A stretch of 64,000 bases of DNA from Cognaticolwellia sediminilitoris (GTDB taxonomy: Bacteria; Pseudomonadota; Gammaproteobacteria; Enterobacterales; Alteromonadaceae): the NCBI GenBank assembly GCA_002104535.1, contig NBOG01000003.1, forward strand, positions 248,001 through 312,000, read 5' to 3'. This document shows positions 1 through 64,000 of the stretch, one piece after another. The notes under the pieces are model-generated. The model was not told the origin of the DNA and did no database searches. It saw only the letters and a program-made list of their open reading frames with translations. The position numbers were made by a program, and so were the translations under genes. Positions within the stretch are counted from its first letter, which is position 1. Every line of letters begins with the position of its first letter.

Positions 1-687
<687 letters not shown>

Positions 688-707
688 TCACGTGTTTTCT
701 TTATAAT

Positions 708-1109
708 TTACTTGTTAAAAATAGATACAATAAACATACCTAATGCAGCTGCAAAAATACATAAGCTTACATTGAGTAAAATATTTACTGTCGCTTTTAA
801 TACATCACCTTGTTGAATTAATAACATGGTGTCTAATGAGAAAGTTGAAAAGGTGGTAAATGCGCCTAAAAAGCCTATACCTATTAATGTTCGATACACA
901 CTAACTTCAATTACGCCTTGTTCAATTAACCCATAAAGTACTCCCATGATCAGGGAGCCGGAAATATTAACCGCCAACGTCGCAAAAGGGAATCCTTTTC
1001 CGAGCCAATTTAAAATTAATTGTGAAATATAAAATCGAAAACTTGCACCAAAAGCACCGCCCAAGCCGATTAATAGATATAAACTCCAATTACTAATGGT
1101 ATTAGTCAT
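708..1109 (-). CDS. crcB: Fluoride ion channel CrcB/Fluc
   Basis: This small four-helix inner-membrane protein exports fluoride as a dual-topology dimer. Visible family marks are the N-terminal [13 protein letters not shown] segment, the asparagine-containing second helix ([12 protein letters not shown]) and the [15 protein letters not shown] stretch carrying the pore phenylalanines. The ATG at 1109 gives about 133 residues, the normal family size. A GTG at 1124 in the same frame would add five residues, and neither start has a clear Shine-Dalgarno sequence, so the start is uncertain. The gene overlaps the 3' end of rarA by a few bases, which suggests co-transcription. No fluoride riboswitch was recognised. 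Confidence 0.93.
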
Positions 1110-2457
1110 AGCGTTGTTGGTCACTTTGTTGATCTAACTGGTTTAAATAATTTAATTTCTCACGCAGTTGCTTTTCTAAACCGCGATCCGTTGGCTGATA
1201 TAAAGAAGTATGGGCAATTTCTTTTGGAAAATAATTCTCTCCCGCGGCAAAGCCCCCTACTTCATCATGAGCATAACGATACTCACTGCCGTGCCCTAAC
1301 TCTTTTGTGATTGCGCTAGTTGAATTTTTTAAATGTAATGGTACGTCAAGGTCACTAGTTTCTTTCGCTAACACTTTGGCTTGAGAAAATGCCTTATAAA
1401 CAGCATTACTTTTGGGGGCTAATGCCATATAAACCGCTGCTTGCGCAATCGCACGTTCACCTTCACCCGGTCCAACACGCTGAAAAGTATCCCAAGCATT
1501 TATTGCTAATTGCATCGCTCTAGGATCAGCATTACCAATATCTTCACTGGCAATGGCTAATAACCGCCGAGCAACGTAAAGTGCGTCACCACCTCCAGTT
1601 AAAATTCTCGCATACCAGTAAAGTGCAGCATCGGGATCTGATCCGCGTACAGATTTATGAAAAGCGCTGATCAGGTCATAAAATGCATCACCACCCTTGT
1701 CATAAAGCGCGATTTTATTACCTGCAACTTGAATTAATTGTTCTTTATTAAGTATTTGCTGATTATTTACTACTGAGGCGATTTCTAAACAATTTTCAAA
1801 TAAGTTCAATAACCTACGGGCATCACCATTAGCTAGTGCAATCAGTTGTTTTTTGGTTTCGTCATCAATAATAATGTCTAACTGGCTAATATTAACTTGA
1901 TAGGCAATAGCTCGGGTTAAAACATTATTAAGATTACTTTCACTGAGCTTTTTTAAAGTATAAACACGGGCACGGGATAAAATTGCCTGGTTTAATTCAA
2001 AAGCTGGGTTTTCGGTGGTCGCACCAATAAATATAATAGTGCCATCTTCAATATGTGGAAGAAAGGCATCTTGCTGACTTTTATTAAAACGATGTACTTC
2101 ATCAACAAACAGCACCGTTCTACGCTGATGATGAATGGCTCGGTCTTTGGCATTCTCAATCGCTTGACGTATATCTTTAATGCCAGACGTAACCGCTGAA
2201 ACTCTTTCTATATCGGCATTAGCATGATTAGCAATGATTTCAGCAATGGTGGTTTTACCCGTACCAGGCGGACCCCAAAATATAATAGAATGTACTTTAC
2301 CTTGCTCTATTGCTAAAGGTAGCGGCATTCCTTTGGCTAAAATATGCTCTTGCCCTTCATATTCAGCTAATGTTTTAGGTCGTAATTTTGCGGCTAACGG
2401 TTTAAAACGGTCATCTTCAACAAACCCTAAATCAAGTGAGCCATTACCTTTGGTCAT
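1102..2457 (-). CDS. rarA: Replication-associated recombination protein A (AAA+ ATPase)
   Basis: RarA (MgsA) is a clamp-loader-like AAA+ ATPase that acts at stalled replication forks with SSB. The 451-residue protein is full length (E. coli about 447). Walker A is GPPGTGKT at residues 62-69, and the Walker B region [11 protein letters not shown] follows near residue 118. The sensor-1 region [10 protein letters not shown], the arginine-finger region (LSRARVYTL) and the C-terminal tetramerisation domain ([25 protein letters not shown]) are all present. The start lies 14 bases inside the end of lolA, the common lolA-rarA coupling in gammaproteobacteria. Nothing looks broken. Confidence 0.96.
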
Positions 2458-3133
2458 CTAAATGAACACCTTCAGGAACGATAAATTTAAATAAACTCAT
2501 ATCGGGTACTTTTGCGGTATTTAGTAAAGAAATTACACTCAACTGCCCTGTAGCATCTAAGATCTCGAAACCAGCAAGTTGATTACTATTGGCAGCACGG
2601 TCAAAAGTTAATGTTAAACTTTTAACACGAGCGTTTTCACTTTTAGCTGTAATCAAAAACCGGGTAGAAGATATACGGCTCACGGTATAGTCCTGCCATA
2701 GAGTTTCATCATTGCTGGTGATCAATAAAATCGGGGTATTTGCTATCGCACTCGCTAAACTATATACACTGACTTGTTCAACAAATGGGTCGTAATACCA
2801 TAAATTACTGCCGTCAGAAACAATTAAAGATTCATCTGGCGTTATCGTCTGCCAATTGACTAAATTAGGTTTGCTCACAGACAACAAACCACTGCCTTGC
2901 TGCAATTCATTGCCAGCTTCGTCGAATATTTTCTGAGTAAACTCCGCAGTGAAATATTTAATGCTAGCAAGCTTAGACATTAACTCAGTTTTACCGCTGT
3001 TATCATTTACTGACATTATACTGGTGGTATTTTCCGTGACAACATTATGGTCTGTTTTTATAGCCATAACTTGTGTTGAGAGTACCATTGAGAAAAATGT
3101 TGAGCTAACAACACTGTTTTTAATCAAATTCAT
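2444..3133 (-). CDS. lolA: Outer-membrane lipoprotein carrier protein
   Basis: LolA is the periplasmic chaperone that shuttles lipoproteins from the LolCDE transporter to LolB at the outer membrane. The 229-residue product starts with a signal peptide (about residues 1-24, ending in STQVMA). The LolA fold follows: the [14 protein letters not shown] segment, the [22 protein letters not shown] strands around the hydrophobic cavity (given here only in outline) and a C-terminal [11 protein letters not shown] that matches the usual ending. The ATG shares one base with the ftsK stop codon (TAATG) and has an AAAGGA ribosome site, so it is probably translated by coupling to ftsK. It overlaps rarA downstream. 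Confidence 0.94.
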
Positions 3134-5652
3134 TAATGTTCCTTTATTGGTGGTGGCGCTAACACTTCACGAGCACCATTGCTACCTGGCCTAGTTACGA
3201 CACCATTTTGTTCCATTTGTTCAACGATACGCGCAGAGCGATTGTAACCAATTCTAAATTTACGCTGAATACTGGAAATAGAGACACGACGTGTTTCACT
3301 GATAAATGCTAAAGCTTCGTCATATAATGTATCTATTTCTTCATCTGCAGCAGCTTCAGCTTGCTCTCCTGGTAGTAGGATTTCTTGGTCAGTATCGCCT
3401 GATAGAATGTCCTCTATATAATTAGGCTCTGCACGTGATTTCCAGTCACTCACTACGGCATGTACTTCATGATCGTCAACAAAGGCACCGTGAACACGTA
3501 TGGGTACAGCTTCGCCTGGTGGTAGATAAAACATATCACCCATACCCAAAAGTTGGTCAGCACCCTGTTGATCTAAAATAATACGCGATTCAATACGTGA
3601 TTGAACTCTAAGTGCCATACGTGTTGGGATATTGGCTTTAATTAATCCAGTGATCACATCTGCAGAAGGTCGTTGAGTTGCTAAAATTAAGTGAATTCCG
3701 GCAGCACGAGCTTTTTGCGCTATTCGTGCAATCAATTCTTCAACTTTTTTGCCAACTATCATCATCATATCGGCAAATTCATCGACAATAATAACAATAG
3801 ATGGAAGCTTTTCTAACGTCGGTGGCGTTTGACTAAAGGCATCACTAGGTTGCCATAACGGGTCAATCAGCGGTTCGCCTGCGGCAATGGCCTTAGCGAC
3901 TTTATCATTGTAACCTTTAAGGTTTCTAACACCGAGTTTTGACATTAATTGATAACGTCTTTCCATTTCACCAACACACCATCGTAGGGCATTAGCTGCT
4001 TCTTTCATATCGGTAACTACTTCAGAAAGTAGATGAGGAATACCGTCATAAACTGATAATTCTACTTGTTTAGGGTCAATCATGATCATACGGACATCTT
4101 CAGGTGATGACTTGTATAAAATACTCACAATCATGGTGTTTACCGCTACAGACTTACCCGACCCCGTAGTACCTGCAACCAATAAATGTGGCATTTTTGC
4201 TAAGTCTGCTATCACAGGCTCGCCTGAAATATCGCTGCCTATAGCCATGGCTAAATTCGACTTAGAATGAGCAAACTTGTCACAAGAAATTACATCCGCA
4301 AAATAAACTGTTTCACGGTGTTTATTAGGTAATTCAATTCCAATAACAGATTTACCTTCTATGACTTCTACTACACGTACACTTTTAGCAGAAAGTGAGC
4401 GTGCTAAATCTTTTGATAAATTAGTAATTTTACTGGCTTTAACACCTGGCGCTAAATTCAATTCAAATCGTGTTATGACTGGGCCAGGAAATACGCCAAC
4501 TACATCTGCTTTTATACCAAACTCCATTAATTTGGCTTCTACTAATCGCGATACTCGGTCAAGTTGCTCTTGATCAATAGGATGTTTTGCTCGATCAGGG
4601 CGGTCAAGTAAATCTAAAGATGGCATTTCTGAATAATTTGGCTCTTCAGGTTTGTCTTTTTCTAATTGTTGGTAGATTTTGTCATGTAAAGTCGTAGGTT
4701 CATCAACAATGATTTTCTCAACCGGTTCAAATGCGGCAGCAATTTCATCTTCGCTTACATGCTCTTGGACATTCATCGCTAATGGTTCACCCATCAAATC
4801 ATCGATATCAAGAAAAGGTTCTTGCTCACGTGTGTTATAAGCACTGTCGTCTTCACTTTTTGCAAAAATGTTCGCGTGCTCGGTATCACTAATAGACTCA
4901 AGCGCATGTTTGACTTCATCCGGCTCCTGCTCAAAAGCGATATAATGATCGGTTGAACTATTGTTACTTTTGTCTTGCTTTACTTCCTGCTCTGAACTCT
5001 CATGAGTTTCAGCACTCTTTTCAAACCCTGTGCCTAAATGATGTTTTATTAACCCCGGCAATGTAAAACAATACTCAATCGCTAAAATAGTATATTCCCC
5101 TACTTTATCGATAGCATTAAGCAATGAAAAACCGGTTAGCAAGACAAAGCCTGAACCACAAAAAGTAACAAATAACAGGGTTGTGCCAACAAAAGATAGA
5201 TAAGGTAAAAGCGAGTTACTTAAGATGTCACCTAAAATGCCGCCCGCAGAAAAATAAAATATATCGTCAAAATTCATACTGGCAATTGATGTAATGCCAA
5301 TATAAAACAGAATAAAACCGATAAACTTTAAACCAAGAGTGAGGTAATCTAGACGGATTAATTGATGATATTTTTGAAACAATAACCAACCAATAATGGC
5401 GATTACGAATGGCAAGCTATAAGCAATTACACCAAATAAATTCAGCAGTAAGTCAGATAAATACGCACCAACTGCACCTCCTAAATTTCTTACCGGTGTT
5501 TGATAGCCTGTTTGTGACCAGCCAGGGTCTGCTGGATCAAAGCTAAATAAAGCTAACATGACAAACATAGCAAATACGCAGGATACTAATAACCCTGCTT
5601 CGAGAAGGCGTTGAACACCATTTAACTTAGAAGATGAAGAAGACAAATGCAC
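3133..5652 (-). CDS. ftsK: DNA translocase FtsK
   Basis: FtsK is a septal DNA motor that pumps chromosome termini through the closing septum and activates XerCD recombination at dif. The 839-residue protein has four N-terminal membrane helices within residues 15-175, an acidic low-complexity linker (about 210-340) and the RecA-like motor with Walker A GTTGSGKS near residue 495 and a Walker B region VIIVDEFADMM. The C-terminal winged-helix gamma domain, which reads KOPS sequences, is at about residues 775-835 (SISSIQRKFRIGYNRSARIV). The linker is much shorter than in E. coli (1329 residues), as in many other bacteria. Translation begins at a GTG. It leads the ftsK-lolA-rarA-crcB series, upstream of serS. 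Confidence 0.96.
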   Translation of the reverse strand: MHLSSSSSKLNGVQRLLEAGLLVSCVFAMFVMLALFSFDPADPGWSQTGYQTPVRNLGGAVGAYLSDLLLNLFGVIAYSLPFVIAIIGWLLFQKYHQLIRLDYLTLGLKFIGFILFYIGITSIASMNFDDIFYFSAGGILGDILSNSLLPYLSFVGTTLLFVTFCGSGFVLLTGFSLLNAIDKVGEYTILAIEYCFTLPGLIKHHLGTGFEKSAETHESSEQEVKQDKSNNSSTDHYIAFEQEPDEVKHALESISDTEHANIFAKSEDDSAYNTREQEPFLDIDDLMGEPLAMNVQEHVSEDEIAAAFEPVEKIIVDEPTTLHDKIYQQLEKDKPEEPNYSEMPSLDLLDRPDRAKHPIDQEQLDRVSRLVEAKLMEFGIKADVVGVFPGPVITRFELNLAPGVKASKITNLSKDLARSLSAKSVRVVEVIEGKSVIGIELPNKHRETVYFADVISCDKFAHSKSNLAMAIGSDISGEPVIADLAKMPHLLVAGTTGSGKSVAVNTMIVSILYKSSPEDVRMIMIDPKQVELSVYDGIPHLLSEVVTDMKEAANALRWCVGEMERRYQLMSKLGVRNLKGYNDKVAKAIAAGEPLIDPLWQPSDAFSQTPPTLEKLPSIVIIVDEFADMMMIVGKKVEELIARIAQKARAAGIHLILATQRPSADVITGLIKANIPTRMALRVQSRIESRIILDQQGADQLLGMGDMFYLPPGEAVPIRVHGAFVDDHEVHAVVSDWKSRAEPNYIEDILSGDTDQEILLPGEQAEAAADEEIDTLYDEALAFISETRRVSISSIQRKFRIGYNRSARIVEQMEQNGVVTRPGSNGAREVLAPPPIKEH

Positions 5653-5717
5653 ACTCTGCTGAAAATTATCATTATAATGACTTTAAAATACCAAACATTA
5701 GCACTGAATAAAATCTT

Positions 5718-6188
5718 TTAGCGTTTAATAGGTAAGAGATTGGATGATTTAACCTCTTCCATTACAACATAAGTTCTACTTTCACTGACTGCAGGCAATC
5801 TTAGTAGCGTATCACCGAGTAATTCTCGATAAGCCGCCATATCAGCAACACGAGTTTTTAATAAAAAGTCGAAGTCACCCGAAACCAAATGACATTCTTG
5901 AATGACATCTAAATTATGTACTGCTTTAGCAAAGTCATCAAATACGTCTGGGCTGGTTTTAGTTAACGTGATTTCAACAATAACTAATAATGCAGCTTCT
6001 AGTTGCTGTGGATTTAAAATGGCTTGATAACCCAAAATAAATTTGTCATTTTCTAAACGCTTAACTCGCTCTAAACAAGGGGTAGCACTGAGACCTACCC
6101 TTTTAGATAATTCAATATTAGAAAGTCGCCCATTCTTTTGTAATTCAAAAAGAATGTTTTTATCGATACGGTCAATTTTTTTTGTCAC
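5718..6188 (-). CDS. lrp: Leucine-responsive regulatory protein Lrp
   Basis: Lrp is a global feast/famine regulator of amino-acid metabolism that binds DNA as octamers or hexadecamers. The N-terminal helix-turn-helix (IDRIDKNILFELQKNGRLSN, then ELSKRVGLSATPCLERV) and the C-terminal RAM ligand domain (EITLTKTSPDVF, ECHLVSGDFDFLLKTRV, LLRLPAVSESRTYVVMEEVK) are almost identical in layout to E. coli Lrp. I prefer the GTG at 6186-6188 (156 residues) because AGAGGA lies directly upstream. A TTG at 6218 would add ten residues with no ribosome site. It is divergent from ald, with a palindrome between them. The lrp-ftsK-lolA order is conserved in gammaproteobacteria. Confidence 0.95.
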   Translation of the reverse strand: MTKKIDRIDKNILFELQKNGRLSNIELSKRVGLSATPCLERVKRLENDKFILGYQAILNPQQLEAALLVIVEITLTKTSPDVFDDFAKAVHNLDVIQECHLVSGDFDFLLKTRVADMAAYRELLGDTLLRLPAVSESRTYVVMEEVKSSNLLPIKR

Positions 6189-6229
6189 AGAAAATCCTCT
6201 TATACGATTAACTAACAAGTCGGTATTTA

Positions 6230-6246
6230 TCAGGATTATATCCTGA
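6230..6246. promoter_or_regulatory. Palindromic Lrp-box-like operator between lrp and ald
   Basis: The sequence TCAGGAT-TAT-ATCCTGA is a perfect 7-base inverted repeat with a 3-base spacer. Its 15-base core agrees with the published E. coli Lrp consensus (YAGHAWATTWTDCTR) at 11 of 15 positions by my count. It sits 42 bases upstream of the preferred lrp start and about 80 bases upstream of ald. A TATACT at 6288-6293 is a possible -10 for ald, but its -35 is weak. I infer a site for Lrp autoregulation and ald control. Confidence 0.55.
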
Positions 6247-6325
6247 CATTAAAACAAATACGACAGGTTAATCCGTAAAAAAACAAATATACTAGACTCT
6301 TATTTTTTAGTAGAGATAGAAGATT

Positions 6326-7447
6326 ATGATTATTGGTGTACCAAAAGAAATAAAAAACCACGAGTACCGTATTGGCTTAACTCCTGCTGGCGTTAAAGAG
6401 TTAGTAGTTAATGGCCATGATGTAATCGTTGAAAATAATGGTGGTGCAGAAATCGGTTTTGATAATGAGCAATACATTACAGCCGGTGCAAAAATTATCG
6501 ATTCAGCAGCAGAGATTTTTGCTAGCGCTGATATGATTATTAAAGTAAAAGAACCACAACCAAATGAATGTAAAATGCTTCGCCCTGGCCAAGTACTTTT
6601 CACTTACCTTCATTTGGCTCCAGATCCAAAGCAAACTGAATTACTCGTAGCCTCTGGTGCAACATGTATTGCTTATGAAACCGTGACTCAAAACGGTGGT
6701 GGTTTACCATTATTAGCGCCAATGTCTGAAGTTGCTGGTCGTATGTCTATTCAAGCTGGTGCTCATGCATTAGAAAAAGCACAAGGTGGTTTAGGTGCGT
6801 TACTAGGTGGTGTACCTGGTGTTGCTCCTGCTAAAGTTTTAATTGTTGGTGGTGGTGTTGTTGGTACTCAAGCAGCTCGTATGGCTGTAGGTATGGGCGC
6901 TGATGTAACTATTTTAGATCGTTCTTTACCTCGTCTTCGTCAATTAGATACAGAATTTGATGGTCGTTTAAAAACTGTTTATTCAACAGCTGATGCTATG
7001 GATCAACTAATAGTTGAAGCAGATCTTGTGATCGGTGCAGTATTAATTCCAGGTGCAGCTGCACCTAAATTAGTTACTGCTGAACACATTAAAATGATGA
7101 AAAAAGGTGCTGTTATAGTTGATGTTGCTATCGACCAAGGTGGTTGTTTTGAAACATCAAAAGCCACAACTCATCAAGACCCAACTTATGTAGTTGACGG
7201 TGTAGTGCATTACTGTGTAGCAAACATGCCAGGTGGTGTAGCCAGAACTTCAACACAAGCATTAACCAATGCCACAATGCCATTTGCGGTTACATTAGCA
7301 AATAAAGGTGCAAAACAAGCTTTGCTTGATGATGCACATTTAATGGCTGGACTAAATGTTTTAGGTGGTAAAATCACTTACAAACCTGTTGCTGACGTAT
7401 TAGGTTATGACTACGTTGCACCAGAAGTAGCAATTGCAACCTTATAA
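6326..7447 (+). CDS. ald: Alanine dehydrogenase
   Basis: This enzyme is the NAD-dependent oxidative deaminase that converts L-alanine to pyruvate and ammonium (and the reverse). The 373-residue protein begins MIIGVPKEIKNHEYRIGLTP, the standard start. It has the substrate-binding lysine in IKVKEP (about residue 75), the catalytic histidine in YLHLAPDP (about residue 96) and the Rossmann motif VLIVGGGVVGTQAAR (about 170-184). The C-terminal NMPGGVARTSTQALTNAT segment is also conserved. It is transcribed away from lrp with a candidate Lrp operator between them, so control by amino-acid supply is likely. A strong terminator follows. Length and motifs are complete. Confidence 0.97.
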   Translation: MIIGVPKEIKNHEYRIGLTPAGVKELVVNGHDVIVENNGGAEIGFDNEQYITAGAKIIDSAAEIFASADMIIKVKEPQPNECKMLRPGQVLFTYLHLAPDPKQTELLVASGATCIAYETVTQNGGGLPLLAPMSEVAGRMSIQAGAHALEKAQGGLGALLGGVPGVAPAKVLIVGGGVVGTQAARMAVGMGADVTILDRSLPRLRQLDTEFDGRLKTVYSTADAMDQLIVEADLVIGAVLIPGAAAPKLVTAEHIKMMKKGAVIVDVAIDQGGCFETSKATTHQDPTYVVDGVVHYCVANMPGGVARTSTQALTNATMPFAVTLANKGAKQALLDDAHLMAGLNVLGGKITYKPVADVLGYDYVAPEVAIATL

Positions 7448-7465
7448 GTTGTAATATCGCAAGAT

Positions 7466-7491
7466 AAAGCCGCTTCTAAAGCGGCTTTTTT
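7466..7491 (+). terminator. Rho-independent terminator after ald
   Basis: AAAGCCGC (7466-7473), a 7-base loop and GCGGCTTT (7481-7488) form an 8-base-pair stem running into a T tract, 19 bases after the ald stop codon. Confidence 0.9.
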
Positions 7492-7694
7492 ATTGCTATC
7501 ACATTACTTTTATTTAAGACCTCAATAATATCTCAGCTTCGCTAAGGCTATTATTCAGGTACTTACCGTAAAATTTATTGTGCACTTTGTTAAAATTCCG
7601 TATTTATTTTCATTATTTCTTTGTTGCTCTCTTGAGATATTCACTTAGAATCCCAACCATTAAAACATTAACTTATTTTTCATTTTTGGAGTAG

Positions 7695-8657
<963 letters not shown>

Positions 8658-8660
8658 ATA

Positions 8661-9371
8661 ATGACTCGAGCTATTCCTTGGTTAACGTCGAATAGCTCGA
8701 ACTTCCCTGCTCTTTCCACAGCACTTAAAGAGCCAAACGGTTTACTCGCCTTTGGCGATGACTTATCACCTCAGTTAATCATTCAAGCCTATCAACGCGG
8801 CATATTCCCATGGTTTAGCGATGGCGACCCTGTCATGTGGTGGAGTCCAGATCCCCGCGGTATCATTAATATCGCCGATATCAAGATAAATAAAACTTTA
8901 AAAAAAGTCCTAAAACGTAACACTTATACTGTCACCCTCAACAATAACTTTGAGCATGTGATCGAGTTATGTGCTGATGCACCTTTTCGTGAAGAAGAAA
9001 CTTGGATTGTAAACCCGATGTTATCTGCTTATAAAAAGCTACATCAACAAGGTTTCGCCCACTCAATTGAGGTCTGGAAAAATGATCAACTAGTCGGCGG
9101 TTTATATGGTGTGGCAATCAATGGCTACTTTTCTGGCGAATCCATGTTTTATAAACAAAGTAATGCTTCTAAAGTTGCACTGGTATATTTATCTCAGTTA
9201 CTTAAATCTATTGATGTAGCATTTATCGATTGCCAGATGAACAACTCTTTTTTAGCCTCAATGGGTTGTATTGAAGTAAGCAGAGAGTATTTCATAGCAC
9301 AGCAATCTATAGCGAAAACTATCATACCGCCTGGTAACTTTTGGCAACCTAGAGCATTGAATTTTATTTAA
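8661..9371 (+). CDS. aat: Leucyl/phenylalanyl-tRNA--protein transferase
   Basis: Aat adds Leu or Phe from charged tRNA to the N terminus of proteins beginning with Lys or Arg, making a primary N-degron recognised by ClpS. The 236-residue length matches the family. Characteristic segments are FPALSTALKEPNGLLAFGDD, AYQRGIFPWFSDGDPVMWWS, PDPRGII, EVWKNDQLVGGLYGVAING, FSGESMFY and CQMNNSFLASMG. It is three bases downstream of trxB. The partner transferase bpt and the adaptor/unfoldase pair clpS-clpA are all nearby. Confidence 0.96.
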   Translation: MTRAIPWLTSNSSNFPALSTALKEPNGLLAFGDDLSPQLIIQAYQRGIFPWFSDGDPVMWWSPDPRGIINIADIKINKTLKKVLKRNTYTVTLNNNFEHVIELCADAPFREEETWIVNPMLSAYKKLHQQGFAHSIEVWKNDQLVGGLYGVAINGYFSGESMFYKQSNASKVALVYLSQLLKSIDVAFIDCQMNNSFLASMGCIEVSREYFIAQQSIAKTIIPPGNFWQPRALNFI

Positions 9372-9497
9372 GACCGATTTAGTCCAATAAAGCTAATAAC
9401 TAAGTAAGCAAAGAATAGGTATGAATAACAAGGTAATTTTGATATAAAGTTTATCAGCTTCAATAAATTGATTTTAGCTAAAAACAAGGTTGAACAA

Positions 9498-10604
9498 GTG
9501 AAAAAACTGTCTTATTGGTTTAATATATTGCTCATTTTAATTAATTCAAGTTTTGTTTATGCAAATTCTCAGGACCTTGTATCACGACTTAATTACCAAT
9601 TGCAGCTCACTCCGCAAGCTGTTTTCAGTCAAATTGAAGTGTTATTAACAAATGATGAAATTTCCTCCCTAGAAAAAGCAAAATTAATGACAATACAGGC
9701 GGAAGTTTCTTATATCATTGACCGCCCGGAAAATATTTTCAGATATTCTAATGCCGCTATAAATACAGGACTGTTGAATGATATATGGTATACCAGAGCA
9801 CTTATAAGCCAGTCGAGAGGATACTTCCAACGGGGACAATTTCAAGAATATTTTTCGACAGCTAACTTAGCGGTCCTAAAAGCTGAAGAATCAAATTTAT
9901 TAAATTATAAAATAGCTGCACTTGTTGAAAGAGCTAACGCACAAATTTTCTTAGGTGAAAAAGATAAAGCTACCGATGATTTAATCATTGCGATTAAATA
10001 TCTAGAACTATTTCCGGAAAATTTTGATAAAGCTATGGCGTTAGAAAGCTATAGTTATGCACAAAAAAGTCTTAGTAATATTCAAACAGCAATAAAATAT
10101 CAACATGAAGCAATTCTAATATATGAAAAGATAGATTCGCCGCATTATTTATCTATTGGTTATTATAATCTTGCACGTATTTATCAAATGAATGAAGACT
10201 GGGAAGCAGCAAGTCAATGGATGCTCAAATCATATCAACAATCATTAACAGACGATAATAAGCTTAATCAAGCATTCTCATTGACGAGGCTTTCAGAATA
10301 CCAAAATCATTTAGGCAACTTAAAGCAAGCGAAAAAGTACCTAAAAAAAGCCATTGTTGCCGCAGATGCTAGTAGTTCAGAACGGGTAAAAATTACAGTC
10401 CGTAAGAATATGGCTAATATTTTATTTCAAAATAGAGAATTTCAAGCATGTCGTGACTTACTCATTGAAAGCATATCTTTTGCAGAGGCTTTTCAAATGA
10501 AACAGGATGAAATCGAATTATTAGACAAACTTTCTCAGACCTACTATCAACTGGGTGACTTTAAAAATGCCTATTTAAGTCTACAAGAAGCTAGTAATCA
10601 TTAA
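9498..10604 (+). CDS. Periplasmic TPR-repeat protein of unknown function
   Basis: I do not recognise a specific family. The preferred start is the GTG at 9498, which follows AAGG at a normal distance and gives a signal peptide (MKKLSYWFNILLILINSSFVYA). A TTG 30 bases upstream is open but has no ribosome site. The rest (about 345 residues) is helical tetratricopeptide-like repeats, for example YYNLARIYQMNEDWEAASQW, LTRLSEYQNHLGNLKQAKKY and LDKLSQTYYQLGDFKNAYLS. In this order, related proteins often carry a C-terminal GGDEF or kinase domain. Here the frame ends straight after the repeats, so the protein is either a stand-alone scaffold or a remnant. It is AT-rich and sits between aat and bpt. 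Confidence 0.75.
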   Translation: MKKLSYWFNILLILINSSFVYANSQDLVSRLNYQLQLTPQAVFSQIEVLLTNDEISSLEKAKLMTIQAEVSYIIDRPENIFRYSNAAINTGLLNDIWYTRALISQSRGYFQRGQFQEYFSTANLAVLKAEESNLLNYKIAALVERANAQIFLGEKDKATDDLIIAIKYLELFPENFDKAMALESYSYAQKSLSNIQTAIKYQHEAILIYEKIDSPHYLSIGYYNLARIYQMNEDWEAASQWMLKSYQQSLTDDNKLNQAFSLTRLSEYQNHLGNLKQAKKYLKKAIVAADASSSERVKITVRKNMANILFQNREFQACRDLLIESISFAEAFQMKQDEIELLDKLSQTYYQLGDFKNAYLSLQEASNH

Positions 10605-10641
10605 ATTAATATATAGAATTAATATTTGTAGGTGATTTTTC

Positions 10642-11343
10642 ATGAGTGAGCGGTATCAGTTAGGTATTACTAAATCATTTCCATGCAATTATCTCCCTGA
10701 TCAAGAAGAACGCTTATTAATTGCCGTTGATGAAACACTTCAAACAAGCGAGCATTATGGTTGGTTGATGCATCAAGGTTTTCGACGAAGTGGGAGTGAC
10801 ATCTATCGCCCTCATTGTTTGACTTGTAATGCATGCAAGTCACTGCGTGTGCTGGTACATGAGTTTATGCCATCAAAGAGTCAAAAAAGAATTTTAAAGC
10901 GGAATAATAGCTTCTCAATATCTGTCAGCCAAGGCGTTAAAGACAACTATTACCCACTTTATCAACACTATATAAATACCATTCATTGTGATGGCAGTAT
11001 GTTTCCAGCGACACTTGAACAATTTCAAGGAATTGTAAAGAATCAAGTTACTAAACAGCACTTTATCGAAATATGGCATGAAAGTACTTTAATTAGTGTT
11101 GCAGTAACTGATGATATACCAAATGCCTTATCAGCCGTGTATACCTTTTATCATCCAGATTATAGAAAACTTGGCTTAGGGGTGTTTTCAATTTTAAAAC
11201 AAATTGAAATTGCTGCTAAGTTAAACAGACAATTTCTATATCTGGGTTATCAGATAGAAGGATGCCAAAAAATGAATTACAAAAACCGATTTTATCCCCA
11301 CCAAATATTAGTAGAAAATCAATGGCAAACCATAAATAAATAA
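10642..11343 (+). CDS. bpt: Aspartate/glutamate leucyltransferase
   Basis: Bpt transfers Leu from tRNA to proteins starting with Asp or Glu, creating a ClpS-recognised N-degron. The 233-residue product shows the N-terminal domain with the CPYLPDQ-like motif ([13 protein letters not shown]), the cysteine cluster [13 protein letters not shown], the basic [11 protein letters not shown] segment and the C-terminal GNAT-like fold ([39 protein letters not shown]). It resembles eukaryotic Ate1 but belongs to the bacterial leucyl-specific type. It is followed by infA 84 bases downstream. Confidence 0.95.
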
Positions 11344-11646
<303 letters not shown>

Positions 11647-11671
11647 AGATTAATTAGGTTTGCTTTAAAGG

Positions 11672-11705
11672 CGCTTTAAATTTACAACAATAAAGCGTTT
11701 TTTTT
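11672..11705 (+). terminator. Terminator after infA
   Basis: CGCTTTA (11672-11678) pairs with TAAAGCG (11691-11697) across a 12-base loop, followed by eight T residues. It starts 26 bases past the infA stop. Confidence 0.7.
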
Positions 11706-11741
11706 GTTACTAAATTTAGTTAATTCCAATTTATAAATAAC

Positions 11742-11768
11742 AAAAAACCGAGCTTGCTCGGTTTTTTT
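11742..11768. terminator. Bidirectional terminator between infA and clpA
   Basis: AAAAAACCGAGC (11742-11753) and GCTCGGTTTTTT (11756-11767) form a 12-base-pair hairpin with a two-base loop. A and T runs flank both sides, so it can end clpA (minus) and back up the infA terminator (plus). Confidence 0.88.
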
Positions 11769-11794
11769 ATCTCTGCAATATCATAGAGTATCGA

Positions 11795-14047
11795 CTAGTG
11801 CTCTACTAACTCTTTTTTAGACTCATAGCTTAACACCAATTTATCTTTCTTAACCGCTACTTTAGCAACACCGCCTTGCGTAAGTTCTCCAAAAAGTAAT
11901 TCATTAGCCAGTGGTTTTTTCAATTGCTCTTGGATCAATCTAGCCATCGGGCGCGCCCCCATCGCTTTATCATAACCATTAACTGCCATCCACTTCTTAG
12001 CATCTTTGGTAATTTCTAGCGATACCCCCTTCTCATCAAGTTGTACTTGTAGTTCAACAATGAATTTATCAACAACTTGTTGTATTACTTCATCATCTAA
12101 GTGATTAAACCAAACAATATTGTCTAAACGGTTTCGAAACTCAGGAGAAAATACTTTATTGATTTCTTCCATTGCATCAAGACTATTGTCTTGTTGTTTA
12201 AAGCCAATAGATTGTTTCACCGTGTGAGCAACGCCGGCATTAGTCGTCAATACTAAGATAATGTTTCTAAAGTCGGCTTTGCGCCCGTTATTATCTGTTA
12301 ACGTACCGTGATCCATCACTTGCAAGAGAATGTTATAAACATCTTCATGCGCTTTTTCAATTTCATCTAATAACACAACGGCATGTGGATTTTTAATCAC
12401 TGCATCGGTCAATAAACCACCCTGTTCATAACCAACATAGCCAGGAGGTGCTCCAATCAAACGACTAACCGCATGTTTCTCCATATATTCAGACATGTCA
12501 TATCTAAGTAATTCAACACCAAGTACCTTCGCAAGCTGTTGTGTCACTTCTGTTTTACCAACACCGGTAGGACCTGCAAATATAAATGAACCAACCGGCT
12601 TATTTTCACTGCCTAAGCCAGCGCGTGATAATCTGATCACTGATGATAATTCATCAATGGCATGATCTTGTCCGAAAACAACAAGTTTTAAATTACGATC
12701 AAGCGTTCTTAAACTATCCACTTCTGTTGAAGAAACTGACTTTTCAGGAATACGAGCCATTTTCGCGACAATGTTTTCAATGTCAGTGTTACTAATGATT
12801 TTTTTACGTTTAGATGCCGCGACTAATTGTTGACGTGCACCTGCTTCATCAATAACGTCGATAGCTTTATCTGGTAAAAATCGCTCATTAATATATTTTG
12901 CTGATAATTGTGCCGCGGCTCGAAGTGCTTTATTTGAGTACTTCACACCATGATGAGTTTCGTATTTTTCTTTCAAGCCATGCAATATTTTAGTGGTGTC
13001 ATCTACACTTGGTTCAATAACATCAATTTTTTGGAACCGACGGGCTAAAGCACGATCTTTTTCAAAAATACTTTGGTACTCTTGATATGTAGTTGAACCT
13101 ATACAACGCAATTTACCTGAAGAAAGTAATGGTTTAATCAAGTTAGACGCATCTAACATACCACCAGAAGCCGCACCAGCACCAATAATGGTATGAATTT
13201 CATCTATGAATAGAATGGCATTACCATCTTGTTCTAGCTCCTTTAATAGGCCTTTAAAGCGCTTTTCGAAATCGCCGCGGTATTTAGTACCAGCCAACAA
13301 CGCCCCCATATCTAGTGAATAGATAGTAGCTTCAGCTAAAAACTCTGGGACTTTGTCAGAAATTAATAAATTTGCTAAGCCTTCAGCTATCGCCGTTTTA
13401 CCAACACCAGCCTCTCCAACATATAATGGATTGTTCTTACGACGACGACTAAGCACTTGTAAAGTACGTTCAAGCTCACTGTCACGGCCAATAAGCGGGT
13501 CAATATTACCTTTCAACGCTTCTTCGTTTAAGTTGGTTGAGAAGTTATCAATAGTTCGAGGCTCTTCTTCACTTGTTGCAGCTTGCTCTTCAATTGGACT
13601 ATTTGTTTGCTCAATTTTAGCTATACCGTGCGAAATAAAATTCACAATGTCTAAACGGCTAATATCTGACTTTTTCAAAAAGTAGGCCGCTTGCGACTCT
13701 TGTTCACTGAAGATAGCAACCAATACATTGGCACCATTTACTTCATTTTTTCCAGACGATTGCACATGAAATACGGCACGTTGTAACACTCGTTGAAAAC
13801 CAAGTGTAGGTTGTGTTTCACGTTCTTCTTCACCAGTAGGAATCACCGGGGTGGTGTCAGCAATAAAAGTTAACAATTCTTTCTTTAAATTCGCCATATC
13901 TGCACCACAGGCTTGCAAAGCTTCGATGGAGGATGGGTTATCTAACAACGCCAATAATAAATGTTCAACCGTCATAAATTCATGGCGAGACTCTTTAGCC
14001 TGACGAAAAGCCATATTTAACGATACTTCTAAATCTTTATTTAGCAT
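11795..14047 (-). CDS. clpA: ATP-dependent Clp protease ATP-binding subunit ClpA
   Basis: ClpA is the hexameric AAA+ unfoldase that feeds substrates to ClpP. The 750-residue protein has the N-terminal Clp repeat domain (1 to about 145), which docks ClpS, the first AAA+ domain with GEAGVGKT (about 210) and DEIHTIIGAG, and the second with GPTGVGKT (about 495) and LLDEIEKAH. A ClpP-docking loop of IGF type is present (IGFKQQDNSLDAMEEINKVF). The gene follows clpS by 28 bases in the same direction, so the two form an operon. It is complete, with no odd residues noticed. Confidence 0.97.
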   Translation of the reverse strand: MLNKDLEVSLNMAFRQAKESRHEFMTVEHLLLALLDNPSSIEALQACGADMANLKKELLTFIADTTPVIPTGEEERETQPTLGFQRVLQRAVFHVQSSGKNEVNGANVLVAIFSEQESQAAYFLKKSDISRLDIVNFISHGIAKIEQTNSPIEEQAATSEEEPRTIDNFSTNLNEEALKGNIDPLIGRDSELERTLQVLSRRRKNNPLYVGEAGVGKTAIAEGLANLLISDKVPEFLAEATIYSLDMGALLAGTKYRGDFEKRFKGLLKELEQDGNAILFIDEIHTIIGAGAASGGMLDASNLIKPLLSSGKLRCIGSTTYQEYQSIFEKDRALARRFQKIDVIEPSVDDTTKILHGLKEKYETHHGVKYSNKALRAAAQLSAKYINERFLPDKAIDVIDEAGARQQLVAASKRKKIISNTDIENIVAKMARIPEKSVSSTEVDSLRTLDRNLKLVVFGQDHAIDELSSVIRLSRAGLGSENKPVGSFIFAGPTGVGKTEVTQQLAKVLGVELLRYDMSEYMEKHAVSRLIGAPPGYVGYEQGGLLTDAVIKNPHAVVLLDEIEKAHEDVYNILLQVMDHGTLTDNNGRKADFRNIILVLTTNAGVAHTVKQSIGFKQQDNSLDAMEEINKVFSPEFRNRLDNIVWFNHLDDEVIQQVVDKFIVELQVQLDEKGVSLEITKDAKKWMAVNGYDKAMGARPMARLIQEQLKKPLANELLFGELTQGGVAKVAVKKDKLVLSYESKKELVEH

Positions 14048-14075
14048 AGGTTACTCCAATTTTACTCTTGCGTTA

Positions 14076-14396
14076 TTACGCTTTTTCCATTGTACATTTA
14101 AGTGGATGCTCATTGCTGGTTGCATAAGTTAATACTTGGTCAACCTTGGTTTCTGCTACTTCAGCAGTAAAAGTACCGCAACGTCCCTTCCCTTTATAAT
14201 GAATAGCTAACATAATATCTGTTGCTTGCTCTGCGTTCATATTGAAAAACTTGCACAATACATCGATGACGAAATCCATTGGGGTATAATCGTCATTTAA
14301 TAGTACGACGTTATACATAGGTGGTTTCTGAAACTTTTCAATTAGCTCCTCATCAAGAGTCGCTTGGTCATCTATTAACTCTTTCCATTTACTCAT
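14076..14396 (-). CDS. clpS: ATP-dependent Clp protease adaptor ClpS
   Basis: ClpS is the N-recognin that binds proteins with N-terminal Leu, Phe, Tyr or Trp and hands them to ClpA. The 106-residue product contains the hallmark [18 protein letters not shown] loop and helix that form the binding pocket, [14 protein letters not shown]-like residues (here [20 protein letters not shown]) and the final [17 protein letters not shown]. It lies upstream of clpA and is divergent from cspD, the same arrangement as in E. coli. Confidence 0.97.
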
Positions 14397-14550
14397 AATT
14401 CTATATTAGTCTGTCAGTTAAATTTTTGCTGTAAGATTTTAAAAAATAATTAAGAAAAAATGCAGAAATAAGTAATATATCCCTTGACTATTTTCAATTA
14501 TTATCTACGATTTACTTTGGTGGCTATTTTTTATTCACCCCAAGTTAAAA

Positions 14551-14570
14551 TATAATGCTTTTGGGAAGCA
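14551..14570 (+). promoter_or_regulatory. Candidate cspD promoter -10 and leader hairpin
   Basis: A perfect TATAAT (14551-14556) lies 51 bases before the cspD start codon, with a weak T-rich -35. A small hairpin (TGCTT, TTGGG loop, AAGCA; 14556-14570) falls at the predicted transcript start. A second possible promoter is TTGACT (14484-14489) with TACGAT (14506-14511). Which one is used cannot be told from the sequence. Confidence 0.4.
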
Positions 14571-14607
14571 TACCTAATTACCGATGATTTTAGAAGGATG
14601 TTGAAGT

Positions 14608-14829
14608 ATGGCTCACGGTACAGTGAAATGGTTTAATAATGCAAAAGGGTTTGGTTTTATTCGTCCAGAGGATGGTGGTGAAGATATTTTTGCACATTAT
14701 TCAACGATTCAAATGGAAGGATACCGTACATTAAAAGCGGGACAGGATGTTAACTATGAATTGAATGCTGGCCCTAAGGGTGATCACGCAGCAAGTATTA
14801 CCCCGTCAGAATTAGAATCAGATAATTAA
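14608..14829 (+). CDS. cspD: Cold-shock-like protein CspD
   Basis: This is a single cold-shock domain protein of 73 residues. In E. coli CspD is induced in stationary phase and inhibits replication rather than responding to cold. The RNA/ssDNA-binding motifs KGFGFI (RNP1) and DIFAHYS (RNP2) are intact. The position divergent from clpS-clpA matches cspD of E. coli and supports that name over other csp paralogues. An AGAAGGA ribosome site precedes the ATG. A 28-base palindromic terminator follows. Confidence 0.93.
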   Translation: MAHGTVKWFNNAKGFGFIRPEDGGEDIFAHYSTIQMEGYRTLKAGQDVNYELNAGPKGDHAASITPSELESDN

Positions 14830-14853
14830 TAAAATATTTTGTGAATGAAAATT

Positions 14854-14884
14854 AAAAACACAGCTAATTAGCTGTGTTTTTTTT
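14854..14884. terminator. Bidirectional terminator between cspD and icd
   Basis: Bases 14854-14881 are a perfect 28-base palindrome (arm AAAAACACAGCTAA) with A and T ends. It lies 25 bases after the cspD stop and 29 bases after the icd stop on the other strand. Confidence 0.9.
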
Positions 14885-14912
14885 ATGGGTTAAATTAGTA
14901 AACTGATAACAA

Positions 14913-16163
14913 CTACATATGCTCAATAATACAATCGCCGAACTCTGAACAAGTCACTAAAGTGGCATTTTCCATTAATCGTTCAAAGTCATAAGTTACG
15001 GTTTTCGCGTTAATCGCACCTGACATACCTTTAAGCAATAAATTAGCGGCTTCAATCCACCCCATATGACGTAACATCATTTCAGCAGATAAAATAACTG
15101 AACCAGGGTTGACCTTGTTTTGGCCAGCATATTTTGGCGCCGTACCATGGGTGGCTTCAAAAATAGCAATATCATCATTTAAATTAGCACCTGGTGCTAT
15201 CCCAATCCCACCTACTTGAGCAGCTAAGGCATCTGATAAATAATCACCATTTAGATTTAGAGTGGCAATAACACTATATTCAGCAGGTCGTAATAGTATT
15301 TGCTGTAACATAGCATCAGCAATAACATCCTTTATGATGATTTCTTTACCTGTTTTAGGGTTTTTAAGTGTGCACCAAGGTCCACCGTTGAGTAAATCGG
15401 CACCAAACTCTTCTCGCGCTAATTCATAACCCCAGTCTTTAAACGCCCCTTCAGTAAATTTCATAATGTTACCTTTATGAACTAAAGTGACAGATTCTCT
15501 ATCGTTATCAATGGCATATTGAATAGCTTGTCGAACAAGTCGTTGCGTACCCTCTTTAGAAACAGGCTTAATACCAATACCACAGTTTTCTTGGAAGCGA
15601 ATTTTTGTCACCCCCATTTCTTCAGTCAAAAATTTGATCATTTTTTTAGCTTGGTCACTACCTGCTTGGTATTCAATACCGGCGTAGATATCTTCAGAGT
15701 TTTCTCGAAAAATAACCATGTCTACTTCACTTGGTTTTTTCACAGGGCTAGGAACCCCAGTAAACCATTGCACAGGTCGTTGACAAACATATAAGTCTAA
15801 GATTTGTCTTAAAGCAACATTCAATGAGCGCATACCACCACCAACAGGTGTGGTTAAGGGCCCTTTAATTCCTACTTTATATTCTTTAAACATCGCTAGT
15901 GTTTCATCAGGCAACCATGTTTCAGAGTCATAGATTTGTGTCGCTTTTTCACCAGCATATACTTCCATCCAGTGAATTTTCCGATCACCGCCATAAGCTT
16001 TTTTAACAGCCGCATCGACTACTTTGATCATAGGTGGAGTAACATCGACACCTATTCCATCGCCTTCAATGTAGGGAATAATAGGATTGTTAGGTACTTT
16101 TAGCAGGCCTTGCTCTGAGGTTATTTTTGCACCTGAACTAGGAATATTTACATGGTTCGACAT
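14913..16163 (-). CDS. icd: NADP-dependent isocitrate dehydrogenase, homodimeric
   Basis: This TCA-cycle enzyme oxidises isocitrate to 2-oxoglutarate with NADP. The 416-residue sequence aligns with E. coli Icd without gaps around the active site. Ser113 is in [12 protein letters not shown] (residues 108-119), the site that AceK phosphorylates in E. coli. [17 protein letters not shown] and [20 protein letters not shown] are intact, the latter with the K-Y pair used for NADP binding. GGGAGAG precedes the ATG. No aceK is in the window. The monomeric isozyme gene lies directly upstream in the same direction, with a terminator between them. Confidence 0.97.
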
Positions 16164-16384
16164 ATGAACTCTCCCGAATTTACTAATGAAAATAGCCGTT
16201 TGCTAGTTTCTTATCCTTAAACTAATAGAAAATGAGCAATGACACTAATACTGAAATAGTGATAATAAACATCACCACTATGAATGATTAAAACGCTTGC
16301 TTTCACCAATTGCAAATATTTATAAAAAAATAAAGTACTTTCATTAAATAAACTCCATGTTAAAACAAAAATTTAAGCCAAAAA

Positions 16385-16408
16385 AAAGCTAGGCAATTGC
16401 CTAGCTTT
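16385..16408 (-). terminator. Terminator of the monomeric idh gene
   Basis: AAAGCTAGGCAA and TTGCCTAGCTTT form a perfect 24-base palindrome. On the minus strand a run of nine T residues follows. It sits about 47 bases past the idh stop codon, so idh and icd are probably separate transcripts. Confidence 0.88.
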
Positions 16409-16454
16409 CATTTATCTCTGTCTACATTTACATCAGTAAATTAATTAAAGAAAT

Positions 16455-18686
<2,232 letters not shown>

Positions 18687-18713
18687 TTAAAATCCTTTGC
18701 TGATTTGCCATTA

Positions 18714-18764
18714 ATCGATAAAATGAATCGCCAATCAATTTGAATAGTTATTCATTTTATCGAT
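18714..18764 (-). promoter_or_regulatory. 15-base-pair inverted repeat in the idh leader
   Basis: ATCGATAAAATGAAT (18714-18728) and its exact reverse complement (18750-18764) are separated by 21 bases, 28-78 bases upstream of the idh start codon. On the minus strand a TATACT (18787-18792) lies upstream, which would place the repeat inside the transcript as a long hairpin. It could also be a DNA operator. It has no T tract facing idh. No family was recognised. Confidence 0.6.
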
Positions 18765-18856
18765 AAAAAATATTTTTCGGGCGCATAGTATAGGAATTCA
18801 ATGCGCATTAAAATAGATGAATTATTACTAGTCGATAATTTAAAGAGTGAAAAATT

Positions 18857-19474
18857 GTGACAACGAAACAAAATCAAAAGCTTACAGTTAAATACAAAAG
18901 AAAACCGCAAAAGGTACGACCAGTTGATTTTAAAACGGAAGTGGTACTTTTCAATAAACCCTTTGATGTATTATGCCAATTTACTGATGAACAAAGTAGA
19001 AAAACACTAAAAGACTTTATTGATATAAAAGATGTTTACGCTGCAGGTCGACTTGATAGAGATAGCGAGGGACTGTTATTGCTAACCAATGATGGCAAAC
19101 TCCAACATAAATTAGCCAACCCCAGTCAAAAAACAGATAAAACTTATTGGGCACAAGTGGAAGGTGCTCCAACAGATACTGATATCAATGCGCTGCGCCA
19201 AGGCGTAAATTTAAAAGACGGGCTAACAAAACCAGCTAAAGTTAACATAATAGCTGAACCTAATATCTGGCCTCGAGTGCCGCCAATTAGAGAACGCGCG
19301 TCAATACCTACTACTTGGTTAGAAATCACCATACAAGAAGGTAAAAACCGTCAAGTCAGAAGAATGACGGCTCATATTGGCTTCCCTACTTTACGATTAA
19401 TTCGCTACCGTATAGGTAAATGGACATTAGATGGCATAAATAATGGCGAATATAAAAGCATAAATTATGGATAA
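18857..19474 (+). CDS. rluE: 23S rRNA pseudouridine synthase RluE
   Basis: RluE isomerises one uridine of 23S rRNA (U2457 in E. coli) to pseudouridine. The 205-residue protein is a RsuA-family synthase without the S4 domain. Its catalytic aspartate is D67 in [19 protein letters not shown], and the C-terminal [20 protein letters not shown] motif is present. Translation starts at a GTG (18857). The last eight bases overlap nudJ, and the icd-rluE-nudJ-mnmA-hflD-purB order of E. coli is kept, which supports RluE over other paralogues. Confidence 0.93.
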
Positions 19475-19946
19475 GCCATTAAATAATCAGCATGGCAGTG
19501 AACAATTCAAACCTAATACTACTGTTGCGGTAGTTGTCGCTTGTCGAGATAAATTCTTACTCGTGGAAGAATTAGAACATGGTAACACTGTTTATAATCA
19601 GCCTGCTGGTCACTTAGAAACCAATGAAAGTTTAATTACTGCCGCGATTCGAGAGCTAACAGAAGAAACTGGTCTAATCGCTTACCCTGACTATTTATGC
19701 GGTATTTATTACTACTACAGACAAGATATACAGCTTTATTATTTACGTTTTTGTTTTGTAATCGAATTAGACGAATTTGCAATCACACAACCACAAGATG
19801 ATGAGATTCTTGCTTGCCATTGGTTAACGTTGGCAGAAATTAAAGCAAAATCCTCACAATTACGAAGCCCTTTAGTGCTAGATTGTATTGAAGACTACCT
19901 TAACGGTAAAAAAATTCCCTTAAGTCACTTAAAATCTAATCTTTGA
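19467..19946 (+). CDS. nudJ: Nudix hydrolase NudJ (phosphatase)
   Basis: NudJ of E. coli hydrolyses nucleoside tri- and diphosphates and the thiamine precursor HMP-PP. The Nudix box spans residues 48-70 with G48, E54, R62, E63, E66, E67 and G69 at the required positions (GX5EX7REUXEEXGU). The protein is 159 residues, the usual size. Its start overlaps rluE by eight bases and mnmA follows 64 bases downstream, the same order as E. coli rluE-nudJ-mnmA. The substrate is inferred from synteny. Confidence 0.9.
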
Positions 19947-20010
19947 GCTATCATCACGCTAAATGACCATGCTATAATTTCGCGCCATTTTCCTTAATAA
20001 AATAGTTGTA

Positions 20011-21156
20011 ATGACGTCGAACGAATCTGTAAATGTAAACTCAGTAACGCCAAACGAAAAATCACCGCAAGATACTAAGGTAATTGTCGGTATGTCGGGT
20101 GGAGTTGACTCATCTGTATCCGCATATCTATTGCTAGAGCAAGGCTATCAAGTTGAAGGCTTGTTCATGAAGAATTGGGAAGAAGACGACAACGACGAAT
20201 ATTGTGCTGCTGCCGAAGACTTAGCTGATGCCCAAAGTGTTTGTGAAAAACTTGGTATTAAACTTCACACTATTAATTTCGCCACTGAATATTGGGATAA
20301 CGTTTTCGAATATTTTCTCGCGGAATATAAAGCCGGCAGAACACCTAATCCCGATATTATGTGTAATAAAGAAATCAAATTTAAAGCATTTCTTGAATTT
20401 GCCTGTGAAGATCTAGCTGCAGATTACATAGCGACTGGTCATTATGTACAACGTCAGTTTAAAGATGCTAAGTGGCAAATGCACCGCGGCTTGGACAACA
20501 ATAAAGATCAAAGTTATTTTCTTTACACTTTAAGCCATGAGCAAGTTGGCAAAACACTTTTCCCGGTTGGTAATATCGAAAAACCAGAAGTTAGAGCCAT
20601 TGCCGAAAAAGCTGATTTAGTCACCCATAATAAAAAAGATAGTACTGGCATATGTTTCATTGGTGAACGAAAATTTAAAGACTTTTTAGGTCAATATTTA
20701 CCCGCACAACCAGGTGTTATAGAAACACCCGAAGGTGAAGCGATTGGCGAGCATGATGGTCTTATGTATCACACCCTAGGTCAACGTAAAGGTTTACGAA
20801 TCGGCGGTCTAGCAAATGCCGGTGAAGCGCCTTGGTATGTTGTTGACAAAGATCTTGACCGTAATGTATTAATTGTTGGACAGGGTCATGATCACCCTCG
20901 CCTATACTCAAAAGGCTTAGTGGCCAATCAATTACATTTCGTTGATCGAGTTGAATTAACAGCTCCTATCACCTGCACCGTAAAAACCCGTTACCGACAA
21001 CAAGATGTCTCCTGTAATTTATCTCCAATGGCTAATGGTGAATACCTTGTCATGTTCACCGAAGCACAAAGCTCAGTAACGCCAGGACAGTCCGTGGTTT
21101 TTTATCAAGATAATATTTGCCTTGGCGGCGGTATTATTAACACCCTTATTCGCTAA
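20011..21156 (+). CDS. mnmA: tRNA-specific 2-thiouridylase MnmA
   Basis: MnmA installs the 2-thio group on wobble U34 of tRNA Lys, Glu and Gln, taking sulfur from the TusE relay. The 381-residue protein has the PP-loop SGGVDSS (residues 29-35), the first active cysteine in [12 protein letters not shown] and the persulfide cysteine in [14 protein letters not shown], plus the C-terminal beta-barrel ([15 protein letters not shown]). The first 20 residues are a polar extension beyond the E. coli protein. Next is hflD, 12 bases after the stop. Confidence 0.97.
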
Positions 21157-21168
21157 TATAAGGCAAAC

Positions 21169-21792
21169 ATGAATAATTTAGAAAAACAAACAATTACCAT
21201 GGCAGCAGTATGCCAAGCCTCAGTTTTAGTACAAAAAATTGCGCGTACCGGATCAGCCGATGAGGCTGAACTTGCCATGATGCTAAATAGTATTATGATC
21301 ACCTCACCCGAAAGCATATTAGAGGTTTACGGTAACGATATTACACAGTTAAAACCAGGTCTGGCAGCCTTAGTTGAACAACTAGGTAATCAAACACAGC
21401 AAAAAGACCCTGAATTAACACGCTACGTAGTAAGTTTGTTAGGGTTAGAGCGACGTTTAGCGAAAAAGAAAAATCAATTATCTTTACTCGGTGAACGTAT
21501 CGAACAAAGCCAACGTCAACTTGCACATTATGACATTACCAGTGAAACACTTATTGCTAGTTTAGCCAGCATTTATAGTGATTTATTGAGCCCTATTGGT
21601 ACGCCGATACAAGTAGCTGGCGAACCTGACTTGCTTAAACAACAAAATAATCAGCACAAAATTCGTGCCCTCCTTCTCGCGGGTGTTCGCTCAAGTGTGC
21701 TATGGCGTCAAGTCGGCGGCAAGCGTAGAAATATTTTATTTGGTCGCACTAAAATCGTCGCGTGTGCCCAGCAATTACTTAAAGACATTTAA
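21169..21792 (+). CDS. hflD: High frequency lysogenization protein HflD homologue
   Basis: HflD is a peripheral inner-membrane protein. In E. coli it binds phage lambda CII, but its normal role is unclear. The 207-residue sequence has the typical ELAMMLNSIMITSPESILEVYG segment (given in outline), TRYVVSLLGLERRLAKKK and the C-terminal RALLLAGVRSSVLWRQVGG followed by a basic KRRNILFGR. It lies between mnmA and purB with very short gaps, the conserved order. Confidence 0.94.
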   Translation: MNNLEKQTITMAAVCQASVLVQKIARTGSADEAELAMMLNSIMITSPESILEVYGNDITQLKPGLAALVEQLGNQTQQKDPELTRYVVSLLGLERRLAKKKNQLSLLGERIEQSQRQLAHYDITSETLIASLASIYSDLLSPIGTPIQVAGEPDLLKQQNNQHKIRALLLAGVRSSVLWRQVGGKRRNILFGRTKIVACAQQLLKDI

Positions 21793-21798
21793 ATATAA

Positions 21799-23184
<1,386 letters not shown>

Positions 23185-23214
23185 ATTTTAGTTAGCCACT
23201 ATAAATAGTCTTCT

Positions 23215-23241
23215 AAAAGGGATCCGTCAGGTTCCCTTTTT
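23215..23241 (+). terminator. Terminator after purB
   Basis: AAAAGGGA (23215-23222) and TCCCTTTT (23233-23240) form an 8-base-pair stem with a 10-base loop and a T tail. Confidence 0.88.
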
Positions 23242-23361
23242 GTCATTTAAAAGCATAATAATAATAAATCATTCAGCTATATAATTGCTATAACGTCATT
23301 TACTTCTTGCGTAATAACACTTGAATAAATGAAGATAATTACCAACAGTAAAGGTTACGCT

Positions 23362-24516
23362 ATGACTATCGATTCACTTAATTGGGGCGATTTAAGCCCA
23401 GAAAAATTTCTTGCAGAATATTGGCAAAAAAAGCCGCTTATCATTAAGCAAGCTTTTACCGATTTTCAAGATACTATATCAGCAGATGAACTAGCTGGTT
23501 TAGCGATGGAAGCGGAAATAGAGTCAAGAATAGTCAGTGTTGATAGCAATAAAAATTGGCAGGTTGATCATGGACCATTCGAGGACTTTTCAAAATATGG
23601 CGAGTCACAATGGACACTTCTAGTTCAAGCTGTCAATAATTGGTCTCGTCCAACACACGCCTTGCTAAGCCCGTTTGCATTTATACCTAATTGGCGTATT
23701 GATGATGTAATGGTTAGTTTTTCTACCCCTAACGGTGGTGTAGGACCGCATTTAGATCAATATGACGTCTTCATTTTACAAGGAAGTGGGAAAAGAAGGT
23801 GGCAAGTTGGAGCTCCTGATAACAATTTAAAAACCTTATTACCTCATGCTGACCTGAAACAAGTATCAAGTTTTACACCAATAATTGATGAAGTTACAGA
23901 AGCTGGTGACTTACTCTATATTCCGCCAAATCATCCACATAATGGTGTGTCGCTTGAAAATTCAGTTAATTTTTCAATTGGCTTTCAAGCGCCATCAAGT
24001 CAAGACTTGTGGTCAAGCTTTGCAGATAAACTTATTGATAAAAACTTGGGTGAACAAAGGTTTAGCGACCCTGATAGAAATGTAAGCAAACAAAGCCATA
24101 TAATTAGTCAACAAGATAAACAGCAATTAAAAAGCTTCATGTTAGAGCAAATGAGTAATGATGTACTTTTTGAAGAATTTATTGGTCAATATTTAACTCA
24201 AGGCCATCACGCACTAGAAATATTAGTACCCGTAAAGGATATTGATGAAGATAAATTACAAGATATATTATCCGAGCCAGACATTTTGTTTATGCCAGTT
24301 TCTGGATTAAAAGCCGCCATCATAGATGATAATCAAACGACATTATTTATCAATGGTGAAAGTTTCTTGTTAGATGATGAAACAGTAGCACTAGCCGAAC
24401 ACCTCGCTTTGCAAACGCCATTAACCACTTTAGAAGTAAAAACTTTCATGACAAGTTTGAAAAACACCCAATTGTTAACTAGTGTTTTAAATAAGGGTTA
24501 TTGGTATATTGAATAA
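23362..24516 (+). CDS. roxA: Ribosomal protein uL16 arginine 3-hydroxylase (JmjC family)
   Basis: RoxA (YcfD) is a 2-oxoglutarate- and Fe(II)-dependent oxygenase that hydroxylates an arginine of ribosomal protein L16. The JmjC fold shows the metal motif H-L-D in GPHLDQYDVF (about residues 130-132), RRWQVG and the second metal histidine region PPNHPHNGVS (about 190-196). A C-terminal winged-helix dimer domain follows. The ATG at 23362 has AAAGG upstream and gives 384 residues. The ATG at 23329 adds 11 residues with a poorer ribosome site. The GNAT gene starts five bases downstream. Confidence 0.93.
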   Translation: MTIDSLNWGDLSPEKFLAEYWQKKPLIIKQAFTDFQDTISADELAGLAMEAEIESRIVSVDSNKNWQVDHGPFEDFSKYGESQWTLLVQAVNNWSRPTHALLSPFAFIPNWRIDDVMVSFSTPNGGVGPHLDQYDVFILQGSGKRRWQVGAPDNNLKTLLPHADLKQVSSFTPIIDEVTEAGDLLYIPPNHPHNGVSLENSVNFSIGFQAPSSQDLWSSFADKLIDKNLGEQRFSDPDRNVSKQSHIISQQDKQQLKSFMLEQMSNDVLFEEFIGQYLTQGHHALEILVPVKDIDEDKLQDILSEPDILFMPVSGLKAAIIDDNQTTLFINGESFLLDDETVALAEHLALQTPLTTLEVKTFMTSLKNTQLLTSVLNKGYWYIE

Positions 24517-24521
24517 GGGTT

Positions 24522-24983
24522 ATGTCATACACAGTTAGCAGAGTGCAATGGGAGCAAGCCGCTCCCTTACTTAAAAATGTTAGAGAAAAAGTTTTTGTTT
24601 GCGAATGGCGCATTCCAAAAAATGTTGAATTTGATCGTAAAGATCACTTCGCGAATCATGTACTCGCCTGCCATGATAATACCCAAGAGCCTATTGGTAC
24701 TGGGCGCATACTCTCCAGCGGAGAAATAAGTCGAATAGCGGTTTTAAAATATTATCGCAAAGACCGTGTAGATGAAATTATCTTACAAAAACTTTTCAAA
24801 ATAGCACAAGAAATGAACCTAAAAGAGATTTTTATTTATAGTCCATTAGACGCTACAGAATACTTTCAAAAATTAAATTTTAATACTGCAGGTGCAGTCT
24901 TTATGGAAGCAGGTATCCCAAGACAAAAGATGACCTGCCCTATAAACGAAGTGAGTTTAGCAAAATATTACTTAAGCCATTAA
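24522..24983 (+). CDS. GNAT-family N-acetyltransferase
   Basis: The 153-residue protein has the acetyltransferase fold: the N-terminal VREKVFVCEWRIPKNVEFD region typical of the YjcF/ElaA-like group, the central HVLACHDNTQEPIGTGRI strand, IAVLKYYRKDRVDEIILQKL in place of the usual acetyl-CoA loop, and YSPLDATEYFQKLNFNTAG. The acetyl donor loop is degenerate compared with the Q/RxxGxG/A consensus. The substrate is unknown. It starts five bases after roxA and is probably translationally coupled to it. Confidence 0.85.
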   Translation: MSYTVSRVQWEQAAPLLKNVREKVFVCEWRIPKNVEFDRKDHFANHVLACHDNTQEPIGTGRILSSGEISRIAVLKYYRKDRVDEIILQKLFKIAQEMNLKEIFIYSPLDATEYFQKLNFNTAGAVFMEAGIPRQKMTCPINEVSLAKYYLSH

Positions 24984-24990
24984 AATGGGT

Positions 24991-25401
24991 TTAGTTCACT
25001 TCCTGCCAAAGTTCTTCTTTTTCATATAGTTTATAAAGCCCATCTGCACGACCTACTAATAATTGTGCAAATTCTTGCTGTTCAGCTTGCTTTAATCTTA
25101 AAAGGTTTTCTGCTTGTAAATGCCACTTTAAAGAAAAATGTTTGATCACATCTCTTGCTGTCTCACCATTTTCCAAAACAATGTGGTCAGTAGGTAAATC
25201 TCCAGAAATAACCCAAACTTTTGTTTTATCGAGTAAGCTTATTCGCCAAAGTGCTAAAACTGGTACTAAATAACGGCTCTCATTGTTTGCAACACTCTCT
25301 GTCACTAAACCTTTATCTGCTAGGTACTTTGTTGCTTTTAAATACTGCTCACGTATCCAAGCTTGTTGCTCTTCTTCTGTCATAGCTAATTTATTAGTCA
25401 T
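24991..25401 (-). CDS. Small conserved protein, possibly DUF4826 family
   Basis: This 136-residue soluble protein has no signal peptide or membrane segment. It is rich in Trp, Glu and Leu, with EEEQQAWIREQYLKATKYLA at the N terminus, a central VWVISGDLPTDHIV and a helical C terminus (LLRLKQAEQQEFAQLLVGRA). It resembles what I remember of the DUF4826 family in Alteromonadales, but I cannot check this. It is convergent with the GNAT gene with only seven bases between stops, and divergent from leucine dehydrogenase. No function is assigned. Confidence 0.75.
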   Translation of the reverse strand: MTNKLAMTEEEQQAWIREQYLKATKYLADKGLVTESVANNESRYLVPVLALWRISLLDKTKVWVISGDLPTDHIVLENGETARDVIKHFSLKWHLQAENLLRLKQAEQQEFAQLLVGRADGLYKLYEKEELWQEVN

Positions 25402-25607
25402 ATATAGGGTCTTTCTTGTTAATTATTTTAATAGGATGTTAATTCTTAAAAATTTGTATGAATTACTTCACAGCAACCCCCTAAATTAATTTATAGCTTC
25501 ACTAGCGCAGCTTATACCTAAATGGTATTGTGCGCAGCGAATTATTACAACCCTAGTTGAAGTAAAAAATACTTTAACTATTTCTAGAATCATTGGAGAT
25601 ACCGATA

Positions 25608-26651
25608 GTGGCCGTATTTGATTTAGTAGATTTTGATAACCATGAGCAAGTCGTTTATTGCAGCGACGAAGCGTCTGGGTTAAAAGCCATCATAGCAGTT
25701 CATAGTACAGCCTTAGGGCCGGCCGCTGGTGGATGTCGTTTTTGGGATTACGTAAGTGATGAAGCAGCGCTGAAAGATGTATTGCGCTTATCCAAAGGTA
25801 TGACGTATAAAAATGCAATGGCTGGCTTAAAATTAGGTGGTGGTAAAGGCGTAATTATTGGTGATCCTAAGCAATTAAAATCACCGGAATTATTCAAAGC
25901 CTTTGGTAACGCAGTTAACAATTTAAATGGTCGTTACTACACAGCAGAAGACGTTAATATCACAACAGGTGATATGGCAATTGTTAATGAAAGTACAGCA
26001 TTTGTATCAGGATTAGAAGGCAAAAGTGGTAACCCAGGTCCATTTACCGCTTTAGGGACATTTTTAGGTATTAAAGCAGCAGTTAAATTCAAACTCGGTA
26101 AAGATGACTTAACCGGGATTAAAGTTGCTGTACAGGGCCTAGGTAGTGTTGGCTATTCATTATGTGAAAAGCTTCATGCTGCCGGTGCTGAATTAATTGT
26201 AACTGATATTAATCAAGTGACTTTAGATAAAGCTGCAGCCGAGCTAAATGCTAAGGTTGTTGGTTTAGATGAAATATATTCACAAGATGTTGATGTATTC
26301 TCACCATGTGCACTTGGCGCAGCCATTAACGATGAAACCATTGCACAGCTTAAAGCTGTTATAATTGCGGGTTGTGCCAATAACCAATTAGCCGAAGCTC
26401 GCCACGATAAAGTGTTATTAGAAAAAGGTATTTTATATGCCCCAGACTATGTTATTAACGCTGGTGGCATCATTAATGTTGCATTAGAAATTTACCCTGA
26501 ACCATATTGCGCTGAAAGTGCGACTAAGTTAGTGGAAAATATCTACAACACGTTAATGACGGTATTTAAAACCGCTGAGGCGAATAACATGCCTACCGGT
26601 TTAATTGCTGATGAAATGGCGCGAAATATTATTGCTAACGGTAATAAATAG
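25608..26651 (+). CDS. Leucine (branched-chain amino acid) dehydrogenase
   Basis: This NAD-dependent enzyme of the Glu/Leu/Phe/Val dehydrogenase family converts leucine, valine or isoleucine to the 2-oxo acid. Translation most likely starts at the GTG at 25608, nine bases after GGAG, giving 347 residues. The catalytic lysine is about residue 80 in KLGGGKGVIIGDP, and the Rossmann motif VAVQGLGSVGYSLCEKL follows. FALGGIIN-like residues (here NAGGIINVALEIYPEP) close the active site. It suggests that branched-chain amino acids are used as a carbon source. The length fits leucine dehydrogenase better than glutamate dehydrogenase (about 450). Confidence 0.93.
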   Translation: MAVFDLVDFDNHEQVVYCSDEASGLKAIIAVHSTALGPAAGGCRFWDYVSDEAALKDVLRLSKGMTYKNAMAGLKLGGGKGVIIGDPKQLKSPELFKAFGNAVNNLNGRYYTAEDVNITTGDMAIVNESTAFVSGLEGKSGNPGPFTALGTFLGIKAAVKFKLGKDDLTGIKVAVQGLGSVGYSLCEKLHAAGAELIVTDINQVTLDKAAAELNAKVVGLDEIYSQDVDVFSPCALGAAINDETIAQLKAVIIAGCANNQLAEARHDKVLLEKGILYAPDYVINAGGIINVALEIYPEPYCAESATKLVENIYNTLMTVFKTAEANNMPTGLIADEMARNIIANGNK

Positions 26652-26700
26652 TAAAAAAGACAGTTATTAACTATAAGCTGTCAGTATTAAGCAAGATATT

Positions 26701-26740
26701 TAAAACAATAAAAGCACCTTTGAGTGCTTTTATTGTTTTA
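26701..26740. terminator. Bidirectional terminator between leucine dehydrogenase and ydiJ-like gene
   Basis: TAAAACAATAAAAGCAC (26701-26717) pairs perfectly with GTGCTTTTATTGTTTTA (26724-26740) across a 6-base loop. The genes on both sides converge on it. Confidence 0.9.
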
Positions 26741-26805
26741 AATGTGAGAAACCAGACAACGCTTACAATCAAGGCCATAACATTTAGTTGTAATCTAAGG
26801 ACAGA

Positions 26806-29800
26806 CTATAACTCTTTTAACAACGCCTGAACTGGGTGTAGGGTTATTTTGTTATCTAAGCGTTTGATCTGACTACGACACGAATAACCAGTTACTAGAA
26901 TTTGCTCTGTGGCAAGCTCTGAAACTTTATCTTGCCAACTCATTTTATACAGTGCTTTAGAGTTATCTAAATTGACTTTTTCATGACCGTAAGTTCCTGC
27001 CATACCACAACAACCAACTGATACACTCGAAAGAGCTAAACCAAAATGTTTGAATATTTGTTGCCATTGCCCTTCGCTGCCAGCCAAAGCAGTTTTTTCC
27101 GTACAATGAGCAAACAATTTATATGCGGTACCAGAGGCCTCTTCCCCAACTTGAACCTCAAAAGGAGTATTAAATTCAGTAAACTTTTTATGATCGATCA
27201 TCTCAATTAACCATTCATGGGCTAATTTAACGTCAAAATCCCCTCTTGCTTGTCCTAAGATTTGCTTATATTCATCTCGATAACATAACGCCAATGAAGC
27301 GTCTAAACCAACCATAGTAATATTAAGTTTGTGCATTTGGTTTAAAAATTCAGCGGTAGATTTAGCTGTTTTTGCAAACTTTGTTAAGAAACCTTTAACA
27401 TGTTGAGGTTTACCATTTGGTTTAAATGGCAATAATATCGGCTCAAAACCAAGCTTCTTCACCAACAACATAAAGTCTTCAACGACTTTAGCATCATAAA
27501 ACGAAGTAAATGGGTCTTGTACTATTAACAATGACTTTGCACACTGTTCTGCAGACATGTTTTGTAGGGCTGATAAATCAAACGGGGTAAAGTTTTGCTC
27601 GCTAGACCTTTGTTCAAGAGTAGGAATTGACAACAAAGGTGTGTCAACATAACCAATACTCACTTGCGATAATTTATCGTAAATACTCGAAGATAATACA
27701 CTGTTGACCAATTTAGGTGCTTTAGCCATCATCGGAGTCATCGACTCAACATTCGCCACTAAATGATCTTTTAATGGTCTGAAATATCGAGAATGATAAA
27801 GGTTAATAAAACGTGCTCTAAAATCAGGAACATCGACTTTAATTGGGCATTGGCTAGCACAAGCTTTACAGGCTAAACAGCCTTGCATAGCATCCATGAC
27901 TTCATGTGAAAAATCATCATTTTCATCATTACTCGACAGCGAACCAAATGAGTTATTAACACTATTTTTTACCTTATCAAGCAGCCTTTTTACTGACCAA
28001 TGCTGAATATTTTTCTCTAATGCTAAAATATCGACACCTTTTGATTCAACTAAGCGTAACCACTCTCGCATTAAGCCTGCTCTACCTTTTGGCGAATGCC
28101 TGCGGTCACGCGTTACTTTACTTGAAGGACACATAGGGCTATTAACATCATAATTAAAGCATAAACCGTTACCATTACAATCAAGCGCAGAACTAAACGA
28201 TTCTTTAACTGTAATTGGTATTTGTCGATCATAAAAACCACGTTTAGTATCGTCGACAGAAACCAATTTTTCATCGGAATGATAAGGTGTACAAATCTTG
28301 CCGGGGTTCATTTTATTCAGTGGATCAAATGCCGCTTTAATCTTCCGTAATTCGGTAAATAATGTTTCACCGAAGAATTCTGGACCATACTCACTACGAT
28401 AGCCTTTACCATGTTCACCCCACATCAGTCCGCCGTATTTTGCGGTAAGCGCAACCACCTTGTCTGAAATTTCACGAAGTAATAGTTCTTGCTCAGGATC
28501 ACACATATCAAGAGCTGGGCGCACATGCAAAACCCCAGCATCGACATGGCCAAACATACCATAATGTAGACCGTAACCATCAAGTAGTTGCCTGAACTCG
28601 ACAATATAATCAGCTAAGTTTTCCGGCGGTACGGCAGTATCTTCAGCAAAAGCTAACGGTTTTTGACTACCTTCAGTATTTCCCAGTAAACCCACTGCTT
28701 TTTTTCGCATGGTATATAACTTACCAATATTGGCTAAATCTGAGGTAACTTGATAACCAATAACACCGGTTTTGTTCGCAATATCTTTATCTAGCTCAGC
28801 GCAAAGCGCGTTTACTTGGTCAGCGACACTTTCTATGCTTTCGCCATTATACTCCACCATATTGATGCCATCCATGACAGCGCCATCAACATCTTTCAAC
28901 ATATCACTAACTAACTGCCATACAATATCTTGTTTAGCTAAATTTAATACTTTGCTATCAATGGTTTCTACAGAAGTAGCCTTAGCTTGCACTAAGCGTG
29001 GAGAATGTCGTAGCGCCGAGTCAAAGCTATCATACTTAATATTAATCAGTGTTTTAGCGTTAGCAATTGGGGTTAAATTTAGTTTGGCTTCACAAACAAA
29101 AACTAACGAGCCTTCAGAGCCAGTAATAATACGACTTAAATCGACACTTGTTAGCTCTTCATTGAAAACATTCTCTAAGTCATAGCCGGTTAAAAAGCGG
29201 TTTAAGCGCGGAAACTTTTTGAGAATCAATTCTCTATTGTCAAAACAAGAGCTCAGCACTTGTTGCATTAGCTTACTCGCCGTTGTGTCTTTTTTTGCTA
29301 GCTCTTTAGCCGCTGAAATAGACATCGGCGAAGTTGTCAATAATTCCCCGTTCGCTAATACACTTTCTAGCGCTAAAACATGATTAGAGGTTTTACCGTA
29401 AACTAACGAGCCTTGGCCCGATGCATCAGTATTGATCATGCCGCCAATAGTGGCACGATTACTGGTTGATAAATCAGGGGAAAAGAAAAACCCATAAGGT
29501 CTCAGAAAATCATTTAATTGGTCTTTAACAACGCCAGCCTCAACGCGGACCCAGTTTTCTTCAACATTAATCTCCAATATACGATTCATATATTTTGATA
29601 GATCGACAACAATACCTGGGGTTAAACTTTGACCATTAGTCCCCGTACCGCCACCGCGAGCGCTAAATTTTATTGTCTGAAATCTTTCTTCGTTTGCTAA
29701 CAAAGTAAGGATTTGAATATCTTCTTTATTGCGCGGGTGTAAAACTAATTGAGGCAGTTGTTGATAGATACTATTGTCAGTCGCATGGGCTAAGCGTGCG

Positions 29801-29907
29801 CTGTATTGAAAATTTATATCACCGGTAAAGTTCCGTGTCGCTAATATTTTCGCAAACTCTTGATATAAAGGAGAAACTAACTCTTGAGGACTTAAACGAG
29901 GTAACAT
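26806..29907 (-). CDS. ydiJ: FAD-linked, Fe-S D-2-hydroxyacid dehydrogenase (YdiJ type)
   Basis: YdiJ-type enzymes oxidise D-2-hydroxyglutarate (and possibly D-lactate-like acids). The 1033-residue protein has an N-terminal FAD PCMH domain (FSARGGGTGTNGQSLTPGIV, STSNRATIGGMINTDASGQG), the FAD-linked oxidase C-terminal domain (HYGMFGHVDAGVLHVRPALD), an Fe-S domain with CLACKACASQCPIKVDVP plus CNGNGLCFNYD and CPSSKVTRDRRHSPKGRAG, and a C-terminal CCG-type domain (CCGMAGTYGHEKVN). The layout and length agree with E. coli YdiJ (1018). It probably recycles the 2-hydroxyglutarate made by serine synthesis or other side reactions. The electron acceptor is unknown. Confidence 0.93.
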   Translation of the reverse strand: MLPRLSPQELVSPLYQEFAKILATRNFTGDINFQYSARLAHATDNSIYQQLPQLVLHPRNKEDIQILTLLANEERFQTIKFSARGGGTGTNGQSLTPGIVVDLSKYMNRILEINVEENWVRVEAGVVKDQLNDFLRPYGFFFSPDLSTSNRATIGGMINTDASGQGSLVYGKTSNHVLALESVLANGELLTTSPMSISAAKELAKKDTTASKLMQQVLSSCFDNRELILKKFPRLNRFLTGYDLENVFNEELTSVDLSRIITGSEGSLVFVCEAKLNLTPIANAKTLINIKYDSFDSALRHSPRLVQAKATSVETIDSKVLNLAKQDIVWQLVSDMLKDVDGAVMDGINMVEYNGESIESVADQVNALCAELDKDIANKTGVIGYQVTSDLANIGKLYTMRKKAVGLLGNTEGSQKPLAFAEDTAVPPENLADYIVEFRQLLDGYGLHYGMFGHVDAGVLHVRPALDMCDPEQELLLREISDKVVALTAKYGGLMWGEHGKGYRSEYGPEFFGETLFTELRKIKAAFDPLNKMNPGKICTPYHSDEKLVSVDDTKRGFYDRQIPITVKESFSSALDCNGNGLCFNYDVNSPMCPSSKVTRDRRHSPKGRAGLMREWLRLVESKGVDILALEKNIQHWSVKRLLDKVKNSVNNSFGSLSSNDENDDFSHEVMDAMQGCLACKACASQCPIKVDVPDFRARFINLYHSRYFRPLKDHLVANVESMTPMMAKAPKLVNSVLSSSIYDKLSQVSIGYVDTPLLSIPTLEQRSSEQNFTPFDLSALQNMSAEQCAKSLLIVQDPFTSFYDAKVVEDFMLLVKKLGFEPILLPFKPNGKPQHVKGFLTKFAKTAKSTAEFLNQMHKLNITMVGLDASLALCYRDEYKQILGQARGDFDVKLAHEWLIEMIDHKKFTEFNTPFEVQVGEEASGTAYKLFAHCTEKTALAGSEGQWQQIFKHFGLALSSVSVGCCGMAGTYGHEKVNLDNSKALYKMSWQDKVSELATEQILVTGYSCRSQIKRLDNKITLHPVQALLKEL

Positions 29908-29985
29908 GAATTTAGATCTATCAACAATATAAAAGTGTTCAAGATTATATCATGAGATTTTAATAATTAATTCGCTTTACTAGAA

Positions 29986-30035
29986 AAGCCTAAGAACTTT
30001 TTTGTCATCGTCATGAGAAAAAAATCCTTAGGCTT
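29986..30035 (-). terminator. Long hairpin downstream of ppsA
   Basis: AAGCCTAAG (29986-29994) pairs with CTTAGGCTT (30027-30035), and an inner T6/A6 pair narrows the loop to about 14 bases. On the minus strand the tail is TTTTCT, a weak T tract, 40 bases past the ppsA stop. A terminator is the simplest reading. Confidence 0.55.
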
Positions 30036-30075
30036 CATTAAAACTAAAATAGCGTTGAGCGATAATCGCTTAAAC

Positions 30076-32454
30076 TTAGTGCTTAGTGTGTTGCTCAGCT
30101 AAATATAACCAAGTGGGTAAAACAGTATCAGGGTTAAGTGAAACACTATCAATACCCTGTTCTACCAACCATGCTGCGAAATCAGCGTGATCTGAAGGCC
30201 CTTGGCCACAAATACCAACATACTTATCACGGGCTTTACAGGCTTTTATTGCCATTTCTAACAACATTTTAATGGCCGGGTCACGCTCATCAAATAAGTG
30301 TGCTACTAAGCCAGAATCACGATCTAAACCTAAAGTTAATTGGGTTAAATCATTTGATCCAATTGAGAAGCCATCAAAATAGTCTAAAAATTGATCCGCT
30401 AATAATGCATTGGATGGTAATTCGCACATCATGATAATACGTAAACCATTTTCGCCACGTTTCAAGCCATGTTCAGCCAAAATATCGATAACTTGCGACG
30501 CTTCTTCTAAAGTTCTAACAAATGGGATCATAATTTCAACATGTGTCATGTCCATATCGTTTCGAACACGTTTAATGGCTTCACATTCTAGGGCAAAGCA
30601 ATCTCTAAAGTCTTTAGAAATATAACGAGAAGCACCTCGGTAGCCAATCATCGGATTTTCTTCTTCAGGTTCAAACCCTTCACCGCCGACTAAGTTTGCA
30701 TATTCGTTTGATTTAAAATCAGACATACGAACAATAACTTTTTCAGGGGCGTAAGCCGCCGCCAACGTCGAAATACCTTCGGTGAGTTTAGCGATATAAA
30801 ACTCAACAGGACTTTCATAACCAGCAATAATGTCATTAATCTCATCTTGTAGGTCAGCTGATTGCTCAGCAAAATTTAATAACGCTTTTGGATGTACGCC
30901 AATCATTTTGTTAATAATAAATTCAAGACGCGCTAAACCTATACCGGCATGAGGTAGACGAGCAAAAGCAAAAGCACGATCAGGGTTGCCCACATTCATC
31001 ATTATTTTCAAGGGTAAATCTGGCATTGAGCTAACTTCAGATGTGGTTACCGTAAAGTCGAGTTTCCCTTGATAAATAAACCCCGTATCCCCTTCGGCAC
31101 ATGAAACGGTGACGTTATCACCGGTTTTAATTTTACTGGTAGCGTCACCACAACCGACAACCGCAGGAATACCCATTTCGCGGGCAATAATAGCCGCATG
31201 ACAAGTTCGACCACCACGGTTAGTGACGATAGCAGAAGCTCGCTTCATGATAGGCTCCCAGTCAGGGTCCGTCATATCAGTAACTAAAACGTCACCGGGT
31301 AATATTCTATCCATCTCAGCCAATGATGATAAAACCTTAGCTTCACCGCTGCCTATTTTATGACCAATTGAGCGCCCTTCACAGATAATATCTGCGCTTG
31401 TTTGTAATTGAAATTGCTCCATTACATTAGCGTTTTCACGACTTTTAACGGTTTCTGGACGCGCTTGCACAATATAAAGCTTGCCATCTAAACCATCTTT
31501 TGCCCATTCAATATCCATTGCGCGGCCATAGTGTTTTTCAATAACAACGGCTTGTTTTGCTAACTCTTCGACTTCTTTATCAGTGAGTGAGAAAGTATCA
31601 GATTGCGCCTGTTCGATATCAACGATTTCAACTTGTTTACCATGCTCCTGAGTATCGGCGTAAATCATTTTAATCGCTTTACTACCGATGTTCCTTCTAA
31701 CTACTGCAGGCTTGCCTTTCGCTAATGTTGGTTTATGTACGTAAAATTCATCAGGGTTAACAGCGCCTTGAACAACCATTTCACCTAAACCATAACTAGA
31801 GGTAATAAAAACAACATCTTCAAAACCTGATTCAGTATCAATTGAAAACATTACACCACTAGATGAGATATCGCTGCGAACCATACGCTGGATACCAGCA
31901 GAAAGTGCAACACCACGATGATCGTAACCTTGATGAACACGGTAAGAAATAGCGCGGTCATTAAATAATGAAGCAAATACATGTTTAATCGCGATCATAA
32001 CCGCGTCTAAACCACGAACATTAAGGAAGGTTTCTTGTTGGCCAGCAAATGAAGCGTCTGGCATATCTTCAGCGGTTGCAGAAGATCGAACAGCAAATGA
32101 AGCATCATCAGCAAAACCACCAGCGAGTTTAGCGTATGCTTGTTCAATGTCTTTCTGCATATCAGGTAAAAATGGTGTATCAATGACCCATTGGCGGATT
32201 TTACTGCCACATTCAGCTAAGGCATTAACATCACTGACATCTAGATCATCTAATAGTAAATAAATTTTATCGTTCAGACCGCTTTGTTCGAGAAATTCAT
32301 TAAACGCGAATGAGGTAGTTGCAAAACCGCCAGGCACTTGCACACCGACATTTGAAAGGTTAGAAATCATTTCGCCTAACGACGCGTTTTTTCCACCAAC
32401 GCGATCAACATCATTCATTCCTAGATCTTCATACCAAAGTACGTATTCTTGCAC
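30076..32454 (-). CDS. ppsA: Phosphoenolpyruvate synthase
   Basis: PpsA converts pyruvate and ATP to PEP, AMP and phosphate for gluconeogenesis. The 792-residue protein has the ATP-grasp domain ([36 protein letters not shown]), the phosphohistidine domain with [19 protein letters not shown] (His about residue 419) and the PEP/pyruvate barrel ([20 protein letters not shown], given in outline). The Thr before the Cys-His is the residue PpsR phosphorylates in E. coli. Translation begins at a GTG after GGAG. It is divergent from ppsR. The growth mode implied is on amino or organic acids. Confidence 0.97.
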
Positions 32455-32671
32455 GACAACATCTCCACTGAAATAATAAAATTTAAGAAAGATATTTAAA
32501 GAAACATTATAAAATTGTTCCTAAATAGCTTTCTTAAACAAACTTTCAACAACAAAGTTTTATTAAACAGTGTATTTCACGCTGCAGACATTTTACACTG
32601 CTAACCTTGAAACTAAAGCACTATTTGAAAGTTTTCACCCTTAATTACAGAAAAAATACATAGGATTAAAC

Positions 32672-33481
32672 ATGCGAGCAGCTTTTTATATTTCTGACGG
32701 TACCGCGATCACTTCTGAAGTTTTTGGTCATGCTCTATTATCCCTTTTTCCTATGGAATTTGAACATGACACTATCTCCTTTGTCGAAACAGAAGAAAAA
32801 GCCCTAGAGGCGTGTAAACGTATCAATAAAGCAGCAAAGCGCACAGGTCTACCACCATTAGTCTTTCATACTTTTGTTAACCCTGATATCAGAGAAATAA
32901 TTGATGGCTGTGACGGTATTATTTATAACTTTCTTGAGCACTTCGTTGCACCACTTGAGCAACAACTAGGCATTCCAGCAAAACCCAAAGCCCATAGAAC
33001 ACATAGTATCCATGAAAATAGCTACGATTACCGTATTGACGCTGTAAACTACTCTCTCGCTAATGATGATGGCGCTAATGTCGCTAACTATGAACACGCT
33101 GATGTTATATTGGTTGGGGTTTCCCGATCGGGTAAAACGCCAACCTCATTGTACTTAGCATTACAATACGGTATCAAAGCGGCAAATTACCCTTTTACTG
33201 ATGACGATATGGATGAGCTGAAACTGCCAGCATTTTTAAAAATGCATAAAAAGAAAATTTTTGGCTTAACCATTGATTCAGAGCGATTAGTTGATATACG
33301 AGATGGTAGAATGTCGAATACAAAATATTCATCAGCTAGACAATGCCGAATGGAAGTTAGAGAAGTAGAAAAATTATATAAACAGGAAAAAATCCCATAT
33401 TTAAATACTACAAAATTGTCGGTTGAAGAAATAACTGCGAAAATTTTGTCTGAAACAGGGTTACAGCGCTATAAATATTAA
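32672..33481 (+). CDS. ppsR: PEP synthetase regulatory protein (kinase/pyrophosphorylase)
   Basis: PpsR (DUF299) is a bifunctional enzyme that inactivates PEP synthase by ADP-dependent threonine phosphorylation and reactivates it with phosphate. The 269-residue sequence shows the start FYISDGTAITSEVFGHALL, the P-loop GVSRSGKTPTSLYLA (about residues 148-162) and the C-terminal NTKYSSARQCRMEVREVEKL. It is encoded head to head with ppsA across 217 bases with no recognised operator, the conserved arrangement. Confidence 0.96.
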   Translation: MRAAFYISDGTAITSEVFGHALLSLFPMEFEHDTISFVETEEKALEACKRINKAAKRTGLPPLVFHTFVNPDIREIIDGCDGIIYNFLEHFVAPLEQQLGIPAKPKAHRTHSIHENSYDYRIDAVNYSLANDDGANVANYEHADVILVGVSRSGKTPTSLYLALQYGIKAANYPFTDDDMDELKLPAFLKMHKKKIFGLTIDSERLVDIRDGRMSNTKYSSARQCRMEVREVEKLYKQEKIPYLNTTKLSVEEITAKILSETGLQRYKY

Positions 33482-33608
33482 CTTATAACAAATAAGTTAC
33501 ATAAAAACTTAGAAAGCGGTTCACTTAACTGTTCATATTCGTTATGTTAGCGCGATATTATTATTGCGCTGCATATAAAAACGCAGGCTAACCAGCATTT
33601 GATAGCAC

Positions 33609-34658
33609 ATGACCATAAAAACTGATGAATTTAGAACCACGCTAATTGAAAATTTAGTTTCTCCTGCTGAACTCGCTCAGCAAATCCCGCTAGATGACGA
33701 AACAGCAAACTTTATTATTGATAGTCGTAAAGATATTGAAGCAATTATCAAGGGCGAAGATAAACGTCTTCTAGTGATCATAGGGCCCTGCTCTATTCAT
33801 GATACCGAGGCAGCAATTGATTACGCTAAAAAATTAAAAGTATTGCATAAGAAGTATGAAAATGAATTACTTATCGTTATGCGAGTTTACTTTGAGAAAC
33901 CTCGTACTACCGTAGGTTGGAAAGGCTTGATTAGCGATCCTGATTTAGACAAGTCTTTCCGCGTTGCCAAAGGTTTGAATTTAGCCAGAAACTTATTGAT
34001 GAAAATCAATAAACTTGGCTTACCTGCCGGCACAGAGTTTTTAGATATGGTTACTGGCCAATATATCTCTGATTTGATCAGTTGGGGTGCAATTGGTGCT
34101 CGTACAACTGAAAGCCAAGTACATAGAGAACTTGCTTCAGCGCTTTCTTGCCCTGTTGGTTTTAAAAATGGTACTGATGGTAATATACAAATAGCCGTTG
34201 ATGCTATTAAGGCCTCAAGTGTGCCCCATGTTCTTTATTCTCCAGATAAAAGTGGCCAAATGTGTATCTATCAAACACACGGCAACCCTTTTGCACATGT
34301 AATATTACGCGGTGGTAAAGCGCCAAACTACCGCCAAGAAGACATCGACGCGACTTGTCAAACATTAAACAAAGCAGGTCTTGACCAGAAAGTGATGATC
34401 GATTGTAGTCATGGCAACAGTTATAAGGATCATAATAAGCAAATTGACGTTGCACGTTCATTAGCTGAGCAGATCCAACAAGGTAATCAGTCGGTATTTG
34501 GCGTGATGATTGAAAGTTTTATTGTTGAAGGTAACCAAAAGGTTAACCCTGAAAAGCCACTAATGTATGGTCAAAGTATTACCGATGCTTGTATCAATCT
34601 CGATACCAGTGAAGAAATACTTGATATTTTAGCTAATGCAATAAAGACCCGTTCTTAA
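33609..34658 (+). CDS. 3-deoxy-7-phosphoheptulonate (DAHP) synthase, class I
   Basis: This is the first enzyme of the shikimate pathway, joining PEP and erythrose 4-phosphate. The 349-residue protein has the AroFGH signatures LLVIIGPCSIHD, RVYFEKPRTTVGWKGLI, GARTTESQVHRELASALSCP and VMIDCSHGNSYKD. From memory the segment SPDKSGQMCIYQTHGNPFAH is closest to E. coli AroH (Trp-sensitive), while other parts resemble AroG, so the feedback type is left open and no symbol is given. It follows ppsR by 127 bases, so PEP supply and use are neighbours. A terminator follows. Confidence 0.94.
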   Translation: MTIKTDEFRTTLIENLVSPAELAQQIPLDDETANFIIDSRKDIEAIIKGEDKRLLVIIGPCSIHDTEAAIDYAKKLKVLHKKYENELLIVMRVYFEKPRTTVGWKGLISDPDLDKSFRVAKGLNLARNLLMKINKLGLPAGTEFLDMVTGQYISDLISWGAIGARTTESQVHRELASALSCPVGFKNGTDGNIQIAVDAIKASSVPHVLYSPDKSGQMCIYQTHGNPFAHVILRGGKAPNYRQEDIDATCQTLNKAGLDQKVMIDCSHGNSYKDHNKQIDVARSLAEQIQQGNQSVFGVMIESFIVEGNQKVNPEKPLMYGQSITDACINLDTSEEILDILANAIKTRS

Positions 34659-34706
34659 AACTTTTAAAGTTAACGTGTAAATTAAATTCTTAGTAAACAA
34701 ATATTA

Positions 34707-34741
34707 AAAAAGCCGATTATCAAATTGATAATCGGCTTTTT
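34707..34741. terminator. Bidirectional terminator between DAHP synthase and TonB receptor
   Basis: AAAAAGCCGATTATCAA (34707-34723) pairs with TTGATAATCGGCTTTTT (34725-34741) in a nearly continuous palindrome. The two genes converge here. Confidence 0.9.
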
Positions 34742-34766
34742 ATTTAGCTACTTTTAAATATAAAAC

Positions 34767-37028
34767 TTAAAAGAAGTTAGCTTTAAACTCTACACCCCAA
34801 AAACGAGGTTCATTTACATAACCTGTTAAGTTGTTAAAGTCGATTGCACCAGTAAGTTGTTCTTCATCGGTAATGTTACGACCATATAGAGCAACTTCAT
34901 ATTCTGCTCCATCGGTATACCATTCGTAACCTACGCGAATACCACCTTCTAATAACGCATCACCTGTAAATTCAACTGATTCGTATAAGAAAAAGTTTAC
35001 TTCACTACGGTAAGACCAATCAGTGTAAACATACATCTCACCGTCACCAATTTCTTTGGTCCAACGGGCAGAAAAGTTAGAAATCCATTCTGGTGATTGT
35101 GGTAATGAATTACCGTCAATCAAAGCTAAACCATCACCGTTTAGTGGACTTGTAACAGTACAACCACCACCACAACCTGGTACAGCAATATTACTATCTT
35201 GTAATTCTGTGTGGTTATAGCTAACGCTCGCTGAAAGCACAAGATCAGGTGTTACGAAGTATTCTGAATCAATTTCAAAACCGTAACCAACCGACTTATC
35301 AGCATTCAGTAAACTTGCTACGTTACCTGTACCACCAACAGCAGTTAACTGTTGATCACTAACAACATAATAAAATACTGAGCCATCAACTCGAGCAGTG
35401 TTCTCTAAAAATACTGATTTGAAACCTGTTTCAATTGAATCTACAGTTTCAGAATCTGCCGTTGTAGAGTTAGCTGAGAATAATAGACTACGTCCTTGAA
35501 TACTCGGCGCACGGTAACCACGAGCGAAACGAGCATAAACATTAGTTTCATCATTTAGGACATAATTAGCACTGATATCACCACTGACTTGTGAGTCAGA
35601 AACATTATTAGTTTCAGAGAATCCCGGAGCACCAAAAGGTGACATAACTAATTCACCGTTCCAATCACGCTTATCGTCCGAATAACGTAAACCGGCATTG
35701 ATATTCAACTTATCAGAGATTTCATAATCTACAGAACCAAAGATGGCCCATGCAGATGTTTCCATTTTTTGGATAGCAATACCATTTTGCACACCGCCAC
35801 CTAGCGTATCAAAGCTTAAGTTATGGATGGTTAAATCTTCATCAAATAAGAATAAACCGAATTGATAATCTATTTTACCTAAATCGTTACTGGCAATGCG
35901 GATCTCTTGAGTTAATTGCTTATGATCTGGCATTTTTGCGCCAGTTTCTGATGGGAAAGGAATAAAACCAGGTCCCATATAATCAGGTAAGAATGCTGCA
36001 CCGTAACCACCATCAATATCGCCTACTGAAAACATCTCAGCTGACTCATAACCGGTTACTGACGTTAATGTGTGCTTGCCCATATCATATTCAAGCTTTA
36101 AGCTTGCGCCTTTCATATCTACTATTTGACTATTACGAACAGCAGCATCTTGATAAATAACTTCACGGTCAAAGTCATCAACTAGATCATTAGTACCAGG
36201 CTTAATTATATTGGCTCTAAACACACGAGCGTCAGCTTCTGCATCGCGGAAATGATAATTGAACAAAGCTGAAAACTCATCACTTGGTTCCCATAATAGT
36301 TGCACACGACCCGCTGTTTCACTATAACCACCTAATTGGTCATTTTGCTCAAAACCAGGTGCTTTGTTGTCAATCCAATCATCACGGTCTTGTTGTAATA
36401 AAGCAACACGTGCAGATAATTCATCTGTTAAACCACCACCAACGGCAACGCGGAAGTCAGTTGAACCGAAGCTACCGTATGAACCAGAAACACTAGCGTC
36501 AAAATCTTGTGTTGGTTTTTTTGATTGTACTTTAACGATACCTGCTGGCGTATTACGACCAAATAAGGTGCCTTGAGGACCACGTAATACTTCAACACGC
36601 TCGATGTCGAACATTGGCATACCTTTAGTTAAGGCATTCTCTAAAACTACATCATCATAAATTAGTGAAACAGGTTGCGATGCTAGTAGATCGAAATCTG
36701 TATTACCTAAACCACGGATATAAAAACGTGGAAAAGTACGACCAAATGAAGATTCAATAAGTAAGCTTGGTACTTTCGCAGATAGAGCACGTACGTCCAT
36801 ACCTGATGAACCCAGCACTTCTAATTTCTTTGGTGTTAAAGCCGACACTGAAATAGGTACATCTTTGACGTTTTCTGTACGTTTACGTGCAGTAACTTCG
36901 ATAACTTCAATGCCGACAACTTCTTCAGCTTTTTCTGCTGCGATTGCTGAAGCAGAAAAACCTGCAACAGACGCAAGAATTGCCGCGTTTACGCTAATTG
37001 CGAGCGACGTTTTTTTGAAAACATTCAT
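34767..37028 (-). CDS. TonB-dependent outer-membrane receptor
   Basis: This protein is a 22-strand barrel importer energised by TonB. The ATG at 37028 has GGGAG upstream and gives 753 residues. A TTG at 37043 is less likely. A signal peptide ends near SASAIAAE. The TonB box is in VIEVTARKRTENV, the plug contains VPISVSALTPKKLEV and FDIERVEVLRGPQGTLFGRN, and the C terminus ends in FWGVEFKANFF as expected for BAM recognition. It resembles the FecA/FyuA-like siderophore or carbohydrate receptor group. A loop has an unusual GCGGGC cysteine cluster. The substrate is unknown. No transport partner is adjacent. Confidence 0.9.
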   Translation of the reverse strand: MNVFKKTSLAISVNAAILASVAGFSASAIAAEKAEEVVGIEVIEVTARKRTENVKDVPISVSALTPKKLEVLGSSGMDVRALSAKVPSLLIESSFGRTFPRFYIRGLGNTDFDLLASQPVSLIYDDVVLENALTKGMPMFDIERVEVLRGPQGTLFGRNTPAGIVKVQSKKPTQDFDASVSGSYGSFGSTDFRVAVGGGLTDELSARVALLQQDRDDWIDNKAPGFEQNDQLGGYSETAGRVQLLWEPSDEFSALFNYHFRDAEADARVFRANIIKPGTNDLVDDFDREVIYQDAAVRNSQIVDMKGASLKLEYDMGKHTLTSVTGYESAEMFSVGDIDGGYGAAFLPDYMGPGFIPFPSETGAKMPDHKQLTQEIRIASNDLGKIDYQFGLFLFDEDLTIHNLSFDTLGGGVQNGIAIQKMETSAWAIFGSVDYEISDKLNINAGLRYSDDKRDWNGELVMSPFGAPGFSETNNVSDSQVSGDISANYVLNDETNVYARFARGYRAPSIQGRSLLFSANSTTADSETVDSIETGFKSVFLENTARVDGSVFYYVVSDQQLTAVGGTGNVASLLNADKSVGYGFEIDSEYFVTPDLVLSASVSYNHTELQDSNIAVPGCGGGCTVTSPLNGDGLALIDGNSLPQSPEWISNFSARWTKEIGDGEMYVYTDWSYRSEVNFFLYESVEFTGDALLEGGIRVGYEWYTDGAEYEVALYGRNITDEEQLTGAIDFNNLTGYVNEPRFWGVEFKANFF

Positions 37029-37124
37029 TAAGTACTCTCCCAAGAACTGTTTATGTTTTATTTATAATTTTTATTACTTTTTCAAATTTTGCTGACGTTT
37101 TTTGCCGACAAAAATATGTAAGCA

Positions 37125-38336
37125 TTATAGATCTAGTTCCGCTAAGAAGCTTTTACCATAAGGCATTTTATCTAATTTAAATAATTCTGCGATAGTTTGA
37201 CCGATATCCGCAAAAGTATTTCGTTCACCAATATTAACAGATCGTACCTGTTTGTGAAATGCAATTACTGGCACATACTCTCGGGTATGATCATTGCCAT
37301 GCCACGTTGGATCACAACCATGATCCGCGGTTAAAAATAGTACATCATCATCATTCATAGCTTCAACAACTTCAGCTAAACGTAAATCGAAATTCTCTAG
37401 TGCTAAAGCAAACCCTACAGGGTCACGACGATGACCATAATCTTGGTCGAAATTTACTAAGTTAGTAAATATAAGACTATTATCTTGCGCGGTATTAATA
37501 TGTTGAATTGTTGCATCAACTAAAGCATCAATACCCGTTGCTTTGGTTTTTTCGCTTATCCCTTGATGGGCATATATATCTGCAATTTTACCAACACTAA
37601 TAACATGTCCACCTGCTTGGGTGAACGTATCTAAAACAGTGGGTGCTGGCGGTAAAATTGAATAATCACGGCGGTTGCCAGTGCGAGTAAAATCTTCTGG
37701 GCTATTGCCAATAAACGGTCTTGCGATAACACGGCCAATGTTCATATCACCGAGTAATTCGCGAACGGTTTCACAATATTTATATAGGTTTTCTAAACCA
37801 AAATGCTCTTCATGGGCAGCAACTTGAAATACACTATCAGCGGAGGTGTAACAAATAGGTAAACCGGTTTTAATATGCTCTTGCCCAAGTTTATTTATGA
37901 TATCAGTACCTGATGCGTGACAATCACCTAAAATCCCTTGAAAACCAGTTTTTTGGTTGATTTTATCGATTAATTCTTTAGGAAATGCATTACCAACTTT
38001 AGGGAAATATCCCCAATCAAATAATACTGGAACCCCCATCATCTCCCAATGTCCGCTTGGGGTATCTTTACCTGTACTTATTTCAGCAGCATAACCATAA
38101 GCTCCTTTCACAGGCTCTTGAGTAACAACAGGAAAGCTTGTCTTACCGGCTTCAAAAGCGGCTTGCACTAGCCCCATTTTAGCTAGATTAACTAACTTAA
38201 TCTCTCGCTTTTCATGTTCATGGAAGTGTCGCGCTAAATTAGCAAATGTATTGGCACTGATATCACCAAAGTCAGCTGCATCAGGCGCGTGACCAATACC
38301 AAAGCCATCAATTACTAAAACTATTGCTCTTGCCAT
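37125..38336 (-). CDS. deoB: Phosphopentomutase
   Basis: DeoB interconverts (deoxy)ribose 1- and 5-phosphates, linking nucleoside phosphorylases to central metabolism. The 403-residue protein has the alkaline-phosphatase-superfamily metal sites VLVIDGFGIGHAPDA at the N terminus and FLTADHGCDPTWHGNDHTRE at the C terminus, plus the phospho-acceptor threonine in STGKDTPSGHWEMMG. GGGAA precedes the ATG. A RutR-type operator lies 75 bases upstream. It stands apart from deoA and deoC, which are in other transcripts nearby. Confidence 0.96.
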   Translation of the reverse strand: MARAIVLVIDGFGIGHAPDAADFGDISANTFANLARHFHEHEKREIKLVNLAKMGLVQAAFEAGKTSFPVVTQEPVKGAYGYAAEISTGKDTPSGHWEMMGVPVLFDWGYFPKVGNAFPKELIDKINQKTGFQGILGDCHASGTDIINKLGQEHIKTGLPICYTSADSVFQVAAHEEHFGLENLYKYCETVRELLGDMNIGRVIARPFIGNSPEDFTRTGNRRDYSILPPAPTVLDTFTQAGGHVISVGKIADIYAHQGISEKTKATGIDALVDATIQHINTAQDNSLIFTNLVNFDQDYGHRRDPVGFALALENFDLRLAEVVEAMNDDDVLFLTADHGCDPTWHGNDHTREYVPVIAFHKQVRSVNIGERNTFADIGQTIAELFKLDKMPYGKSFLAELDL

Positions 38337-38393
38337 TTTAATTTCCCGTATTTAATTACATGCATTTTAACAAATTTTACGAAATTATCCTTT

Positions 38394-38407
38394 TTTATCT
38401 AGATAAA
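38394..38407. promoter_or_regulatory. Palindrome TTTATCTAGATAAA upstream of deoB
   Basis: A perfect 14-base palindrome ends five bases before the RutR-type box in the deoB-udk intergenic region. It may be a second operator. No protein is assigned. Confidence 0.4.
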
Positions 38408-38411
38408 TTTC

Positions 38412-38427
38412 ATGACCAGATGGTCAA
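38412..38427. promoter_or_regulatory. RutR-type operator between deoB and udk
   Basis: ATGACCAGATGGTCAA matches the RutR consensus TTGACCA-NN-TGGTCAA at every fixed position but the first. It lies 75 bases from the deoB start and 188 from the udk start, so it may serve either or both. On the minus strand its TTGACC could be part of a deoB -35. Confidence 0.7.
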
Positions 38428-38615
38428 CATGTGATACTTTACCAAGCTATTAATTATAGACAACTGATATTTTGTAAATATTTTCGGCAGATGAATTACT
38501 TTTGCCTTATTTTTAATGAATTTCAAATTAATTAGTCCATAATATGAGTGCGATAAAATCGCCATAAATAATTATTAACCCTTTTGTTATCAATTTTTTT
38601 TTAAGGCTCTCTGTT

Positions 38616-39266
38616 TTGCAAACCAATAAACCGACAATTATTGCGGTAACCGGTGCTTCGGCATCTGGAAAATCACTTTATGCGCAAACCATTTACGACG
38701 AACTATTACCTGAGCTTGGTGCTAGTGGTATTGCGATAATCAAAGAAGATTCCTACTACAAGAGTCAATCTCATTTATCCATGGAAGAACGTATTAAAAC
38801 TAACTACGATCATCCAAATGCTTTTGAACATAGTTTACTCTCAGAGCATTTAACGCAATTAAGTGCTGGTCATGATGTCGATATACCAACTTATTGTTAT
38901 AAAACCCACACCCGCTTAAATGAAACTATACATTTATCACCAACGCCTATTATATTAATCGAAGGAATACTGCTTTTTTCAGACAAAGAGCTTCGCGATA
39001 AATTTGATATTAAAATTTATATTGATACCCCTCTCGATATTTGTCTAGTGCGCAGAATTAATCGTGATACCGTTGAGCGTTCACGCAGCATCGAATCAAT
39101 TACAGAGCAATATTTAACAACTGTGCGCCCAATGTACCAACAACATATTGAACCCAATAAAGCGTTTGCTGATATTGTTGTGACACGTGGTGGCAAAAAT
39201 AGAATGGCGATTGAAATGTTAAAAGCAAAAATTCGCCAACTAATGAACAGACGTAGTATTAATTAA
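38616..39266 (+). CDS. udk: Uridine kinase
   Basis: Udk phosphorylates uridine and cytidine to the monophosphates for salvage. The 216-residue protein has the P-loop TGASASGKS, the substrate segment EDSYYKSQSHLSMEERIKTN and IDTPLDICLVRRINRD, closely matching E. coli Udk (213). Translation starts at a TTG (38616) with AAGG nine bases upstream. It is the first gene of a plus-strand set with nupC, deoC and tdk, divergent from deoB. Confidence 0.94.
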   Translation: MQTNKPTIIAVTGASASGKSLYAQTIYDELLPELGASGIAIIKEDSYYKSQSHLSMEERIKTNYDHPNAFEHSLLSEHLTQLSAGHDVDIPTYCYKTHTRLNETIHLSPTPIILIEGILLFSDKELRDKFDIKIYIDTPLDICLVRRINRDTVERSRSIESITEQYLTTVRPMYQQHIEPNKAFADIVVTRGGKNRMAIEMLKAKIRQLMNRRSIN

Positions 39267-39288
39267 GCTCAGTTATATAAAAAATCAC

Positions 39289-39320
39289 AAAATAATAAAA
39301 TAATAAAATAATAAAATAAT
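39289..39320. repeat. Four tandem copies of an 8-base unit before nupC
   Basis: AAAATAAT is repeated four times without error (39289-39320), 29 bases upstream of the nupC start codon and 22 bases after udk. It lies where promoter spacing or the leader of nupC could be affected by copy-number change. Confidence 0.85.
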
Positions 39321-39349
39321 AACGATAATAAATAAATTATGAGGTAAGT

Positions 39350-40594
39350 ATGGAATTAGGTGCACTTCGAGGAGTCATTGGCATTTTCGTGTTATTGGCA
39401 GTAGCTGTCTTTTTATCTAAAGATCGCAGCGCAATTAATTGGCGAACTGTCGGTTTTGCTTTTTCATTACAAATACTACTTGGCGCATTTGTTCTATATG
39501 TGCCTTTTGGTAAAGATGTTTTAAGCTCAATCACTAATGGCGTTCAACAGGTTATTAACAGTGCCCAAGCTGGTATCAACTTTTTATTTGGTGGTTTAGG
39601 TACAGATGCCATGTTTGAAAATGGTGTTGGCTTTGTTTTTGCCATTCGTGTTCTGCCCGTTATTATATTTTTCTCGTCACTCATCGCCGTTCTTTATTAT
39701 TTAGGTGTAATGCAGTGGGTTGTAAAAATCATCGGTGGTGGTTTACAGAAACTATTAAAAACCTCAAAGCCCGAATCACTTTCTGCTACCGCTAATATCT
39801 TTGTTGGCCAAACGGAAGCGCCATTAGTTATCCGCCCTTACATCGCAAAAATGAGTCAATCAGAGCTCTTCGCTATTATGGTAGGTGGTCTGGCTTCAGT
39901 AGCAGGTTCTATTTTAGCTGGCTATGCAGGTCTTGGCGTTAAACTAGAGTACTTAATTGCAGCCTCTTTTATGGCCGCACCGGGTGGTCTGTTAATGGCC
40001 AAACTACTCATTCCAGAGACTGAAGAAGTCAGCGATGACTACACAGATGTTGAATTAGCCGAAGCCGGAGATAAACCAGCAAACGTTATTGACGCAGCGG
40101 CTACTGGTGCAGCATCAGGTTTGAAACTCGCCGTAAACGTAGGTGCTATGTTATTAGCATTTATTGCCATCATTGCTTTACTCAATGCAATGGTATCTGG
40201 TTTTGGCAATCTTCTCGGCTTTGAAGGTATTACTATTGAATGGCTGTTGGGCTATATCTTCGCACCGTTCGCTTTCATTATTGGTGTGCCGTTTGAAGAA
40301 ATGCTACAAGCAGGTAGTTTTATCGGCCAAAAGATTGTCGTTAACGAATTTTTCGCCTATGTCAATTTTGTCGAAATCAAAGATACTTTGTCTCCTGTAA
40401 CACAGGCGATCATTACCTTTGCTCTATGTGGTTTTGCTAACTTATCCTCTATTGCTATCTTACTAGGTGGTATTGGTTCAATGGCACCTAATCGTCGCCC
40501 AGACATTGCTCGCTTAGGTATGAAAGCAATGCTTGCCGCTACTATGGCCAATTTAATGAGTGCTGCAATTGCTGGTGTATTCGTTAGCTTATAA
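39350..40594 (+). CDS. nupC: Concentrative nucleoside transporter NupC
   Basis: This inner-membrane symporter of the CNT family imports nucleosides with H+ or Na+. The 414-residue protein has about ten hydrophobic helices and the family motifs GQTEAPLVIRPYIAKMSQSE, GGLASVAGSILAGYAGLG and GFANLSSIAILLGGIGSMAP. GAGG precedes the ATG. It lies between udk and deoC, which fits nucleoside import for salvage and breakdown. Proton versus sodium coupling cannot be judged safely from motifs here. Confidence 0.95.
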   Translation: MELGALRGVIGIFVLLAVAVFLSKDRSAINWRTVGFAFSLQILLGAFVLYVPFGKDVLSSITNGVQQVINSAQAGINFLFGGLGTDAMFENGVGFVFAIRVLPVIIFFSSLIAVLYYLGVMQWVVKIIGGGLQKLLKTSKPESLSATANIFVGQTEAPLVIRPYIAKMSQSELFAIMVGGLASVAGSILAGYAGLGVKLEYLIAASFMAAPGGLLMAKLLIPETEEVSDDYTDVELAEAGDKPANVIDAAATGAASGLKLAVNVGAMLLAFIAIIALLNAMVSGFGNLLGFEGITIEWLLGYIFAPFAFIIGVPFEEMLQAGSFIGQKIVVNEFFAYVNFVEIKDTLSPVTQAIITFALCGFANLSSIAILLGGIGSMAPNRRPDIARLGMKAMLAATMANLMSAAIAGVFVSL

Positions 40595-40610
40595 ATATAC
40601 AATATTATTA

Positions 40611-40637
40611 AACGCCTAGCCCTCAGTGCTAGGCGTT
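40611..40637 (+). terminator. Hairpin between nupC and deoC
   Basis: AACGCCTAGC (40611-40620) pairs with GCTAGGCGTT (40628-40637) across 7 bases, followed only by ATTC. The weak T tract suggests partial termination or mRNA protection, with deoC beginning 30 bases later. Confidence 0.6.
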
Positions 40638-40667
40638 ATTCAAACCTTACCTTTAAGAGACTAATTA

Positions 40668-41441
40668 ATGACTAGCCTTAAAAACACCGCACAGCGTGCA
40701 CTTCAAATGATGGACTTAACCAGTTTAACTGATACTGAAACAGTGCAAGACATTATCGAACTGTGCAATAACGCTAAATCCCCTTGTGGTAACACCGCCG
40801 CTATTTGTATTTTTCCTCGTTTTATTCCTGTTGCGAAAAAAGCATTATTAGCTCAAGGTACACCGGACATTAAAATAGCGACAGTAACTAACTTCCCTCA
40901 TGGTAATGATGATATAGCTATAGCTGTTGCAGAAACTAAAGCTGCCGTTGCTTATGGCGCTGATGAAGTCGACGTAGTATTTCCTTATAAAGCTTTAATC
41001 CAAGGTAATGTTGACATTGGTTTTGACTTAGTTAAAGCATGTAAACTAGCGTGTGGTGACAAGGTTCAGCTTAAAGTCATTATTGAAACGGGCGAGCTTA
41101 AAACTGATGAACTTATCATTCAAGCCAGTGAAATATGCATTGCCGCTGGAGCCGACTTTATCAAGACATCAACAGGTAAAGTTACAGTAAATGCGACACC
41201 AAAGTCTGCTGAATTAATGCTAAAAGTTATTAAAGATAAAAACACTCAAGTAGGATTTAAGCCAGCAGGTGGTGTTAAGAATGCTGAAGACGCTGCTATA
41301 TATCTTGATTTAGCCGCTAAAATTTTAGGTGAAAATTGGGCATCTAAAGACAACTTTAGATTTGGTGCAAGTAGTTTATTAAACAATTTATTAATTACTC
41401 TTGGCGCAAGTACGGGCTCAACAAAGCCTTCAAATTATTAA
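40668..41441 (+). CDS. deoC: Deoxyribose-phosphate aldolase
   Basis: DeoC splits 2-deoxyribose 5-phosphate into acetaldehyde and glyceraldehyde 3-phosphate by a Schiff base. The 257-residue class I aldolase has the catalytic lysine in [16 protein letters not shown], the [12 protein letters not shown]-like strand (here [18 protein letters not shown]) and [14 protein letters not shown] with the conserved acidic residues. It completes the path from DeoA and DeoB products to glycolysis. The tdk start is 46 bases downstream. Confidence 0.96.
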
Positions 41442-41487
41442 ACTGAGCGAAATCGGTCAACAACACAATCTAGGACACTATCAAACT

Positions 41488-42069
41488 ATGGCGCAGTTAT
41501 ATTTTTATTATTCGACCATGAATGCCGGAAAATCTACTCACCTTTTACAGTCGTCTTATAATTACCGTGAACGTGGTTTAGAAACTTTACTGTTTACCGC
41601 TCAAATTGACGATAGATTTGCTAAAGGTAAGGTATCTTCTCGATTAGGTATTCATGCTGACGCGGTGTTATTTGATGACGATAGTAATATTTTTGAGAAA
41701 GTTGAACAGCACATTAGCAAGCAAAAAGTCGCTTGTATTTTAATTGATGAAGCACAGTTTTTAAATAAAACTCAGGTCAGACAATTAACTGACATAGTTG
41801 ATGAATTGAAAATCCCAGTACTTGCCTATGGAATTCGTACTGATTTTCTTGGCGAAACCTTTGCAGGTAGTGCTGCTCTTCTAGCCTGGGCTGATAAATT
41901 AGTTGAATTAAAAACTATTTGTCATTGTGGTAAAAAAGCCAATTTTGTCATGCGTTGTGATGAGCAAGGTAATGCCGTTAAAGGTGGTGAACAAATTGAA
42001 GTCGGCGGTAATGAGCGCTACGAGTCGCTCTGTAGAAAACACTTTAAAGCGCAGGTATGGTGCGATTAA
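41488..42069 (+). CDS. tdk: Thymidine kinase
   Basis: Tdk phosphorylates thymidine and deoxyuridine. The ATG at 41488 begins [20 protein letters not shown], the universal start with its P-loop. The open frame extends upstream into deoC, but that part is not conserved. The 193-residue product has the catalytic glutamate in [28 protein letters not shown] and the zinc cysteines of the lasso domain ([19 protein letters not shown]). It is the last gene of the udk-nupC-deoC-tdk set. Confidence 0.95.
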
Positions 42070-42092
42070 CGTAAGCTTATTTCAAGGATAAA

Positions 42093-42116
42093 AAAAGGAT
42101 GCAGATGCATCCTTTT
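42093..42116. terminator. Bidirectional terminator between tdk and deoA
   Basis: AAAAGGATGCA (42093-42103) and TGCATCCTTTT (42106-42116) form an 11-base-pair stem with a two-base loop, 23 bases past the tdk stop. deoA converges on it. Confidence 0.82.
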
Positions 42117-42217
42117 CTGTTTCTAGCGTTTGTCTTGAACTTAAATCAATCAACACTGATATGTTAAACAACTTAACAAAACTAATAACTTTAGAGTCAA
42201 GTCAAGTTAAGCTTAAA

Positions 42218-43534
42218 TTAAGCAGAAATTGTCTGATAAACTACTGGCTGTGACTCTACAGATTTTTCAGTTATAGCTAACGCCGCTAAATATTGCTTAC
42301 TGGCTTGTAAGGCAGAGTCTTTATCTCTTGCATGAACACGAGCGACAACATCACCACGATTAACTAGCGTACCAATAGGTAAAACTCTATCAAAGCCAAC
42401 ACTATGATCGATTTGTTGACCATTTGCTGTTCTACCACCTTTTAAGCCAACAACAGCCATACCAATATCACGTGTTTGCATGCCGACAATATAGCCATGG
42501 GTAGGTGCAATTATATCTAAGATTACTTCAGCACGTTCCATTAAACGCCATGGATCTTCCATAAAATCGCTCGGACCGCCTAGAGCATGAATGATTTTGC
42601 CAAAAAGTTCTGCAGCTTCACCAGAAGCTAAAACGCCGTTGATTTTTTTCAGTGCAACTTCTTCATTTTCTGCAATTTTGCTACTTATTAGCATAGCTTT
42701 TGCTAAAGCAACAACAACGGCATGTAAACGAGGCTCACGCAACGTACCGTTTAAATATTTAACCGTTTCAGCCATTTCTAAGGCGTTACCTGCCGTAGCA
42801 CCTAGCACCTGATTCATATCAGTGATAATAGCTTGTGTTGGTACACCTGCGCCATTGGCAACATTAACAATGCTTTGCGCTAAAGCTTTAGCATCGTCAA
42901 TATTAGACATCATTGCACCATTACCAACTTTGACATCCATTACCAATGTATCTAGCCCTGCAGCGAGTTTTTTAGACAATATAGAAGCGGTAATCAATGG
43001 AATAGATTCAACGGTAGCGGTAATATCTCGAATACCGTACAAACGTTTATCAGACGGCGCTAAATTGTCAGTTTGAGAAATTATCGCAACACCTAAGTCT
43101 TTAACAATGCGTTTAAATTCACTGGTACTAGGTTGGACATTAAAGCCTTGGATGCTTTCTAATTTATCTACTGTACCGCCGGTGTGACCTAAGCCTCGAC
43201 CAGCAATCATCGGTACATAAGCACCACATGCCGCAACGATTGCAGCTAACATGAAACTAACCTTGTCACCAACACCGCCAGTTGAATGCTTATCTACTAT
43301 CGGTCCATCTATTTCAGGCCAACTTATAACATCGCCAGAATTTTTCATCGCCATAGTAAAGTCGATGATTTCTTGCGTGTTCATACCCTTTTGGTAAATG
43401 GCCATTGCCATTGAACCCGCTTGTGCATCATTAAAGTTTAATGTTACTAAACCATCAACAAAATACTGAATTTGTTCTTGGGTAAGTGAGCCACCGTCAC
43501 GTTTTGTCCGAATTATTTCTTGTGGTAATAACAT
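42218..43534 (-). CDS. deoA: Thymidine phosphorylase
   Basis: DeoA cleaves thymidine and deoxyuridine with phosphate, giving the base and deoxyribose 1-phosphate. The 438-residue protein has PQEIIRTKRDGGSLTQEQIQ at the start, the phosphate-binding VDKHSTGGVGDKVSFML, the substrate motif SKKLAAGLDTLVMDVKVGNG and the C-terminal hammerhead domain (GFDRVLPIGTLVNRGD). Its ATG shares one base with the cdd stop (TAATG), so the two are one operon behind a RutR-type operator. Confidence 0.96.
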   Translation of the reverse strand: MLLPQEIIRTKRDGGSLTQEQIQYFVDGLVTLNFNDAQAGSMAMAIYQKGMNTQEIIDFTMAMKNSGDVISWPEIDGPIVDKHSTGGVGDKVSFMLAAIVAACGAYVPMIAGRGLGHTGGTVDKLESIQGFNVQPSTSEFKRIVKDLGVAIISQTDNLAPSDKRLYGIRDITATVESIPLITASILSKKLAAGLDTLVMDVKVGNGAMMSNIDDAKALAQSIVNVANGAGVPTQAIITDMNQVLGATAGNALEMAETVKYLNGTLREPRLHAVVVALAKAMLISSKIAENEEVALKKINGVLASGEAAELFGKIIHALGGPSDFMEDPWRLMERAEVILDIIAPTHGYIVGMQTRDIGMAVVGLKGGRTANGQQIDHSVGFDRVLPIGTLVNRGDVVARVHARDKDSALQASKQYLAALAITEKSVESQPVVYQTISA

Positions 43535-43965
43535 TAATTTAAATCCTTATTTTCAAGTAAATCTTTTGGCGTAAATGCATCCGGTAATAATTCATTTACT
43601 GTCCATTGTTTTTGTTCATTGTTATGGTTAACAGCTATCACTAAAGCTTCAGGCGATAAAAACTCGACAATGACTTGTCGACAAGCTCCACAAGGAGGCG
43701 TTAGCTTCTCTTGATTGGTATAAATAACAATAGCGGAAAATTTTCTCTCACCAGATATTACACCTTGCGCTAAACAATTACGCTCTGCACATACAGTTAA
43801 ACCATAGGAAGCGTTCTCAACATTACAACCTTTGACGATCTTTCCTGAAGTCGTTAATGCAGCAGCACCTACATGGAACTTGCTATAAGGCGCATAAGCT
43901 TTATTAAAAGCATCTTTTGCTGCCTCTCGTAGCCCTAAGAATTCATTATTTTTTATATTCGACAT
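43534..43965 (-). CDS. cdd: Cytidine deaminase
   Basis: Cdd deaminates cytidine and deoxycytidine to uridine and deoxyuridine. The 143-residue protein is the short homotetrameric type, with AYAPYSKFHVGAAALT, the zinc/proton-shuttle site TVCAERN and the zinc pair PPCGACRQ. It is the first gene of the cdd-deoA operon. A RutR-type box ends 16 bases before the ATG, so bound repressor would block transcription through the leader. Confidence 0.95.
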   Translation of the reverse strand: MSNIKNNEFLGLREAAKDAFNKAYAPYSKFHVGAAALTTSGKIVKGCNVENASYGLTVCAERNCLAQGVISGERKFSAIVIYTNQEKLTPPCGACRQVIVEFLSPEALVIAVNHNNEQKQWTVNELLPDAFTPKDLLENKDLN

Positions 43966-43980
43966 TTTTAAACCCTTTAA

Positions 43981-43996
43981 CTGACCATATGGTCAA
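43981..43996. promoter_or_regulatory. RutR-type operator upstream of cdd-deoA
   Basis: CTGACCATATGGTCAA matches TTGACCA-NN-TGGTCAA at all fixed positions but the first, with a 14-base perfect core palindrome. It lies 15 bases from the cdd ATG. On the minus strand a possible TTGCTT and TAGGAT promoter lies just upstream, which would place the box at the transcription start. Confidence 0.75.
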
Positions 43997-44116
43997 CTTA
44001 CCAGTCATCCTAATTAATCGGTCATAGAAAAGCAACTTAAAAATCTTCTGATCCCCTGATTACGGTGTAATAAAGGATAGATCCCTTCACCATAATCATA
44101 GTATGAAATAAAAGGT

Positions 44117-44147
44117 AAAAAAAAAGCCAACATAAATGTTGGCTTTT
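44117..44147 (-). terminator. Terminator of the Oar-like TonB receptor gene
   Basis: AAAAGCCAACAT (44122-44133) pairs with ATGTTGGCTTTT (44136-44147). On the minus strand a run of T residues (complement of 44117-44125) follows, 20 bases beyond the receptor stop. Confidence 0.88.
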
Positions 44148-44167
44148 GATACAAGGGTTATGAAAAA

Positions 44168-47100
44168 TTAGAAAGTGTATTTAACACCAATTTTCATGCT
44201 CCAAGTTGACTCACGGTCTTTAAATCTAGCTGGAGTCTCATTTTCATCAATATTTGCAGTTGTATAAACATATTGACCTGCATCATTGATGCTGTAATCA
44301 AGTAACTCTGTAGATGATTGACCAAATGGTAATTGATAAACACGTGCTGCACGAGCATCAAAGAATGCTAAGGCGTTCTTAATATCAACATAGAATAAAC
44401 CTTTATGTCCATCAAAAAATCCTGGGATTTCTTGTTCTAGACGTAAGTCCATCGTTGTTGTCCATGGCGCGTTATGTGAGTTTTTATCAATGTAACCACC
44501 GTCAGAGCTAATACCTGCTTCAGCTAACTCAGCCATAATATCGTCATAGCTCATGCCATTGTCAAAATCTACAGCTGGGTCACTAGCATCAGTTGGGATA
44601 TAAACTAAGTTTGAAGTTGTTAAATCAAGATTGCCCGAGAAACCACTGCGGTTATTATAACCTAATACATAGCTAAATGGACGACCTGACTTACGCTCCC
44701 AGAACATGTGCACACCAGTGTTATAACCTTCAAATAATTCTGCATTATATGAAAGGTTCATGGTTAAACGATGTTTCACTTGATAAGCTGAAGTACCTAC
44801 AGTCGGGTTTTCAGGATCAAGCACTGGGTTAAAGTTATAAGCCGTGTTTGTTGAAGTACCTGTAGCATCTATACGGTTACGAATAGTTGAATGAGTGTAA
44901 GAGAAATTCGCTTTAAAGCCATTCTGCCAATTTTTAGCTAATGTTAATGTTTCTATTAGCGTATGACCGCCGGTAGTATTTGTTAACATTACGTCACGTG
45001 CATCACGATCTGGATCAGCGAAGGTGTAAATTGGACGACCATCAACAGTATAACCTGCATTACCTTTAGAGGTATCTAAAGTACGTGATAAGTCAGACCA
45101 AATCATGTCTTTCTGAACAGCTTTGTAAAGTACTTCACCACTAATACGCCAATCATCTCCTAAGCCTATATTGCTAAAGTCAGCTATATAATCAGCAGCT
45201 AAGCTATATTGCCAAGTAGTTGGAATATCAAAGTTAGGATCAATGGTATCAATATTTGTATTTGGACCACCTAACTCAGATTGTGAAATTTTATCTTGTG
45301 CATGTTGAGGAATACTGTTTGGATCAGCATCTTGCAAGAATGTGCTGGCAGCAATTGGGTCACCAAAAGTACGATATAACGCGATTCTTGAACCATCGTT
45401 GGTAAATGCATTTGAAATAAATACATTAGGACGACCACCACTAAACAAACCAGCACCACCGCGAATAGTTAAATCATCGGTTGCATTCCACGTAAAGCCT
45501 ATACGAGGTAGAAGTACGCTTAAACCATCCAAGTTTTCATTATTTTCAAAACCATAACGTTCAACAAAACTTGCGTTAACATTTGGTTTATCTTTGTTAG
45601 TTGTTGTTTCATAACGTAAACCGTAAGTTACGTTTAATGAATCATTTACATCCCAACTATCTTCAATATATAAAGAGTGGTTACCTAATGCGAATGCTGC
45701 CGCGGCATCATCACGATTAAGGCTAGGGTTATTTTGATATTCAAACCAATCTGCAATACCCGCTTCATAATCGTCAATGCTTTCAAAATACCAAGAACCT
45801 AAGTAATGCTGCATAAAGATGTTGTAAACGTCTACTTTCTCGTATTCCCAACCAAATGAGATCGCGTGTTCTTCGTAAAGGTACTCACCACTTACACGAA
45901 CTTGTAAAGTTTCGTTAGTTAACTGGTTAGCATGACGGCTATCATCAGCGCCGAGCATGATTTCACCGCCCCCAACAGTATCAATTTTAACTTCACCGAA
46001 CTCTAAACCGCCAAGAGAAACTTGACCGTTAACTGACTCTTTCTTAGAAACTTTAACTTCTGTTGAAAAATCTTCATTCCAATATGAGAATAATTGGCCA
46101 ACATAAGTATCGAATTCGTTAGAGCGATTATACCAATGTGAAGAAAGGTATAAATCATCAGAACGACCGCCACCTTGGTTACCTGCACTGTTGCTTGAAC
46201 CATGAGAATAGGTGAATGATGCACGATGGTCATCGTTGATGTTCCAATCAAGTTTCAAAGAGTATTTTTCATCTTCTAACGGAATTGAATTATCCCAACT
46301 ACCTGCCTCATAACCATATTTATCTCTAGAGATTTGTACAACACGGTCAACTTCGGCTTGTGATACCTGTGAAACTTTATTCGCTACGTTAGAGTCAGAT
46401 GGACCTTTATCAACAGAGCTCGGTGATTCAAAAGTTTCATAAGATGCGAAAAAGAATAATTTATCTTTAATGATTGGACCACCAAGAGTAGCACCCCAAC
46501 TTTCTTCATCAAAGCTTAAATCAAGTCTGTCACCATCACCAGTGATAGGTTCACCAGCCCAATCATCTTTCGCTTGTTCGAAAAACATTGAACCATGAAA
46601 GTCATTAGTACCAGATTTTGTTACAACACTAATTTTACCACCAGAGAAACCGCCTTCTTTGGCAGTAAATGGTGCGATAGCTACACTGATTTGATCAATT
46701 GAATCAAAACTAATAGGTGAACGCTCAGTTGGGTAACCGTTACCGGCTAAACCAAAATCATCATTAAGGTTTACACCATCAACCGCTAAACTGTTATATC
46801 TAGGGTTACTGCCCGCTAATGAAAGTGTATTACCGTCATTACCAACAACAGCCATCGGGTTTTGTCTAACGATGTCTTTTAAATCACGATTAAAAGCTGC
46901 AGACTTTGTTAAGTCATCGCCACTAAATACGCTTGATGAACCTTTTGAAGGGTCGAAGAATGTTGAAGAGCCTGTAACCGCAATACGCTCAATACTTGCA
47001 TCTTCTAGAACTTCGTTAACACGGAAAACATCACCTAGAGTGATGTAGACACCTTCAAGTTTTTTGTCAGCATATACGTCAGAGTCAATCGTAATAGTGT

Positions 47101-47344
47101 ATGGACCACCAACACGAAGGCCTTTTGCTGAGAAAGCTCCAGTTTCGTTTACTTTTAGAACTTTACGAGTACCTGATGGCTCATGAACGATCGTGATCGT
47201 TGCATCAGTTACAACATTACCACTCGCAGTGAGAATGTTTCCTCGAATTGAAGATGACGTATCATCAGCCATAGCTGATGTTGTCAATCCTAGTGCAAGT
47301 ACAACCGCACCAGTAATGCGTGAGAGACGATGAGTTTTCATCAT
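44168..47344 (-). CDS. Oar-like TonB-dependent receptor with N-terminal carboxypeptidase-regulatory domain
   Basis: This large outer-membrane receptor (1058 residues) has a signal peptide (ending LTTSAMA), a carboxypeptidase-regulatory-like beta domain (about 30-110, SIRGNILTASGNVVTDATIT), a TonB-box-like IERIAVTGS, a plug (LSLAGSNPRYNSLAVDGVNL, SGGKISVVTKSGTNDFHGSM) and a barrel ending in MKIGVKYTF. This Oar-type layout is common in marine bacteria. The substrate is not shown by sequence. Its neighbours (cdd-deoA on one side; RutR-like regulator, secreted nuclease/phosphatase and alkaline phosphatase on the other) suggest nucleic-acid or nucleotide-derived material. AAAGGA precedes the ATG. 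The long leader holds a weak RutR-type box. Confidence 0.9.
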   Translation of the reverse strand: MMKTHRLSRITGAVVLALGLTTSAMADDTSSSIRGNILTASGNVVTDATITIVHEPSGTRKVLKVNETGAFSAKGLRVGGPYTITIDSDVYADKKLEGVYITLGDVFRVNEVLEDASIERIAVTGSSTFFDPSKGSSSVFSGDDLTKSAAFNRDLKDIVRQNPMAVVGNDGNTLSLAGSNPRYNSLAVDGVNLNDDFGLAGNGYPTERSPISFDSIDQISVAIAPFTAKEGGFSGGKISVVTKSGTNDFHGSMFFEQAKDDWAGEPITGDGDRLDLSFDEESWGATLGGPIIKDKLFFFASYETFESPSSVDKGPSDSNVANKVSQVSQAEVDRVVQISRDKYGYEAGSWDNSIPLEDEKYSLKLDWNINDDHRASFTYSHGSSNSAGNQGGGRSDDLYLSSHWYNRSNEFDTYVGQLFSYWNEDFSTEVKVSKKESVNGQVSLGGLEFGEVKIDTVGGGEIMLGADDSRHANQLTNETLQVRVSGEYLYEEHAISFGWEYEKVDVYNIFMQHYLGSWYFESIDDYEAGIADWFEYQNNPSLNRDDAAAAFALGNHSLYIEDSWDVNDSLNVTYGLRYETTTNKDKPNVNASFVERYGFENNENLDGLSVLLPRIGFTWNATDDLTIRGGAGLFSGGRPNVFISNAFTNDGSRIALYRTFGDPIAASTFLQDADPNSIPQHAQDKISQSELGGPNTNIDTIDPNFDIPTTWQYSLAADYIADFSNIGLGDDWRISGEVLYKAVQKDMIWSDLSRTLDTSKGNAGYTVDGRPIYTFADPDRDARDVMLTNTTGGHTLIETLTLAKNWQNGFKANFSYTHSTIRNRIDATGTSTNTAYNFNPVLDPENPTVGTSAYQVKHRLTMNLSYNAELFEGYNTGVHMFWERKSGRPFSYVLGYNNRSGFSGNLDLTTSNLVYIPTDASDPAVDFDNGMSYDDIMAELAEAGISSDGGYIDKNSHNAPWTTTMDLRLEQEIPGFFDGHKGLFYVDIKNALAFFDARAARVYQLPFGQSSTELLDYSINDAGQYVYTTANIDENETPARFKDRESTWSMKIGVKYTF

Positions 47345-47593
47345 AGTTTTCCTTTGGTATAAGTTAAATTAATGTTTTGCAATATGTTTTATTAAAGTTA
47401 TTTTTAGCTAATTATTATTTTTTAAACCTATTTCAGGGCAAATTAAAACAGAGTTTTATAACATTTTCATTACAATATTTTACACGTTACATTTTTCTTA
47501 TTCCAATTTTTTAACTTATTCAAAGAGCCAAACACAACATAAACAATAAAACATCATAATAACAAAAACTTACGTAAAAATTTTAAACAGACT

Positions 47594-47618
47594 AAAAAAA
47601 CCCTTATAACAGCAAGGG
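47594..47618 (-). terminator. Possible leader terminator of the Oar-like receptor gene
   Basis: On the minus strand CCCTT, an 8-base loop and AAGGG form a short stem followed by seven T residues. It lies between the RutR-type box and the receptor ATG, 250 bases before the ATG. The stem has only five base pairs. Confidence 0.35.
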
Positions 47619-47656
47619 CAATATACACAAGCTGATATAACAAAAAATCATAAAAA

Positions 47657-47672
47657 CAAACCATTTGGTCAA
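47657..47672. promoter_or_regulatory. Degenerate RutR-type box between Oar-like receptor and regulator
   Basis: CAAACCATTTGGTCAA has one perfect half-site (TGGTCAA) and matches the RutR consensus at 11 of 14 fixed positions. Its minus-strand TTGACC could serve as a -35 for the receptor. It is over 300 bases from either start codon. Confidence 0.5.
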
Positions 47673-47976
47673 GATAAAATAAAGTATGATTTTAATTAAG
47701 TTCTATAAGGTCTGTAAAACATAAGATATATTAACCAAAAGGAAATATGAGCTTAATATGTCTTAAAAACTTATTAACTTATTAATACAAAGCACATTAA
47801 AACAGTGTCTTAACTAACGTTTTAAATTAAACTTAGTTATTAAAGACTGAAGATTTGAAACCTTTATGTAAAACGACTATGAACATGATGAACTTAAGCA
47901 AACAATCATCAGTTTCATATTGGTGATCTTATTCATGATTTTTTTACACTGTTAAACAATAAATAACTATCCAGTA

Positions 47977-48004
47977 TTGACGTTAGAGATAACGTTCATA
48001 AAAT
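47977..48004 (+). promoter_or_regulatory. Candidate promoter of the TetR regulator with an inverted repeat
   Basis: TTGACG (47977-47982) and TAAAAT (47999-48004) are 16 bases apart, with the expected start about 20 bases before the GTG. ACGTTA-GAGA-TAACGT (47980-47995) is a perfect inverted repeat covering the -35 and spacer, so it could be an operator. It is unlike the RutR box. Confidence 0.45.
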
Positions 48005-48032
48005 TAATTTTATAACTTAAAAGGTTATTCGT

Positions 48033-48665
48033 GTGAGCAACAAGACCGGTAATGAAAAACAAGGAAGTATTCGCGCTCGAAGTGAAGCTGTTATATTAGC
48101 TGCGGCCCAAAAAGAATTTATTCTTCAGGGTTTTAAAGGCGCGACAGTACAATCTATTGCGGATACTGCAGGTTTACCTAAAGCCAATGTATTATATTAT
48201 TTTAAAAATAAAGAAAACATTTATCACGCTGTTTTACAATTAACACTTGATACTTGGGATCAAGGTATTGGTGAGCTCGATATTAAAGATGGACCTGTTC
48301 TAGCCATTGAAAAGTTTATTGCGGCAAAAGTTAAGATGTCTTTTGAACACCCACAAGCATCTAAAATTTACGCAATGGAGATCATTCAAGGTGCATTACA
48401 TTTAAAAGACTTTGCACGAACTTACCTAAGACAATGGGTTCGAGAAAAAGCTAAAGTTTTTCAAGTGTGGATTGATAGCGGTGAAATGAAAGATGTTGAC
48501 CCGGTTAAATTAATTTTTCTTATTTGGTCTTCTACACAGCATTATGCGGATTTTGAACAACAGATCCTTACCATTATGAACCGCGCCGATTACGAAGAAG
48601 ATGACATGAAGCAAGTGACCGAGTTTTTAACCGACTTTATCTTACGTGGTTGTGGTCTTAAGTAG
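48033..48665 (+). CDS. TetR-family regulator closely resembling RutR
   Basis: The 210-residue protein has an N-terminal helix-turn-helix (ATVQSIADTAGLPKANVLYY) and a RutR-type C-terminal domain. Against E. coli RutR as I remember it, the matches are strong: HPQASKIYAMEIIQGA, LIFLIWSSTQHYADF and NVLYYFKNKENIYHAVL. RutR binds uracil and controls pyrimidine and purine metabolism. No rut operon is present in this window, so I do not use that name. Translation starts at a GTG after AAAAGG. It is eight bases upstream of the secreted EEP-family gene. RutR-type boxes near three neighbouring nucleoside transcripts make it their likely regulator. Confidence 0.9.
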   Translation: MSNKTGNEKQGSIRARSEAVILAAAQKEFILQGFKGATVQSIADTAGLPKANVLYYFKNKENIYHAVLQLTLDTWDQGIGELDIKDGPVLAIEKFIAAKVKMSFEHPQASKIYAMEIIQGALHLKDFARTYLRQWVREKAKVFQVWIDSGEMKDVDPVKLIFLIWSSTQHYADFEQQILTIMNRADYEEDDMKQVTEFLTDFILRGCGLK

Positions 48666-48673
48666 GAGTCAAG

Positions 48674-49897
48674 ATGAAAAAATTAACCAATTTTATAGCA
48701 ACTACATTGCTAGTTTATTCAGGGGCTGCTATGTCACATGCATCTAAAGTTCCATCATCGAGTATTCGCATTGCAACATTCAATGTTAGTATGGAGGCCC
48801 TTAATTACTCACCTTCAACGCCTGAAGGTGAGGTAAAAGCAACAGCTAATGAATTAACCCTCGCTTTAAAGAGCGATAATCAACAAATTAAAAATATTGC
48901 AGAAATAATTCAACGAGTAAACCCTGATATTATTTTACTCAACGAATTTGATGGTAATGACGAAAGTCATCAATCATTGAAGCTATTTATCACGCAATAC
49001 TTAGCGAAAAGTCAAAATGGTCATGCGGCTATCGACTACCCCTACTTTTATCAAGGCCCGGTTAATACTGGTGTTGCCTCAAATTATGACTTAAATAACG
49101 ACAATAAAATTGGCCAATTACCTAACGACGCATTCGGCTACGGGCTTTATTCGGGTCACTTCGCCATGGCTTTATTATCAAAGTACCCCATTGTTGAAAA
49201 AGATATTCGTACTTTTCAGATGTTTAAATGGCGAGATATGCCAAATGCCTTACAGCCGATTACTCCTGCAACAAATACCCCTTGGTATAATGAACAAGCT
49301 TGGAATAACTTTCGCTTATCGTCTAAGTCACACTGGGATATCCCAGTAAGCATCAACGGTAAAGAATTACATGTACTAGCCAGTCACCCTACTCCACCAG
49401 TATTTGACGGGCCGGAGGACAGAAACGGAAAACGCAATTTCGATGAAATTCGCTTTTGGATAGATTACCTAACACCAAGTGCTGCTTCTTATATTTATGA
49501 TGATAATAAAAAGTATGGTGGTCTTGCTGAAGATAAAGCCTTTGTTATTTTAGGCGACTTAAATGCTGATTCGGTTGATGGAAATGCTATCAAATCAGGC
49601 ATAAATCGCCTGATCAACCACCCGCGTGTTAATGACCCTAAACCTACCAGTGAAGGCGGTAAATTACACCGACCAGAAAATCCTAACGCTAAATACCATA
49701 CTGCTTATTGGGGTATGAGAGCAGATTATGTCTTGCCAGAGAAGTCGCAGCTCAATATTTTAGATTCTGGTATATTTTGGCCAACAAAAGAAACGAAAGA
49801 ATTTAGCTTAATTAAAGATCGTGCGGCATCATCAGATCATCGTATGGTCTGGGTCGATATTGAGTTTAAATCGCATAATAACAATGCTAAGCCGTAG
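48674..49897 (+). CDS. Secreted endonuclease/exonuclease/phosphatase-family enzyme
   Basis: The 407-residue protein has a signal peptide (MKKLTNFIATTLLVYSGAAM region) and the DNase I-like fold. Conserved positions are seen in order: Asn in IATFNVSME, metal Glu in IILLNEFDGND, catalytic His in LASHPTPPVFDG, Asp-x-Asn in VILGDLNADSVDG, Asp in MRADYVLPE and the final Ser-Asp-His in ASSDHRMVWV. Members cut DNA/RNA, phosphodiesters or phosphomonoesters. Which one applies here is unknown. It follows the RutR-like gene by eight bases with AGGAG before the ATG, and precedes an alkaline phosphatase, so a role in extracellular nucleic acid or nucleotide breakdown is a reasonable inference. Confidence 0.88.
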   Translation: MKKLTNFIATTLLVYSGAAMSHASKVPSSSIRIATFNVSMEALNYSPSTPEGEVKATANELTLALKSDNQQIKNIAEIIQRVNPDIILLNEFDGNDESHQSLKLFITQYLAKSQNGHAAIDYPYFYQGPVNTGVASNYDLNNDNKIGQLPNDAFGYGLYSGHFAMALLSKYPIVEKDIRTFQMFKWRDMPNALQPITPATNTPWYNEQAWNNFRLSSKSHWDIPVSINGKELHVLASHPTPPVFDGPEDRNGKRNFDEIRFWIDYLTPSAASYIYDDNKKYGGLAEDKAFVILGDLNADSVDGNAIKSGINRLINHPRVNDPKPTSEGGKLHRPENPNAKYHTAYWGMRADYVLPEKSQLNILDSGIFWPTKETKEFSLIKDRAASSDHRMVWVDIEFKSHNNNAKP

Positions 49898-49955
49898 TAA
49901 AAACAAGTATCTGGTAACTTAATCTATTAACTTTAGAATAAAGCGAAAAATAAAA

Positions 49956-51392
49956 ATGAAAAAAATTGTCCCAACGTTATTAACAAGTTTGCTTATTATG
50001 TCTTGTAGTCAGCTACAGACTTTAAATAACGCTGAAAATAACACCGTTGTAAAAGCAGCAGACTTGCCTAAAAATATTATCATGATCGTTGGTGATGGTA
50101 TGGGGCCAGCATATACTACAGCCTATCGTTATTTCCATGACGATCCAACGACACCTGAGCTAGAGACCACGGTATTTGATCGCCACTTTGTTGGCATGAG
50201 TAGCACTCATCCTGCTCCTGAATCAGGTTACATTACAGATTCAGCCGCTAGTGCTACCGCGTTATCAACTGGCGTTAAAACATATAACGCGGCAATTGGT
50301 TTAGACACCAACAGACAACCTGTGGAAACAGTTTTAGAGTACGCGAAAAAAACCGGTAAAAAAACTGGTGTTGTCGCAACTTTACAAATCAATCACGCCA
50401 CACCAGGCTCATACTTAGCCCATAATGTTCATCGTTATAATTACAATGAAATTGCTGATAGCTATATTGATGACGGTATTAAAGCAGACCTATATTTTGG
50501 TGGTGGATGGAAGTACTTTATTCGCGAAGATAGAAACCTAGTTAACGAGTTCATTGCATCAGGATTTCACTATATTGATAGATATAGTGACATTAATACA
50601 TTACCTGCAAACAAACCTGTTTTAGGATTATTTGCTGATACTGGTTTACCTTGGGCATTAGATGATAGCAATAAGTTCCGACTGTCAATGATGGCTAAAG
50701 CTGCCACTAAACAGCTTGAAAATAAAAATGGCTATTTTATGTTGATTGAAGGTAGCCAAATTGATTACGGCGGACATGCTCGTGATATTGCTGCTGCAAT
50801 AACTGAAATGGATGACTTAGCTAAAACGCTTGAATATCTGGAGACTTATGTTGCAGAAAACCCAGATACTTTAGTGGTTATCACAGCCGATCACAGTACT
50901 GGTGGTTTAACTATCGGTAAAAAGACTGGTCGTACAGATGACGATATTAATAGTAAATACCTTTGGAAACCTGAATTTTTACGCACGATGACCATGTCAC
51001 CAGAAGCGATTGCTAAAAAATTCACTACCGATACGCTTTCACTTGAAGATGTATCTACATTAATTTCATTTGAAATCACTGACACTGATATGGCTAATCT
51101 AGTTCAAGCTAAACTTGAAGATAGCGCCATTGTTTCAGCGTTTAATGCCCTTTCAGATGCCGATAAAAAAGGTCAAAGAGTACCTCGTGCTTACCAGTCT
51201 ACGCTAAATGTGCTGACAAAATTAATTGATATGAAAACCAACACCGGTTGGGGCTCAATTAGTGCGTCAGGTACGCATACTGGTATCGATGTGCCGGTAT
51301 TTGCTTTTGGTAAAGGCAGCGAAGCCTTTAAAGGTTTTCAAGACAATACCGACATAGCAAAGAAAATTTTCACTTTGCTAGGTAAAAAATAA
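49956..51392 (+). CDS. Alkaline phosphatase (PhoA family), lipoprotein
   Basis: The 478-residue enzyme hydrolyses phosphate monoesters outside the cytoplasm. A lipoprotein-like signal (LTSLLIMSC) suggests attachment to a membrane. The active site is complete: first metal Asp in IVGDGMGPAY, nucleophile Ser in ITDSAASATALSTGVKT, HATPGSYLAHN, EGSQIDYGGHA, TADHSTGGLT and GTHTGIDVPVFAFG. It lies 58 bases after the EEP-family gene in the same direction and probably forms an operon with it and the RutR-like regulator. Control by nucleosides or pyrimidines, not only by phosphate, is therefore possible. No Pho box was recognised. Confidence 0.93.
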   Translation: MKKIVPTLLTSLLIMSCSQLQTLNNAENNTVVKAADLPKNIIMIVGDGMGPAYTTAYRYFHDDPTTPELETTVFDRHFVGMSSTHPAPESGYITDSAASATALSTGVKTYNAAIGLDTNRQPVETVLEYAKKTGKKTGVVATLQINHATPGSYLAHNVHRYNYNEIADSYIDDGIKADLYFGGGWKYFIREDRNLVNEFIASGFHYIDRYSDINTLPANKPVLGLFADTGLPWALDDSNKFRLSMMAKAATKQLENKNGYFMLIEGSQIDYGGHARDIAAAITEMDDLAKTLEYLETYVAENPDTLVVITADHSTGGLTIGKKTGRTDDDINSKYLWKPEFLRTMTMSPEAIAKKFTTDTLSLEDVSTLISFEITDTDMANLVQAKLEDSAIVSAFNALSDADKKGQRVPRAYQSTLNVLTKLIDMKTNTGWGSISASGTHTGIDVPVFAFGKGSEAFKGFQDNTDIAKKIFTLLGKK

Positions 51393-51421
51393 ACCGTTAA
51401 GACTTTACAAATAAAAAGATA

Positions 51422-51458
51422 AAAAACGCCGAGTAATTGTTGATTACTCGGCGTTTTT
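51422..51458. terminator. Bidirectional terminator between alkaline phosphatase and metC
   Basis: AAAAACGCCGAGTAAT (51422-51437) pairs perfectly with ATTACTCGGCGTTTTT (51443-51458) across a 5-base loop. The genes converge on it. Confidence 0.93.
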
Positions 51459-51523
51459 CTTTTTAATAAGCCATTTATATGACGTAAAGATTAATATTTG
51501 ATCTAAAGTTACTTAAGCTAAGA

Positions 51524-52711
51524 TTACTTAGCCTCTTCTGCTAGCACTTGATTGAAACGGGCAAAGCCTTTTTCAAGATCTGTAATTAAATCATCAACGT
51601 TTTCTAAGCCTACATGTAAGCGTATCAATGGATACTGGTAAGGCCAAGTTGTCGCTGTTCGCATCTTATTAACGTTAGCAATGCCTAATATTAAGCTTTC
51701 GAAACCGCCCCACGAGTAGCCCATTTTAAAATGTTCCATGCCATCTAAAAGTGCGGTTAATGCGGCGTTGTTACCTTTATTTAAAACAAACGAAAACAAA
51801 CCATTTGAACCAGTAAAATCGCGTTCATAAAACTCATGACCTGGACATGAAGGTAATGCCGGATGCAATATCGTTTCTACCTCAGGTCTTGTTGCTAGCC
51901 AATCAGCAATTTTAAGTGCACTAGCTTGATGCTGCTGTAAACGAACACTTAAGGTTCTAATACCTCGCATGGCAAGGTATAAATCGTCTGGTGAGGTACA
52001 TTGACCCATAATGTAACTGCTTTCACGCAGCTGTGGCCAATGTTCGCTCGTTGCCGTCGCTGTACCTAACATGACATCAGAATGGCCGACAATATATTTT
52101 GTTGCCGCTTGAATTGAAATATCTACACCATAATCAAAAGGCTGAAAATTGACCCCGGCTGACCAGGTATTATCCAACATTACAATACAGTTATGACGAT
52201 GTGCCACTTCGGCTATAGCCGGAACATCTTGTACTTCCATGGTAATTGAGCCGGGAGATTCGAGAAAAACCACACGGGTATTAGGTTTAATTAACGCTTC
52301 AATACCACTGCCAATTAACGGGTCGTAGTAGCTAGTTTCAATACCTAATTTAGCTAATATTTTATCGCAATAATCACGCGTTGGCTCATAAGCGTTATCA
52401 ACCATTAAAATATGATCGCCCGTTTTAACGAAAGCTAATATCGCATTAGTGATAGCAGCAGTACCTGACGGATATATCGCACAGCCTGCGCCGCCTTCTA
52501 GCGTTGTCATGGCATCGCTAAAAGCAAAAGAGGTAGACGTACCACGACGGCCATAAAACAAGACCTGATTAGTTTTATTGGCGGTAGCATGCTTCATTTC
52601 TTTAACAGAGTTAAACACGACAGTAGAAGCACGCTCTACCGGTGGGTTTACAACACCACGTGTCCATTGACTTTTTCGGCCCGCATTGATTATTTTGGTT
52701 TCTTTTTTCAT
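51524..52711 (-). CDS. metC: Cystathionine beta-lyase
   Basis: MetC is a PLP enzyme that converts cystathionine to homocysteine, pyruvate and ammonia in methionine synthesis. The 395-residue protein has the family marks YGRRGTSTSFAFSDAMTTLE, YPSGTAAITNAILAF, VMLDNTWSAGVNFQPFDYGV and the PLP lysine in SIQAATKYIVGHSDVMLGT (about residue 210). The C-terminal YSWGGFESLILG and IRLHVGLENVDDLI fit MetC rather than MetB. It is a single gene with no adjacent met gene. No MetJ box was recognised. Confidence 0.95.
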   Translation of the reverse strand: MKKETKIINAGRKSQWTRGVVNPPVERASTVVFNSVKEMKHATANKTNQVLFYGRRGTSTSFAFSDAMTTLEGGAGCAIYPSGTAAITNAILAFVKTGDHILMVDNAYEPTRDYCDKILAKLGIETSYYDPLIGSGIEALIKPNTRVVFLESPGSITMEVQDVPAIAEVAHRHNCIVMLDNTWSAGVNFQPFDYGVDISIQAATKYIVGHSDVMLGTATATSEHWPQLRESSYIMGQCTSPDDLYLAMRGIRTLSVRLQQHQASALKIADWLATRPEVETILHPALPSCPGHEFYERDFTGSNGLFSFVLNKGNNAALTALLDGMEHFKMGYSWGGFESLILGIANVNKMRTATTWPYQYPLIRLHVGLENVDDLITDLEKGFARFNQVLAEEAK

Positions 52712-52919
52712 CTCAAAGTTTATTCCGCAGTTAAATTCAGTTTTCGGAAAATAAGGACACAGCTATCAAAATATTATAGCTATCTAGCCATCTATAATAC
52801 ATATAACGTGAATCAATACAAGAAGCACGCTTTATTTTGTCATATCATAGATGCGTAATTTATTGTTGAGCTGTAATTTCGTCGATAAACTTGAATTGCT
52901 ACTTTATTAACCATTAAAA

Positions 52920-55394
52920 TCACAAATCAAATAGGTTCATTTGGCTATTAGTAATTTCGTCAAAACTGGTATTAATAAAGGGCAAAATAGCATCGGCTAC
53001 TGCCATTAACTGTCGGTCGATATAAAATTGATAATCTAACGCCGCACTCTGACAACCTTTAGCTTGCGGGCCACTGGTTGTCATCACGTATTCAATCCAG
53101 CCTTTGTTTTGATATTTAAGAGGTTTGCCTTGCTGCTGATAAATTTCATCCGCTAAACGTGCAGCTCTGACATGTGGTGGTACATTCTTAATATACAAAT
53201 CGAGTTTTCGTCGCAAGCGTTTACGATAATAAAGTAGATGATCATTTTTACCTGATAAGGTATCCGCTACCATCGTTTTTACGTAATCATCGACAGGCTC
53301 ATTGTTAAATACTTTCAGGTACAAGGCGCGTTGAAACTGCTTGGCAAGCTCAGTCCAGTCGGTGCGGACACTTTCTAAGCCTTTAAAAATTAATTGCTGT
53401 TCATCGCCCTTTTGAACTAAGCCTGCATAACGTTTTTTGGTGCCAATTTCTTGGCCGCGAATGGTCGGCATTAAAAACTTACTAAAGTGAGTTTCAAATT
53501 CTATTTCTAGCTCACTGGTAATATCAAATTCAGTTTTCAAAAGCGCTTGCCACTTTAGATTAATTTCATCCTGTAAGCTTTTACCTAGCGCTCTACTCGC
53601 ATCTGCACTTTGTTCATCGCCTACATGGACAAATATCGAATCGGTATCACCATAAATTACTTGATAGCCTTTCGCTTCAATCCAAGTTTTGGTGGTTTTT
53701 AAAATACTGTGGCTACGCTTTGTAATAGAGCCTGCTAAGCGAGGATCAAAAAACCGACAACCTGTTGAGCCTAGGATCCCGTAAAAGGAATTCATAATAA
53801 TCTTTATCGCTTGGGACAACGCTGCATTTTTATCTTTTTTGGCGATATCACGTTCTTTCCACAGTTCGGTAATTATATCGGGTAGGAAGTGCTTCTCTCT
53901 TGAGAAATATGCACCATCGTAGCCTTCTATTGCCGTTTCTGGCGACTTTAAGCCTTCGATTAAGCCCATAGGGTCAATATTAAAACTGCGGATAATACTG
54001 GGATATAGGCTCTTAAAATCTAACACCAGCACATTTTGGTAAAGTCCTGGGGTTGAATCCATGACAAACCCACCAGGGGATTCAAAACCTTGCTCGCCAT
54101 CGCCCATGTTTGGAGCAACATAACCACTGCGATGCAACTTCGGCAGGTATAAATTATTAAAAGCCGCCACAGAGCCACCGATACGGTCAATCGACAATCC
54201 TGTTAATTGTGCTCTGAGCATCGCGAACTCTAACAATTGCGTATGCTGAAAAATTAACAACACTAAACGACAGTCTTCCAAGTTGTAAGTCGCTAACGCG
54301 GTTTTATCATGATAAAAATTATCCGTTATTTCCTGCACGCGATTATCGACATCAGTCACTTTTTTGCCGATGCCTAACAAGGTATTAGCGACATTATCTA
54401 GAGAGAAACTTGGGAAATTGTAAGTTGCGGTTTTCAGTAAATCGATACCATCGAGTACGACCCGACCGTTAATTTCAATGAACTGCTGATCACTGACTTT
54501 ATTTTTACGCCAATAAGGCACTCTACCATCGCGGCCAATAGCAAACTTTAGGCTGTGTAAATCAAAACGCTTTTGTAATAAATTAAAATCAAAGTTAATC
54601 ACGTTCCAACCAACAACGATATCGGGATCATGTTGTTCAAACCAGGCTAATAAACTCAGTAATAGTTGTTTCTCGTCAGCTTGCCAAACAATATCAATAT
54701 TATTTTCGTTAGTTTTTGGCTGCTCAAGTAAGATTTCTTCAGCGTTGGCAATCATTAACACTTGCTGACTATGTTCGCTGTATAAACCAATGGAATACAG
54801 CTCACCAGACATTGAACACTCTATATCAAGCGAAACTGTGCTCAGGGTGATGTCTTTTTGCAGGGCTTTATCAATACGTTTACATTTTGCTTTTTCAAAA
54901 CGTTGATAGCACATATTTGATTTTTTATTATGAGTATAAGTTAATGGCTGTGTTTGCTGGCCGTCGAAGATAATATCCGCGGTAATAAAGCGCTCCATCA
55001 AAAAGCGATCATCCGGTCGAATATCATCTTCATAACACTTAACGCCCTGCAGTTTTAGGGCTTCACGTGCTTGATAAAACTCTCTTAGCGTTAAAAAGTA
55101 CAACGCTGTCACACTTTCTTGGTTAAAGGCTTTAAGTGTCACCGGCTTTATTTCGTCGATATTAATGTTTTCTCTGCTTAAAACATTTTTTGCTTTTTCT
55201 GCGGCGTTGTTTTCAACAAAAAACACTGCGCGTTCATTTTCAACCACCAGTTGTACTGGGCCCTGCGGCGTTTTTAACCACAATGTGATGACAATGGCAT
55301 TATTGCTATCAGTAGCACTACGCGTTAACAAAAAACCACGTTTATGGTCTGTTGGCAGTGTTGATTCGCTTAAATGTACAGGAGAAAGTTGCAT
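52920..55394 (-). CDS. polB: DNA polymerase II
   Basis: PolB is a family B polymerase with proofreading, used in replication restart and translesion synthesis. The 824-residue protein has the exonuclease motif LDIECSMSGELYSIG, the Exo II region VVGWNVINFDFNLLQKRF, polymerase motif A VLDFKSLYPSIIRSF, motif B (KIIMNSFYGILGS) and motif C YGDTDSIFVH, then KKRYAGL. It is slightly longer than E. coli PolB (783). It is divergent from dinG with a LexA-type box in the 83 bases between them, so SOS control is likely. Confidence 0.97.
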   Translation of the reverse strand: MQLSPVHLSESTLPTDHKRGFLLTRSATDSNNAIVITLWLKTPQGPVQLVVENERAVFFVENNAAEKAKNVLSRENINIDEIKPVTLKAFNQESVTALYFLTLREFYQAREALKLQGVKCYEDDIRPDDRFLMERFITADIIFDGQQTQPLTYTHNKKSNMCYQRFEKAKCKRIDKALQKDITLSTVSLDIECSMSGELYSIGLYSEHSQQVLMIANAEEILLEQPKTNENNIDIVWQADEKQLLLSLLAWFEQHDPDIVVGWNVINFDFNLLQKRFDLHSLKFAIGRDGRVPYWRKNKVSDQQFIEINGRVVLDGIDLLKTATYNFPSFSLDNVANTLLGIGKKVTDVDNRVQEITDNFYHDKTALATYNLEDCRLVLLIFQHTQLLEFAMLRAQLTGLSIDRIGGSVAAFNNLYLPKLHRSGYVAPNMGDGEQGFESPGGFVMDSTPGLYQNVLVLDFKSLYPSIIRSFNIDPMGLIEGLKSPETAIEGYDGAYFSREKHFLPDIITELWKERDIAKKDKNAALSQAIKIIMNSFYGILGSTGCRFFDPRLAGSITKRSHSILKTTKTWIEAKGYQVIYGDTDSIFVHVGDEQSADASRALGKSLQDEINLKWQALLKTEFDITSELEIEFETHFSKFLMPTIRGQEIGTKKRYAGLVQKGDEQQLIFKGLESVRTDWTELAKQFQRALYLKVFNNEPVDDYVKTMVADTLSGKNDHLLYYRKRLRRKLDLYIKNVPPHVRAARLADEIYQQQGKPLKYQNKGWIEYVMTTSGPQAKGCQSAALDYQFYIDRQLMAVADAILPFINTSFDEITNSQMNLFDL

Positions 55395-55420
55395 TAATGG
55401 TTCTAATTGTTCACGACAAA

Positions 55421-55436
55421 CTGTTAATATATACAG
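55421..55436. promoter_or_regulatory. LexA (SOS) box shared by polB and dinG
   Basis: CTGTTAATATATACAG fits the gammaproteobacterial LexA pattern CTGT-N8-ACAG exactly, with the expected A/T-rich centre. It is 26 bases from the polB ATG and 41 from the dinG ATG, placed to repress both. Confidence 0.88.
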
Positions 55437-55477
55437 CAGTGTAAATCATCTATTGTCGATAGGAAACTACAGCCGCT

Positions 55478-57592
55478 ATGTTAAGCGATAAAATTAAACA
55501 AGTTATACGAACCTCCTACAAGGCGATAGGTGAAAACCTAACTAACTTTAACCCGCGTAAACAGCAAACTTTTTTAATTGCTGAAATTGCTAAAACTTTG
55601 GCGGGTGATTACGACAAAGTCCGTAAAATTATTACTATTGAAGCCGGCACAGGCACTGGAAAGTCATTGGCATATGCACTTGGCTCGATTCCATTAGCGT
55701 TAAGTCGTGATAAAAAAGTCTGTATCGCAACAGCAACAGTGGCATTGCAAGAGCAGTTGGTCGACAAAGACTTACCTTTTTTGAAAAAGCATAGCGGTTT
55801 AGACTTTAACTTTACCTTAGCAAAAGGTAGACAACGTTATGTTTGCCGCCAAAAACTTGCGATGGCCGTGGCAAATGACGATAGTCCACAAACTGGATTT
55901 ACCTTTGCAGAAAAACCACAAGCAAGTGATATTCGCACCCTTAATAAAATGCATAAAGCGCTTAATGATAACACTTGGCCTGGTGATATTGACGCTTGGC
56001 CTGAGCCAATTAATCATCATATTTGGCAACAAATACAAGCCGACAAACATAGCTGCTTAAAACACTTATCTGATCACAGTCATTGTCCATTTCATAAAGC
56101 TAGAGAATCCATGGAAGCGGCCGATGTCGTGGTAGTAAACCATAGTTTATTACTCGCTGATTTGGAGCTAGGAGGCGGCCGAATTTTATCGGCACCTGAA
56201 GATACTTTTTACATAATTGACGAAGCTCACCACCTACCAAAGGTTACGCGTGACCATTCTAGCGCCAACCTAACCATCAAGGGAGCCATTGACTGGCTTG
56301 GAAAGTTACAAGAAACAGGTGACAAAATTGCAAAATTGGTAAAATCCAACAGTGCGATATCACCATCAATAAAATTAGCTGACGATTGCCAAGATATTCT
56401 GACCGACATGCAAAAAGTCTTAAGCTTAATTGACAATAATCGCAGCGTTTATTTCCCACTGAATGACTCGAACAACACAAAATTTTTGTCACAAAACTCA
56501 GCACCACAATATCGTTTTGAAAACGGCATAATTCCACAATCTTTAAAAAATTGGGCGGAAGATTTAGCCGAAAGTTCGAAGAAATGTTTAGCGCATTTGA
56601 ACAAGCTTTATAATATGTTGATGGAGTCGGTAAAAGATGGCGAAACACAAATGTATTTAGCTGAGCCGATGTTAGCTGAAGCTGGATTTATGATCCAACG
56701 CTTGGAGAACTTTAATGCCCTTTGGCTAATGTACGCAAAATCCGATAGCGATAAAGGTGCTCCGATGGCGCGTTGGTTAGAGCAAATTGAAGGTAAGCGA
56801 AGCGATTATTTGATCAGCGGCTCACCTATCGAAGTCGGTTTTACCTTAGAAAATATGTTGTGGTCAAAATGCGAAGGCGCGGTGTTATGCTCTGCCACTA
56901 TTTTAGCATTAAATTCATTTGATCATTTTCGCCGACAAGCCGGTTTAAGAACCGATGACGGCAGTCAATATCAAAAAGTGGACTCTCCGTTCGATTATCA
57001 AAATAACGCCCAGCTTATTGTGCCTAAAATGCAGTATGAACCTAGTGCCGACCAATTCACCGATGAGCTTATTACCAAGCTGCCGGAGCAAATCAAGCGC
57101 GGTAAAGCAACGCTGGTGTTGTTCTCTTCTTATTGGCAAATGGATAAAGTCGTGACCGCCCTGCGCGAAAAAACAAAATTGAGTATTTTAGTACAAGGCG
57201 AGCAGTCTCGACAAAAAATTATCGAAAGCCACAAAGCCCTTTGCGATAAAGGCGAAGAGAGTATTATTTTTGGTACGCAAAGTTTTTCAGAAGGGTTAGA
57301 TTTACCCGGCGATTACTTAACCAATGTTATAATTACCAAATTACCCTTTTCAGTACCTTCATCACCGGTAGAAGAAGCGCAAGCAGAATACATTACGGCA
57401 AAAGGCGGTAATCCGTTTATGTCAATATCTGTTCCTGAAACCTCGAAAAAGTTGATTCAAGCAACAGGACGACTACTCAGGAATGAGAAAGATTACGGCG
57501 TGATCACACTGATGGACCGACGTGTGGTTAATAAACGTTATGGCAAAGACTTGTTGAACTCGTTACCGCCTTTTAGACGTATTATCGAGTAA
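55478..57592 (+). CDS. dinG: ATP-dependent DNA helicase DinG
   Basis: DinG is an SOS-induced 5'-3' XPD-like helicase that resolves R-loops and other structures. The 704-residue protein has Walker A EAGTGTGKSLAYALG (about residues 50-64), four candidate Fe-S cysteines (YVCRQKLA, SCLKHLSDHSHCPFHKA), the DEAH box IIDEAHHLPK and the C-terminal motifs GTQSFSEGLDLPGDYLTNVI and ATGRLLRNEKDYGVITLMDR. The length agrees with E. coli DinG (716). It is divergent from polB and shares its LexA box. Confidence 0.95.
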   Translation: MLSDKIKQVIRTSYKAIGENLTNFNPRKQQTFLIAEIAKTLAGDYDKVRKIITIEAGTGTGKSLAYALGSIPLALSRDKKVCIATATVALQEQLVDKDLPFLKKHSGLDFNFTLAKGRQRYVCRQKLAMAVANDDSPQTGFTFAEKPQASDIRTLNKMHKALNDNTWPGDIDAWPEPINHHIWQQIQADKHSCLKHLSDHSHCPFHKARESMEAADVVVVNHSLLLADLELGGGRILSAPEDTFYIIDEAHHLPKVTRDHSSANLTIKGAIDWLGKLQETGDKIAKLVKSNSAISPSIKLADDCQDILTDMQKVLSLIDNNRSVYFPLNDSNNTKFLSQNSAPQYRFENGIIPQSLKNWAEDLAESSKKCLAHLNKLYNMLMESVKDGETQMYLAEPMLAEAGFMIQRLENFNALWLMYAKSDSDKGAPMARWLEQIEGKRSDYLISGSPIEVGFTLENMLWSKCEGAVLCSATILALNSFDHFRRQAGLRTDDGSQYQKVDSPFDYQNNAQLIVPKMQYEPSADQFTDELITKLPEQIKRGKATLVLFSSYWQMDKVVTALREKTKLSILVQGEQSRQKIIESHKALCDKGEESIIFGTQSFSEGLDLPGDYLTNVIITKLPFSVPSSPVEEAQAEYITAKGGNPFMSISVPETSKKLIQATGRLLRNEKDYGVITLMDRRVVNKRYGKDLLNSLPPFRRIIE

Positions 57593-57612
57593 ACGTTATT
57601 TTTAATGTTTTA

Positions 57613-57639
57613 AACACCAGCCTGTAATTGGCTGGTGTT
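57613..57639. terminator. Hairpin between dinG and the glyoxalase-fold gene
   Basis: AACACCAGCC (57613-57622) pairs with GGCTGGTGTT (57630-57639) across 7 bases, 20 bases after dinG. T tracts are weak on both strands. Confidence 0.6.
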
Positions 57640-57693
57640 CATTAACTTAATACACTTTAATTAACAGTTAGTTATTGTAGTTATCTATAGAAG

Positions 57694-58065
57694 TTATCTA
57701 TGTTGATCTATCAAAATGGCATTACCGTCGGGATCTAAAAATGAAAAGCTCGCTGGTCCTTGCGCTTCAGGAATGCTTTTACTGGTTATTTCAATACCTT
57801 GTTGCTCTACCTTGGCGAGTAATTCCCTGACATCAGTGAAGTTATCGAGCTCCTCTGCGGTATTAGCCCAGCCGGGATTAAAGGTCAAAATATTACCTTC
57901 AAACATTCCTTGAAATAGCCCAATATTGGTTTCGCCATTTTTCATAATCAAATAATGGTGCTCTAGTGCGCCAGCAACAATATTAAAACCTAACTTTTGA
58001 TAGAAATCTCGTGAAACTTCAAGATTTTTTACGGCTAAACTTACTGAAAAACAGTCCAATTTCAT
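57694..58065 (-). CDS. Glyoxalase/VOC-superfamily protein
   Basis: The 123-residue protein has the beta-alpha-beta-beta-beta VOC repeats: FSVSLAVKNLEVSRDFYQKL at the start, IMKNGETNIGLFQGMFEGNI in the middle and PASFSFLDPDGNAILIDQHR at the end. The metal-binding pattern of true glyoxalase I is not clearly present, so the function may be antibiotic binding, a dioxygenase-like reaction or none known. It stands alone, convergent with dinG. Confidence 0.85.
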   Translation of the reverse strand: MKLDCFSVSLAVKNLEVSRDFYQKLGFNIVAGALEHHYLIMKNGETNIGLFQGMFEGNILTFNPGWANTAEELDNFTDVRELLAKVEQQGIEITSKSIPEAQGPASFSFLDPDGNAILIDQHR

Positions 58066-58440
58066 GGCAAACTCCTTACATTTATTAAAAGCTTATTCAA
58101 ATACCCAGTTAACCGAGTAACTAAATCACTTTGTTATCATCATGATAGTTAATATATCGCCACCCTGCTTGTTATTTTAATTGATGCTTTAAATTGATTT
58201 TGTGATTCATGACACAAATGAAATAAAAAAACCAAGGTTAATGACCTTGGTTTTTACATTGGCTGCTATCTACAGACTTTATTTAGTTGGGTTATTTTTT
58301 AAATAGCCATATGTTGCTAACTGCTAAAATTGACTAGTGCACCTCCTATGAAATCCAGCGGATTTAATTACGTTATAAAATAGACTCCTAAACAATTGAA
58401 AATATTACATTTAAAAAATGATTAGATATTAATAACCTTG
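58066..58440. other. 375-base intergenic region
   Basis: No gene is seen. It holds a strong hairpin at 58227-58255. The rest is A/T-rich without a recognised signal. Confidence 0.7.
58227..58255. terminator. Bidirectional hairpin terminator downstream of pdsO
   Basis: AAAAACCAAGGT (58227-58238) pairs with ACCTTGGTTTTT (58244-58255) across a 5-base loop, with A and T flanks. It lies 186 bases beyond the pdsO stop on the minus strand. Confidence 0.8.
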
Positions 58441-59316
58441 CTAGTTTTTAGCTGTTTGAGTGTTTTCTGAGTTATTTGTTTTATGCGCCAGCGCGGTATT
58501 TTTTAGTTTTATCACTACACGACGGTCATAAAAACTGACTTCTTTATCAACCGATGCTACAACGGGTTGCTGCTCACCAAAGGCAAATAGATTAATCCTA
58601 TCTGCATCAACACCTTGATCAATCAATGCGTTTTTAACGGCATTGATCCGTGCTAACGATAATGCTTGGTTTAACTCGTCACTGCCTTGTTTATCGGTAT
58701 AACCTGATAAGTCTAAGGTCAAATTAGGCGACTGCTGAACAATGCGAGCTAAGCTAGCAATTTGCTCTTGATAATGTGACTTGATTTCACTTGAGCCTGT
58801 TGAAAATTGTAAGCTCATCAATAAGTTTTGTGCTTGTAATAAGCTTGCTGATTGATAGTTCTTCTCTAGTGCTAACAGTTCTTGTTGATAGCTTTGTTCT
58901 GCTTGTTCAATCTTATCTTGGTAGCGCGCTAATGCGCTTTCGTTACTTTGTTTCTCTGCTTGATAAGCCGTAGATAACATTTCAATTTCATCCGCTGCAT
59001 TGATATTTTTAACGATGATGTTACCTGCTAAGCCAGTAAGAAATGCCCCCAATGGTCCCCCTAAAAGTCCGCCGATGACCATGCCTGTGCCAAATCCAAT
59101 TTCTTCTTTTAATTGCGCCGATTTTTTCTGTTCAAGGTCTGCATGCGCAGATTGTTGATAAGAAGTAGCAAAAACTGGGCTAACTGTTAAAGCCGATATT
59201 AATGCCGCGTTAATTAATGTTTTTGCAGAAAAAATTTTATTGCTGCTGCTTGTTGCAAAGGTGAAAGGTGTATTACTAGCTGCGTTGTTAGTGACGTTGA
59301 TTAAGTTAGTTTTCAT
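58441..59316 (-). CDS. pdsO: Sortase-associated OmpA-like protein PdsO
   Basis: PdsO is an OmpA-domain protein found with the proteobacterial dedicated sortase system. The 291-residue product has an unusually long N-terminal extension before its hydrophobic signal (about 30-50, ending SPVFATS), a glycine-zipper segment (GMVIGGLLGGPLGAFLTGLA), a coiled coil (about 110-165) and an OmpA C-terminal domain (LTLDLSGYTDKQGSDELNQA, then ARINAVKNALIDQGV) for peptidoglycan binding. It is divergent from pdsR-pdsS. No sortase gene or sortase substrate gene is next to it, unlike the usual locus. GGGGTAA precedes the ATG. Confidence 0.85.
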   Translation of the reverse strand: MKTNLINVTNNAASNTPFTFATSSSNKIFSAKTLINAALISALTVSPVFATSYQQSAHADLEQKKSAQLKEEIGFGTGMVIGGLLGGPLGAFLTGLAGNIIVKNINAADEIEMLSTAYQAEKQSNESALARYQDKIEQAEQSYQQELLALEKNYQSASLLQAQNLLMSLQFSTGSSEIKSHYQEQIASLARIVQQSPNLTLDLSGYTDKQGSDELNQALSLARINAVKNALIDQGVDADRINLFAFGEQQPVVASVDKEVSFYDRRVVIKLKNTALAHKTNNSENTQTAKN

Positions 59317-59437
59317 GTTGTTACCCCGTGTAAAGTAGTTGTCGTTAATACTTGCTAGCTAAGTTAATTAAGTGTTTAGCTGGCTGCTTTGTTTTGATGG
59401 TTGTTATTAAAACGCAAAAAAACGACGGTTAAAGGAC

Positions 59438-59471
59438 GCAAATGTGACAATTCAATGAGCAAATGTGGCAA
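59438..59471. promoter_or_regulatory. Direct repeat between pdsO and pdsR, candidate PdsR site
   Basis: GCAAATGTGACAA (59438-59450) is repeated as GCAAATGTGGCAA (59459-59471), 12 of 13 bases identical, 21 bases apart, about two helical turns. Tandem direct repeats on one face of the helix are the usual target of OmpR-type regulators. Confidence 0.55.
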
Positions 59472-59557
59472 GATTATGGCAATTGCAATAATTAGCAGCA
59501 CAAGGCAGATATTTTCGATATTATCTGCCCATCATCACCCAAGGATACGTAATAACC

Positions 59558-60271
59558 ATGTCGAAACGGATTGCTATAGTCGAAGATGACGCTGCTATCA
59601 GAGAAAACTACGCTGATGTATTGCGTTTACAAGGCTATCAAGTACAAACCTACGCTAATAAAGCCACAGCCATGCAAGCTTTTAACCTACGCTTGCCCAA
59701 TTTAGCCATTCTAGACATTGGCTTAGAGCATGAATATGACGCTGGTTTTGAGCTATGTCAGTGGCTTAGATCTATGTCGACAACTTTACCGATTATTTTT
59801 TTAACCGCACGTGACAGTGATGTTGATACAGTATCAGGCCTGCGTATTGGTGCTGATGATTACCTCACCAAAGACATTAGCTTGCCGCATTTATCTGCAC
59901 GAATTGCCGCGCTTTTTCGTCGCCAAGATGCACTTGGCAAACCTCAACAAGCCGATCATATGTTAAGCCTTGGGCCATTAACGGTTGATAGCCAACGTAT
60001 GAGCATTCAATGGCAAGAGCAAACTGTCGATTTAACCATCACTGAATTTTGGATGTTATATGCACTAGCAAAACATCCCGGCCATGTAAAAAATCGTAGT
60101 CAATTAATGCAAGATTCAAAAATATACGTTGATGACTCAACCATCACCTCACACATCAAGCGAATTCGTAAAAAATTTGTTCAACTCGATAGCAGTTTCA
60201 ATTGTATCGAAACGGTTTACGGCATGGGTTATCGTTGGAATCAAAGCCCTACTACCGTTACAGAAAGCTAG
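59558..60271 (+). CDS. pdsR: Dedicated sortase system response regulator PdsR
   Basis: This OmpR-family regulator has 237 residues. The receiver domain shows EDDAAIRENYADVLRLQGYQ, the phospho-acceptor Asp in LAILDIGLEHEYDAGFEL, the Thr in PIIFLTARD and the Lys in DDYLTKDISLPHL. The C-terminal winged helix follows (LTITEFWMLYALAKHPGHVK, ITSHIKRIRKKF, ETVYGMGYRW). It is six bases upstream of pdsS, so the two form an operon, and it has a 21-base-spaced direct repeat in its promoter region. The name rests on its resemblance to the sortase-system regulator group and on the pdsO/pdsS neighbours. Confidence 0.85.
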   Translation: MSKRIAIVEDDAAIRENYADVLRLQGYQVQTYANKATAMQAFNLRLPNLAILDIGLEHEYDAGFELCQWLRSMSTTLPIIFLTARDSDVDTVSGLRIGADDYLTKDISLPHLSARIAALFRRQDALGKPQQADHMLSLGPLTVDSQRMSIQWQEQTVDLTITEFWMLYALAKHPGHVKNRSQLMQDSKIYVDDSTITSHIKRIRKKFVQLDSSFNCIETVYGMGYRWNQSPTTVTES

Positions 60272-60277
60272 GTAAGA

Positions 60278-62521
60278 ATGACAATGAAGTGGCGTTTTGG
60301 CTTAAGAAGTAAGCTGTTTTTATTATCGAGTTTTTTATTCTCCATTCCTTGGTTTGGTTATCAATATGTATGGGAGATGGAAAAGTACTTAAGATATGGC
60401 CAAGAGCAAACCATTATCGGCACGGCTCGGGCACTTGCTACTGCGATGCATGAACGTGCCAATTTATTTAATAATCAAGCCAGTTTTTTACCGAGCGTGG
60501 AAAAAGGCAAAGACTTATACAGTTATGGTCTATCAGCACCGATCCAACTAGATGGCTTAAATAATGACTGGCCAGACTTTGCTAATAAAGCGCATTTTTA
60601 TCAGCAAAATAATCAACTATATAAAAAATTACCTCCGGAGAAATTATCAGTAAACCTGACGGCGGCTGTTGGTACATTTGGTAAGTATTTATATTTATAT
60701 TTTGCCGTTATTGACGATAAGGTTATCTATCGAGATAAAAATGCCCGCAGTATAAGCAATAACGATCATCTCGAGCTTGCCTTTATTAACCCTGAAGGTG
60801 TTTTCAGCCGTTTTATCATCAGTAATAAAACCACAGGTTGGATTGACGCTTACCGTATCACGGATATCAAAGATGAGATTCCAGTGCCAGCAAGGCAGAT
60901 ACAAGGTCATTGGCGGGATACCACACAAGGCTATAACGTTGAAATACGCGTACCCTTGACAGAATTTAACGATAATATAGCCTTTGCAGTACATGATGTG
61001 GACAGCCCATTAGGCGCTATTGAAACATCAATTGGCTCGGCTGACCCGAGTTCGGCGGAAACTCTAGGCACTATATTAGTTCCCTCACCTGAAATCGAGC
61101 GCATTGTAAAAGGCATGAGTTATACCAACTCAAGTATTTGGGTAGTGGATCAACATCACCGTGTTTTAGCGACAACAGGTGATATAAAAAATGCCAGTGG
61201 TGTGTGGAACAAACATGTCAATGTCAACAATCAACTTAATGATAATACTGATGATAATTTTCTATTAGCGGCATGGCGAACATTTGAAACTAATATTCTT
61301 AAGCCCCTTTATGAGAACATTCTGACTCAACCCCCAAGTAACTTTATTGATCAACTTTATGATTCTGAAAACCTTACCGGTAAACATATTGAAAGCGCTC
61401 TCGCGGGGGAACCGATGTCGCAGTGGCGTTTAACCACTGACCAAAAAGCGGTTGTGCTTTCAGCTGCTTATCCCATTTTTATTGATGAACATGTTAAAGG
61501 TGTGGTGATTGTCGAAGAAACTACCAACGGTATTCGTACACTGAGAAACCAAGCGCTTGAAAAGCTCTTTAGTTCAATTATTGCCATTATGTTATTGGGT
61601 GCATTTGCGTTTTTCTTATTCGCTTCTCGTATTTCAAATCGGATCAGAACCTTAAGTAATCAAGCTGAATTAGCGATTGATGAACATGGTCGCATCAACG
61701 GCACAGTTGATACCTCAACAACTAATGATGAAATTGGTGATTTATCACGCAGTTTTTCAACGGCAGTTAATCGCTTGGGTCAATATAATCATTACCTAGA
61801 AAATATGTCGTCGCGCCTTTCACACGAATTACGTACTCCGATAGCTGTTGTTCGCACCTCGTTAGAAACTTTAGCTATGCAGCAGCAATTAAAAGCTAAA
61901 GCCAATAGTGAAAATGATCAGCAAGGTTTAATAGCACAATCTACAGATGAAAATCCATATTTGATCAGAGCGCAACAAGGTGTTGAACGCTTAAGTTTGA
62001 TTTTAACCAACATGAACGAATCAACTCGCATCGAAGAGATGTTGCACAACACGGAAAAGAGCTTATTCGATCTAAGCCAAGTTATAAATGGCTGCCTACA
62101 AGGTTATAAATTGATTTATCCAAAAGTAAATTTCATTTTTAATGATATCACTAGTGCGCAATATCAAGTGATGGGTTCACCAGAACATATTGCACAACTT
62201 TTAGATAAAGTTATCGCCAATGCCGTGGAATTTTCTAATGATAATAATGTTAGTGTAAATGTGGCTCGAGATAATAGTTATGCCACGGTAACCATCAGTA
62301 ATAAAGGTGAATTATTGCCTGAGCAAATGAGTGAGCAACTGTTCGACTCTATGGTTTCAATCAGACAACAGCACAATAACGATCAACCTCACCTAGGTTT
62401 AGGTTTATATATCGCAAGACTTATTTGCCAATTCCATCATGGCACGATAAAAGCCCTTAATAATAAAGAGCAAAATGGGGTTGATGTGATAATTAAACTA
62501 CCATTGCTAAATAAGCCCTAA
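60278..62521 (+). CDS. pdsS: Dedicated sortase system sensor histidine kinase PdsS
   Basis: This inner-membrane kinase has 747 residues. An N-terminal helix (about 10-30) and a second helix (about 430-450, SIIAIMLLGAFAFFLFASRI) bound a large periplasmic region of about 390 residues. That region begins with a carbohydrate-binding-module-9-like fold (IQLDGLNNDWPDFANKAHFY, DHLELAFINPEGVFSRF, YNVEIRVPLTEF). A HAMP-like linker, the phospho-His in SSRLSHELRTPIAVVRTSLE, the N box VIANAVEFSNDN and G2 box LGLGLYIARLICQFHHGT follow. It is the PdsS type that partners PdsR. The signal it senses is unknown, and a glycan-like ligand is possible. Confidence 0.87.
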   Translation: MTMKWRFGLRSKLFLLSSFLFSIPWFGYQYVWEMEKYLRYGQEQTIIGTARALATAMHERANLFNNQASFLPSVEKGKDLYSYGLSAPIQLDGLNNDWPDFANKAHFYQQNNQLYKKLPPEKLSVNLTAAVGTFGKYLYLYFAVIDDKVIYRDKNARSISNNDHLELAFINPEGVFSRFIISNKTTGWIDAYRITDIKDEIPVPARQIQGHWRDTTQGYNVEIRVPLTEFNDNIAFAVHDVDSPLGAIETSIGSADPSSAETLGTILVPSPEIERIVKGMSYTNSSIWVVDQHHRVLATTGDIKNASGVWNKHVNVNNQLNDNTDDNFLLAAWRTFETNILKPLYENILTQPPSNFIDQLYDSENLTGKHIESALAGEPMSQWRLTTDQKAVVLSAAYPIFIDEHVKGVVIVEETTNGIRTLRNQALEKLFSSIIAIMLLGAFAFFLFASRISNRIRTLSNQAELAIDEHGRINGTVDTSTTNDEIGDLSRSFSTAVNRLGQYNHYLENMSSRLSHELRTPIAVVRTSLETLAMQQQLKAKANSENDQQGLIAQSTDENPYLIRAQQGVERLSLILTNMNESTRIEEMLHNTEKSLFDLSQVINGCLQGYKLIYPKVNFIFNDITSAQYQVMGSPEHIAQLLDKVIANAVEFSNDNNVSVNVARDNSYATVTISNKGELLPEQMSEQLFDSMVSIRQQHNNDQPHLGLGLYIARLICQFHHGTIKALNNKEQNGVDVIIKLPLLNKP

Positions 62522-62608
62522 TAGTAGTGACATAGTTAACTGATCACCGAATTAGCAGTATTATCATTTATCTCAGACAATTTTAGCTGGCGATAAGTGC
62601 TCAGCAAA

Positions 62609-62995
62609 TTAATTAAAATAACTAATAAAAGCCCCGATAAGTCCACCCAAAATCATTATTATACAAGGAATCCCAGAAAGCATTGCCCCTACAGCTCTAG
62701 AATTAGGCTCTTTAATATAGGCATTCAAATAAATAAGGCGCCCCACTAAATAAACAACCCCAAGCCCAGCAGCGTACATGTAGCTTACATAATATCCAAA
62801 CGCCCACAGAGCAGGAATAAAACTAATTAATTGCTCAGCGGTATTACAATGAACTCGATAATATCGCTCAAACATTTCATTTCCAGTAGTTTGAGGTGCT
62901 TTGATTTCATATTTTTCTCGTGCGATGCCAACTTTTGCTCCAAAGTAAAAGTATTCTATAAGCGCAAACATTGTAACGATTGTTATTAATTCCAT
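62609..62995 (-). CDS. MAPEG-family membrane protein
   Basis: The 128-residue protein has four membrane helices and the MAPEG signature: AREKYEIKAPQTTGNEMFER, YRVHCNTAEQLISFIPALWA, then a final LGGLIGAFISYF. Family members act in glutathione and lipid-peroxide metabolism. The glutathione-binding Arg and Asn residues in FERYYRVHCNTAEQ are present. The bacterial function is not known. It is convergent with pdsS. Confidence 0.9.
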   Translation of the reverse strand: MELITIVTMFALIEYFYFGAKVGIAREKYEIKAPQTTGNEMFERYYRVHCNTAEQLISFIPALWAFGYYVSYMYAAGLGVVYLVGRLIYLNAYIKEPNSRAVGAMLSGIPCIIMILGGLIGAFISYFN

Positions 62996-63405
62996 AAATA
63001 GCCTTAATTTTTATTTAAAAGTTGTTTAAAAAATATTAATACACTTTCTTAACCTGCTACCGGCTTAGCTTTGGAACAATAATTTTCCGGTTAACTTATC
63101 AAGACTACATAATTGATTGCAGGCTGTCTCATTGAAAATGTGTAAATAAGATGTATAGATTTTTTAGAACTATGGCTAGAGAAGACAATTACCACGTAAC
63201 AAAAAGTAAATTAAGTGTAGTTTACTGCCAAAGATATGAACAAATTATTATGGGTGACTTAATGATTATCACAAACCCCATAGCATATTTGATGGTGCAT
63301 GATTCATTATCACCATTGCTTATGTTAGCAATACAGTCTTAAGGCTATTTATTATTCGTTTTTATTTTTATTATCTAAAACATCTAAATATTTTTGGAAA
63401 TAAGA
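62996..63405. other. 410-base intergenic region
   Basis: No convincing gene is seen. A 63-codon frame at 63151-63342 lacks a clear ribosome site and family features. No terminator or operator was recognised. Confidence 0.6.
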
Positions 63406-63795
63406 ATGAGTGAAGTAAAACAAAATCAAAATTATAGCAATGGTGAAAAAATTCGTCGTGAAGTAATGGGGGATGAGTTTGTCGATCGCGCTTTAAATAA
63501 TGCCAATGAATTCGACCAACCATTGCAAGATTTAGTGATGGCAAATGCTTGGGGTAGTACTTGGACTAGAACTGATTTACCCAAAGATACCCGAAGTTTA
63601 GTTACAGTAGCTATGTTAATCGCCTTAAAAGCACCTAATGAATTAAAAGGCCATGTTCGAGGCGCATTACGTAACGGTGTCAGTAAAGAAGAAATAAGAG
63701 CGGTGATAATGCATGCTAGTGTTTATTGCGGATTTCCAGCCGCTTTTGAAGCGATGAGAGCAGCACGCGGAGTTATCGACACGTGGGAAGAGTAG
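63406..63795 (+). CDS. Carboxymuconolactone decarboxylase-family protein
   Basis: The ATG at 63406, with GGAAATAAGA upstream, gives 129 residues. A TTG at 63394 is less likely. The protein resembles 4-carboxymuconolactone decarboxylase (PcaC): REVMGDEFVDRALNNANEFD, WGSTWTRTDLPKDTRSLVTV and EEIRAVIMHASVYCGFPAAF, followed by EAMRAARGVIDTWEE. The CxxC of AhpD peroxidases is absent (only one Cys, in VYCGFP), so a decarboxylase-like role is more likely. No aromatic catabolism gene is adjacent, so the substrate is open. Confidence 0.88.
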   Translation: MSEVKQNQNYSNGEKIRREVMGDEFVDRALNNANEFDQPLQDLVMANAWGSTWTRTDLPKDTRSLVTVAMLIALKAPNELKGHVRGALRNGVSKEEIRAVIMHASVYCGFPAAFEAMRAARGVIDTWEE

Positions 63796-64000
63796 ATTTA
63801 GTATACAAGTTGTACAAGAGTTGATTGCAGGTAATACCGTAAACGACAAAGCATGGATGATGTTCACTAAGCTTTAAGTATTTAACTGTAAACTTAACAT
63901 CATTAAATCACCTTAACATCATGTTAGAAAAACGCCTTTGAGATCCGCGTTTTACTTCTGTGCTATTGATATTTTAACTATTGCATTAACGCGAATAAGC

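What the first reader, a model, noticed from the sequence alone, without database searches (positions are those of the whole stretch)
37125..51392. Nucleoside and nucleotide scavenging regulon under a RutR-like regulator
Three sites resembling the E. coli RutR operator lie upstream of deoB/udk (38412), upstream of cdd-deoA (43981) and between the Oar-like receptor and the regulator gene (47657). The regulator itself closely resembles RutR, but no rut operon is here. This suggests the factor was redirected from pyrimidine-ring breakdown to a regulon combining secreted hydrolases, a TonB receptor, a nucleoside transporter and salvage or breakdown enzymes. Sites and homology are read from sequence. 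The regulon and its ligand (uracil or another base) are inferred.
Basis: partly seen in the sequence, partly recalled or inferred. Interest (0 to 1): 0.78.

Follow-up and report, generated by a model that had tools for sequence, protein, structure and literature searches.

The report
RutR-like regulator of DNA and nucleoside scavenging
A marine bacterium and its relatives appear to use a cousin of a known uracil sensor, with nearly the same DNA switch sequence, to control genes that look able to digest DNA, take up nucleosides and break them down, and the outer-membrane receptor gene in that set seems to have been swapped repeatedly between species.

Summary
The window is Colwellia-type marine DNA. 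TGACCA-NN-TGGTCA is the top palindrome, found without a prior motif, upstream of cdd (35 of 53 exact) and udk (18 of 25) across relatives. The weak third site, at Oar/tetR, is also conserved (53 of 69 with at most 2 mismatches; 0.7 expected). In 16 congeneric genomes 32 of 40 exact genome-wide sites lie at cdd and deoB/udk; the rest at pgi (5), add, an endonuclease I gene and an oad-like operon. Sites track the regulator: cdd 13 of 19 positive, 0 of 8 negative genomes; deoB 14 of 19, 0 of 5.
The regulator is RutR-like, not RutR: 35% identity, below family cut-offs. Four of five uracil contacts are kept; Y97 is F. No RutA was found in the genome. Several relatives sit beside xanthine dehydrogenase genes, so "redirected from pyrimidine-ring breakdown" is unsupported. 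Likely mechanism (inferred): repression relieved by a free base that DeoA releases.
Also: the Oar-like receptor at this locus appears exchanged between species while its flanks stay.

The parts
34767..37043 (-). TonB-dependent receptor downstream of deoB on the same strand, possibly co-transcribed
   Evidence: Pfam Plug and beta-barrel; a homologue follows deoB in 14 of 19 deoB loci of regulator-positive genomes, identities 43-88%
37125..38336 (-). deoB, phosphopentomutase
   Evidence: NF003766, 558 bits
38412..38427 (.). RutR-type operator ATGACCAGATGGTCAA between deoB and udk
   Evidence: 1 mismatch, core exact; conserved upstream of udk; deoB upstream 14 of 19 regulator-positive, 0 of 5 negative
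38616..39266 (+). udk, uridine kinase
   Evidence: NF004018
39350..40594 (+). nupC-type nucleoside transporter
   Evidence: TIGR00804 over cut-off
40668..41441 (+). deoC, deoxyribose-phosphate aldolase
   Evidence: TIGR00126
41401..42069 (+). tdk, thymidine kinase (family match begins at residue 30, so the true start is near 41488)
   Evidence: NF003300
42218..43534 (-). deoA, thymidine phosphorylase
   Evidence: TIGR02643
43534..43965 (-). cdd, cytidine deaminase
   Evidence: NF004064
43981..43996 (.). RutR-type operator CTGACCATATGGTCAA, 15 bp upstream of the cdd start codon
   Evidence: 1 mismatch, core exact; 48 of 53 upstream regions with at most 1 mismatch
44168..47344 (-). Oar-like TonB-dependent receptor, one of several apparently exchanged alleles at this position
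   Evidence: PF25183, CarboxypepD_reg, Plug; allele differences and tree conflict
47657..47672 (.). weaker RutR-type operator CAAACCATTTGGTCAA between the Oar-like gene and tetR
   Evidence: 3 mismatches but in a conserved block; 53 of 69 regions have a site with at most 2 core mismatches
48033..48665 (+). RutR-like TetR-family regulator
   Evidence: TetR_N and TetR_C_3; TIGR03613 169.9 bits, under the 368 cut-off; closest solved structure by sequence E. coli RutR 3loc
48674..49897 (+). DNase-I-fold hydrolase (endonuclease/exonuclease/phosphatase family), apparently exported, substrate unknown
   Evidence: PF03372; N-terminal signal sequence read by eye; AlphaFold model pLDDT 75.5 matches EEP folds
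49956..51392 (+). alkaline phosphatase, apparently exported (lipobox-like N-terminus read by eye)
   Evidence: PF00245, E 3.2e-84; translation

Best explanation
A RutR-subfamily TetR regulator (48033-48665) controls a regulon for scavenging DNA and nucleosides. It binds TGACCA-NN-TGGTCA operators at deoB|udk, at cdd-deoA and, more weakly, between the Oar-like gene and its own gene. Without ligand it most likely represses. Exported hydrolases cut and dephosphorylate nucleic acid, NupC imports nucleosides, and Cdd, DeoA, DeoB and DeoC turn pyrimidine deoxynucleosides into a free base plus triose phosphate and acetaldehyde. Without a Rut pathway the base is not opened by that route and may accumulate; free uracil, thymine or a close relative then binds the pocket and releases the operators. 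Shown by computation: site conservation, co-occurrence of sites and regulator, gene content, conserved pocket residues. Inferred: binding, repression, ligand, physiological role.
For: De novo palindrome count puts TGACCA-N2-TGGTCA first upstream of cdd and udk; shuffles and three control patterns do not reach it. Exact core genome-wide: 68 in 31 genomes with the orthologue against 9 for the reversed control pattern, and 16 against 12 in 25 genomes without it. Site with at most 1 mismatch within 350 bp upstream: cdd 13 of 19 against 0 of 8 (p 0.0014), deoB 14 of 19 against 0 of 5 (p 0.006) (of 11 negative genomes, 8 have a cdd and 5 a deoB match). In 16 congeners the 40 exact sites fall at cdd (16), deoB/udk (16), pgi (5), add, an endonuclease I-LTD gene and an oad-like operon (one site per genome confirmed by tblastn, others also by tblastn or by distance from the regulator). 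K52, a base-contacting residue of E. coli RutR, is kept in 67 of 67 aligned orthologues (67 of 68 loci gave a usable protein); uracil contacts W77, Q171, Q179 in 67 of 67 and W167 in 65 of 67 (roles of the residues from passages of PMC10891134). Synteny of cluster and regulator.
Against: The uracil-contacting Y97 is F in 61 and I in 6 of 67 orthologues, so the ligand may differ from uracil. Sites are not universal: 4 of 31 regulator-positive genomes have no exact site (G036, G042, G049, G054), and 6 of 19 lack a cdd site and 5 of 19 a deoB site at 1 mismatch or fewer. Peripheral targets are patchy: add 1 of 17 and pgi 1 of 19 in the diverse set; the ExeM-like gene has a match in 2 of 30 genomes. 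Promoter scans around the sites are at or below chance, so the repressor geometry is a guess. A second RutR-like protein in the genome could share sites. Cdd homologues of the negative genomes are more distant (37-59% identity), so they are not a perfect control.
Confidence: 0.78

Rival explanations
1. The sites are read by the other RutR-like regulator of the genome, the one in the purine-catabolism cluster (G000:C5:26746-27372), or by both; the window's regulator controls little.
For: The paralogue exists. RutR-like genes beside xdhA in L104, L301 and L303 have the same exact motif next to them, so the motif is not unique to the nucleoside clade.
Against: The paralogue in this genome has R for K52 and H for L56 in the recognition helix, where the window's regulator keeps K and L. 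In C5:1-40000, which holds the purine cluster, the two matches with at most 1 mismatch fall inside ORFs. Sites track the window's orthologue across genomes; genomes that have only the paralogue were not tested at cdd and deoB.
Confidence: 0.12
2. The regulator senses a nucleoside, deoxynucleoside or nucleotide, or a purine base, rather than uracil or thymine.
For: Y97 is lost. Three of seven relatives from outside the clade, and the genome's own paralogue, lie with purine-catabolism genes. The regulon handles purine nucleosides too in this genome (add).
Against: Both stacking tryptophans and both glutamines that contact uracil are conserved.
Confidence: 0.35
3. The boxes are chance matches or merely inherited sequence without function.
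For: Within the window alone the count is near chance, and congeners share recent ancestry.
Against: Conservation across several genera at different distances from the genes, shuffle and reversed-pattern controls, and absence upstream of cdd and deoB in genomes without the regulator.
Confidence: 0.03

Closest known systems
E. coli RutR (rutABCDEFG repressor, uracil-responsive)
   Same: TetR fold with TetR_C_3 domain, operator motif, K52, and four of five uracil contacts (PMC10891134 passages)
   Different: 35% identity, below the RutR family cut-offs, Y97 replaced, no RutA found in the genome, and the marked genes are for nucleoside uptake, catabolism and salvage instead of ring opening
RutR-like regulators beside xanthine dehydrogenase genes (Hahella L102, MAG L104, Neptunomonas L107, G024, G058) and the paralogue in this genome
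   Same: Same family; exact motif next to the regulator in L104, G024 (L301) and G058 (L303); L102 and L104 about 50% identical to the window protein
   Different: Neighbours are xdh and in part guaD and urate oxidase; the four checked (own paralogue, L102, L104, L107) have H or Y instead of L at recognition-helix position 56
RegPrecise RutR regulons (Leyn et al. 2016, PMC5343134)
   Same: RutR regulons predicted in 68 genomes of 13 proteobacterial groups, with taxon-specific motif changes (passages)
   Different: The passages seen call it pyrimidine catabolism and name no Colwellia RutR target. Supplement and database were not opened, so an earlier prediction of this regulon cannot be excluded
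CytR, DeoR and HexR control of nucleoside genes (recalled, except HexR and nucleoside metabolism: passage of PMC5343134)
   Same: Similar target genes
   Different: Other protein families and other operators (recalled)

Membership tests
RutR (TIGR03613 / PRK15008 equivalog) | score above curated cut-off | tested here: not met
   169.9 bits vs 368; 145.5 vs 230
RutR | TetR_N plus YcdC-like C-terminal domain | tested here: met
   PF00440 and PF08362
RutR | operator TTGACCA-NN-TGGTCAA | tested here: met
column counts.
RutR | uracil pocket W77, Y97, W167, Q171, Q179 | tested here: inconclusive
   four kept, Y97 is F or I (residues named in PMC10891134)
RutR | regulates a rut operon | tested here: not met
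   no RutA match in the genome at E 0.001; the same search matches E. coli
RutR | released from DNA by uracil | not testable with these tools
   needs EMSA or ITC
Purine-cluster RutR-like regulators | lies with xdh, guaD or urate-oxidase genes | tested here: not met
   window neighbours are nucleoside genes; the genome's purine cluster has its own paralogue

The most novel reading that the evidence does not exclude
A RutR-subfamily regulator links DNA feeding to a free base as signal, and its regulon carries an outer-membrane receptor locus that works as an exchangeable cassette: signal peptide, leader with operator and flanking operons stay while the mature Oar-like receptor is replaced across genera, plausibly under phage or toxin pressure or for different nucleic-acid ligands.
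Probability: 0.4. Interest if true: 0.72.

Novelty: new variant of a known kind. Interest (0 to 1): 0.52.

Why it matters
It gives a testable, family-wide regulatory circuit for how marine Colwellia-type bacteria may turn DNA into food, shows the RutR operator apparently in use for a different pathway, and ties nuclease genes and TonB receptors of unknown ligand to nucleic acids. The receptor swapping at a fixed, regulated site would be a concrete test case for what drives outer-membrane receptor diversity.

Tried and rejected
Leader attenuator: a terminator-like hairpin in the Oar leader (47619-47600) is not kept in the alignment of the window and 10 relatives (by eye), and Rfam gives no match there; rejected.

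Sites inside coding sequence, including 44318 in the Oar-like gene and the C5 matches at 1458 and 10030, were treated as chance. Most of the 2-mismatch sites elsewhere in the genome lie inside ORFs and were dropped; a few intergenic ones (in L122, L129, L131, L143) were not identified.

General control of add and pgi: no conservation in the diverse set (1 of 17 and 1 of 19), so treated as lineage-specific.

Reductive pyrimidine breakdown: a D-hydantoinase-family search gave only matches below cut-off; dihydropyrimidine dehydrogenase was not searched.

Literature: ten searches. RutR with Colwellia returned one paper, PMC5343134; the one mention of Colwellia in its text concerns HutC. The RutR ligand-specificity paper PMC4325133 is not held.
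Full report
What is there. The window lies at G000:C20:248001-312000 of a 3.84 Mb genome; the nearest named relatives of its regulator are Colwellia and Cognaticolwellia. Family searches give, in order: a TonB receptor, deoB, udk, nupC, deoC, tdk, deoA, cdd, an Oar-like TonB receptor, a TetR regulator with a RutR-type C-terminal domain, an endonuclease/exonuclease/phosphatase-family protein and an alkaline phosphatase. The last two have apparent export signals when read by eye. In relatives the regulator keeps this company: of 68 loci (L035-L101 and L105) at least 52 hold cdd within the fetched stretch, some of the others being short contigs.

The sites. So I looked without a motif. Counting gapped palindromes in upstream regions (52 of 68 loci gave a cdd region, 24 a udk region, 68 a region upstream of tetR; the window was added to each), TGACCA-N2-TGGTCA is the commonest 6-base pair upstream of cdd (35 of 53) and udk (18 of 25). 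Allowing one mismatch it is 48 of 53 and 19 of 25; the six udk misses all come from regions under 180 bp that the locus end cut off. In the Oar-tetR region no exact palindrome of this kind stands out, but 53 of 69 regions have a site with at most two mismatches against about 0.7 expected, and the 47657 site is in a conserved block in the window and 10 relatives.

Whole genomes. I searched 56 family genomes for the exact core (G006, G030 and G039 of G000-G058 were left out). The 31 with the orthologue hold 68 sites against 9 for the reversed control; 4 of the 31 (G036, G042, G049, G054) hold none. The other 25 hold 16 against 12. In the 16 congeners there are 40 sites: 16 at cdd and 16 at deoB/udk, assigned by tblastn or by distance from the regulator, five at pgi, and one each at add, an endonuclease I-LTD gene and an oad-like operon. 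In 30 genomes chosen for comparison (19 with, 11 without the orthologue) a site with at most one mismatch lies within 350 bp upstream of cdd in 13 of 19 positive and 0 of 8 negative genomes with a cdd match, and of deoB in 14 of 19 and 0 of 5. Add and pgi do not show this pattern in the same set (1 of 17 and 1 of 19). Outside the congeners only part of the listed sites was looked at: 12 stretches, 8 in regulator-positive genomes. Those eight lie near an EEP-family gene (about 30 bp), an Oar/udk divergent promoter (two genomes), a phosphorylase-superfamily gene (about 450 bp), a chemoreceptor (about 200 bp), an amidohydrolase (about 410 bp), inside an ORF (L291), and beside an unidentified gene (L294). 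In this genome a 2-mismatch site precedes an ExeM-like LTD nuclease gene.

The regulator. It is 35% identical to E. coli RutR and scores 169.9 bits against a cut-off of 368 for the RutR family, so it is RutR-like rather than RutR. K52, a base-contacting residue of RutR, and W77, Q171 and Q179 are the same in 67 of 67 aligned orthologues and W167 in 65 of 67; Y97 is F in 61 and I in 6 (roles of these residues from passages of PMC10891134). Of seven relatives from outside the clade, L102 and L104 (about 50% identical) and L107 (37.5%) lie beside xdh genes, L103 and L106 near amidohydrolase genes, and L108 and L109 gave no match to the genes tried. RutR-like genes of G024 and G058, in the window's own family, also lie beside xdhA with an exact motif. 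The genome has a second RutR-like gene in a purine-catabolism cluster. The tree leaves the deep order open, and E. coli RutR is a long branch. RutA is not found in the genome.

How it likely works (inferred). The cdd operator lies 15 bp before the start codon, where a bound dimer could block transcription; promoter scans were uninformative. The base released by DeoA (uracil or thymine), or a related molecule, would be the inducer. Exported hydrolases, NupC, Cdd, DeoA, DeoB and DeoC make a route from nucleic acid to triose phosphate; transaldolase and pgi could tie it to central carbon in some strains. The EEP protein has a DNase-I-type fold in an AlphaFold model (pLDDT 75.5) whose matches include nucleases, phosphodiesterases and sphingomyelinases, so its substrate is not settled.

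The receptor. Among 59 long Oar-like proteins (window plus 58 loci; L085 and L088 lie at a second locus), single linkage at 60% identity gives 14 groups, five of them single proteins. The window's receptor is 84-87% identical to five close relatives but 39-44% to five others of the same clade, while more distant genera share its group. DNA identity to L035 falls to 43-67% between about 44.2 and 47.2 kb and is higher on both sides; signal peptide and leader stay alike. Four of four genomes tested have one match at E 1e-60 or better, at this place. A tree of flanking proteins (29 of 30 chosen loci, quick method) rejects two Oar groups, named beforehand, as clades (log-likelihood differences 1547 and 914), and the eight classes need at least 14 changes. 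Loss of different copies from an old tandem pair is an alternative, since L050 and L051 carry two copies; but the window's receptor is closer to that of L067 and L071 (79%) than the flanking DeoA, Cdd and EEP proteins are (53-65%), which favours exchange. The cause is unknown.

Verdict. The regulon is well supported by computation and is a new variant of RutR-type regulation; ligand and binding are untested. Whether RegPrecise already lists it could not be checked. Feeding on extracellular DNA is documented for Shewanella and others in marine sediment (PMC8289736, abstract and passages); Colwellia does not occur in that text.

Noticed in passing
window 44168-47344 and the same place in relatives L035-L101: The Oar-like receptor between cdd and tetR belongs to one of about 14 groups that are apparently exchanged across species and genera; flanks, signal peptide and leader are conserved.
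   Followed up: yes
L050 2388-9251, L051 2333-9346: Two Oar-like receptor genes in tandem between cdd and the regulator.
   Followed up: no
L085, L088: In Colwellia sp. 75C3 and 12G3 another copy of the regulator lies next to an Oar-like gene at a second locus, with no match to the nucleoside genes in the stretch.
   Followed up: no
L116 6746-7372 (G000:C5:26746-27372): Second RutR-like regulator in a purine-catabolism cluster (xdh, guaD, urate oxidase, ureidoglycolate lyase) with changed recognition-helix residues.
   Followed up: partly
L299 2086-2099 (G028): Exact operator core about 200 bp upstream of a Cache-domain chemoreceptor gene.
   Followed up: no
window 47797-47812: Conserved block AAAACAGTGTCTTAA upstream of the regulator gene, possibly another regulator's site.
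   Followed up: no
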